Shown here: positions 1 to 40,091 of the stretch, in pieces | Layout: every line of letters starts with the position of its first letter | Position numbering within the stretch: the stretch's first letter is position 1 | Origin: Alphaproteobacteria bacterium | GTDB taxonomy: Bacteria; Pseudomonadota; Alphaproteobacteria; Elsterales; Elsteraceae | Length of the DNA: 40,091 bases | Assembly (NCBI GenBank): GCA_004292755.1 | Contig: RDXE01000058.1 | Coordinates: forward strand, 1-40,091 | Direction of reading: 5' to 3' | The notes under the pieces: model-generated | The model's input: only the letters and a program-made list of their open reading frames with translations | Told to the model about the DNA's origin: nothing | Database searches by the model: none | Made by a program: the position numbers and the translations under genes

Positions 1-51
1 GGCTGAGGTAGTTATATCGCCGTCCTTTTGCTTGCCTTGGGCTGCGGGACC

Positions 52-2712
52 ATGAAGACGGCTGCCGATATCCGCTCCACCTTCCTCGACTTCTTCGGGC
101 GCAATGGGCATGAGGTGGTTGCCTCAAGCCCATTGGTGCCGCGCAACGACCCGACCCTGATGTTCACCACTGCCGGCATGGTGCAGTTCAAGAACATCTT
201 CACGGGGATGGAGACTCGCAGCTATCGCCGAGCCGCCACGGCGCAGAAGTGTGTGCGTGCCGGTGGCAAGCACAATGACCTGGAGAATGTTGGCTATACC
301 GCCCGGCATCACACATTCTTTGAAATGCTGGGCAACTTCTCCTTCGGTGACTACTTTAAAGAAACAGCTATTGATCTGGCCTGGACGCTGATCACGCGGG
401 AGTATGGCCTGCCGAAGGATCGCTTGCTGGTCACGGTCTATCATGATGACGACGAGGCCGCTGACCTGTGGCGGCGGATTGCCGGTCTGCCGGACGAGCG
501 GATCATCCGCATCGCGACATCTGACAACTTCTGGTCCATGGGCGATACCGGGCCGTGTGGCCCGTGTTCCGAGATTTTCTTCGACCATGGGCCCAAGGTT
601 GCCGGAGGGCCGCCGGGCAGTGACGACGCCGATGGTGATCGTTTCATCGAAATCTGGAATCTGGTGTTCATGCAGTTTGAGCAGCGTGGTCCCGGTGACC
701 GGGTGGCGCTGCCGAAGCCGTCGATTGACACGGGCATGGGGCTCGAACGGCTGTCCGCCATCCTGCAAGGCCAGCATGATAACTATGATGTTGATCTGCT
801 GCGCCGCTTGATCGAGGCCTCGGCACAGGCCTCGGGTGTGGAGGCCGATGGGCCGCACCGGGTGTCGCATCGGGTGATCGCCGACCATTTGCGCTCGTCG
901 GCATTCCTAATCGCCGATGGCGTGTTGCCCTCCAATGAGGGACGCGGCTATGTGCTGCGCCGGATTATGCGCCGGGCGATGCGCCATGCCCACATCCTGG
1001 GCTGCCGCGATCCATTGCTGTGGCGCCTGGTCCCAACGCTGGTGAAGGCCATGGGGGAGGCCTATCCTGAGCTGGTGCGGGCGCAAACCCTGATCACGGA
1101 GACGCTGTCGCTGGAGGAAACCCGGTTCAAGATCACATTGGATCGCGGTTTGAAGCTGTTGGACGACGAACTCGGGCGCCTGCCGGAGGCAGCCCCGTTG
1201 TCCGGTCGCTTTGCCTTCACCTTGTATGATTCCTATGGCTTCCCGCTTGACCTGACGGCCGACGTACTGCGCAGCCGCGGCCGCACGGTTGAGCAGGAGG
1301 GGTTTGACGCCGCCATGGCCGAGCAGCGGGCGAAGGCGCGCGCGGCCTGGGCTGGCTCCGGCGAAGCAGCGACCGGGGCGGTGTGGTTCGCCATTCGCGA
1401 ACGCACCGGCGCTACCGAGTTCCTGGGCTATGACACGCTGATCGCCGAAGGCCAAGTCGCCGCCGTACTGGTGGGCGGTGCCGAAGTGGCCGAGGCCGGT
1501 GCGGGGACAGAGATTGAGCTTTTGGCCAATCAGACCCCGTTCTATGGCGAGTCCGGTGGTCAGATGGGCGATGCTGGTCGCATCGTCACCGCCACGGGTG
1601 CTGTTGTCACAGTGCGCGACACGGCCAAACTGCTGGGCGACCTGCATGTGCACCGCGGTGTGATTGACAGCGGCGTGGTGCGGGTTGGCGACGCGGCTGA
1701 GTTCCAGGTGGATGGAGCGCGTCGTGGAGCGCTGCGGGCCAATCACTCCGCCACCCACCTGCTGCATGAAGCATTGCGCCGCACCCTGGGCGAGCATGTC
1801 ACGCAGAAGGGCTCCTTGGTCGCACCAGACCGGCTGCGCTTTGACATCAGCCACCCGAAGCCGATCACAGCCGAAGAGTTGGCGGCTGTCGAGTCCGAGG
1901 TGAACCGACGGATTCGCATCAACTCCGGCGTCTCAACGCGTTTGATGCAGCCCGACGAAGCGATTGCCGCCGGAGCGATGGCGTTGTTCGGTGAGAAGTA
2001 TGGCGATGAGGTGCGCGTCGTTGCGATGGGCGGCGATGAGGATACGGGCGAAGCGCGGTTCTCCGTCGAACTGTGCGGTGGCACCCATGTGCGCCGCACC
2101 GGTGACATCGGCTTGTTCCGCATCGTGGCGGAGAGTGCAGTCTCGGCTGGCGTCCGCCGGATTGAGGCTGTCACCGGTGTCGGGGCGCTGTCGCACATTG
2201 ACCGGGAGGCCCAGGTGCTGCGGGAAGCAGCCACTGTGCTGAAGGCGCCGGTGCCGGAATTGCCGACCCGCATCCAGCAGGTGCTGGACGATCGCCGTCG
2301 GTTGGAGCGTGAAGTCGTCGATTTGCGCAAGCGTCTGGCCTCCGGCGATGGTGCCAGCGGCAGCGAAAGCGTGGTGATTGGTGGCGTTCAGACCATCGCC
2401 AAGCGGCTGGATGGCGTCCCTGCCCGAGAGCTGAAGGGCATGGTTGACGCCATGAAGCAGCAACTGGGCTCGGGCGTGGTGATGCTGGCAGCGGTGGACG
2501 AGGGGCGGGTCTCCTTGGTGGTGGGTGTCACGGCCGACCTCGTGCCCGGCGTGGATGCCGTTGCGTTGGTGCGGGCAGGCGCAGAAGCAGTCGGGGGCAA
2601 GGGTGGCGGTGGCAGGCCCGATCTGGCCCAGGCTGGCGGCCCGGACGCTACCCAGGTTGACGCGGCCCTGGCTGCGATGACCGCGGTGTTGGCAGCCCGG
2701 GCGGCCGCATGA
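52..2712 (+). CDS. alaS: Alanyl-tRNA synthetase
   Basis: Class II aminoacyl-tRNA synthetase that charges tRNA-Ala in the cytoplasm. The 886-residue product has the family's usual length and all four parts: an N-terminal catalytic domain opening with [15 protein letters not shown] and containing DTGMGLERL, an editing domain with zinc ligands HSATH (H565, H569) and CGGTH (C675, H679), a heptad-rich linker near residues 745-770, and a C-Ala domain ending with the glycine-rich [17 protein letters not shown] start it at the ATG at 52 because the family begins exactly there; an in-frame TTG at 28 would add eight residues unlike the family. The stop overlaps the next gene's start (ATGA). In many alphaproteobacteria alaS follows recA, but too little upstream sequence is present to test that. 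Identification is firm. Confidence 0.97.
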
Positions 2713-4556
2713 CCAGCGGGCGCCGAGGCTCCGCTGCTGACCGCGGCGGCGCTTTATGGCGCCAACTGGACGCACGGCGTGTCTGGCGGCAACAAGGGCC
2801 TGCTGCGGCACTGCCATTGCTGCAGGCGGCCCATGATGAGGCTCCTGACGACGCTGCCCTGGCGGGGGATCTGGCCGAAGCGCTGGTCGCCCTCGAACGG
2901 CCAGCCGAGGCCTTGGCGGTGTTGCCGGTCCTGCCCAGCACGGCCCTTCGTCGCGCCCGTCTTGCCGCGACGCTGGATCGGGGGGCAGAGGCCGGAGCCA
3001 TCTTCCAAGGTATCGCAGGCCTGCCTCAGCTGGCCGTTGATGATCGCTGCCTCGCGGCATGGTGCTTGATTGAAGCCGGCGCTGTGGACGAGGGTCTTGC
3101 CCTGGCAGAGGGTATTCAGCCGCTGCTGGATGGGACTGCCCGCCTTGGTTTGCTCAAGAATGTTGTTCGGGCCTTGCAGCGCGTCGGTGCCTGGTCAACC
3201 GTGCTGGAGCGCACAGGGGCGGGTGAGCCAGCGCACAGCGCCGACTTGATGCATGCTCGGGTCACCGCGCTCCTGATGGTTGGCCGGATCGCGGACGCTG
3301 TCGCAGTCCATGAAGCAGCGGTGGACGACTGCGTCCAAGGCCTGACCCAACAGCTTGGCAGCAATCCGTCTGCGGCTGTGGTGCTGGAGTCGCTGCTGGC
3401 CACGGCCGATGCTTTTGCCGAGGCACGGGCGGTCTATCACCAACATGTGGCAGGCACACCGGAGGCTTTGGCCCAGCGGCATCTGCGCTTTGAGTTTGAC
3501 ACAGCCGTGCGGGATGGCTCGGTTCGCACTGCGGATGCCGATGCCTATCACGCGCTCTGCCGCCCAGCGCCCACCAATCGGTACCCGCTGGTGCTGATTT
3601 CGGCGGTGCGCGACGAGTGCGATGTCATCGAGGGGATGCTGACCTGGCATTTCGCTCAAGGGATTGACGCAGCTGTGGTGATCGACAACGGCTCCGTCGA
3701 CGGTACGCGCGCGCGATTGGCTGCCCTGGCAGCACGCTGGCCAATCATCGTGCTGGATCAACCCGCTGGGCGATACGATCAGTCTCGCTGGCTCACACGG
3801 GCGGCGCGCTTGGCTCAGCGTCTGTTGGGCGCAGAGTGGATCATTCCCGCCGATGCCGATGAGCTTTGGGTGCCGGCCGAGGGTGATCTGCGCCACGCGT
3901 TGGCTGGGCTGATCGCGGCTTGGCCGCAGGCGAACCAGTTTCAGCTTGGCACGGCGCTGGTGGTGCCAGATCGCGCCCGTGGTATGGCAGCGGGGTTCGC
4001 ACCTCTGGCCGAGACCCGTGTTCTGCGGCGGCCTTTGCGGGATATCGGCTACCGCTATGCCGAACCAGAGCGTCTGTTGCAGCCCTATCTGACCCAGTGG
4101 CGCAAATGCTGGTTTCGCGCCGATGCACTGCGCTTGATCGCCATGGGCAATCATCACGGTCTGATGCAAAGCCCCAGCCTCGGCTATGGGGCAGAGGTGA
4201 CGTGTTTTCACTACCACACCCGTGGTTTTGCACATTTGCTGGCGAAAGCCCGGCGCGATCAAATCGCCGCGCACAACAGCGATGCCCACGCCCGCAGTGC
4301 AATTGGTGGGGCTCTGGCAGGTTTTGCCGCCGTTGCCGAAGCAGCAGCGCATGATGTTTATCATCGCCGGACTTGGCCAAACCCAGTGTTTGAGTGGTTT
4401 GCTGCGGCAGGACGATTGGTTGAGGAGTCACGCGTCGCAGTGCTGTTGGCTCAACCACCCGTGCTGGAGCATTTGGCTCCATTGCCGCCTGATCTGGTGG
4501 CTGATGCACCTGAAATCTTGGCGTTGATTGACGCGTTGCTGCCGGAGCTGGTCTAG
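2709..4556 (+). CDS. TPR-containing glycosyltransferase family 2-like protein
   Basis: The 615-residue protein has two parts. Residues about 15-270 are alanine/leucine-rich helical pairs of TPR type. From about residue 293 there is a GT-A-like fold: the opening strand [20 protein letters not shown], then [11 protein letters not shown], and a metal-binding motif ADADELW near residue 382. This matches the Glyco_tranf_2_4 group of GT2 enzymes, which act on surface polysaccharides or glycoproteins. The donor and acceptor cannot be read from sequence. The start codon overlaps the alaS stop by 4 bases, so the two genes are translationally coupled, although no functional link is known. No signal peptide or membrane segment is visible, so it is probably cytoplasmic. 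Confidence 0.8.
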
Positions 4557-4575
4557 TGTCCGCTGCGACCGAAGC

Positions 4576-4600
4576 GCACGGACGGTCTAGACTGTCGTGC
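4576..4600 (+). terminator. Imperfect stem-loop after the glycosyltransferase gene
   Basis: An inverted repeat lies 20 bases beyond the glycosyltransferase stop. GCACG pairs with CGTGC, followed by AC with GT, a G-T wobble and GT with AC, leaving a CTAG loop and one bulged G. There is no T-tract, so it could be a weak terminator or a structured leader of the next gene. Confidence 0.35.
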
Positions 4601-4701
4601 TTGGTATAGCCGCAGCAAAACTAGGGCCATAGACTCATCTCCGAGAGTTGGCGGTGCGCCGGACGCACATCGCCAGCCAAAGCCTGAGGTGGGAGAGTGG
4701 C

Positions 4702-5454
4702 GTGGTTCGGCATCCGTTGGAATTGTCCCAGGATGAGGCACTGGTCGATCAAGCGACGGGCTTTGACGCAGCGGTGCAGCGCTTGCGGGTCGGGGGCGTC
4801 GTGGTGCTACGCCGGGTGCTCAGCTCCGAGATTGTTGCAGCCCTGGGGGCAGCAGCCGACCGTAAGTTCGACGTGATGACAGAGGCGGCGGCGGCAGGGA
4901 CGATTGACCCACAAGATCGGGTCTATCTGGATCAGCATGCTATCGCGGTTGATGGGGTCAGTGCGGGGGGTGTGGATTGCCGCAAGTGGCTTGAGTCAGT
5001 GTTTTCGCCGATCGCCGCCAAGATCCTGGGTCACGCGGTGACTAGCCATATGTTCAGCTTCTTTCGCCGGGTTGAACCAACCGACACCGAAGACGGGCTT
5101 GGCCTAAGTCTGCCCTGGCATCAGGATCAAACGATCCTCCAGGCACCCTTGGTCAATCTCTGGGTTCCATTCGGTGCGTGCGGGCGCGAGGCTCCGGGAT
5201 TGGAACTGGTGACCCGCCGTCTGGAAGACCGCGTGCCAACGGAGACCACCGGCGCCAATGTCTACTCGCGCGGCGGGCTGTCGATTGCCAGCGCAACGGT
5301 GCAGCAGCGCTTTGCGGACACGCTGTGGTGCCCAGAGTTTGCGGTTGGTGATGCGATGCTGTTCTTGGGCAGCACGGTTCATCGCACGTCGGTGCTGCCG
5401 GGCATGACCAAACGGCGCACCAGTGTGGATTTCCGGTTTGTCACCGCCGCCTGA
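4702..5454 (+). CDS. Phytanoyl-CoA dioxygenase (PhyH) family oxygenase
   Basis: A non-haem Fe(II)/2-oxoglutarate oxygenase of about 250 residues. The 2-His-1-carboxylate triad is visible: H-x-D in LPWHQDQT near residues 139-141 and a distal histidine in GSTVHRTSVLPGMTKRRTSVDFRF near residue 226, followed by arginines that usually bind 2-oxoglutarate. The N-terminal line FDAAVQRLRVGGVVVLRRVLSSEIVAALGAA is typical of PhyH. The GTG at 4702 is chosen because GGTGGGAG lies about six bases upstream; a TTG at 4648 would add 18 residues with no good ribosome site. Bacterial members hydroxylate very diverse small molecules, so the substrate is unknown. It follows the glycosyltransferase gene on the same strand but is separated by about 145 bases and a stem-loop, so it may have its own promoter. 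Confidence 0.8.
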   Translation: MVRHPLELSQDEALVDQATGFDAAVQRLRVGGVVVLRRVLSSEIVAALGAAADRKFDVMTEAAAAGTIDPQDRVYLDQHAIAVDGVSAGGVDCRKWLESVFSPIAAKILGHAVTSHMFSFFRRVEPTDTEDGLGLSLPWHQDQTILQAPLVNLWVPFGACGREAPGLELVTRRLEDRVPTETTGANVYSRGGLSIASATVQQRFADTLWCPEFAVGDAMLFLGSTVHRTSVLPGMTKRRTSVDFRFVTAA

Positions 5455-5459
5455 GCCGG

Positions 5460-7010
5460 TCAGATGCCTGCTGCCTCCTCCACGCCCATGGCCTGCGGGC
5501 GATCCGGTAGCGTGTCAGCCGTGGTGATACCGAGGGAGAGAAACTGCGCCCCGGCGCGCACGGCCTGTCGGCGCAGGTCGGGATCGGTAACACCGCCAAC
5601 ATAGATGATCAGCCGTCGCTGGCGGGCCTCGGCAAGCCCCTCCAGCAGCTTGCGCGGCTCCAAGGACGCGGCCTGCACCAACAGCGCCCCCAGCTTGAGG
5701 TCCATCGCGCGCTTGATACTGGTCAAGGATAGGTCGGCTGTGAACACGGGCTGCAGCCCGGCGCGCTTCAGCATCGCTGCGACCTCGGTCAACGCGGTGT
5801 CGCCAATCTCGCTGATCGGCTGGTGCGCCCAGAACCGCCCGAGTCGACGCATGGGCTCCGGCACCAGAGCCCAGAGGTCGAAGTATGCCTCGCGATCCGC
5901 CCGACGCAGCAGGGTGGGATAGGCAACGGGCAGCAGGAAAAAACACCGCGCCCCAACGGCAAAGCGCGGCATCAAGCTGAAGCAGCCCTGCATCATAACA
6001 TTGATGTCCAGAGCGGCTTGTGCGTTCAGCCTGTCTGCATGGGCCAGCAGGGCAGGCCAGTCCCAGCGATGCTCGCCCCGCTGGCGGGTTGGCACAAACG
6101 CGTGGGTGGACACCACATCCCGCCCGGCCTGCCACCATCGCCGCAGCCGCACCTCCACATCATCGAACTCGGTCGCCTTGCGGCCCATCGCGCTGTAGCG
6201 CGCCAGCAACTCCTCGCGGGTTTGCGTGGGATTGAAGCTCACCTCGTTCTGCGGCTGGTCTGACGTGGTGCCAAAGTCGCCAATCGGCAGCGGTCGGGTG
6301 TCACTGCGCCCCCAGTCCGTTGGGCTCGGCTCCGGCTCTGTGCCGACAGCTTCGGTGTTGACGATCAGCCGCGGCTCCGGCGGCTCCGGGCGATTGGCTG
6401 CCGGGTCGGCGCCAGCCAGACCGGCGGCTAGCCGATGGCGCCACCAGCGCACGGTCTCCTTCGGGGCAAGCCGAATCGGGGGCGCCTCGGCTCCATTCAG
6501 CACCGCAAGCAAGGCCGCAGGGTCGAGATCGAAGGTCGGGATGTCGGTCTCGGTATCACCCAGCAAGAATCGGCGGATGTCTTCAAAGACAGCGGCGCAC
6601 ATGAGGTCGACAGTCTCGACGCTCAAGCCGGGCTGGGTGAACAGCACGATGATGCCATGCTCGCCATGGGCGACGGAGATGTCGTTGCCATTGCTTTCAC
6701 GCCGGACCACGCTTTCGGCCATCAGCTCGATCTTCGGCCAGACGTCGGGCCAGCGCTCTCCGATGACGTCGCGAATCGGCTTCAGGCTGATGTAGCGAGC
6801 AATGCCCTCGGACATTGTGCCGGGGCCATTCATTGCGGCAAGCCGCTCGCGCAGTTCATTGACACGGCGCTGGCGCACGGCTGACCGCTCCGCCATCACC
6901 TCGGCGCGGAGGATGCCGGTGCCGCGTCCTGGTGGCGCGCTGATGCCGGGTACTGGATCGTCCCCGAACAAGGCCTTCAGGCGCTTCATCTGCTCGTCGA
7001 GAAAGCCCAT
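5460..7010 (-). CDS. Unknown protein, possibly a degenerate GGDEF/EAL-like regulator
   Basis: I do not recognise a named family with certainty. The 516-residue soluble protein has an N-terminal charged helix (MGFLDEQMKRLKALFGDD) and a domain at about 65-150 containing SVAHGEHGIIVLF and FEDIRRFLLGD, which reads like a GGDEF remnant without the GGDEF signature. A Pro/Glu-rich linker covers about 205-260. The C-terminal domain (about 280-500) has the rhythm of an EAL barrel, with DTALTEVAAMLKRAGLQPVF then LGALLVQAASL and LIIYVGGVTDPDLRRQAVRAGAQFLSLG, but none of the EAL catalytic acids. The domain reading is inference. It is divergent from the next unknown gene, with 92 bases between the two starts, and its 3' end nearly abuts the PhyH gene (convergent, 5 bases apart). 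Confidence 0.6.
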   Translation of the reverse strand: MGFLDEQMKRLKALFGDDPVPGISAPPGRGTGILRAEVMAERSAVRQRRVNELRERLAAMNGPGTMSEGIARYISLKPIRDVIGERWPDVWPKIELMAESVVRRESNGNDISVAHGEHGIIVLFTQPGLSVETVDLMCAAVFEDIRRFLLGDTETDIPTFDLDPAALLAVLNGAEAPPIRLAPKETVRWWRHRLAAGLAGADPAANRPEPPEPRLIVNTEAVGTEPEPSPTDWGRSDTRPLPIGDFGTTSDQPQNEVSFNPTQTREELLARYSAMGRKATEFDDVEVRLRRWWQAGRDVVSTHAFVPTRQRGEHRWDWPALLAHADRLNAQAALDINVMMQGCFSLMPRFAVGARCFFLLPVAYPTLLRRADREAYFDLWALVPEPMRRLGRFWAHQPISEIGDTALTEVAAMLKRAGLQPVFTADLSLTSIKRAMDLKLGALLVQAASLEPRKLLEGLAEARQRRLIIYVGGVTDPDLRRQAVRAGAQFLSLGITTADTLPDRPQAMGVEEAAGI

Positions 7011-7102
7011 GATGGAGTCCTAGCGAAAGAACCGTGTCCGTTGCTGCCGACCACACTCTGCCATTACACTCGGGTCATCAAAGGCGGGCCGGGCGTCCCA
7101 TC

Positions 7103-8818
7103 ATGGCGCGACAGGACGAGCGTTTCGAGATCCAGGTGTACCTGACTGACCATTGGGTCACCGAAACCTATGCCCGGACGGAGCAAGAGGCGCGGCGATC
7201 CGTCGGCGACTTGTTGACCAACACCGGCTTTGGCGGCGTTCGAATCCTGCGTGAGTACACGGCCCGCAATGGTGCCGACGCTGCGCAGGTCATCTTCACT
7301 CAAATGAAGGAACAGACCAAGGTCGACCGGATTGGCGCGTCGCCGATCGATTCTGCACCGATGTGCCGGTCCTCAGCTGATCTGTTGGGGGCGACCGGGC
7401 GGCAAACCTTTGGCCGGGTGTTGCGAGCTTATTTGGATCGCTTCGTCCTGACTCAAACCGAGGTGCTGTACAATCCCCGCGAGGCGAAGAAGGCGATGGA
7501 GGCTGACGGCCTTGCCATGGCCTGCGTGTCTAAGGTTGCAGCGCTGCAAGCCAAAGAGGCAGGGATAACACCGCAGCAGCGCTCCAACCAAATCTTCGAT
7601 CTGCTGAACGCCGCGCAGGAGCGTGCGCAAGCGGCAGCCTCCCGCCCAGGTCTGCCGACGCTAGAGGCCAATGCCCGCTTTGCGACGGTGCTGGCGAGCC
7701 TGAAGCGGGTGGCCAGCGCCGATGAAGGTGCCTTCCTGGCCATGGTTGTGCTGGCGCGTGACTTGAGTGCGACGCGCAGTTGGCTCGGCAAGTTGGAGCG
7801 GCTGTTGACCTTGATTGAGGGTGAGAGTGACGGCGATGCCGTGCGCTTGATCGATCAAGTGGTGGCCGACGTGCTTGGCTCTGTCGATGGGGTCCGCGAC
7901 CTGTTGGGCCGACAGCAGAATCTGGCCGGTGCGATATTGGCACTGGTCGACCTGCTGGACGGCAAGGTGGAAGCCAAGGGCGAAGACGCGCCCGAGGTGG
8001 CGCGCACCCTGGCCGCGCGGGTCAATGCCCCCGGTCTGGCTGAGACGCGCGCCGCTCTGTTAGAGGCAGCCTGCCGTCAGCTGCGCGGGCGCGGCGATTT
8101 GGTGCGCGGTGAGCGCGACCAGCAGATCCTCGCTTGGAAGCGCATCGGCCAGCGCTTGTTGCGCGCCACCAGCTTTCCTGGCGGGTCGCGGATGGCCGAA
8201 GCCCTGGTGCTGGGATACCTGCGCTTTCAGGAGCAGGGAGGGGACATCGGGCGCAAGGCGGTGATCGGCAACGCGCTGGCCGCGCTGGACTCACCCGCCG
8301 ACCGGGTGCGCATCGCAGCCTTACTGTGTGATACGGAGTTGGGCGATCAGTTCCCCGAGGCGGTTCGAGGCCGCATTGACGATATCCTGTGGCCGGCAAA
8401 GTCCATGAATGACTTGACGCCGGCCAGCCTTGCGCCGCCGGATCGCATGAAACAGGTGGCCGCGGCATGGCGGGCGGTCAAATCTGCCGAGCGGGTGCCG
8501 GATCGGAGCCGCGAGAAGTGGATGGAGATCATGGACCGCCTGCTGGCGGCCTTCATCGACCAAAGCCAGATTGTTGAGCGGTTGGATGATCATGCGGCGT
8601 CGTTGCGCATCCGCGCGACCCGATTGGTGCAGTTCTGCGCATCCGATGCCGTGACCGAGGGCAGGGCAGCCGATGTTGCGCGCCAGCGGGTGATCGGTCA
8701 CCTGCGTCAGCCCAACTTCGACCAGCATTTCGTTGCCGATCTGTCCGGCGATGCAGATCGCGCCAAGGCGTTGCGCGACTTCTACGCTTTGCTGCGCCGC
8801 GCCCGGTTTGAAGCGTAA
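7103..8818 (+). CDS. Conserved-looking helical protein of unknown function
   Basis: A 571-residue protein that I do not recognise. The first 70 residues (FEIQVYLTDHWVTETYARTEQEARRSVGDLLTN) look like a small alpha/beta module; nearly all the rest is amphipathic alpha-helix rich in Ala, Leu, Arg and Asp. No signal peptide, transmembrane segment, cysteine cluster or nucleotide-binding loop is visible. The ATG at 7103 is preferred because the protein-like composition starts there and the 23 residues before it look like noncoding sequence. It is divergent from the 516-residue unknown gene and converges on flgH, with a GC-rich stem-loop between. Position beside flagellar genes makes a motility or cell-cycle role possible, but nothing in the sequence proves it. 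Confidence 0.65.
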   Translation: MARQDERFEIQVYLTDHWVTETYARTEQEARRSVGDLLTNTGFGGVRILREYTARNGADAAQVIFTQMKEQTKVDRIGASPIDSAPMCRSSADLLGATGRQTFGRVLRAYLDRFVLTQTEVLYNPREAKKAMEADGLAMACVSKVAALQAKEAGITPQQRSNQIFDLLNAAQERAQAAASRPGLPTLEANARFATVLASLKRVASADEGAFLAMVVLARDLSATRSWLGKLERLLTLIEGESDGDAVRLIDQVVADVLGSVDGVRDLLGRQQNLAGAILALVDLLDGKVEAKGEDAPEVARTLAARVNAPGLAETRAALLEAACRQLRGRGDLVRGERDQQILAWKRIGQRLLRATSFPGGSRMAEALVLGYLRFQEQGGDIGRKAVIGNALAALDSPADRVRIAALLCDTELGDQFPEAVRGRIDDILWPAKSMNDLTPASLAPPDRMKQVAAAWRAVKSAERVPDRSREKWMEIMDRLLAAFIDQSQIVERLDDHAASLRIRATRLVQFCASDAVTEGRAADVARQRVIGHLRQPNFDQHFVADLSGDADRAKALRDFYALLRRARFEA

Positions 8819-8840
8819 CAAAAGGGGCTGGTAACGCAGC

Positions 8841-8859
8841 GGGGGGCGCTCTGCCCCCC
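8841..8859. terminator. GC-rich stem-loop between convergent genes
   Basis: GGGGGGC and GCCCCCC form a perfect 7-bp stem around a GCTCT loop, with an overlapping alternative outer pairing of GGGCTGG (8824-8831) with CCAGCCC. It lies between the 3' ends of the helical-protein gene and flgH and could stop transcription from both sides. No U-tract follows on either strand. Confidence 0.5.
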
Positions 8860-8871
8860 AGCCCTAACCCC

Positions 8872-9609
8872 TTAGAATGGCAGCAGGATGTCCAACAACT
8901 GGCTGCCGTAGCGCGGCTGCTGCACATCGGTGATCTGACCGCGGCCACCATAGCTGACTCGCGCTTCGGCGATCTGATCGTAGCGGATCGTATTCTGGTT
9001 CGAGATGTCCGTCGGTCGGATCACGCCCTGCAACTGCAGTTCGCGCAGCTCAAAGTTCAGGCGGGTCTCCTGACGACCGTGCAGCACCAAGTTGCCGTTC
9101 GGCAGCACCTGGGTGATCAGAGCAGCGAGGCGCAGATTGATCCGCTCCTGCCTGTCAACCCGACCGGTGCCGCGATTGTCCAACTGGCTTTCGAGATCAA
9201 CGATGGTGGGCAGCGAGTTACGACCGGGCAGGGCGCGCTCGATCGCACCTTGGAACCCGAACAGGCTGGTCAGGTTGTTGGTCTCGGCATTGGTGCGTCC
9301 ACGCCGGGTGTCGTTCTGCAAACGACCACGCTCATCAATGTCGATGATCACCGTCAGAATGTCGCCAACGCGGGAGGCGCGCTGGTCGCCCAGGAACGCA
9401 CGGGCACCGGGGCGCCACAGTGAGTTCGGCATCTTCTCTGCCACTTGCGGCGGCGGCATCGGCAGGTTGGTCGGTTGATACCCTGGCTGCGCTTGGGGAT
9501 TCTGGATCGGGCTCAAAGGTGGTGGTTCACCGATGGTGGCTAGCCGGTCGATCGCGCTGCACCCAGCCAACAGGCTGGCGCTCAGGGCGAGAAGAACGAG
9601 ACGCTTCAT
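8872..9609 (-). CDS. flgH: Flagellar basal-body L-ring lipoprotein FlgH
   Basis: Builds the outer-membrane L-ring bushing of the flagellar basal body. The 245-residue protein starts with a lipoprotein signal (MKRLVLLALSASLLAGCSAID; lipobox LAGC, acylated Cys at 16). It contains the family block NSLWRPGARAFLGDQRASRVGDILTVIIDIDE and the C-terminal run NGNLVLHGRQE, VIRPTDIS and SQLLDILLPF. The length is normal. The start ATG overlaps the flgA stop (ATGA on the minus strand), so the two are translationally coupled. It is the last gene of the flgF-flgG-flgA-flgH unit; flgI does not follow and must lie elsewhere. Confidence 0.96.
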   Translation of the reverse strand: MKRLVLLALSASLLAGCSAIDRLATIGEPPPLSPIQNPQAQPGYQPTNLPMPPPQVAEKMPNSLWRPGARAFLGDQRASRVGDILTVIIDIDERGRLQNDTRRGRTNAETNNLTSLFGFQGAIERALPGRNSLPTIVDLESQLDNRGTGRVDRQERINLRLAALITQVLPNGNLVLHGRQETRLNFELRELQLQGVIRPTDISNQNTIRYDQIAEARVSYGGRGQITDVQQPRYGSQLLDILLPF

Positions 9610-10598
9610 CGAATGCTCCCAGCGACCGGTGCAGTGGTGGCGACCTGCGGTCCGGTGAACGGCACCGTAACCTCGCCGGGTCCTGTCACAACACCCTGAA
9701 TGGTTTTGTTGGAACGCGGATTGACGATGCGTACGCTATCGCCTTCCGCGCCGTCGTCCAGTGCCTTGCCCTGCATGGCCAGCGCCAAGGTTGGATGGGC
9801 CAGCCGCACGGTCACGATGCCGTTGCGGGTGACCAGAATCGGTGCCTGCACATCACCGGCGCGCACTGGCTGTCCCGCCACCAGCAGACGACGCGCGGCA
9901 CGCCCTACCAGGCGGTCCATCTCGGTCACATGCACGCGGCCCACTTGGTCCGTGCGCAGCCGCACCGTTTGCAGGTCGCGGGCGCGAATGGTCTCGCCCG
10001 GCTGGATCACGCGGTTCGGCACAGCAACGTCCAGCACTTGAAACACCCGGCCCTGCAGGCTGACCGGCTGCACAACGGGGTCTCCAATGATCGCGAAGGT
10101 GGCCGTGAAGCGCCCGCGCTGGGCATCCCAGACCATCTGATCGACGCTCAGCCGCGCGTTTCGGCCCGTGCTGGCAAAGATACGCGCTTGCTCGTTGTCG
10201 AACAGGATATCGGCGTCTGTTGACAACCCGCGCTGCTGCAGTGCGGCCAGCACCAGCGGTCGCATGTCGTCGGTGCCCAGTATCTGGGCTGCCCGCTCAA
10301 CCACGGCGCGATCCAACCGGCTCGACGGCTTCCACCCAATGGACAAGCTGTTGGCGATCGACTGCAGGAAGGTCACATCCAACGACACCCGCTGCCCCGG
10401 TGCCGGGGCATGGGCGATGTCGATGCTCGCCTGCTGAGGCGAGAGGCCCTGGAACACGTCGCCTGCCTTGATGGTGTCGCGGTCGACCACGGCCGACAGC
10501 CGGAGCACGGGCACCTGGGCCGCTGCGGGCAGTGCGGTGGCCGCCAGCAGCAGCAACCAGACAACACAACGGGCCAGGAGGGAGGCGGCGGTCGGCAT
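9606..10598 (-). CDS. flgA: Flagellar P-ring assembly chaperone FlgA
   Basis: Periplasmic chaperone for assembly of FlgI into the P-ring. The ATG at 10598 is chosen because GGAAGGAA lies eight bases upstream and it places a clean signal peptide at the N-terminus (hydrophobic VVWLLLLAATALPAAAQ, cleavage near AAA-Q). A further in-frame start would add seven residues. The mature part carries the SAF/FlgA region (VIQPGETIRARDLQTVRL, GRAARRLLVAGQPVRAGDVQAPILV) and ends with the typical NGIVTVRLAHPTLALAMQGKALDDGAEGD-type tail with later PRSNKTIQGVV. At about 330 residues it is longer than enterobacterial FlgA, as is usual in alphaproteobacteria. It lies between flgG and flgH. Confidence 0.95.
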   Translation of the reverse strand: MPTAASLLARCVVWLLLLAATALPAAAQVPVLRLSAVVDRDTIKAGDVFQGLSPQQASIDIAHAPAPGQRVSLDVTFLQSIANSLSIGWKPSSRLDRAVVERAAQILGTDDMRPLVLAALQQRGLSTDADILFDNEQARIFASTGRNARLSVDQMVWDAQRGRFTATFAIIGDPVVQPVSLQGRVFQVLDVAVPNRVIQPGETIRARDLQTVRLRTDQVGRVHVTEMDRLVGRAARRLLVAGQPVRAGDVQAPILVTRNGIVTVRLAHPTLALAMQGKALDDGAEGDSVRIVNPRSNKTIQGVVTGPGEVTVPFTGPQVATTAPVAGSIR

Positions 10599-10639
10599 TG
10601 AGCGGGTTCCTTCCGGCAACTCTCAGGCACCAGCAGTGA

Positions 10640-11425
10640 TTAGCGCAGTTGCGAGACGGTCTGCATCATCTGATCGGAGGTTTCAATCACGCGGCTGTTC
10701 ATCTCGTAGGCGCGCTGAGCGGTGATCAGGCTGGTGATCTCCGACACGACGTTGACATTGGAGGTTTCAAGGAAGCCCTGCAGCACGGTGCCGAAAGCAT
10801 CCGCGCCGGGTGCTCCTTCCTGCGGCTGACCCGACGCCGGGGTTTGCAGGAACAAGTTGTTGCCAATCGCCTGCAGGCCAGCCTCGTTGATGAAGGTCAC
10901 CAACTGGATTTGGCCCACGTTCTGCGGATCAACGTTGCCGGGGGTGCGCACCAGCACTTGGCCCGAGCTGTTGACGGTGACCGACAGCGCCTGCTCCGGA
11001 ACAGTCAGGCCCGGCAGCAGGGTCAAGCCATCGGCCGTCACAATGCGGCCTTCCTGGTTCAGCTGGAACGCACCGGCGCGGGTGTAGGCCGTCTCGCCGT
11101 TGGGCAGTTCGATCTGGAAGAAGCCCAGGCCCTGGATTGCGAGGTCCAGCGGGTTGTTGGTTGGCAGCAGGTTGCCTTGATCATGCATGCGGTACACCGC
11201 GGCAGTCTTAACGCCGAGGCCAACCTGCGTGCCGGTCGGCACCGTGGTGCCCGCGTCGGACGACGTGGAACCGACGCGCCGCTCGTTCTGGTACAGCAGA
11301 TCCTGGAACTCGGCGCGGCTGCGCTTGAAGCCCGTGGTCGAGAGGTTCGCAATGTTGTGCGAGATGACTTCGACGTTGAGCTGCTGAGCCAGCATGCCGG
11401 TGGCGGCGGTGTTCAAAGAGCGCAT
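10640..11425 (-). CDS. flgG: Flagellar distal rod protein FlgG
   Basis: Forms the distal rod of the flagellar basal body. The 261-residue protein begins with the classic rod/hook signature (MRSLNTAATGMLAQQLNVEVISHNIANLSTTGFKR in segments) and ends with the matching C-terminal helix (ETSNVNVVSEITSLITAQRAYEMNSRVIETSDQM). The central part contains TAYTRAGAFQLNQEGRIVTADG. Length and ends match the family exactly. AAGGAC lies just upstream of the ATG. It sits 35 bases after flgF and 41 before flgA in one operon. Confidence 0.97.
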   Translation of the reverse strand: MRSLNTAATGMLAQQLNVEVISHNIANLSTTGFKRSRAEFQDLLYQNERRVGSTSSDAGTTVPTGTQVGLGVKTAAVYRMHDQGNLLPTNNPLDLAIQGLGFFQIELPNGETAYTRAGAFQLNQEGRIVTADGLTLLPGLTVPEQALSVTVNSSGQVLVRTPGNVDPQNVGQIQLVTFINEAGLQAIGNNLFLQTPASGQPQEGAPGADAFGTVLQGFLETSNVNVVSEITSLITAQRAYEMNSRVIETSDQMMQTVSQLR

Positions 11426-11460
11426 AACAGGTCCTTTCGATCAGTCAGCCAGACGCCGGC

Positions 11461-12192
11461 TCACGCCTGACGGGCAATGCGTTGAATGGCAGAGCGCAGC
11501 CGATCATTCTCCTGATCGATCAGCCGCTGTGCAGACTGGTAGTCCCGCAGCATGTCGATCATGCGGGTGACTTCCACCACTGCTTGAACGTTGGAGCCCT
11601 CAAGAGCCCCCTGGATCACTTGGGCGTCCGGGGCGGGCAGGGCCTGCTGGTCGGTGGTCCACAGGTTCACACCGGAGCGGCGCATTTGCTGCTCGTCCGA
11701 GAACTGAACCACTTGAAGACGACCCAACAACTGCCCAGCCTGGCTGCGAACTTCGCCGTCAGCGGTGATCGTGAAGCGGTCGTCATTCTGTGGGATCTGC
11801 AACTGCTGCCCACCTTCCAGCAGCAGCGGGTAGCCGTCTGCCGTCTTTACAAAGCGCTGCTCATCCAAGGCAAAGGATTGCGCCCGGGTGTACATCTCCT
11901 GGCCGGGGTTGCCGACCACGAGATAGCCTTGCCCCCGGATTGCCAGATCGAGCGGCGCACCAGTGGGCAGCAAGGGCCCCTCGCGGGTGTCGCGCATCTG
12001 GCCGATGTCTTGCGTCATTGAGGTGAACTGCTTGCTGCCCGGCCCGCCAACGCGAGCCAGAAACTCCTGAAACAGCGTGCGCTCACCGCGAAAGCCATTG
12101 GTGGAGGCGTTGGCGATGTTGTTCGCGACCGTGTTCAATTCCCGCCGCAAGGCCGCTTGGCGCGACAGCGCGATGTAGATCGGGGATTCCAT
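11461..12192 (-). CDS. flgF: Flagellar proximal rod protein FlgF
   Basis: Proximal rod component of the flagellar basal body. The 243-residue protein has the N-terminal rod signature LNTVANNIANASTNGFRGERTLFQEFL, a central YTRAQSFALDEQRFVKTADGYPLL, and a C-terminal helix EGSNVQAVVEVTRMIDMLRDYQSAQRLIDQENDRLR. It is told from FlgG by its opening MESPIYIALSRQAALRRE. It is the first gene of its operon: a strong sigma-54 promoter match lies 57-74 bases upstream, and two FlbD-type elements lie further up. Confidence 0.96.
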   Translation of the reverse strand: MESPIYIALSRQAALRRELNTVANNIANASTNGFRGERTLFQEFLARVGGPGSKQFTSMTQDIGQMRDTREGPLLPTGAPLDLAIRGQGYLVVGNPGQEMYTRAQSFALDEQRFVKTADGYPLLLEGGQQLQIPQNDDRFTITADGEVRSQAGQLLGRLQVVQFSDEQQMRRSGVNLWTTDQQALPAPDAQVIQGALEGSNVQAVVEVTRMIDMLRDYQSAQRLIDQENDRLRSAIQRIARQA

Positions 12193-12248
12193 CGGTGCTT
12201 CTCAGCTCCTCGCATCGACAGCCGGACCCGGCGTCTGGTCGCAACAGT

Positions 12249-12266
12249 AGCAGGATGCGTGCCAGG
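12249..12266 (-). promoter_or_regulatory. Sigma-54 promoter of the flgF operon
   Basis: Read on the minus strand the site is CCTGGCACGCATCCTGCT, against the consensus YTGGCACG-N4-TTGCW: only the first T of TTGC differs. The -24 GG (12263-12262) and -12 GC (12251-12250) are exactly 12 bases apart. Transcription should start near 12239, leaving a leader of about 47 bases before flgF. Confidence 0.82.
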
Positions 12267-12328
12267 ATGGGAAGTCACGTTTTTCAATCTCTTACACGGC
12301 GATGTGAATGTGCTGTGGCGGCTTCGGG

Positions 12329-12343
12329 GGGCGAAAACTGCCG
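12329..12343 (+). promoter_or_regulatory. ftr-like FlbD binding element, upstream copy
   Basis: GGGCGAAAACTGCCG fits the Caulobacter ftr core CGGC-N2-AAA-N2-GC-N-G with one mismatch (first base). It shares AAACTGCCG with the second copy, 23 bases away start to start. It lies about 90-105 bases upstream of the predicted sigma-54 transcription start. Confidence 0.5.
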
Positions 12344-12351
12344 TCGTCGCT

Positions 12352-12366
12352 CGGCAGAAACTGCCG
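12352..12366 (+). promoter_or_regulatory. ftr-like FlbD binding element, second copy
   Basis: CGGCAGAAACTGCCG matches the ftr core CGGC-N2-AAA-N2-GC-N-G at every fixed position and is also a perfect dyad (CGGCAG, AAA, CTGCCG). It lies about 113-127 bases upstream of the flgF sigma-54 start, the usual distance for an FlbD enhancer. It could also act on the fliL operon on the other side. Confidence 0.62.
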
Positions 12367-12616
12367 GGAGGGGGGTGAGGACGCGGATCATACGGCCCCG
12401 CACAGGGTTTGTGTCACCAGGGATCACCGGTCTCGGATGGTGTTGTGCCGGACGAGGCGCGCACCGCCGTGTCTTGGCTGGTTCAAAAAACATCGTTCAT
12501 AATCAGAGGGTTGCCGCTTCTCTGAGTGCTCCAGCTGAGCCCACCTTGCGCTCGTCGGACTGGGGGTGACCCCCTGTCAGCGTTCTGGTGCGGCAGGGTA
12601 GGGCAGGGTTAACGGT

Positions 12617-12633
12617 GTGGCATCGGTGTGGCG
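12617..12633 (+). promoter_or_regulatory. Weak sigma-54-like site facing fliL
   Basis: GTGGCATCGGTGTGGCG keeps the -24 GG (12619-12620) and -12 GC (12631-12632) with correct 12-base spacing and the core TGGCA, but deviates at the TTGC part. It would start transcription about 125 bases before the fliL ATG. It is only a possible promoter; a CtrA-type promoter is an alternative. Confidence 0.3.
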
Positions 12634-12664
12634 GTTTTACCCCCACCTGAAATTTTTCTCGCTG

Positions 12665-12687
12665 AATCAAGCAAGTTCCGCTTGATT
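12665..12687. repeat. 8-bp perfect inverted repeat upstream of fliL
   Basis: AATCAAGC and GCTTGATT are exact reverse complements separated by AAGTTCC. The right arm runs into TTTTAA. It could be an operator or a leader hairpin ahead of the fliL operon; it directly precedes the TTAAC pair. Confidence 0.5.
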
Positions 12688-12704
12688 TTAACGTGGGCAT
12701 TAAC
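12688..12704 (+). promoter_or_regulatory. CtrA-box-like pair of TTAAC half-sites
   Basis: Two TTAAC words (12688-12692 and 12700-12704) lie 12 bases apart start to start, in the same orientation. The CtrA consensus is TTAA-N7-TTAA, so the spacing here is one base longer than ideal. A third TTAAC lies at 12609. In Caulobacter fliLM is a CtrA-controlled class II operon, which makes the position suggestive. Confidence 0.4.
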
Positions 12705-12768
12705 CGAGAATCACCTCATTGGCTTGGCCCGGACCGATTCGGCCGGGTCCCGCGAACGGGGAGATCCG

Positions 12769-13287
12769 ATGGCCGCGGACATGACTGAGGATATGGGCGG
12801 TCGCATGACCACCACACGCAAGCGGTTGTCGGGCAAGAAGCTCGCACTGTTCGTGGTGTTGCCGCTAGTCCTAATCGCAGCAGCCGGTGCAGGTGTATAC
12901 TTCACCGGCCTGCTTGATCGAGTGATGGCGCCGCGCAGCGTCGCCGAGGCTGACCCTGCCCCACGGGCAGAGCGGCCACGTCAACCCGCGTACTTTGACT
13001 TGCAGGACATCCTTGTGAACCTGCGGTCAGATACGCCACGACCCGTGTTCCTGAAGATATCGATCAGCCTGGAGCTGGATCGGATCGAGGATCGCGCGGC
13101 GGTGGAGCGGGTGCTGCCACGCGTGATCGACACCTTCCAGGTGTACCTGCGCGAGCTGCGTCCTGACCAACTGCAAGGGTCAGCGGGTCTCGTGCGGTTG
13201 CGCGAGGAACTGTTGAACCGGATCAATGTTGCGGTGCGACCGGCGCAAGTGCGCGACGTGTTGTTCCGCGAAATGCTGATCCAGTAA
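12769..13287 (+). CDS. fliL: Flagellar basal-body-associated protein FliL
   Basis: Single-pass inner-membrane protein that surrounds the stator and supports motor torque. The 172-residue product has a charged cytoplasmic N-terminus, one membrane helix at about 26-45 (LALFVVLPLVLIAAAGAGVYF), a short linker, and the FliL domain: YFDLQDILVNLRSD, PVFLKISISLELD, RVLPRVIDTFQVYLRELR and the end INVAVRPAQVRDVLFREMLIQ. The ATG at 12769 follows GGGGAGA and fits the family's length; an upstream start at 12628 would place the ATG inside the control region. First gene of the fliL-fliM-DUF6468-motE-cheY-cheZ unit. Confidence 0.95.
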   Translation: MAADMTEDMGGRMTTTRKRLSGKKLALFVVLPLVLIAAAGAGVYFTGLLDRVMAPRSVAEADPAPRAERPRQPAYFDLQDILVNLRSDTPRPVFLKISISLELDRIEDRAAVERVLPRVIDTFQVYLRELRPDQLQGSAGLVRLREELLNRINVAVRPAQVRDVLFREMLIQ

Positions 13288-13307
13288 GCGGGCGGGGGGA
13301 TCGGGCG

Positions 13308-14384
13308 ATGGCACCGGGTGACGGCGAAGACGATGACCTCCTAGCCCAGGAATGGGCAGCGATGACGGAGTCGAGTGGCTCCGGCGGGGGCGATGCTGAC
13401 CTTGGCTTCGGCGACACGGGTTCCACCCGCGTGCTGAACCAGGATGAGATCGACAGCCTGCTGGGCTTCGACGATGGTACCGGGTCTGGTGGCGATGGCT
13501 CAGGCCTTGCTGCCATCGTGAACTCGGCGCTGGTCTCGTACGAACGTCTGCCGATGCTGGAGGTGGTGTTCGACCGCCTGGTGCGGTTGATGTCCACCAG
13601 CCTGCGCAACTTCACCTCGGACAACGTCGAAGTGAGCCTCGACAACATCACGTCGATCCGCTTTGGCGATTATCTCAACTCCATCCCGCTGCCGGCCATG
13701 TTGTCGGTGTTCAAGGCGGAGGAGTGGGACAATTTCGGTCTGCTGACCATCGACTCGGCGCTGATCTACTCAGTGGTCGACGTGCTGTTGGGCGGCAGGC
13801 GCGGCACGGCTGCGATGCGCATCGAAGGCCGTCCCTACACCACGATCGAGCGCAACCTTGTGGAGCGCATGGTACACGTGGTGCTGGGCGACTTGTCGGC
13901 TGCATTCGACCCGTTGTCGCCGGTGACCTTCCGCTTTGATCGGTTGGAGACCAACCCGCGCTTTGCTGCGATTGCCCGTCCGGCCAACGCAGCGGTGCTG
14001 GCGCGTCTGCGCATCGACATGGAAGACCGCGGCGGTCGTCTCGAACTGCTGCTGCCCTACGCAACACTGGAACCGGTTCGCGAGATCCTGTTGCAGATGT
14101 TCATGGGTGAAAAGTTCGGTCGCGACAGCATCTGGGAAAACCACCTTGCCGGTGAGCTGTGGCACACCGAGGTTGGCATCAATGCCGTGTTGGACGAGAC
14201 CACCTCGTCCCTGCGGGAGGTGCTGGCCTGGGAGCAGGGCTCTCAGATCGTGTTCAACGCCTTGCCGTCGTCGCTGGTGAACCTGCGCTGCGGCAGTGTC
14301 GCGATGTTCCGTGGCCGAATGGGCCAGCGGAACGGCAATATAGCCATCAAGATCGACAGCCGGATCACCAAAGACCAGGGCTGA
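13308..14384 (+). CDS. fliM: Flagellar motor switch protein FliM
   Basis: C-ring component that receives phospho-CheY and switches rotation. Near residues 41-53 it carries the CheY-binding peptide LNQDEIDSLLGF. The middle CheC-like domain is clear (LPMLEVVFDRLVRLMSTSLRNFTSDNVEVSL, YLNSIPLPAMLSVF, LGGRRG), followed by the SpoA/FliN-like domain at the C-terminus (GINAVLDETTSSLREVLAWEQGSQIVFN). The 358-residue length is normal for alphaproteobacteria, which often have an acidic extension before the CheY peptide as here. It starts 20 bases after fliL. Confidence 0.96.
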   Translation: MAPGDGEDDDLLAQEWAAMTESSGSGGGDADLGFGDTGSTRVLNQDEIDSLLGFDDGTGSGGDGSGLAAIVNSALVSYERLPMLEVVFDRLVRLMSTSLRNFTSDNVEVSLDNITSIRFGDYLNSIPLPAMLSVFKAEEWDNFGLLTIDSALIYSVVDVLLGGRRGTAAMRIEGRPYTTIERNLVERMVHVVLGDLSAAFDPLSPVTFRFDRLETNPRFAAIARPANAAVLARLRIDMEDRGGRLELLLPYATLEPVREILLQMFMGEKFGRDSIWENHLAGELWHTEVGINAVLDETTSSLREVLAWEQGSQIVFNALPSSLVNLRCGSVAMFRGRMGQRNGNIAIKIDSRITKDQG

Positions 14385-14400
14385 TCAAGGGGGACATGCG

Positions 14401-15126
14401 ATGGCCGGCCTGCTGATGGATGGAATTTTGGCGGTTCTCCTGCTGGCAACGATCATCTACGCGATGATCTTGAACCGGCGGCTGACTGGCCTGCGCGCCA
14501 ATCGGGCGGAACTGGAGCAACTGATCGTCGCCTTCAACGCGGCCTGTGCCCGCGCTGAAGCAGGCGTGCGGACGTTGCGCACCGCCACCGATGAGGCAAC
14601 CCGTCTGCAACACTATCTCGACCGCAGCCAGACCATCCGCGATGACCTTGCGTTCCTGCTGGATCGCGGTGCTGGGTTGGCGGATCGCCTGGAAACCAAT
14701 GTGCGCACCGCGCGGCAGGACCCGCCGCGCGCCGAACCCGGTCGCCCGCAAGGTCGTCCGGTGCGTGCCCCGGCCGCCGCCGCGCCAGCGCCAGCAGCCG
14801 AACCGGAAGCGGCACCGCGCCCCTTGCGACCGGAGCGCCCGCAGCGTCCGTCGATTGAGCGCAGCGACGCTGCCGCCCCGGCTCCATTGGCAGTGCCAGC
14901 GGCTCCGGCGCCAGCGCCAGTGATGGCAGCTGCTCCGCAACCGATGGAGGTTGCAGCACCGGCCCGGCCCGCCATGCGTCCGCGTCCTGCGATGCGTCCG
15001 AGCCCGCTTGGCGGTGGGCAGATGGCAGGTGGCATGGCTGCAGCCCCAGCCGCCGCTGCGGCAGAAGCCGCGCCGCGGTCCAAGGCGGAGCGGGAGCTGT
15101 TGCAGGCGCTTCGGACACGGCGCTAG
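14401..15126 (+). CDS. DUF6468 membrane protein of the motility operon
   Basis: The 241-residue protein has one N-terminal membrane helix (about 4-22, MDGILAVLLLATIIYAMIL), then a helical, probably coiled-coil segment to about residue 105 (LTGLRANRAELEQLIVAFN, RTATDEATRLQHYL), then a long Pro/Ala-rich low-complexity stretch, and a short basic tail SKAERELLQALRTRR. This is the layout of DUF6468 proteins, found between fliM and motE in Rhodospirillales. Its biochemical role is not established; its place suggests a stator- or switch-associated inner-membrane factor. It begins 16 bases after fliM, with a GGGGGA-type ribosome site. Confidence 0.8.
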   Translation: MAGLLMDGILAVLLLATIIYAMILNRRLTGLRANRAELEQLIVAFNAACARAEAGVRTLRTATDEATRLQHYLDRSQTIRDDLAFLLDRGAGLADRLETNVRTARQDPPRAEPGRPQGRPVRAPAAAAPAPAAEPEAAPRPLRPERPQRPSIERSDAAAPAPLAVPAAPAPAPVMAAAPQPMEVAAPARPAMRPRPAMRPSPLGGGQMAGGMAAAPAAAAAEAAPRSKAERELLQALRTRR

Positions 15127-15133
15127 ACAAGGC

Positions 15134-15155
15134 CTGGGTGTGCACTGCACCCTAG
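15134..15155 (+). terminator. Stem-loop between DUF6468 gene and motE
   Basis: CCT-GGGTG pairs with CACCC-AGG, with one bulged T, around a TGCACTG loop. No T-tract follows. It may damp or process the operon transcript and is not strong enough to call a full terminator. Confidence 0.3.
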
Positions 15156-15245
15156 GCGAGGGCATACTCTGGGTGGCCGCGTCCCTGCGGTCTCCCATGT
15201 TTGGTGCAACTGCTGCAGCATGCAGCGCAATCGAGGCAGATGACC

Positions 15246-16013
15246 ATGCCGCAGAAAGCGGGATCGGCCGGCCGTTCTGGAGGCTTCGCGCGCTCGGTGC
15301 GTGTGTTACCAGTACTGCTCGGCGTCGCCGGGGTGATGTTCTTCATCAAGGCGCAGGACGTCTGGACCGGCGTGCAAACGATGGGGCAGGGCGTGCCAAT
15401 CGGCACCAACCAGGCGCAGGCCCAGGCTGCACCACCCGCGCCAGCCGCGGCGCAGCGTCCGCCGGAGCGGGGGGCAGAGCGCCCCGCTGAGCCATCGCTC
15501 GCGGCAGCCACGCCGATGCCGCCACTGCCGACCATAGAGATGCCGCGCGACCTGTCACGGCTGAGCCAGTCGGAAGTGGATTTGCTGCAAGCCTTGGCGC
15601 AACGGCGCGACTTGATTGAACGTCGGGAGCGCGAGTTGGTTCAGCGCGAAGCCCTGGTGGCACTCGCCGAGCGCCGCCTGCAACAGAAGGCTGGCGAGTT
15701 GGAGCAGGCGCGTTCAGAGCTGCAAGGGCTGCTGAACCGCTCCAGCGAGGCTGAAGATTCGCGGTTGCGCTCCTTGGTGCGGATCTACGAACAGATGAAA
15801 CCGCGCGAGGCGGCGCAGATTTTCGACCAGCTGGACTTGGCGGTCTTGATCGGCGTGGTCGAGCGGATGAAGGAAACCAAGGTCGCGCCGATCCTCGCCA
15901 GCATGCAGCCAGAGCGGGCCAAGGTGGTGACCGCAATGCTTGCAGACCGCGGGGAAATGGCACCGGCGCCGGGGGCGCCGCCAGCGGCACAACCGCCCCA
16001 ACCGCGCCGCTAA
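15246..16013 (+). CDS. motE: MotE-family stator chaperone (MgtE N-terminal-like)
   Basis: In rhizobia MotE is a periplasmic protein that stabilises MotC and is needed for motor function; relatives across alphaproteobacteria keep the same layout. This protein of about 255 residues has a membrane anchor or uncleaved signal near residues 18-36 (LPVLLGVAGVMFFI), a Pro/Ala linker, a coiled coil (about 105-165, LIERRERELVQREALVALAERRLQQ) and a terminal MgtE_N-like helical domain (LVRIYEQMKPREAAQIFDQLDLAVLIGVVERM, ILASMQPERAKVVTAML). GAGG lies nine bases before the ATG at 15246; an ATG at 15240 is also possible. The family is confident; identity with rhizobial MotE function is inferred. Confidence 0.85.
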   Translation: MPQKAGSAGRSGGFARSVRVLPVLLGVAGVMFFIKAQDVWTGVQTMGQGVPIGTNQAQAQAAPPAPAAAQRPPERGAERPAEPSLAAATPMPPLPTIEMPRDLSRLSQSEVDLLQALAQRRDLIERRERELVQREALVALAERRLQQKAGELEQARSELQGLLNRSSEAEDSRLRSLVRIYEQMKPREAAQIFDQLDLAVLIGVVERMKETKVAPILASMQPERAKVVTAMLADRGEMAPAPGAPPAAQPPQPRR

Positions 16014-16041
16014 CGGTTGGGTCGGCAGTCAGGCGTGTCTT

Positions 16042-16066
16042 CGATCAGCGCTGCGCGTGCTGATCG
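16042..16066. repeat. 8-bp inverted repeat between motE and cheY
   Basis: CGATCAGC and GCTGATCG are perfect reverse complements around GCTGCGCGT. It lies 28 bases after the motE stop and about 120 bases before cheY. There is no T-tract. It could be an intra-operon RNA stem that separates motor and chemotaxis expression, or an operator for cheY. Confidence 0.45.
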
Positions 16067-16188
16067 TTGGCGTTATGGCGATGAAATGAGGGCTTGCCCA
16101 TTGTGGCTGGGTTTCGCACGATTGCGCGACGAGGCCAAACATGGTGCAGGCTCCGCTGTGGTGGGCGAATCAACGGTAAGGGCTGACG

Positions 16189-16575
16189 ATGGCTGTCGAT
16201 AAGAATATGCCGATCCTGATCGTCGATGACTATAAGACGATGCTGCGGATCATCCGGAATCTGCTGAAGCAGCTTGGCTTCGACAATGTCGATGAAGCCA
16301 GCGACGGCTCCAGTGCGCTGCAACGGCTGCGCGACAAGCCGTTTGGCTTGGTGATTTCCGATTGGAATATGGAGCCGATGACCGGCCTCCAGCTGTTGAA
16401 GGAAGTGCGCGCTGACGCGAAGCTGAAGCACATCCCGTTCATTATGGTCACTGCGGAAAGCAAGACTGAGAACGTGATTGCCGCCAAAGAAGCGGGCGTG
16501 ACCAACTACATCGTGAAGCCGTTCAACGCCGAGACGCTGAAGCAGAAGATGGTTGCCGTCTTCGGGAACTTCTAA
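16189..16575 (+). CDS. cheY: Chemotaxis response regulator CheY
   Basis: Single-domain receiver that binds FliM when phosphorylated. All active-site residues are present in 128 residues: acidic pair D13-D14, phospho-acceptor D58 in ISDWNMEPMTG, T88 in VTAES and K110 in IVKPFN. Y107 lies where CheY proteins carry the aromatic switch residue. It is closer to CheY of the enteric type than to larger regulators because it has no output domain. It is followed 35 bases later by cheZ, so kinase signal and phosphatase are made together. Confidence 0.95.
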   Translation: MAVDKNMPILIVDDYKTMLRIIRNLLKQLGFDNVDEASDGSSALQRLRDKPFGLVISDWNMEPMTGLQLLKEVRADAKLKHIPFIMVTAESKTENVIAAKEAGVTNYIVKPFNAETLKQKMVAVFGNF

Positions 16576-16610
16576 TGCTTGGCTGCACCTAAGGGGACGG
16601 GACAGCCGCA

Positions 16611-17327
16611 ATGCCAACTCGCTTGGAGATGGGGTCTGCCGGAAAGCTTGGCGATGCTGGACGCTCGATGCGTCGGGCACCCTCGGCGGCTGTAGCGGCT
16701 GGGCTGGCGACGGTGGCGCAACCCGTGGCGGTGTCTCGGGACGAGCTGCGCTCGCTGGTCGAGGCGGTGATCGGCAGCCTGGAGGGGGACCTTACCGGCT
16801 CCGATTTGAAGCTATACACAGAGTTGGAAGCGCTGGCGCGGTTCATCCAAACCGCCAAGCAAGAGATTGCGGCAGTCCGCCCCGACACCATTCGCACGGA
16901 AGACATCCCTGCTGCTGCCGATGAGTTGGACGCCGTGGTTGGTGCCACGGAAGAAGCCACCAACTTGATCATGGACACGTGCGAGCAGTTGCAGGCGCTG
17001 GCTGGCGGCCTGGATGAGCAGGCGCGGACCCAAATCGAGTCCGCCTGCATTCGCATTTTCGAGGCCTGTAACTTCCAGGATATCACCGGGCAGCGCATCT
17101 CAAAGGTTGTGCGTACCTTGAAGCACATTGAGGAGCGGGTCGCTGCCATGCTGGATGCGTTCGGGGATGAGATCGCTCGGCTGCAGGCCCAGCAGCCGAC
17201 GGCTCCCGCCTCTGTGCCCCCTGTGAAGAGTGCGAATGCCGACAGCGCGCTGCTGCATGGTCCGCAGCTTCCTGAAGATGCCAAGCGGCAGGACGAAATC
17301 GATGCGATCCTCGCAAGCTTTGGCTAG
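16611..17327 (+). CDS. cheZ: CheY phosphatase CheZ
   Basis: Dephosphorylates CheY-P. The 238-residue protein has the long helical hairpin of CheZ with the active-site line EACNFQDITGQRISKVVRTLKHIEERV, which contains the catalytic glutamine (QDITGQ). A flexible Pro/Ala/Gln linker leads to a C-terminal peptide RQDEIDAILASFG that should dock on CheY like the tail of enteric CheZ. AAGGGGACGG lies upstream of the ATG. The last 26 bases overlap the start of the next gene. Confidence 0.93.
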   Translation: MPTRLEMGSAGKLGDAGRSMRRAPSAAVAAGLATVAQPVAVSRDELRSLVEAVIGSLEGDLTGSDLKLYTELEALARFIQTAKQEIAAVRPDTIRTEDIPAAADELDAVVGATEEATNLIMDTCEQLQALAGGLDEQARTQIESACIRIFEACNFQDITGQRISKVVRTLKHIEERVAAMLDAFGDEIARLQAQQPTAPASVPPVKSANADSALLHGPQLPEDAKRQDEIDAILASFG

Positions 17328-20300
17328 TCCCGCCACTCGGCCTCGTCAGGCGCTGGCGTCTGCGCTGGCGCGGGCAGCGTTTGGTGCTGTTGCGCTGTCC
17401 GCGGTGCTGCTGACATCGGGTCTGCCGTCGACAGCCCTTGCGCAAACTGGGTTTGAAATCCGCACGGCTACGCACGCTGGCTATGCCCGGCTGGTGATTG
17501 ACCATCCGCGCGCTGTGCCGTTCACCGCACAAGTGATCGACCGGCGGTTGGTGGTGCAGTTTCAGGAGCCCCTGCCGCCAGGGCAGCTGGCGGGTCCAGC
17601 CATCCAGCGGCTGGAGGGATATGTCGGCGCTGCTGAAGTGAGTGCAGATCGCCGTCAGGTGAGTTTCGCCCTCAATCGCCCGGTGCGCGTGCGCAGCTTC
17701 ACCAACCGCACTGCGGCGGTGATTGATTTGCAGGATCAACCATCCTGGCCAGCTGACACAGCGGCAGCGGCGCCTACCGCAGCACCCGCAGTGGCAGCAT
17801 CGCCACCGCCCGCAGTCGCAGCACCTTCGAGCGCAGCACCTTCCAGCGCAGCACCGGCGGCGGTCCCTGCTGCGCGGATTGGCGTGCGGGTTGGACGCCA
17901 CGACGGGTATAGCCGTCTGGCGTTCGATTGGCCGACCGGCACCGAGGTGACGGCGCGGGTTGAGGCTGGTGTCGCGACGCTGACCTTCTCCCAACCTGGG
18001 CAGATTGATCTGGCCTCTTTGCGCGGGCGCTTGCCGCCGACTGTTGGCGCAATCGAACAAGTGTCCACCGCGCCACTGACCCTGGCGCTGGCTGTGCCCG
18101 AGGGCACCCAGGCGCGCAGCTTCCGCACGGGCAGCGCCACGGTGGTTGACCTTCAAGCACCGGCTGGGACACCGATCAACCCGCGCAGCATCGCGGCAGT
18201 TGCGGCTTTGGCAGGCACTGGCGCGGCCTTGGCTGCTGCGCCGCCGCCAGCGGTGCCGATTCCCCTTCCGCCCCAGGCAGCCACGCCGCCGACACCAGTG
18301 CCGCAGGCCCAAGCCTCGGCCCCAGCTGCCAGCCAGCCTCAGCCCGCGGTTGTGCCGCCACCACCCGGTCCCAGCCTTGTGGGTACTGCCGTTGCGCAGA
18401 CCTTGAGTGGCGAGCCAAGTGCCGTGTCGGTTGGCCTTGCCACTGTGGATGGTCAACCGCAGTTGCGCTTTACGTGGCGTCAGGGGCAGCCATCACCAGC
18501 CGCCGCCTTCCTGCGCGGCGACATGCTGTACGTGGTGTTTGATCAACCGCTGGCGCTGGATATGAGCGGCTTGCGCGGTCGCCCTCTGCCACCGCGGGTC
18601 GGTCCTCTTGAGGCGTTGGCGGTGGAGCGCGGGACGGCTGTGCGTCTGCCAGTTCCGCCAACGGTCAATCCAATGCCGTTGCGCGCCCAGGATGGCTGGG
18701 CGTTTACGCTGCGGCCGGGTCCGCGGCGGCCCACCATTGCGGCCAATCTGGAAGTGGATGCCGCAACGCCGCGGGTGGTGGCGGACCTCCGCCCCGGCGC
18801 CGTTGCCGCCCTGCCGGTTCCTGATATTGAGCCCGGCGCACCGCTGCTGGTGATGCCAGCGGCTGAGGCTGGGGCAGGCGTTGCGCAAGCGCGCAGCTTC
18901 CCGCAATTCCAGGTTCTCGCCACCCTTCAAGGTGTGGTGGTCAAGCCACTGGCCGATGGGATTGAGGTTCTGCCGGTGCAGAACCGGGTGCAGGTGGTGA
19001 CCGGCACGCCGATGCTGATCAGCCGTGAAAACGCGCGCAGTGTGGCTGGCCTGTTTGATTTCCGCCGTTGGACTGAGGCCGATGTCGAGTTCAGTGAGGC
19101 GCGGCAGTCGCTCACTCAAGCTGCGGCTGAAGCACCGCCGCGGGAACGGCAGGCGGCTCGGTTTGAACTGGCGCAGTTCTTGATCGCCCGTGGTTTTGCC
19201 GCCGACGCCGTTGGGGTGTTGGGCTTGATTGTCCAAGACGTGCCGGAGTTGGATAGCGACCCAAGCCTGAAGGCATTGCGTGGCATCGCACGCGTGTTGA
19301 TGGGTGACGGTCCGGCTGCAGTTGCCGATCTGTCGGATCCGCGGCTCGATGGCGATCGCGATGCTTTGACGTGGCGTGCGGCGGCTTTCGCCACCGATGG
19401 TCGGTGGCCAGAGGCGGACCGTTGGTTCCGGCAGGCGGGCGAGCCCTCAGCCGACCTGCCGCCTGCGATGCGCCAGCGCTTGCTGTTGCTGGCCGCTGAG
19501 GCGGCGCTCGACGTCAACGATGCGCCGCGGGTGCGCATGGTGCTGGATCGGCTGGTGGGTCTGTCGCCCACACAGTCAGCGCGGGCGGAGAGCATTCGCG
19601 CCCGCATGCTGATGCAATCTGGCGAGCGGGATCGTGGTCTGGCCGTGATGGAGCGGCTGGCCCGCAGTGCTGACCCCTGGGTGCGCGCTGTGAATGAACT
19701 TCGGGTGGTGACCGAGCGCGTGGCTGATGGTTCGCTCACTCGGCGCGAGGGGGCAGCGCGTCTGGATCGTCTGCGCTTTGCGTGGACGGGGGATGCGCTG
19801 CATTACCAAATCCTGGTGCGCCTGGGCGAGATGCTGGTCGCCGATGGCCAGCACCGCGAGGGGTTTGGTCGCTTGCGCGATGCGATCCGTTTCTTCCCAG
19901 AGCGACCGGAGAATCCGGCGTTGCAGCAGAAGATGGTGGAAAGTTTCGTCGGTCTTTATGAAGGCGGGCCCGATGCGCCAGCGCCGCTGGCGGCACTTGC
20001 CTTGTTCGATGACTTCCGCGACCTGACCCCTGCGGGTCCCCGTGGCGACCGCATGGTGCAGAATCTGGCAGACCGTCTGGTGGAGATCGATCTTCTCGAC
20101 CGTGCGGCGGTGTTGCTGGATCATCAGATCAAGCACCGGCTGCAAGGCCAGGAGAAGGCGCGGATTGGCGCCCGTCTGGCGCTGGTGCACCTGATTGATC
20201 GCCGCCCGCTGGATGCCTTGGCGGCGCTGGATCAAAGCGCCGTCGCTGGTCTCTCGGCGGAATTGCAAAGCGAGCGCCGCATGATTCGCGCCCGTGCGCT

Positions 20301-20739
20301 GGCCGATGCCGATCAACTCGACACGGCGTTGCAGGAACTGCGCGAGGATCGCAGCCCCGGTGCCGACCAAGTGCGCGCCGAGCTGTTGAGCCGTCGGAAT
20401 CAATGGCAGCAGGCGATCGAGCCGCTGACCCGGCTGGCTGGCGACCCCGCAGACGCATCCATGCCGCCGCAGCGGCAAGCGGCCGTCCTCAACCTTGCCG
20501 TTGCCACCGCAATGGCCGGAGATGATGCCGCGATCCGCCGTCTGCGGGAGCAGTTTGGACCGCGCATGCGGGGCAGCCCCCATGAGGCTGCGTTCCAGTT
20601 GGCGACGGCACCCTCAGAACCCAGCGGTCGGATCACGGACCAGCGCTCGCTGGATCGCCGGGTCGCTGACCTGCAGCAGTTCCAATCGCTGGTGCAGACC
20701 TATCGCCAGCAATTGCAGGGCACCGGCTCTACCAACTGA
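17302..20739 (+). CDS. Large exported TPR protein coupled to cheZ
   Basis: A protein of about 1145 residues that I cannot name. A signal peptide spans about residues 20-50 (AAFGAVALSAVLLTSGLPSTALAQ). Three similar beta-rich modules follow (near 52-145, 195-290 and 380-460), each with a pattern like GYARLVIDHP, a hydrophobic strand pair and a closing AAVIDLQ or ATVVDLQ; the arrangement resembles AMIN-type or peptidoglycan-associated beta domains. Pro/Ala linkers separate them. The C-terminal half (about 600-1120) is TPR-like helices. The start at 17302 lies inside the cheZ C-terminus, so translation is probably coupled. A periplasmic scaffold for the flagellum or envelope is plausible. The repeat assignment is by eye. 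Confidence 0.75.
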   Translation: MRSSQALASPATRPRQALASALARAAFGAVALSAVLLTSGLPSTALAQTGFEIRTATHAGYARLVIDHPRAVPFTAQVIDRRLVVQFQEPLPPGQLAGPAIQRLEGYVGAAEVSADRRQVSFALNRPVRVRSFTNRTAAVIDLQDQPSWPADTAAAAPTAAPAVAASPPPAVAAPSSAAPSSAAPAAVPAARIGVRVGRHDGYSRLAFDWPTGTEVTARVEAGVATLTFSQPGQIDLASLRGRLPPTVGAIEQVSTAPLTLALAVPEGTQARSFRTGSATVVDLQAPAGTPINPRSIAAVAALAGTGAALAAAPPPAVPIPLPPQAATPPTPVPQAQASAPAASQPQPAVVPPPPGPSLVGTAVAQTLSGEPSAVSVGLATVDGQPQLRFTWRQGQPSPAAAFLRGDMLYVVFDQPLALDMSGLRGRPLPPRVGPLEALAVERGTAVRLPVPPTVNPMPLRAQDGWAFTLRPGPRRPTIAANLEVDAATPRVVADLRPGAVAALPVPDIEPGAPLLVMPAAEAGAGVAQARSFPQFQVLATLQGVVVKPLADGIEVLPVQNRVQVVTGTPMLISRENARSVAGLFDFRRWTEADVEFSEARQSLTQAAAEAPPRERQAARFELAQFLIARGFAADAVGVLGLIVQDVPELDSDPSLKALRGIARVLMGDGPAAVADLSDPRLDGDRDALTWRAAAFATDGRWPEADRWFRQAGEPSADLPPAMRQRLLLLAAEAALDVNDAPRVRMVLDRLVGLSPTQSARAESIRARMLMQSGERDRGLAVMERLARSADPWVRAVNELRVVTERVADGSLTRREGAARLDRLRFAWTGDALHYQILVRLGEMLVADGQHREGFGRLRDAIRFFPERPENPALQQKMVESFVGLYEGGPDAPAPLAALALFDDFRDLTPAGPRGDRMVQNLADRLVEIDLLDRAAVLLDHQIKHRLQGQEKARIGARLALVHLIDRRPLDALAALDQSAVAGLSAELQSERRMIRARALADADQLDTALQELREDRSPGADQVRAELLSRRNQWQQAIEPLTRLAGDPADASMPPQRQAAVLNLAVATAMAGDDAAIRRLREQFGPRMRGSPHEAAFQLATAPSEPSGRITDQRSLDRRVADLQQFQSLVQTYRQQLQGTGSTN

Positions 20740-20924
20740 CCGCCCGTTGATGCCAATCCCTTCGTTCGACCAGACTAGCGCGTGGCAAGGGGGGCGTATG
20801 CGCGTCCGCGATGATCTGCAGACTTGTCGTCTCGCAAAAACAATCGACATCCTCCGCGACTGCCAGCGCATCCACAGCAGCGGTCCTATCGTATAGCACA
20901 ATGCAAGACAGCGGAGACCTTCCT

Positions 20925-21989
20925 GTGCCCTCCTTGGCCTTCCGGATCGACGACCCCTCCCGCACGACGGGGCACAGCATTGTTCGCGTGATTGAGCGGG
21001 CGATTGGCGATTTGCGCCGCTCCGTGCCTGTCATCCTGACAGTTACGGATGGACACAGCCTGTTGGTGGTGCCGGCTGAAACGGCGACCGATGCAGCGCT
21101 CACCCTGCTGCGCCGCCATGGCCAGCGTGTGCGCTTGGTGGTGGGCACTGAGCCGCGTGCGCTGCCGGTGCCGGAGCGCGCCTCCGCTGACTGGGTGCTG
21201 GCACGCGCGGAAGAGGTTGCTGGTCCGAGTCTGGAGCCGCAGCCGGGTGACGCCGACGCGGTGACCTTGGTGAAGCACGCGCGCCTGCTGCCTTCGGCTG
21301 TGGTGGCGACGCTGACTCAGGACCCGGCGCCGATCACTGCGGCCGAAGGGCTGTTGCTGATCACCGCGGAGCAGGTGCAGGACTTCAAGCTGGCGCTTGC
21401 CAACGCGCTGGTGCGCGTCTCTGAGGCACGGGTGCCCCTGAAGCATGCGGAGGACACCAGGATCATCGCGTTCCGGCCGACCGATGGCGACGATGAGCAT
21501 CTGGCAATTGTGATTGGCACCCCTGACCCGACCGAACCTGTCCTTGCGCGGGTTCACTCCTCCTGTGTGACGGGGGATGTGTTGGGGTCGTTGCGCTGCG
21601 ACTGTGGGGAGCAACTACAGGGTGCGGTTGCGACGATTGCAGCTGCTGGCGGCGGCGTTGTGCTGTACCTCAACCAGGAAGGGCGCGGTATCGGTATCGC
21701 CAACAAGCTGCGCGCCTATCGCATCCAAGATACGGGCGTTGACACAGTTGATGCCAACCTCGCCCTCGGCTTTGAAGCAGATGAGCGCGACTATGGGCTG
21801 GCGGCAGCCATGCTGCGTGATTTGGGATATGCCAGTGTGCGGTTGCTCACCAACAACCCCGAAAAGCTGGCACAGCTTGCCCGTCATGGCGTGACGGTGG
21901 TGGAGCGGGTCGCCCATAGCTTTGAAGAAAACGTCCACAACGCCGCCTATCTGGATGCGAAGCGCAAAAAATCAGGCCACATGATTTAA
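20925..21989 (+). CDS. ribA: GTP cyclohydrolase II with an N-terminal extra domain
   Basis: First enzyme of riboflavin synthesis from GTP. The C-terminal 200 residues are a complete RibA: zinc ligands C214, C225 and C227 (SSCVTGDVLGSLRCDC), the catalytic stretch LYLNQEGRGIGIANKLRAY, and LGFEADERDYGLAAAMLRDLG and LLTNNPEKL. About 180 N-terminal residues (VIERAIGDLRRSVPVILTVTDG, VTLVKHARLLPSAVVATL) look like a degenerate DHBP-synthase-like domain, as in other alphaproteobacterial RibA. GTG at 20925 is preferred because GGAG lies eight bases before it; ATG at 20901 would add eight residues. No FMN riboswitch is visible upstream. Confidence 0.92.
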   Translation: MPSLAFRIDDPSRTTGHSIVRVIERAIGDLRRSVPVILTVTDGHSLLVVPAETATDAALTLLRRHGQRVRLVVGTEPRALPVPERASADWVLARAEEVAGPSLEPQPGDADAVTLVKHARLLPSAVVATLTQDPAPITAAEGLLLITAEQVQDFKLALANALVRVSEARVPLKHAEDTRIIAFRPTDGDDEHLAIVIGTPDPTEPVLARVHSSCVTGDVLGSLRCDCGEQLQGAVATIAAAGGGVVLYLNQEGRGIGIANKLRAYRIQDTGVDTVDANLALGFEADERDYGLAAAMLRDLGYASVRLLTNNPEKLAQLARHGVTVVERVAHSFEENVHNAAYLDAKRKKSGHMI

Positions 21990-22317
21990 CGGCGGCTCCA
22001 CTGGGGCACCTACCCGTGGGGTGATGGCGACGGCTCGCACCAGGCGCCGCATCGGTGTGCCAAGCGGACTGGACGCTGTGCCGGATCGTGCGGCGGACCC
22101 GATGCCATTGCTGGGCCATGACCGGCTCAACCTGACATTCAGCGCACAGTCATCGCCGTTGCGATCGTGCTTATCCGCTTCCCACGGCGATCCGTCAGGG
22201 GAGGGTGCTCTGTGCACCAAGGACCACAGCTGCGCCCTGCGCACCAGCGCCACCCCCGGCAGGATGGTCACAACCAGCGACGGGGGCGCAGTTGGCGAGG
22301 TGGTCGGCCCCCTCGGG
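21990..22317. other. Intergenic stretch, nothing clear seen
   Basis: This 328-base gap separates the converging 3' ends of ribA and the spermidine-synthase-like gene. It contains a small GGTGC/GCACC stem near 22204-22218. A GTG-started frame at 22021-22347 has composition unlike neighbouring proteins and no family look. No clear terminator, RNA gene or repeat was found. Confidence 0.5.
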
Positions 22318-24849
22318 TCACTGCGGGGTGGGAGGCGCACCCGGTAGGTCCAACGCCACATCGGCCCCCAGCACGGAGTGGGCCGACAGGCTCAAGGTTC
22401 GGCGCAGCGGCGCACGGGCGAGGGCGCGGGCCTCAGGGGTCAGCTTGCCAGCCTGGAACAGCCAGAACTCTGAGCGTGGATCGAAGTCGCGATTGACTGG
22501 AAAGGCGCTCAAGTCCGGAAACGCAGTTTGGTCGGCGCGCAGGTGCTTCAAAAAGGCACCGGGGTAGCCCAGATCATAGCGGCTGTCGGGTGAGGGCGGA
22601 TTGGCCAGCCAATCGCGGTTCAGTGCCCAAGTTTGCAAGATGCGCTCCCGATCAATCCGCATCGGGTTTGGCGAGCCGCACAGAATCTGGCGGTCGGTGA
22701 TGGTGAAGTAATAGGGAAAGGCCTCGGCGAAGGTGCGCAACTGGCCCATGCGCATTTCCGGGCTGAACCAATGGTCATTCAAGGTGCAGAACACGCCACC
22801 GGGGGCCAGACGCTCGGCAATGGTCTGGAACATCTCGCGGCTGTAAAGATAGCCTGCATAGTTGTGCCAGGGGAAAAACGGCGCTGTCGCGATGATGTCG
22901 TAGCGCTCCTCGCTGCGATTCAAGAACATCCGTCCGTCGGCCATGTGGATCTGGACGCGTGGATCATTGATCGTGGCGTGGATGGTGCTGAACTCCGGGC
23001 GGCTTTGCAGGGCAGGCACCAGCTCCCGGCTGATCTCCACCACATCAATGTGGCGCACCTCCCGATGCAGGGCGAGGGCTGTCAACATCGTGCCATTGCC
23101 GATGCCGATCACCAGCGCGCGCTCCGGCTTGGGATGCAGGCTGACGGCTGTGGACATCATGATGTAATCGTAGCTGTCCACCTCTGGTGCGATGGCGCCA
23201 TGGCGCACATCGTTCAAGTAGATACCTGCCTCCATCCGCCCATCGGGCAGGCGCTTTTCTTCGATGTAGGCAGCTCCTGTAATCCCCTCCACCACAGTGG
23301 TGATGTTCTTGTTCAGTACCCAGCGATAGAGGTTGGAGGGCAGCGCCAACATCAACACCAGCCCTGCGATCGCCGTGCCAGCTGCGATGCCAACCACGCC
23401 CCGGTCCAGGTGCCGATTGTGCGTCGGGTTGCTGTTGCGCAGCGCCAGCCACCAAGCAACGCCGCCGCCGACGATGCCGATTCCAGTCAACAACAGGAAG
23501 GCTGCATAGAGGCCGATGGCGGGCAGAATGGCAAAGCCCATGAGGAATGTGCCGGCCACTGATCCGAAGATGGACACCAGATAGACCCAGCCAATGTCCG
23601 AGCCGGAGTTGCGGTAGCTGGTTAGACACAGGCGCGATACCAGAGGAAAACAGATGCCCTGGATCAGCATCGGCAGCGTGATCAGCAGCAGAAACTTAAC
23701 CGACCAGAGGCCAAGGCCGCCGGTGCGCATGGCAAGGTCGGCGATGCTGCTCCACTGCCACAGGCTGCCAGTTGCACTGCGCTCAGCAATGTCCCGGAAA
23801 ATCGGCACCAATTGGTTGTAGCCCGTGCCATCCGCATCCAGGCCGAGGGAGCGGAACGCAACCAGGCCGAACACGCCAGCCGCGGCAGTCATGAATTGCA
23901 GGGTTGCGAACAGGCCAACCCCCCATCGTGCCGCGAAGGGGGCGATGCGCGCAAACGCCATCGATCCCAAGACAATGCCCAACAGATAAAAGCCCAGCAC
24001 CCAGCCGAACAGACCCGGCATCGCCTCCCACCCCGACAGGGAGGCCAAGCGGTACCACACGAGTTGGTAGCCAAGCGCCAGGAAGGAGGAGATGCCATAG
24101 AGCCACAACAAAGGCCGCGCTGTGTTGGCAGGTAGGGCGGCTGGCGGCGCTGCGTCCACTGCAGCCTTCGCTGCCACGGCAACTGGCGCAACCGATGGCG
24201 CAAAGGAGCGCCAGAGGGCATAAACGCCAATGGCGAGGTTGACCGTGGCCGCCAACATGATCGTTCCGTCGACGGAGAACAGGCTGATCAGCACAAACAC
24301 CGTCAACAGTGCACCCAGCACCGCCCCGAAGGTGTTGGCAGCATAAAAGGCACCAATCGCGCGACCAGTATCCGGCACAGTGCGGTAAAGGTGCTTCACC
24401 ATCACCGGTAAGGTGCCGCCCATCAGCGCAGTGGGCACGAAGGTGACGACGAACACAATTCCGAAACTGGCAAGGAAGTAAAGCCAGGGATTGTCAATCC
24501 ATCCTTGCAGCGCAACGGCTGGCTGGTACAGCAGCGGAATGCCAATCAGGGAAGCGAAGCCGAACAAGCCAACGCCAATCTCCAGAATTGCATAGAGCCG
24601 GAGCGCAGGCACCCGCGCTGAGTCAGCCACCTTACCAAACCAGTGTGCGCCGAGCCCCAGTCCCGCCAGAAACCCGGTGGTGATGGCGCTGATGCAGTAG
24701 AAATCAATGCCGAACAGGGTGACGAACAGGCGTTCCCACACGATCTGATAGGCCAGGGCCGAGAACCCAGACAAGAACACCACGGCCATGAAGGCCCGGG
24801 CTGCTGACCGGCTGGCGTTGGCTGCCAGGGTGTCTGCACGTGTCGTCAT
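22318..24849 (-). CDS. Fused MFS-like transporter/spermidine-synthase-like protein
   Basis: An 843-residue membrane protein. The N-terminal about 500 residues have many membrane helices in the MFS-like arrangement of the fused MFS/spermidine synthase family, starting FMAVVFLSGFSALAYQIVWERLF. The C-terminal part (about 540-760) is a Rossmann methyltransferase-like domain with ALVIGIGNGTMLTALALHREVRHIDVVEIS, then VQIHMADGRMFL and RLAPGGVFC. The usual spermidine-synthase catalytic acid motif (D-x-x-D-P after YDVI) is replaced by YDIIATAPFFPWHNYAGYLY, so polyamine synthesis is unlikely. It lies upstream of sugar genes and on the same strand as the GT39-like gene, 106 bases apart. Function unknown. 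Confidence 0.85.
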   Translation of the reverse strand: MTTRADTLAANASRSAARAFMAVVFLSGFSALAYQIVWERLFVTLFGIDFYCISAITTGFLAGLGLGAHWFGKVADSARVPALRLYAILEIGVGLFGFASLIGIPLLYQPAVALQGWIDNPWLYFLASFGIVFVVTFVPTALMGGTLPVMVKHLYRTVPDTGRAIGAFYAANTFGAVLGALLTVFVLISLFSVDGTIMLAATVNLAIGVYALWRSFAPSVAPVAVAAKAAVDAAPPAALPANTARPLLWLYGISSFLALGYQLVWYRLASLSGWEAMPGLFGWVLGFYLLGIVLGSMAFARIAPFAARWGVGLFATLQFMTAAAGVFGLVAFRSLGLDADGTGYNQLVPIFRDIAERSATGSLWQWSSIADLAMRTGGLGLWSVKFLLLITLPMLIQGICFPLVSRLCLTSYRNSGSDIGWVYLVSIFGSVAGTFLMGFAILPAIGLYAAFLLLTGIGIVGGGVAWWLALRNSNPTHNRHLDRGVVGIAAGTAIAGLVLMLALPSNLYRWVLNKNITTVVEGITGAAYIEEKRLPDGRMEAGIYLNDVRHGAIAPEVDSYDYIMMSTAVSLHPKPERALVIGIGNGTMLTALALHREVRHIDVVEISRELVPALQSRPEFSTIHATINDPRVQIHMADGRMFLNRSEERYDIIATAPFFPWHNYAGYLYSREMFQTIAERLAPGGVFCTLNDHWFSPEMRMGQLRTFAEAFPYYFTITDRQILCGSPNPMRIDRERILQTWALNRDWLANPPSPDSRYDLGYPGAFLKHLRADQTAFPDLSAFPVNRDFDPRSEFWLFQAGKLTPEARALARAPLRRTLSLSAHSVLGADVALDLPGAPPTPQ

Positions 24850-24955
24850 TGATGGTTTCCCGCCCCCCCAAATGAAACCGACAAGATCGGTCTCGTCATT
24901 CCGTTCGTCTTGGCGCCTGACCCAGTCGGGATCATCCCAGCCCCCTGAAAGGAGG

Positions 24956-26554
24956 TCAGGGCTGCTGGCGCTGATACATACGCACCCCGTCGATCTGGGT
25001 CAGTAGTCGGTAGGACTGCCATTCCACAGAAAATCTGGGGTCTCTGCGGAAATAGTCCAGATAGTCAAAGGCCACGCCGCGAAAGGCCCCTTCGCGCGCC
25101 GCATCCTGCACCACGACCAGAGCTGGTCGATGGCGCACGATGTCTGCGGCGATGGACCGAAACAGCAGGTTCTCCGCGTGGCCCATCGCTTCAGGTGACC
25201 GGTAGTTGGCTCGCTGGCTGCCGTCGCCAGGCCCAGCATAGAGTGCCGGCAGCAGCCACAGGCTCATCCAACGCATTGCGGAGGTGGCTCCGGCATGGTT
25301 CAGCACGGGGTACTGCGGATGGATCGAACTGGACAGCCACAGCACCGTGCGCCCACCCGCCCGCTCGGTCACCACGGCCGCAAGGCGGCCTGTGACACTG
25401 TCGGCATAGCGGACCTGGGCGGCGAATGGTGGCGCTAAGGCACCCGACAAGAACCAAACCAGCGCGGCTACGGCTGCCACCGCGGAGGCGACGGGCGCAC
25501 TCGCACCGGTCCCGACCCGGCGCCGGTCAATCATGGCATCGATCAGCGCGCCCAGCGCGAGGCCAGCCAGAATCACCACGGCCCCGCGGGCGGCGACGAA
25601 GTGGTAGTCCCAGCCCTTCGCTTGAAAGAAGCCCGCCAAGGTAAGCGCCACAGCCCAGACCAACAACGGCTGCGCAAGCGCTGATGGCACGCTGCGTGTC
25701 AGCACCGAGAACCCGATGATCGCAATCGTCAGCGGCAGGACCTGATCGCCCATCAACAGCGCCGGAATGACGGCGAGCGAAAAGCTTTGGTAGTGGTCCT
25801 GCACCAGCGGTACGACGAACCCCATGTACTCGGGCATCGCGATCAGCACCGCGAACAGATAGGCCGCCAGCGCGGTGAGGATGGTCAGCGGCACCCGGTG
25901 CAGCAGCGAGGTGAAGCCGAGGCGGGCCATCGCCAGCCCCTCCATCATCACCGGCACCAGCAGAAAGTATGGCTTCAGCGCGATCCCAATCGCCGCGAGC
26001 ATTGCCACGGTGATGTCCAGCACCATCGCAGGCTGCGCAGTGGCGCCTGCCAACCGCGTCATGGTCAACACCAGATAGGGCAGGGTGAGGATCAGCAACA
26101 GATGCTCACGCTGACCAAAGCTGTGCGCTGGCAGCACGTTCAGGGCAAACAGCGCCATGGAGGCGATCAGGAGCTGAGTGACTGGTCCCAGTTGGGCCAT
26201 CAATGGCTGAGCCAGCCGGATGGTCAACGCCACCGATGCAACGGTCAGCGCCAGCACCGTCGCCACGAAGCTTTGCGGCGTTGGAATCGACAGCGCATCG
26301 GCCAGCAGCACAGCCGGGATGTTCAGCCAGAACACCATCGGCGGGTTAACGTCGATCAAATCGGTGTACAGCGTCTCGCCTGCCAGCATGCGCCGTGTGA
26401 AGGCCAGCAGTGCCCCAACATCATGGTTGAGCGGTGGCCAGAACTGACCCAGGCCCCACAGTGCAGGAACTGCCAACAGCGCAATCACCAGCGGCCTTGG
26501 TACGGCAAGGCCAGCACTGTGGAGCGCGGGACGAGAGGCACTGGAGGCGGGCAC
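24956..26554 (-). CDS. GT39/ArnT-like membrane glycosyltransferase
   Basis: A 532-residue polytopic protein (about ten or more membrane helices) of the GT39/PMT/ArnT type, which transfers sugars from polyprenyl-phosphate donors on the periplasmic side. The first external loop has the acidic motif NHDVGALLAFTRRMLAGETLYTDLIDVNPPMVFWLNIP, with the acid after the first helix and the conserved N-P-P-M. The soluble C-terminus (about 470-530) is short. It is divergent from the cupin gene 26774 and near the GT2 that would make its donor. The acceptor (lipid A, protein or polysaccharide) is unknown. It also resembles hypothetical dolichyl-phosphate-mannose mannosyltransferases. Confidence 0.75.
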   Translation of the reverse strand: MPASSASRPALHSAGLAVPRPLVIALLAVPALWGLGQFWPPLNHDVGALLAFTRRMLAGETLYTDLIDVNPPMVFWLNIPAVLLADALSIPTPQSFVATVLALTVASVALTIRLAQPLMAQLGPVTQLLIASMALFALNVLPAHSFGQREHLLLILTLPYLVLTMTRLAGATAQPAMVLDITVAMLAAIGIALKPYFLLVPVMMEGLAMARLGFTSLLHRVPLTILTALAAYLFAVLIAMPEYMGFVVPLVQDHYQSFSLAVIPALLMGDQVLPLTIAIIGFSVLTRSVPSALAQPLLVWAVALTLAGFFQAKGWDYHFVAARGAVVILAGLALGALIDAMIDRRRVGTGASAPVASAVAAVAALVWFLSGALAPPFAAQVRYADSVTGRLAAVVTERAGGRTVLWLSSSIHPQYPVLNHAGATSAMRWMSLWLLPALYAGPGDGSQRANYRSPEAMGHAENLLFRSIAADIVRHRPALVVVQDAAREGAFRGVAFDYLDYFRRDPRFSVEWQSYRLLTQIDGVRMYQRQQP

Positions 26555-26705
26555 GGATCAACAAATCCTTCTGGATGCAACGGCGCAGAAGGTAGCGGTC
26601 TGTGCTCAGCCGACCAATTCCGAACGCATGAGCAGGAGATTACAAATTCTTAAGTCGGCGCAATGCCAGCCTCTCCGTCAGGTAACGTGGTTGTCAGGCG
26701 AGATT

Positions 26706-26715
26706 GTGCTAGCAC
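26706..26715. repeat. 10-bp palindrome in the divergent sugar promoter region
   Basis: GTGCTAGCAC is a perfect palindrome midway between the divergent starts of the GT39-like and the ketoisomerase genes. It could be an operator; no consensus of a named regulator was recognised. Confidence 0.35.
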
Positions 26716-26773
26716 CATCGGCAAGCGCGGCGACGAACTGCCGCGGAGTTGACCAGGACAGGAGGTCCTGACC

Positions 26774-27256
26774 ATGGCCGTTCCCACTGCCTACCCGCCT
26801 CTGGGGTCATCCCCCTTGTCGTCGCTGGAGGATGTTCGGGTCCTGAGCTTTCCCCTGCGGGAAGCAGCCGGGCGCCGCTTGGTCGCCATCGAGGGGCCAG
26901 GGCCAGACTACCCCCTACCCATTGCGCGGGTGTTCACCGTCAGCGCGATGGAGGCAGGCATTGTTGGTGGGCGCCACGCGCACCGGCGCTGTTCGCAGTT
27001 CCTGGTCGCCGTCCATGGCCGGGTGGAAGTCACCGCGCTGGCTGATCCAGAGCGTCCTGATGCCGTGTGCCGGGTGTTGCTGGACAGCCCCAACCTGGGC
27101 GTGCTGCTGCCGCCGGGCATCTGGGGGGAACAGCATTATCTCGACCCTGATGCGGTGCTGATGGTGCTGTGCGACCGACCCTACGAGGCCGCCGATTACA
27201 TCCGCGATTTCGAGGAGTTTCGCGCCTACCGCTCCTCGGCTTCGATGGTGGCCTGA
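26774..27256 (+). CDS. FdtA/WxcM-type sugar 3,4-ketoisomerase (cupin)
   Basis: Small beta-helix cupin related to FdtA, QdtA and Tyl1a, which convert dTDP-4-keto-6-deoxyglucose to the 3-keto isomer. The active-site line is VGGRHAHRRCSQFLVAVHGRVEV with catalytic histidines H68 and H70, and the family end VLMVLCDRPYEAADYIRDFEEFRAYR is complete. At 160 residues it is about 20 longer than FdtA, the excess lying at the N-terminus. AGGAGG lies upstream of the ATG. It starts a unit with the methyltransferase and GT2. Whether the product is the gluco or galacto isomer cannot be told here. Confidence 0.88.
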   Translation: MAVPTAYPPLGSSPLSSLEDVRVLSFPLREAAGRRLVAIEGPGPDYPLPIARVFTVSAMEAGIVGGRHAHRRCSQFLVAVHGRVEVTALADPERPDAVCRVLLDSPNLGVLLPPGIWGEQHYLDPDAVLMVLCDRPYEAADYIRDFEEFRAYRSSASMVA

Positions 27257-27261
27257 CCCCG

Positions 27262-28005
27262 ATGGACGCGCGCGAATACGAGAAGATGGCGGCCGTTGAG
27301 GCCCAGATGTGGTGGTACCAAGGCTTGCATCAGATGGTGCTGACGCTGATCGACGGCCTGTCGCTTCGCCCTGGGGCGCGGGTGTTGGATGCCGGCTGCG
27401 GCACTGGGGGTCTGCTGGCCCGGATTGCCGAGCGTCGGCCCGACCTGCGGCTCACCGGCTTTGATTTTGACGACGCCGCGGTCGCGTGGTCGCGTCGCAA
27501 AGCTGCGATTCCCCTGGTGGCAGCGTCGATCAACGCACTGCCATTTGCATCCGGGCAGTTTGAGGCTGTGGTATCGTGCGATGTGCTGTGCCACCGCTCT
27601 GTCGATCAGGCGGCTGCTTTGGCCGACATCGCGCGGGTGCTGGCACCAGGTGGCCATGTCATTTTGAACCTGCCCGCCTATGACTGGATGTATTCAACCC
27701 ATGACCGCCGGGTGCACACGGCACGGCGCTACACGGTGGGTCGGGCCCGGCAGTCGCTGGCGGAGCATGGCTTGCGGGTCAGTCGTGGCGGCTATTGGAA
27801 CACGGGGCTGTTTCCGCTGATGGCGGTTCACCGCCTGTTGAGCCGGTCCAGCAGCGGCGATAGCGACGTTCACCTTTACCCCGCGCCGATTGAGGCGTTG
27901 TTCCGCCGGGTTGTGCTGACCGAGGCGTGGCTGGTGGGCAAGGGGGTGAATCTGCCCTACGGTGGCTCGGTTCTGGTCGTGGCGGAGAAGGTAGGGCATG
28001 TCTGA
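27262..28005 (+). CDS. SAM-dependent methyltransferase (class I)
   Basis: A 247-residue class I methyltransferase. Motif I is VLDAGCGTGG (residues 41-50), followed by LTGFDFDDAAVAW and a post-motif line FEAVVSCDVLCHRSVD, then VLAPGGHVILNLPAYDWMYSTHDRRVHTARRYT. The opening EYEKMAAVEAQMWWYQGLHQ and the D-x-R-V-H-x-x-R-R-Y line are typical of methyltransferases found in surface-glycan clusters. It begins five bases after the ketoisomerase and overlaps the GT2 gene by eight bases, so it should act in the same pathway. Possible targets are an amino group of the sugar or the lipid-linked product; neither is shown. ATG at 27262 is chosen for spacing and N-terminal fit. Confidence 0.85.
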   Translation: MDAREYEKMAAVEAQMWWYQGLHQMVLTLIDGLSLRPGARVLDAGCGTGGLLARIAERRPDLRLTGFDFDDAAVAWSRRKAAIPLVAASINALPFASGQFEAVVSCDVLCHRSVDQAAALADIARVLAPGGHVILNLPAYDWMYSTHDRRVHTARRYTVGRARQSLAEHGLRVSRGGYWNTGLFPLMAVHRLLSRSSSGDSDVHLYPAPIEALFRRVVLTEAWLVGKGVNLPYGGSVLVVAEKVGHV

Positions 28006-28969
28006 TTACGCGCTGTCGGTGGTGATCCCAGTCTACAACGGTGCGCGCACCATCGGGCGAGTGGTTGAGGCCTTGGCCTCCCTGCCCATCGCCAACCAGA
28101 TGGAAGTGGTGCTGACCTATGACGGCAGCCCCGATGACAGCCTTGCGGTCTGCCTCGCCCTTGCGGAGGAGGGCAAGCTGCCGATTACGGTTGTCGAGCA
28201 CGCCCGCAACTACGGCGAGCACAATGCCGTGATGAGCGGCCTGCGCCACGCCCGTGGCGCCTATATCGTCACCATGGATGATGACCTGCAAAACCCACCG
28301 GAAGAGGTGCAGCGCCTGTTTGAGCATGCACGCGACGGCGGCTATGACGTCGTCTATTCCTACTACGAGACCAAGGAGCATGAGAGCTGGCGCAACCTCG
28401 GCTCCCGCCTGACCAACTGGGTGGCGGGGGTGCTGATGGACAAGCCGAAAGGTCTCTATCTCTCCAGCTTCCGATGCATGAGCGCCTTTGTGGCGCGCGA
28501 GATCACCCGCAACACCGGCCCGTTTCCCTATGTCGACGGTTTGATTTTGCAGGTGACGCAGCGCATCGGCACGTTGAAGGTGCGCCATCTGCCGCGGGCG
28601 GAGGGGCAGTCCAACTATACACTCGCGCGCCTGTTCCGGCTGTTCATGTCAATGGCGCTCAACTTCTCCGCCATCCCGTTGCGCGCGGCCACTCTCCTCG
28701 GTCTTGCGATGGGGGCGGTTGGCTTCCTGGCTCTGATCATCGTGCTGATCGAGGTTCTATTCGGCACGCCGCCCACCGGCTGGGCCTCCACCATCGCGAT
28801 TCTGTTGGTGGTGGCTGGTGTCCAGCTCCTGATGCTGGGCGTGATTGGCGAGTATCTTGGCCGGTTGTTCCTCACCATCAACCAGCGTCCGCAATCCACC
28901 GTTCGTCACGTTGTCCGCGGTCGCCTGGCCCGTGATGATCGCACGCTGCGCGAAACCGACGCGGTGTAG
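27998..28969 (+). CDS. Polyprenyl-phosphate glycosyltransferase (GT2, GtrB/ArnC-like)
   Basis: A 323-residue GT2 enzyme. The GT-A domain has LSVVIPVYNGARTIGRVVE, VLTYDGSPDDSL, NYGEHNAVMSGLRHARG and the metal motif VTMDDDLQNPPEEV (residues 94-96 DDD). It ends with two membrane helices (about 230-295, LLGLAMGAVGFLALIIVLIEVLF and TIAILLVVAGVQLLMLGVIGEYLGRLFL). This is the design of GtrB, DPM1 and ArnC, which load a sugar onto undecaprenyl or other polyprenyl phosphate at the cytoplasmic face. It is translationally coupled to the methyltransferase. It would supply a GT39-like enzyme after flipping. Confidence 0.88.
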   Translation: MSDYALSVVIPVYNGARTIGRVVEALASLPIANQMEVVLTYDGSPDDSLAVCLALAEEGKLPITVVEHARNYGEHNAVMSGLRHARGAYIVTMDDDLQNPPEEVQRLFEHARDGGYDVVYSYYETKEHESWRNLGSRLTNWVAGVLMDKPKGLYLSSFRCMSAFVAREITRNTGPFPYVDGLILQVTQRIGTLKVRHLPRAEGQSNYTLARLFRLFMSMALNFSAIPLRAATLLGLAMGAVGFLALIIVLIEVLFGTPPTGWASTIAILLVVAGVQLLMLGVIGEYLGRLFLTINQRPQSTVRHVVRGRLARDDRTLRETDAV

Positions 28970-28993
28970 GGGGCAGGCACACCATCATCGCAC

Positions 28994-29034
28994 AAAAAAG
29001 CCCGCCGACACTGGGTCCCCAGCGTCGGCGGGCT
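28994..29034 (-). terminator. Rho-independent terminator of the DegT gene
   Basis: On the minus strand an 11-bp perfect stem (arms 28999-29009 and 29024-29034), with a further CTGG/CCAG pairing inside, is followed by six T residues. It lies 18 bases past the aminotransferase stop. The stem would also form on the plus strand but without a U-tract, so the GT2 transcript may be stopped only partly. Confidence 0.88.
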
Positions 29035-29052
29035 CGGCAGCTGCGTGAGGGC

Positions 29053-30243
29053 TTACTCGGCGGCCAAGGCCATGCGGTAGAAGCCGCGGATGCCGTCGAT
29101 TACGCGGTCGACATCCTGATCCGACAGTTCGGGGTACATCGGCAGGCTGAGGATGTCGTGGACGATCCGCTCCGTCACGGGTAGGGAGCAGGGGAATCGG
29201 TCGCGATAGGCCGGTTGCACGTGGACCGGTTCGGCATAGTGCAAGCCCGCATGGATGCCGCGGCTGGCGAGGTGGGCGCGCAATGCCTCCCGCTCTGGCG
29301 AGCGCAGCACATACAGGTGGTAGACATGGGCACAACCGGGCGCGTCACCCGGCAGGACCAGCGGCAGATCGGCCAAGGCCTGGGTGTAACGTCGGGCAAT
29401 CTCCCGCCGGCGGGCGGTTGTGGCATCCAGATGGCGCAGCTTCACGCGCAGAATGGCGGCCTGCAACTCATCTAGACGGCTGTTCCAGCCCGGCATCTCG
29501 GCATGCTGCGGACGCACCCAGCCATATTGGCGCAGTTGGCGCAAGCGATCAGCCAGTGCTGGGTCAGCCGTGATGACGATCCCACCATCCCCGATCCCGC
29601 CAAGATTCTTGGTTGGGTAGAGGCTGAAGCAGCCGACCACGCCAACCGAGCCAACCTTATGACCATTCCAGAGCGCACCATGGGCCTGGGCACAATCTTC
29701 GATCAGGTGCAGACTGTGACGGGTCGCAAGATCCAACAGTGGCCCAAGGTCGACCGGGTGACCATACAGATGCACGGCGACAATCGCCCGGGTGCGGGGC
29801 GAAATCGCCCGCGCCACACTTTCCGGGTCAAGGCCATAACGCTCGGCATCGATGTCGGCAAACACCGGCGTCGCCCCAGCCATTTCGATCGCCGCAACAG
29901 TCGCCACTGCGGTGTGTGCAGTGGTGATCACCTCATCCCCCGCCCCGATGTTGAGCGCGCGCAGGGCCAGATGAATGGCGTCGGTGCCATTGGCGACACC
30001 AATGCCATGTTGGCTGCCGCACCACGCCGCAAACTCGGCCTCAAATGCCTTCACCTCTGGACCAAGAATGTACACCTGCCCCTCCAGCACACGCTGGATG
30101 GCAGCGTCGATCTCAGTCTTGAAGGCCTGATACTGGGCGGCAGGGCGCGCAAAGTACAAGGGCTCCAGCGCGGTCTGGGCCTCCAGCTTCGGTTGAATGT
30201 CGACCGGCTGAGTGCGCACGAGCTTCAGGTCCGAGGTGGTCAC
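29053..30243 (-). CDS. DegT/DnrJ/EryC1/StrS-family sugar aminotransferase (FdtB-like)
   Basis: PLP-dependent sugar aminotransferase of 396 residues. Signature parts are GVANGTDAIHLALRALNIG (85-100), the PLP-ring acid in LIEDCAQAHGA (D183), and the Schiff-base lysine K212 in SLYPTKNLGGIGDGG. This last motif is typical of the 3-amino-3,6-dideoxyhexose branch (FdtB, QdtB, TylB). The GTG start at 30243 follows GGGGAGA. About 20 N-terminal residues are extra. It lies on the opposite strand from the ketoisomerase but only about 1.8 kb away, and together they would give a dTDP-3-amino sugar. A promoter between 30244 and 30433 is expected but no clear one was recognised. Confidence 0.9.
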   Translation of the reverse strand: MTTSDLKLVRTQPVDIQPKLEAQTALEPLYFARPAAQYQAFKTEIDAAIQRVLEGQVYILGPEVKAFEAEFAAWCGSQHGIGVANGTDAIHLALRALNIGAGDEVITTAHTAVATVAAIEMAGATPVFADIDAERYGLDPESVARAISPRTRAIVAVHLYGHPVDLGPLLDLATRHSLHLIEDCAQAHGALWNGHKVGSVGVVGCFSLYPTKNLGGIGDGGIVITADPALADRLRQLRQYGWVRPQHAEMPGWNSRLDELQAAILRVKLRHLDATTARRREIARRYTQALADLPLVLPGDAPGCAHVYHLYVLRSPEREALRAHLASRGIHAGLHYAEPVHVQPAYRDRFPCSLPVTERIVHDILSLPMYPELSDQDVDRVIDGIRGFYRMALAAE

Positions 30244-30413
30244 GATTGTCTCCCCACTGCACCGAACGGTCGAGGTTCCTGCCTGGACCGGCTGGCGGCG
30301 GGGCGCGTCATCTGGGCCTCCGTCACCGGCTAGGCCATACGATGGCGAGCAGCACCTGACCCGGTAAGTTAAACTTTGGCAATCTCAAGACCCAGTGGAT
30401 GATTTTTTTCAGC

Positions 30414-30428
30414 GGGGCTGCTAGCCCC
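30414..30428 (+). promoter_or_regulatory. Hairpin abutting the ribosome site of the first DMT gene
   Basis: GGGGCT and AGCCCC form a perfect 6-bp stem with a GCT loop. It ends immediately before AGGG, the only ribosome site of the ATG at 30434, and follows a run of seven T residues. It could limit ribosome access. Confidence 0.4.
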
Positions 30429-30433
30429 AGGGC

Positions 30434-30781
30434 ATGGTTCAACTGACCGATCTGCCGCTCTACCTGCTGTACTCGCTCGCGGGCACCAGCTCAGCCGGAT
30501 TGGCGAAAGCCGCAATCGCGCGCGCGCAAGCCCGGCAATGGTTGCCAGCCCTAGTGCGGGCGGGCGGTGGCGGAGGGGCTCTGCTTGCCAGCTTTGGGTT
30601 GTTGTATGTGTTGCTGCAAGACAGCGATCTGTCGGTAATGGTGCCGGTGGCAGTTGCCTCCAACATCGCAATGGCGGCACTGATCGCGCGCCTCGTGTTT
30701 CGCGAACGGCTGAGCCGGCAGAAGCTGGTTGGTATGGCGGTGATTGCAGCCGGGGTGATTGCCATCGGGTTGTCTGGGTGA
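30434..30781 (+). CDS. Small four-helix DMT protein, ArnE/EamA-like
   Basis: A 115-residue hydrophobic protein with about four membrane helices (segments at 7-22, 42-61, 68-87 and 96-114), ending in FRERLSRQKLVGMAVIAAGVIAIGLSG, the signature end of EamA/DMT half-transporters. It overlaps the next small gene by four bases (GTGA). A pair of such half-transporters in one operon matches ArnE/ArnF, which flip undecaprenyl-phosphate aminoarabinose. The substrate here is not known; proximity to a GT2 and a DegT gene suggests a lipid-linked amino sugar. Confidence 0.72.
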   Translation: MVQLTDLPLYLLYSLAGTSSAGLAKAAIARAQARQWLPALVRAGGGGGALLASFGLLYVLLQDSDLSVMVPVAVASNIAMAALIARLVFRERLSRQKLVGMAVIAAGVIAIGLSG

Positions 30782-31134
30782 TCGACGCAGCGCTCTATCT
30801 GGTCAGCGCGGCGTTGACCGCCATTGGCCTGACCCAAATCAAGCTGGCCGCCGCAGCAGGCGTGTTGGCACGGTTTGAGGTCTGGTCCTGGGCAGTGCTG
30901 GGCGGATGGTTCGCTGTCTATCTGGCGGGAATGGCGCTGTGGCTGGCGGCGATTGCCCGCAATCCCTTGTCCACCGCCTATCCCATTGGCATTGGCCTGT
31001 CGCTTGCCTCTGCCACCATCGCGGCATGGTGGTGGCTGGGGGAGGGGATCGGACCGCTGCGCCTTGCTGGCATTGCGCTGGTCTTGATTGGCGGGGTGCT
31101 TGTTGCCCGTGCCAGTGCAGGAGACGGGCACTAA
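30778..31134 (+). CDS. Second small four-helix DMT protein, ArnF-like
   Basis: A 118-residue partner of the preceding gene, starting with GTG inside its stop (GTGA). About four membrane helices can be seen: AALYLVSAALTAIGLTQIKLAAA, WAVLGGWFAVYLAGMALWLAAIARN, LSTAYPIGIGLSLASATIAAWWW and LRLAGIALVLIGGVLVARAS. The line LSTAYPIGIGLSLASATIAAWWWLGE is characteristic of SMR/EamA proteins (central glycine/proline region followed by W-x-x-x-E). Together with the upstream gene it forms a heterodimer-type transporter. The frame is shown by this similarity; longer frames that include it have no supporting start. Confidence 0.72.
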   Translation: MIDAALYLVSAALTAIGLTQIKLAAAAGVLARFEVWSWAVLGGWFAVYLAGMALWLAAIARNPLSTAYPIGIGLSLASATIAAWWWLGEGIGPLRLAGIALVLIGGVLVARASAGDGH

Positions 31135-31259
31135 GGGCGATTGGCATTGAGGATTGCGGTTTCTGCGCTTGTTCCGCACCTCCCCTCAGCGCTTGTTGGG
31201 GTCTTGCGCCGCCGCAAGCTGCTTGTCGCGCCGACGCCAACCTGACACGGAGCCCCGCC

Positions 31260-32297
31260 ATGGATCGCTTGAGCATTCCGATGCCGGATGATTGGCATGT
31301 GCACGTGCGCGATGGTGCGATGATGCAGGCCGTGGTGCCGTACACAGCGCGGCAGTTCGCGCGCGCAATCATCATGCCGAACCTTGTGCCGCCGGTGACC
31401 ACGGTGGCGGCAGCAATCGCGTATCGTGACCGGATTCTCGCCGCGGTCCCGCCCGGTGTGAGCTTTCAGCCCTTGATGACCTGCTACCTGACCGACGGCA
31501 TCGATCCCGATGAGGTCGCCCGTGGTTTCGAGGCTGGCGTGTGGGTGGCAGCCAAGCTTTACCCAGCCCATGCCACCACCAATTCCGCCCACGGGGTCAG
31601 TGCGATCCAGGCGATCCAGCCGGTGCTGGAGCGGATGGCGACCATCGGCATGCCGCTGCTGGTCCATGGCGAGGTGACCGACCGTCACGTCGATATCTTT
31701 GATCGGGAGGCGGTGTTCATACAGCGTGTGCTGCGCCCGCTGACCGAGGCGCTGCCAACCCTGCGCATCGTGCTGGAGCACATCACCACAGCCGAGGCCG
31801 TGGCGTTTGTGGAGCAGTCTGGTCCGACCATCGCAGCGACCATCACGGCGCATCACTTGATTATCAACCGCAATGCGCTGTTTGAGGGCGGCATCCGTCC
31901 GCACCTGTACTGTCTGCCGGTCGCCAAGCGCGAAACCCACCGGTTGGAGCTGCGGCGGGCCGCGGTTTCCGGCAATCCGAAGTTTTTTCTGGGCACGGAT
32001 TCAGCCCCCCATCCGACCCACGCCAAGGAGGCCGCCTGTGGCTGCGCTGGCATCTTCTCAGCCCCCGCAGCCATGGAGGCCTACGCGCAAGTGTTTGATG
32101 AGGAGGCAAAGCTCCCCCGATTGGAGGGTTTTGCCAGCCGCTTTGGCCCGGCCTTCTATCGCCTGCCGGTCAATGACCGCACCTTGACCCTGGAGCGCGG
32201 TCCCACTGACATAGCAGAGCGCATTGAGGCCGGTGGTGCATTCATCGTACCGTTCGGTGCAGGCACTGGTTTTGCGTGGCGGGTTCTGAATGGCTGA
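31260..32297 (+). CDS. pyrC: Class II dihydroorotase
   Basis: Closes carbamoyl-aspartate to dihydroorotate in pyrimidine synthesis. All metal-site residues of PyrC are present at a constant -3 offset from the E. coli enzyme: H13 and H15 (WHVHVRDG), the carbamylated K99 (AKLYPAHATTNS), H136 (LVHGEVTD), H174 (LEHITT) and D247 (FLGTDSAPH). The 345-residue length is normal. GGAG lies seven bases before the ATG. It follows the small transporter operon by 125 bases and its end overlaps the amidase gene by eight bases. Confidence 0.95.
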   Translation: MDRLSIPMPDDWHVHVRDGAMMQAVVPYTARQFARAIIMPNLVPPVTTVAAAIAYRDRILAAVPPGVSFQPLMTCYLTDGIDPDEVARGFEAGVWVAAKLYPAHATTNSAHGVSAIQAIQPVLERMATIGMPLLVHGEVTDRHVDIFDREAVFIQRVLRPLTEALPTLRIVLEHITTAEAVAFVEQSGPTIAATITAHHLIINRNALFEGGIRPHLYCLPVAKRETHRLELRRAAVSGNPKFFLGTDSAPHPTHAKEAACGCAGIFSAPAAMEAYAQVFDEEAKLPRLEGFASRFGPAFYRLPVNDRTLTLERGPTDIAERIEAGGAFIVPFGAGTGFAWRVLNG

Positions 32298-33657
32298 CAC
32301 TATCGGCGCGGTCGTTGACGACCTGTTGGGCGGCCGCCATCGCGCTGCCGATCTTGTGGATCGCTCGCTGGCTCGGATCGCTGACCCGTTGGGTCAGGGC
32401 AAGACCACCATGCTGGGGGTCTATGAGGCCGCGGCACGGGCAGCAGCTGAGGCAGCCGATCAGCGCCGTGCCGTTGGCGTTGATCCCGGCCCCTTAGGCG
32501 GCGTGCCGATCACCATCAAGGACTTGTTCGATGTTGCAGGTGAAGCAACGCGCGCAGGATCGGTCGTGCTGGCCGATGCCCCGCCGGCTGCCCGCGATGC
32601 GGAGATCGTCGCGCGCTTGCGCGGCGCTGGCGCTGCGATCATCGGGCGGACCAACATGGTTGAGTTCGCCTATTCCGGCATCGGGTGGAACCCGCACTAT
32701 GGCACGCCCCTCAATCCCTGGGATCGGGACACGGGCCGGGTGCCGGGTGGCTCCTCGTCGGGTGCTGCGGTGTCGGTGTCAGACGGGTTTGGTCTTGGTG
32801 CGATCGGGACGGACACTGGCGGCTCGGTGCGCATTCCGGCGGCGCTGTGCGGTCTGGTTGGCTTCAAGCCAACCGCCCGGCGGGTGCCACGCGATGGGTG
32901 CTTGCCATTGTCCACCACGCTTGATTCGATTGGTCCGATTGCGTGGACCGTCGATTGCTGCGCGCGGCTGGATGCTGTGTTGGCGGGCGAGCGCTACTAC
33001 TACCCGGAGAGTATTCCAACCCAGGGGCTGCGGTTGGTGCTGCCGCGCACACTGGTGTTGGAAGACCTGGATGCCGATGTTGCCAAGGCCTTCGAGGCGG
33101 CCCTGTGGCGCCTGTCCTCCCATGGCGTCAAAGTTGTGGAAGCGAATGTTCCCTTGCTCGGCGATCTGATGGCGGTCAATGCCAAGGGCGGCTTTGCGGC
33201 AGCCGAGGCGTGGCATTGGCATCGCCCGCTGATGTCCTACATGCCGGAGAAGTATGATCCGCGGGTGCGCACCCGGATCGAGCGCGGCGCAACGATGACG
33301 GCCGCCGACTATCTGGATGCGATCAGCCTGCGCACCCTCGTGACGGAACGTCTGTGGCAAACCTTCGGCGCGTTTGATGCTGTGGTGCTGCCGACCACGC
33401 CGATCATTGCGCCCTCGCTCGCCTCCATCGCGACGGATGATGCGGAGTTCCTGCGCGCCAATGCGCTGCTGTTGCGCAACACCTCGGTCGCCAATCTGCT
33501 GGATGGCTGCGCCATCTCTCTGCCCTGCCACCAGCCAGGAGCGGCACCTGTCGGGCTGTCCTTGATGGCAGCGCCGATGCAGGATCGCCGTTTGTTGGCC
33601 CTGGCGGCTGCCTTGGAGCCAGTTATCCGGCGAGACATCCCGCCGTTTGCGCTCTAA
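32290..33657 (+). CDS. Amidase signature-family hydrolase
   Basis: A 455-residue enzyme of the amidase signature family. The Ser-cisSer-Lys triad is visible: K77 in GVPITIKDLFDV, a cis-serine in GRVPGGSSSGAA (155-157) and nucleophile S179 in GTDTGGSVRIPAALCG. It is not a GatA: there is no gatB or gatC nearby and the C-terminal part differs. Members cleave many amides, so the substrate is open. It is coupled to pyrC by an eight-base overlap, which could indicate a role in nitrogen or pyrimidine metabolism. The last 35 bases overlap the 3' end of the opposing ketopantoate-reductase-like gene. Confidence 0.88.
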   Translation: MADTIGAVVDDLLGGRHRAADLVDRSLARIADPLGQGKTTMLGVYEAAARAAAEAADQRRAVGVDPGPLGGVPITIKDLFDVAGEATRAGSVVLADAPPAARDAEIVARLRGAGAAIIGRTNMVEFAYSGIGWNPHYGTPLNPWDRDTGRVPGGSSSGAAVSVSDGFGLGAIGTDTGGSVRIPAALCGLVGFKPTARRVPRDGCLPLSTTLDSIGPIAWTVDCCARLDAVLAGERYYYPESIPTQGLRLVLPRTLVLEDLDADVAKAFEAALWRLSSHGVKVVEANVPLLGDLMAVNAKGGFAAAEAWHWHRPLMSYMPEKYDPRVRTRIERGATMTAADYLDAISLRTLVTERLWQTFGAFDAVVLPTTPIIAPSLASIATDDAEFLRANALLLRNTSVANLLDGCAISLPCHQPGAAPVGLSLMAAPMQDRRLLALAAALEPVIRRDIPPFAL

Positions 33658-34624
33658 GGCTGGTCAAAGCCAGCACGGTATCGATGGTCGGGGTGGCAAC
33701 CCCGGTGATCTGGCCGAGGTCAGAGACGGCGGCGACAATGCCGTCCAGTTCCAGCGGGCGGTTGCGGTCAAAGTCCTGCAACATGGAGGTGCGGAACGCC
33801 CCGAGCTTTGAGGCTGTGTACAGCCGTTGGTCGATGTTCACCTCAATGCTGGCGCCCAGCGCTTCGGCGACGTCGCGGCATTCCTGCATCACCCGCCGCA
33901 CCACCTCCAGCACACCCCGGTGCCCGCCCATGTCGGCCATAGTGGCTTGGGTTAGCACGCTGATTGGATTGTAGGAGACATTGCCCAGCAGCTTGGTCCA
34001 GATCGCGTCGCGGATGCGCGGCAGGGGGTCCACCTGCCAGCCGTGGCGCTGCCACCGCTCGGTCAGCGATGCAAGATCGCTCGACAGGGCGCCATTAGGC
34101 TCCCCAATGGCAAAGCGGTTGTTGCCGGGCGTATACGTGATCTCCCCTGGTGCCGTGACTTCAGCGGCTTGGTAAACCACGCAGCCGATGGAGCGTTCCG
34201 CCCCCACCAAGCGGGCGAGATCACCAGCCGGGTCCAGCCGTGGCAGCCGACCACTGGCCGCCAAGGGTCCGGTATCGCCGTGGAAGTACCACCAGGGAAT
34301 GCCATTGATCGCATAGACCACGCGGGTGCGTGGCCCGCACAGGCTGGCGATCGCAGCGGCAGCGCCAGGGATCTGATGGCCTTTGAGGGTGATGATCACG
34401 AGGTCCTGGGGACCCAGGGTGTCCGGTCGGTCGGTTGCGCGCGGGTGGACCGTGAAGTCTTCCACGCGCGCCTCAGCGGGTCCGCTGATGAACCGCAGGC
34501 CACGGGTCTGGATGGCAGCCAGATGCGCACCACGCGCCACCACTGCCACATCATCCCCTGCCGCTGCTGCCCGTGCCGCCAAAATGCCGCCAATCGCGCC
34601 TGCGCCGAACACGGTAACAGACAT
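33623..34624 (-). CDS. panE: Ketopantoate reductase family protein
   Basis: NADPH-dependent reduction of ketopantoate to pantoate is the family reaction. The 333-residue protein starts with the Rossmann motif MSVTVFGAGAIGGILAARAA (residues 7-13 GAGAIGG). The catalytic lysine K211 sits in AIWTKLLGNVSYNPISVLTQ, with the neighbouring asparagines of the family. The ATG at 34624 follows GGAGG by seven bases; a longer frame running upstream is not real. Many genomes carry paralogs of PanE with other substrates, so the symbol is tentative. It is divergent from a BASS transporter, 78 bases apart. Confidence 0.8.
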   Translation of the reverse strand: MSVTVFGAGAIGGILAARAAAAGDDVAVVARGAHLAAIQTRGLRFISGPAEARVEDFTVHPRATDRPDTLGPQDLVIITLKGHQIPGAAAAIASLCGPRTRVVYAINGIPWWYFHGDTGPLAASGRLPRLDPAGDLARLVGAERSIGCVVYQAAEVTAPGEITYTPGNNRFAIGEPNGALSSDLASLTERWQRHGWQVDPLPRIRDAIWTKLLGNVSYNPISVLTQATMADMGGHRGVLEVVRRVMQECRDVAEALGASIEVNIDQRLYTASKLGAFRTSMLQDFDRNRPLELDGIVAAVSDLGQITGVATPTIDTVLALTSLRAQTAGCLAG

Positions 34625-34656
34625 GCACAATCCTCCGCCCCGATGATGCGGTGCGG

Positions 34657-34684
34657 GATATAGCATCACCACCAGCAAAGACAA
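34657..34684 (-). promoter_or_regulatory. Sigma-70-type promoter of the ketopantoate-reductase gene
   Basis: On the minus strand TTGTCT and TATATC are separated by 16 bases, each matching four of six consensus bases. The predicted start lies about 25 bases upstream of the ATG. Confidence 0.45.
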
Positions 34685-34702
34685 TTCCGATGGGGGACCT
34701 GG

Positions 34703-35641
34703 ATGCTCGCGTGGCTTAACCGACAGGCGCCGCGCGCGTTGCCCTTCGGATTGGTGGTCGGGGTGGTCTGGCAAGACCTTGCCGCGCTGCTCCGCCCCGG
34801 TGTGACGCCACTGATCTTTTTGCTGACGCTGGCAAGCTTTCTGCGCATCGAATGGCGCGAGATTGTCGCGGCTATGGCCCGCCCGCTGCCGGTGATTGCA
34901 ACCGCTGTCGCTATTCTGTGCGTGTGCCCACTGGTCATTGCTGCCTTGTCTGGTCTGTTGCCGTCCTGGCTGGCGATTCCGTTGGTGTTGCAGGCGGCCG
35001 CACCGCCGATTGGCTCGGCACCGGTGATGGCAGTGATGATTGGGCTTGATGGTGCCTTCGCGCTGGTCACCACCGTGCTGGCGACAGCGCTGGTGCCGAT
35101 GACCTTGCCGCCCCTGATCGAGATGCTGGGTGGGGTCCGGGTCGCCTTCGATGCACTGGCGATGGGGGTCCGCTTGGCAGCCGTGATTGGTGGTGCGGCC
35201 CTGCTCGCCTGGGGCATCAAGCGGCTCATGGGGGCGCGGGTGCAGCGCCACGCCGCTGAGGTTGGTGGACTGACTGTGGTGGTGATGCTGTTGTTCGCCG
35301 TGGCGATCATGGATGGCGTGGTGGCGATGGCGCTTGCCAATCCCTGGCAGGTGGCGGGCCTTGCCCTTGGCGGTGTGATGGCCGCAGTGGCGTGGGGGAC
35401 GCTGGCCGCCCTGCTGTGTTGGCGCTGGTGCGGTGGACGACGGGCGCTGACGCTTGCCCTATTGACCGGCAATCGCAACCTCGGCCTTGTGCTGGCGGGA
35501 TTGGGAGCGGCCGCCCCGGCTGACTATCTGGTGTACGTCGCCGTGGCTCAACTCCCCATCTATCTCGTGCCGCTTGCGATGCAGCCGCTGGCGCGGCGCT
35601 GGGGCTCTGTGGTTGCGTCTAAGCCAAACAGCGTAGATTGA
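34703..35641 (+). CDS. BASS-family (bile acid:sodium symporter-like) transporter
   Basis: A 312-residue inner-membrane protein with about nine or ten helices. The two sites usual in BASS proteins are visible: the AAPPIGSAPVMAVMIGLDGAFAL crossing (about 97-120) and LLTGNRNLGLVLAGLGAA near residues 254-271, whose N-x-G-L pattern is a BASS hallmark. GGGGGA precedes the ATG. The family carries bile acids, pyruvate, pantoate and ketopantoate (PanS of Salmonella) and others. The divergent ketopantoate reductase makes a C6 acid such as ketopantoate a candidate substrate. Confidence 0.75.
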   Translation: MLAWLNRQAPRALPFGLVVGVVWQDLAALLRPGVTPLIFLLTLASFLRIEWREIVAAMARPLPVIATAVAILCVCPLVIAALSGLLPSWLAIPLVLQAAAPPIGSAPVMAVMIGLDGAFALVTTVLATALVPMTLPPLIEMLGGVRVAFDALAMGVRLAAVIGGAALLAWGIKRLMGARVQRHAAEVGGLTVVVMLLFAVAIMDGVVAMALANPWQVAGLALGGVMAAVAWGTLAALLCWRWCGGRRALTLALLTGNRNLGLVLAGLGAAAPADYLVYVAVAQLPIYLVPLAMQPLARRWGSVVASKPNSVD

Positions 35642-35684
35642 GAGACTGGCTTCTCGCCTTGCCCAAGTCGTGACATGGTCCGCT

Positions 35685-35694
35685 CGGCATGCCG
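35685..35694. repeat. 10-bp palindrome upstream of the RTX gene
   Basis: CGGCATGCCG is a perfect palindrome about 32 bases before the RTX gene start. It may be an operator. No -35/-10 pair was recognised around it. Confidence 0.3.
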
Positions 35695-35725
35695 TATTGG
35701 CGGTTGTAGAAATTGGGGTTTTGAG

Positions 35726-38700
35726 ATGATGGCGAAGCTGATGCGCACCGTGGTCGTGATCGATAGCCATGTGGCTGATCGGGCGGGGCTGCTGGCTGGA
35801 CTGTCGCGTGGAACCCCAATCGCCGTTGTCCTGCCCACGGAACCGGCGATTCCAGCCGTCCGCGCGATTCTGGCCAACCAGTCTGCTGTTGACCGTCTGG
35901 TGATCATTGCCCACGGCGCGCCAGGTGTTGTCCGGCTGGGCACAGGGCTAGATGCGTCCACAGCGTTGGATCACGGCCATGCCTTGGCGCAGTGGCGGTC
36001 ACACTTGGCGCCGGGCGCCACCATCCAGATTCTAGCCTGTGAAGCCGGTGCAGGGGACGAGGGGCAACGTCTGGTCACGCTGCTGGCCGCCTTGACTGGT
36101 GTTCCGGTGGCTGCGGCCAGTCGGGTGCTGGATGGCCAGCAACCCCAGGACTGGGAGCTTGACGTTGGCACACCGGGTGCTGACCTCGCGTCCAGGATCA
36201 CCCCGCGGGATTGGGCGCATCAATTGAGCTGGAGTCCTGGGCCCTCAAGCACACCGGGCAATGATGTTTTCACCGGCTCGGTGAACGCCGACAATGCCAG
36301 CGGTGGTGCTGGAAATGACTTGCTGAACGGCAATGATGGCAATGACTGGCTGGCCGGTGATAGCGGTCAGGACACTGTGGTCGGCGGGATTGGTGATGAT
36401 ACAATCCGCTTTAACTCGGTAGCTGACATCACTGCGGGTGAGTCCGCCGATGGAGGTGCCGGTCTAGATCGGCTTGAGCTTACCGGTTCGGGACTTTACG
36501 ATTTCTGGGCAAACTCGGTTTCATTAACTGGGATCGAGACTTTGTTTGTCGTCGGTGCAGATAGCACAGTGACTGGAGGCTTGGCGTTTTTCGGTGGTTT
36601 GTCAAATGTCACCGGTAGCACCGGAACTCAAGCTTTAATATTTAGTACCGCTGGCAGCTTTGACTGGAGTTCTATTTCGATCAGCAGCATCGAGTCGTTT
36701 CAGTTTTCAGCGGGTACCAGTCTTCGGCTCCCCGTATCCTATAGTAGTGCGGTCACAGTTTCTGGGTCGACGAGCGCGGACTCCGTTGTTGGTGGAGCGG
36801 GCGCGGATAGTTTGTGGGGTAACAACGGCAACGACACCTTGGTCGGCGGTGCTGGCAACAATACTCTATTGGGTGGTAACGGTGCCGACAGTTTGGTCGG
36901 CGGCACCGGTAATGACGTGGCGCAAGTGTTCTCTGGTGAGTCTTTGATCGGTGACGTGTTTGATGGTGGGGCGGGCGACGATACTCTTGAGCAAATCACA
37001 ACCGGCGCGCTGTCCATCACAAACCTATCCTTGGTAAGCGTGGAACGCCTTCAAGCCCACCCCTCGGGTGGCATGACGTTGACGCTGACCTCGGCGCAAG
37101 CAGCTGGTGTTTCCACAATCCAAGGTGGAACCGGTGCTGATTGGCTCGTCATTTCAGATGGTGGTGCCGACTTTACCGGAAAGACGTTAACATCGATTGA
37201 ACAGATCCAAACGTCGGCAGGCACAGGTGTCGCGATCACCCTGCCGACCAGTTACGCAACACCAATCACGGTGTTGGGGGCCAATGGCAATGATACCTTG
37301 ATCGGCAGCGTTGGCAATAATTGGCTGCTTGGGATATTCGGCAGTGATTCTTTGTCAGGTGGTGATGGTGCAGACACCATCGATGGCGGTGAAAACAACG
37401 ACACCATGACTGGTGGTGCCGGTGCTGATATTTTCTTTGCTGGCAACGTTGTCGATTTTAATGGTGATGTGATCACCGATTTCTCAATCGACGATGTTAT
37501 CGATAGCTCTGCCACATTTTTCAATTCTGTTGTTGCAGGCGACGGTACTGCAATGAGCATAAACTCGGTCGAAGTGAAACACGACGGTAGCAATACTCTT
37601 GTCTATATCAATGACTCGATTGGCGCTACTGCTGATGCAATCATCACGCTGACTGGCACCATTCCGCTGGGTGAGTTTTCGATCAGCGGCGGGAACCTCG
37701 CACGTGCGGCCCCGGTTGTTCCGGCCGCGATCACTGGGTCATCGCTGGCACTGGCTGGCAGTTACGGCAGCGTCTCCACTGTCTCGTTGAGCGGGACGGG
37801 GGTTGCAACGGTTACCCAGAACAGCGCGTCGGTCATCCCGACAGGCGGAGCCAACATTGGCATCACGACTGTCTCTGCCGCGGCCATGACTGGTGCGTTT
37901 GGCGTGCTGATCCAGGGTTACTCAAACCACGAATCGCTGGTTGGCAGCGGCGCGTCAGACTCGATTGATGGTGCCAGCGGCAACGACACACTGCTGGGTG
38001 GCGATGGTGGGGACAGCCTGCGTGGCGGCTTGGGTGTTGATTCCGTGCTGGGCCAAGCGGGCAACGATACCATCGGTGTCCAGTTGGGTGACACGGCTTC
38101 CAGCGAGGTTTGGGACGGCGGTGCTAACACCGACACGCTGTTGCTGATGGGCTCAGGTACCTACGATTTCACAACATCGACGTTAACGTCGTTGGAAGTT
38201 TTGGCAGGCACCAGCGGCAATGACACTGTGTACTTGGCGAATACCCAGATGAGTCAGTTCACCAATATTGATCTGGGAGGTGGCACGGACATTCTTGTAC
38301 TACACGGCATAACCGGCCCTGCTGATCTATCCAGCGTGGCGTTTGCAAACGTGGAGTATGTACGGCTGAACCCAGCGGCAGGCATCTTGATCACCGACAG
38401 CCCCTCCGTTGCTGTCGAAATCGACGCCAGCAACATACTGGCCCACACAGTTGCCGGGTCCGTCGCGGATGATTTGATCTTTGGCGGTGGGGGTGGTGAT
38501 GCGATCACCGGTGGCGATGGTGCTGACACCATTGATGGAGGTAACGGTGCCGATGTGCTGACGGGTGGAGCCGGAGTGGATTTGATCTTCGGCGGCATCG
38601 GAGACGACACGATCAATGGCAGCGGTCAATCCGACAGTATCGTCGCTGGCGCTGGCAATGACAGCATCACCCACTACGGCGCTGGAGAAGTGATTTTCGC

Positions 38701-39169
38701 GGGTGAGGGGGCAGATATCGTCACTATCGGCACGCAAGGTTCCGTTGGTGTTTTGATTGTCGGCGACGCTCTGTTAAGCGATGTCTTCAATGATATGTTG
38801 GTGGGCGGTGGCGGTGCTGATACCATGTTCGGCTGCGGCGGCAACGACACCATAAACGGATATGTCGGCGCCGATATGCTGTTGGGCAATGATGGCGACG
38901 ACACCATCAACGGCGGCGCCGGAGACGACACAATGTGGGGTGGCGCAGGCAATGACTGGTTTGTGCTGTCGACCGACGACGGCTCCACCGACGTGATTGC
39001 TGACTTCACCGTCGGACAGGATAAGCTGGCGATATCCTTTGGCGACTTCGCAAGCACTCAACTCTTGGTCGTGAATGGTGGGTTGCAAGTGACCGTGGGC
39101 AGCACAGTGATGTTGCTTGCCGGGGTCACCAGCCTGTCTGCGACGGACTTCCTGTTCAGTGGTGCCTAA
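35726..39169 (+). CDS. DUF4347 protein with RTX calcium-binding repeats
   Basis: An 1147-residue probable secreted protein. Residues about 8-165 form a DUF4347 domain (VVVIDSHVADRAGLLAGL, LVIIAHGAPGVVRLG, ATIQILACEAGAGDEG). The rest alternates beta-rich spacers with at least six blocks of nonapeptide repeats of the G-G-x-G-x-D-x-U-x type, beginning GGAGNDLLNGNDGNDWLAG and ending GGAGDDTMWGGAGNDWF. These bind calcium and fold outside the cell. The C-terminus (DVIADFTVGQDKLAISFGDF, then LSATDFLFSGA) looks like a type I secretion signal; no N-terminal signal peptide is present. No T1SS genes lie in the window. Two in-frame ATGs (35726, 35729) compete. The middle third is clearly less GC-rich than its flanks. 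A surface adhesin or S-layer role is inferred. Confidence 0.85.
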   Translation: MMAKLMRTVVVIDSHVADRAGLLAGLSRGTPIAVVLPTEPAIPAVRAILANQSAVDRLVIIAHGAPGVVRLGTGLDASTALDHGHALAQWRSHLAPGATIQILACEAGAGDEGQRLVTLLAALTGVPVAAASRVLDGQQPQDWELDVGTPGADLASRITPRDWAHQLSWSPGPSSTPGNDVFTGSVNADNASGGAGNDLLNGNDGNDWLAGDSGQDTVVGGIGDDTIRFNSVADITAGESADGGAGLDRLELTGSGLYDFWANSVSLTGIETLFVVGADSTVTGGLAFFGGLSNVTGSTGTQALIFSTAGSFDWSSISISSIESFQFSAGTSLRLPVSYSSAVTVSGSTSADSVVGGAGADSLWGNNGNDTLVGGAGNNTLLGGNGADSLVGGTGNDVAQVFSGESLIGDVFDGGAGDDTLEQITTGALSITNLSLVSVERLQAHPSGGMTLTLTSAQAAGVSTIQGGTGADWLVISDGGADFTGKTLTSIEQIQTSAGTGVAITLPTSYATPITVLGANGNDTLIGSVGNNWLLGIFGSDSLSGGDGADTIDGGENNDTMTGGAGADIFFAGNVVDFNGDVITDFSIDDVIDSSATFFNSVVAGDGTAMSINSVEVKHDGSNTLVYINDSIGATADAIITLTGTIPLGEFSISGGNLARAAPVVPAAITGSSLALAGSYGSVSTVSLSGTGVATVTQNSASVIPTGGANIGITTVSAAAMTGAFGVLIQGYSNHESLVGSGASDSIDGASGNDTLLGGDGGDSLRGGLGVDSVLGQAGNDTIGVQLGDTASSEVWDGGANTDTLLLMGSGTYDFTTSTLTSLEVLAGTSGNDTVYLANTQMSQFTNIDLGGGTDILVLHGITGPADLSSVAFANVEYVRLNPAAGILITDSPSVAVEIDASNILAHTVAGSVADDLIFGGGGGDAITGGDGADTIDGGNGADVLTGGAGVDLIFGGIGDDTINGSGQSDSIVAGAGNDSITHYGAGEVIFAGEGADIVTIGTQGSVGVLIVGDALLSDVFNDMLVGGGGADTMFGCGGNDTINGYVGADMLLGNDGDDTINGGAGDDTMWGGAGNDWFVLSTDDGSTDVIADFTVGQDKLAISFGDFASTQLLVVNGGLQVTVGSTVMLLAGVTSLSATDFLFSGA

Positions 39170-39193
39170 CGGCGCCTCTGTGCTGTCGCGCCG
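39170..39193. terminator. Stem-loop between convergent RTX and rlmJ genes
   Basis: CGGCGC and GCGCCG pair around a 12-base loop immediately after the RTX stop codon. No T-tract follows on either strand, so it is a weak or Rho-assisted terminator at best. Confidence 0.35.
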
Positions 39194-39202
39194 GAGCGGC
39201 GG

Positions 39203-40018
39203 CTAGGCCGTCGGCTCCGGTACCAACCAGTGGATGGTGACGGTGCCGCCCAGCACTGCGGCCGCAGTCGCCAATTGCGGGCCAAGACTTGCTTCCAGTT
39301 GCCAGGGCGGATTGACGATCAGCACGCCAGACCCAACCAACGCCGTTGGCGCCGACGCGAGGGTCATTGACACCTGCAACACCCGCTGCACGCCGGAGCC
39401 TGCGATCTCCGCCAGCAGGCGTGGGGTGCGCACTGCAGCGGTGATCGGGTACCACACCAGATACACACCACTTGGAAACCGCAGCCACGCTGTGCGCAAC
39501 GCTGCAGCGACGCGCTGCGCCTCAACGGAGGATTCGTAGGGTGGATCAATCAATACCAAGCTGCGCTTCAAGCGGGGAGGCAGGAAGGCGCCCAGTGCCT
39601 CGTAGCCATCGCGCAAGTGCACGCTGACACGGGCATCGCGGCCCAGGGTCTGCCGCAGCGCTTGATGTTCCTCCGGGTGCAAGTCACAGGCGATCAGGCG
39701 ATCCCCCTGGCGGAGGCAACGACGGATCAGTTCTGGCGAACCTGGATAGTGTTTTGGATCAGAGGGTTGGCTCGTGATCTCCAAGTAATCTTTGAGGTCC
39801 GCTGGCGCTGCTGCAGCGATGGCTAGGACACCGCCCGCAGCTTCTCCTGTGCGGCTCGCTTCTGAGCCGTGCAGATCATACACACCGCTGCCCGCATGTG
39901 TGTCTAGGAATTGCACACCAGCCGGTTTTTCCTGCATCCGCCGGATCACCGCCAGCAGAGTGATGTGCTTTAGAACATCGGCATGATTGCCAGCGTGGAA
40001 GGCGTGGCGGTAGTTCAC
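39203..40018 (-). CDS. rlmJ: 23S rRNA (adenine2030-N6) methyltransferase RlmJ
   Basis: Methylates A2030 of 23S rRNA. The protein of 271 residues opens with the family's exact start NYRHAFHAGNHADVLKHITL, has the SAM-binding line FLDTHAGSGVYDL, a YPGSPELIRRCLR region and the catalytic motif LVLIDPPYE (D-P-P-Y, the N6-adenine signature), and ends normally. The GTG at 40018 is the family start. Its start overlaps the stop of the upstream gene (GTGA), so it is probably coupled to it. Confidence 0.95.
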   Translation of the reverse strand: MNYRHAFHAGNHADVLKHITLLAVIRRMQEKPAGVQFLDTHAGSGVYDLHGSEASRTGEAAGGVLAIAAAAPADLKDYLEITSQPSDPKHYPGSPELIRRCLRQGDRLIACDLHPEEHQALRQTLGRDARVSVHLRDGYEALGAFLPPRLKRSLVLIDPPYESSVEAQRVAAALRTAWLRFPSGVYLVWYPITAAVRTPRLLAEIAGSGVQRVLQVSMTLASAPTALVGSGVLIVNPPWQLEASLGPQLATAAAVLGGTVTIHWLVPEPTA

Positions 40019-40091
40019 TTGGCGCCTGCGGCTTCCAAGGCCTCGGCAGCCTCCAGCCACAGGGCTTCGAGCGACTCAATCTCTGCTGCGA
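40015..40091 (-). CDS. Partial gene upstream of rlmJ, C-terminal end, probably ABC-F (Uup-like)
   Basis: Only the last 25 codons are in the window, cut by its edge. The residues are AAEIESLEALWLEAAEALEAAGAK and a stop that overlaps the rlmJ GTG by four bases. The helical, Glu/Ala/Leu-rich end resembles the coiled-coil tail of ABC-F ATPases such as Uup, where lines of the form LEALxxxW are common. The match is short, so any protein ending in a coiled coil is possible. Confidence 0.45.
   Translation of the reverse strand, partial: AAEIESLEALWLEAAEALEAAGAK

Follow-up and report, generated by a model that had tools for sequence, protein, structure and literature searches.

Seven neighbouring genes of the window (the whole 40,091-nucleotide stretch analysed here, from a member of the Elsterales) on balance appear to encode an Arn-like, three-component module for periplasmic glycosylation that also supplies its own sugar, probably a methylated 3-amino-3,6-dideoxyhexose. 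The clustering of these genes (Table 1) is beyond chance, as their neighbourhood and co-occurrence recur over about 17 alphaproteobacterial families. A first-pass annotation of this DNA had listed FdtA, a methyltransferase, GT2, DegT, a DMT pair, and a GT39/ArnT-like enzyme (here GT-C), each of which was found in the window, and had proposed a single functional unit with Arn-like logic (lipid-linked sugar, DMT flippase, and GT-C transfer), a proposal supported by gene content, the predicted GT-C fold, conservation, and co-occurrence. The module proper covers 6.2 kb (24956–31134). The region first annotated also included an 843-residue MFS/spermidine-synthase fusion (22318–24849), which is probably not a module part because it adjoins the module only in its own genus and in one Burkholderiales MAG (L027, 30% identity).

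Decoration of lipid A and LPS with amino sugars alters the charge of the surface and the resistance to cationic peptides; Arn is the classic case. The genes described here would constitute a second, independent module of this logic, with a different, probably methylated amino sugar, over about 17 alphaproteobacterial families. The module thus predicts an unrecognised surface modification that is open to direct search by mass spectrometry, and its seven defined genes offer a test bed for the role of methylation and for single versus paired SMR flippases.

Table 1. Genes of the proposed module, with positions in the window
Predicted product	Position	Strand	Family or closest match
GT-C glycosyltransferase, 532 aa	24956-26554	-	AlphaFold model similar to ArnT
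FdtA-type sugar 3,4-ketoisomerase, 160 aa	26774-27256	+	PF05523
Class I SAM methyltransferase, 247 aa	27262-28005	+	PF13649/PF08241 (Methyltransf_25/11)
GT2, ArnC/GtrB-like, C-terminal membrane helices	27998-28969	+	PF00535
DegT-family sugar 3-aminotransferase, 396 aa	29053-30243	-	PF01041
DMT1, SMR/EamA-type four-helix protein	30434-30781	+	Weak EamA
DMT2, SMR/EamA-type four-helix protein, GTG start	30778-31134	+	ArnE/ArnF best in NCBIfam, below cut-off

Predicted gene products and sugar supply

The FdtA protein, the sole one of its genome, matched its Pfam family at 103 bits (cut-off, 23), had 4zu4, 4mzu, and 2pa7 as PDB matches, and retains the HAH motif. The Arg of DxRG and the Arg of RGxHAH, otherwise conserved in canonical members, are replaced throughout the window's order, and on its sequence the protein is best placed in a divergent clade of FdtA-type ketoisomerases. 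DegT matched its own family at 395 bits, and a phmmer search against the PDB ranked 7b0d first, followed by DesV (2oga) and QdtB (3frk), all of them above ArnB (1mdo); by this ranking, DegT is predicted to be a C3 aminotransferase of the FdtB/QdtB/DesV type. The ranking and the PF05523 match agree with the suggestion made at first pass that a 3-amino-type aminotransferase is paired with FdtA. RmlB, the dTDP-glucose 4,6-dehydratase, is encoded in the same genome on contig C27 (478 bits; cut-off, 365), and no FdtC/QdtC N-acetyltransferase was found among the scanned window genes.

GT2 had ArnC as its best NCBIfam match, full-length at 160 bits against a cut-off of 529, and ArnC (9hwj) and sll0501 as its best PDB matches, which points to a polyprenyl-phosphate glycosyltransferase of the GtrB/ArnC/DPM type. 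The two DMT genes overlap by 4 bp (GTGA, with the GTG start of DMT2 lying over the stop of DMT1), and the pair adjoins DegT in relatives. DMT1 has a weak EamA match that falls under the gathering score, and the best NCBIfam matches of DMT2 are ArnE (20.7 bits; cut-off, 92) and ArnF (20.1 bits; cut-off, 99); by homology, both are predicted flippase subunits.

The remaining membrane enzyme, GT-C, had zero family matches in Pfam or NCBIfam and no match in a profile search against PDB sequences, and its relatives came from fold comparison alone. Its AlphaFold (AF2) model (pLDDT 78.6) aligned best with ArnT (5f15; Z 18.0 over 443 residues), and AftA and PglB were among the further Foldseek matches. 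Invariant residues are N43-H44-D45 after TM1, D68, and P72. We propose from the model that this enzyme would move the lipid-linked sugar onto a periplasmic acceptor.

Homologues fix the start of the methyltransferase at 27262, not at that of the longer ORF from 27169. The closest folds to its AF2 model (pLDDT 93) are TleD, RebM, and AtmM; similarity to known enzymes is confined to the Rossmann core, and DesVI (3bxo) stood low among the profile matches, over the Rossmann core only. The enzyme is proposed to methylate the amino sugar. It is quite conceivable, as a variant of the same explanation, that it is an O-methyltransferase acting on O4 and not an N-methyltransferase as in mycaminose. At locus L032, the methyltransferase is accompanied by a fusion of FdtA and a hexapeptide acyltransferase, and the acyl group would take up N3. 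In two loci of other lineages (L020 and L206), the MT-GT2-DegT set is accompanied by an NDP-hexose 2,3-dehydratase, i.e., another 3-amino sugar route; the sugar made there is 2-deoxy, and O2 methylation is therefore excluded. RebM and AtmM, two of the closest folds, are sugar O-methyltransferases, with TM values of only about 0.6. Against O4, L032 is a distant Verrucomicrobial relative, antibiotics commonly contain N-methylated 3-amino sugars, and similarity within the class I methyltransferase fold tells little of the target.

Distribution and gene neighbourhoods

We surveyed 289 alphaproteobacterial genomes, 24 with GT2 and 265 without, using E-value thresholds picked after earlier matches had been seen; ORF calls are unreliable in some high-GC loci. 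At an E value of ≤1e-85, the methyltransferase was present in 23 of the 24 GT2-bearing genomes and in 0 of the 265 others (next best, 3e-59), and DegT was present in 24/24 versus 5/265 (Fisher p of about 1e-33 and about 1e-30, respectively, uncorrected for relatedness). FdtA was likewise enriched (9/24 versus 15/265). The partner methyltransferase lies directly 5' of GT2 in 23/24 GT2-bearing genomes, nearly invariant, as befits the notable member that the first reading had taken it to be. This near-obligate pairing fits a GT2 that handles a methylated sugar.

Outside the window's order, the usual layout is GT-C, methyltransferase, GT2, one ArnE-like protein, and aminotransferase, and a GT-C homologue is found 5' of the MT-GT2 pair across families. 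Among 20 GT2 loci outside the order, the methyltransferase was adjacent in all 20, a small SMR/EamA protein lay directly 3' in 16, GT-C was present in 12, and DegT was found within 2.5 kb in 9; five of the small SMR/EamA proteins were scanned, and each had ArnE or ArnF as its best match. Only in the window's order does FdtA adjoin GT2, and the paired flippase likewise characterises this order. In three genomes of one family that carry both FdtA and GT2, FdtA adjoins DegT at another site and is preceded by a 10-TM EamA protein. Several GT2-bearing genomes have an SDR beside DegT, and the one tested had UDP-glucose 4-epimerase as its best PDB match.

Within the window's order, FdtA, GT2, DegT, and DMT were each present in 8 of 9 genomes, and the ninth (G006) was without all four. 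Scattering of the genes in relatives had been named in the first-pass annotation as evidence against a common module. Elstera-like relatives do have the module split into two loci, but the genes are all kept within each genome, and distant families have them joined. Xanthomonad GT2 matches (L034–L041) were rejected as orthologous modules, with FdtA, DegT, and this methyltransferase all absent near GT2 in searches with the window proteins. In L034, an epimerase-like protein is encoded before GT2.

Proposed pathway, sugar, and acceptor

In the pathway that we propose, RmlB, encoded elsewhere in the genome, would form dTDP-4-keto-6-deoxyglucose; FdtA would then move the keto group to C3, and DegT would aminate C3 to give dTDP-3-amino-3,6-dideoxyhexose. 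Methylation would follow at N3 or O4, on the nucleotide sugar or after lipid transfer. By homology, GT2 would place the sugar on polyprenyl phosphate at the cytoplasmic face and the DMT1/DMT2 pair would flip the lipid-linked sugar; judging from its fold, GT-C would pass the sugar to a periplasmic acceptor, most likely an outer-membrane glycan or lipid such as LPS.

Since 15 of the 24 GT2-bearing alphaproteobacterial genomes are without FdtA and several have the SDR beside DegT, the sugar may vary among module carriers. The same observations, with the divergence of the order's FdtA, speak for a three-component system in which GT2, methyltransferase, flippase, and GT-C use some other sugar, with FdtA as a neighbour peculiar to the lineage. 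We regard this as improbable: in the order, FdtA, the methyltransferase, and GT2 lie in one tight operon and occur or are missing as a set, and the 24 genomes with GT2 all have the C3-type DegT, with FdtA enriched among them. A more far-reaching form of the 3-amino sugar reading, which we put forward tentatively, is a widespread alphaproteobacterial system with relatives in other phyla, always with a methylated 3-amino sugar and with an outer-membrane glycolipid, new as a carrier, as acceptor. Since the methyltransferase equals the lipid-linking GT2 in conservation, the methyl group would be required and would perhaps be recognised by the flippase or GT-C.

The flagellum was also suggested at first pass as a possible acceptor, and in the window's order the GT2 half does lie near flgH/A/G/F, fliL, and fliM and the DegT half near flgN/K/L. 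This synteny is limited to the order, homologues of the window's FlgA, FlgH, and FlgF-G not being found in the GT2 loci outside it. Flagellin or another flagellar part is thus a very unlikely acceptor, and flagellin in particular because GT-C would draw on a flipped lipid donor on the periplasmic side, and flagellin leaves the cell by an export channel of its own.

Comparison with known systems

Searches of open-access literature gave nothing usable on N-methyl-3-amino-3,6-dideoxyhexose in LPS or on FdtA/QdtA product specificity and no usable description of a GT2-EamA-methyltransferase module. Among described pathways, Arn (ArnB, ArnC, ArnE/F, and ArnT; L-Ara4N on lipid A) likewise has an aminotransferase, a polyprenyl-phosphate GT2, a small SMR flippase, and a GT-C enzyme. 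The best NCBIfam matches of GT2, DegT, and DMT2 are ArnC, ArnB, and ArnE, and GT-C is closest to ArnT; even so, it is scarcely credible that the module is the aminoarabinose pathway itself. Membership is rejected because the ArnB, ArnC, and ArnE/F equivalog cut-offs were all missed, and by far (ArnB, 258 against 631 bits; ArnC and ArnE as above). Moreover, DegT resembles ArnB less closely than it does DesV and QdtB, and ArnA and ArnD are absent from the cluster. In place of the UDP-Ara4N route, the module has a 3-amino-type aminotransferase and FdtA, and it has a methyltransferase of its own.

With the FdtA/FdtB and QdtA/QdtB systems of S-layer and O-antigen glycans, the module shares the FdtA domain and the DesV/QdtB-type aminotransferase; it differs in its divergent FdtA and in having a methyltransferase instead of FdtC/QdtC in the cluster. 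Xanthomonas campestris wxc region 3 (WxcK, WxcM, and WxcN) is linked to FucNAc branches on the O-antigen, and wxcK (dTDP-FucNAc synthesis) and wxcN (a small membrane protein) are both required for the LPS sugar branches (PMC4878081). Region 3 resembles the module in combining a sugar synthesis gene with a small membrane protein and differs in its N-acetylated sugar, its O-antigen locus, and the lack of a described methyltransferase in the portion of the source considered here. Three-component systems (Gtr type and the Citrobacter pentofuranose systems) comprise a polyprenyl-phosphate sugar synthase, a four-helix flippase similar to ArnE/EmrE, and a GT-C enzyme (PMC11127046), and the module similarly encodes GT2, a small membrane flippase, and GT-C together. 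Whereas those systems transfer Glc, Gal, or pentofuranose, the module would transfer an amino sugar, and it brings its own supply genes and a near-obligate methyltransferase.

Gene layout and the GT-C membrane protein

The window, one contig of a 4.2-Mb genome, carries seven module genes. They lie between an MFS/spermidine-synthase fusion and ribA, at one end, and pyrC and an amidase gene, at the other. FdtA, the methyltransferase, and GT2 are plus-strand genes; 5 bp separate the first two, and the second overlaps the third. The DMT1 and DMT2 reading frames share a GTGA overlap. The gene set behind the Arn-like amino-sugar decoration module proposed in the first-pass annotation is real, and the core inference was largely right. 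The analysis establishes gene content, predicted folds, and co-occurrence; the catalytic steps, the sugar, the position of the methyl group, and the acceptor are inferred.

Coordinates of the module genes in the window
Gene	Positions	Strand	Basis or type
GT-C membrane protein, 532 aa	24956-26554	minus	predicted GT-C fold
FdtA	26774-27256	plus	PF05523
Methyltransferase	27262-28005	plus	
GT2	27998-28969	plus	
DegT	29053-30243	minus	
DMT1	30434-30781		small EamA/SMR protein
DMT2	30778-31134		small EamA/SMR protein

The 532-aa membrane protein had no match among Pfam or NCBIfam models, and its profile found none among PDB sequences. Its AlphaFold model (pLDDT 78.6, pTM 0.79) has a predicted GT-C fold, for which Foldseek returned AftA, ArnT, and PglB, and VIA-align 2 placed ArnT first (Z 18.0, 443 residues), with ALG12, PMT, and OST chains below. 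D68 and the Asp after the first helix (N43-H44-D45) are invariant in six homologues. Thus, the earlier designation "GT39/ArnT-like" holds for the fold, but no family model supports it.

The neighboring fusion protein (22318-24849, minus strand; 843 aa; NF037959, 113.7 bits) adjoins the module in its own genus; at L027, a locus in a Burkholderiales MAG, a 30% identical protein lies divergently beside the methyltransferase-GT2 pair, in the usual GT-C slot. Elsewhere in the window, a 1164-aa protein (35675-39169, plus strand) contains DUF4347 and 12 matched RTX calcium-binding stretches, and two long open reading frames (516 aa, minus; 594 aa, plus) without a Pfam match lie beside flagellar genes at 5460-8818.

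Conservation of the GT2 and its partners

Within the order Elsterales, FdtA, GT2, DegT, and DMT2 were each found in 8 of 9 genomes; the ninth, G006, had no orthologue of any of the four. All module genes lie at one place in the window's own genus. In Elstera-like genomes they are split: GT-C, FdtA, methyltransferase, and GT2 form locus A, close to flgH/flgA/flgFG, and the DMT pair and DegT adjoin pyrC at locus B, which in some genomes lies near flgN, flgK, and flgL. At two Elstera-like loci (L158, 10487-16247; L160, 1087-6606), the genes that come after DegT are a FlgN-like one, flgK, flgL, and one for a GNAT-domain protein whose long tail is of low complexity.

Among 289 alphaproteobacterial genomes, GT2 (E <= 1e-70) was present in 24, from about 17 families. 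Its most tightly conserved partner was the methyltransferase, whose subfamily (E <= 1.5e-85; next best match, 3e-59) was encoded directly upstream in 23 of these, G007 being the only GT2-bearing genome without it. DegT (E <= 1e-90) occurred in 24/24 GT2-bearing genomes versus 5/265 others; Fisher tests, which ignore relatedness, gave about 4e-33 and 2e-30 for the methyltransferase and DegT, respectively. FdtA was found in 9/24 versus 15/265 (p 2e-5). In G073, G074, G192, and G285, FdtA adjoins DegT apart from GT2; in all of these but G074, members of a single family, the two genes lie downstream of one for a 10-TM EamA protein. Such stand-alone FdtA-DegT pairs, after a full-length EamA transporter, are seen at L211, L212, and L213 in one family whose methyltransferase-GT2 locus is elsewhere.

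Outside the order, the methyltransferase adjoined GT2 in all 20 loci, a single small EamA/SMR protein lay directly 3' of GT2 in 16, a GT-C protein (of the same family or of an alternative one with a member matching PMT_2) was present in 12, and DegT lay <=2.5 kb away in 9. ArnF or ArnE was the top match for each of five such small proteins scanned. This pattern is the strongest support for reading the DMT pair as a flippase, with a single ArnE-like gene as its counterpart in role at those loci. Genomes of Verrucomicrobia, Planctomycetes, Nitrospinota, Gammaproteobacteria, and Bacteroidetes also contain relatives of the methyltransferase-GT2-DegT set. Three Xanthomonad loci with GT2 homologues (L034, L039, and L041) apparently represent a different three-component system; a conserved gene of ~230 aa lies upstream, epimerase-like in L034, where a 727-aa protein without a Pfam match lies downstream.

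Predicted sugar, methyl position, and acceptor

FdtA scored well over the PF05523 cut-off and also matched solved FdtA and QdtA enzymes. Among PDB entries, DegT matches 7b0d, DesV, and QdtB more closely than it does either ArnB or PseC; DesV and QdtB aminate C3. With the RmlB gene located on another contig of the genome, FdtA and DegT would be expected to yield a dTDP-3-amino-3,6-dideoxyhexose. FdtA proteins of the order keep the HAH motif but have lost the Arg of DxRG and the Arg of RGxHAH seen in canonical members, which calls for caution over the exact reaction and product stereochemistry.

The methyltransferase model is confident (pLDDT 93.2) and is nearest in fold to TleD, RebM, and AtmM, with sequence matches restricted to the Rossmann core. 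L020 and L206, two other loci, encode an NDP-hexose 2,3-dehydratase, so their sugar would lack O2, leaving N3 or O4 as methyl sites if one chemistry is common to all loci. In one Verrucomicrobial locus, a hexapeptide acyltransferase is fused to FdtA, which would block N3 there. From these gene contents, we lean slightly toward O4 rather than N3.

Use of a flipped donor by GT-C would place the acceptor in the periplasm. LPS or another glycolipid is thus a likelier acceptor than flagellin, and the flagellum, one acceptor suggested previously, is not supported.

Relation to known systems

The module would work like the Arn pathway, although membership in it is rejected, the ArnB, ArnC, and ArnE/F cut-offs having been missed by wide margins. 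It would likewise resemble three-component systems of the Gtr type and those for pentofuranose (PMC11127046), with SMR-type lipid flippases (PMC9574504) as a further comparison, and it has the genetic make-up of a three-component system. Xanthomonas wxcK/wxcN is a precedent for amino-sugar branches on LPS, which depend there on both a gene for sugar synthesis and a small membrane protein (PMC4878081). As far as could be found, what is new is the joining of a three-component system to a 3-amino-sugar supply and a methyltransferase that is all but obligate, together with the breadth of this combination.
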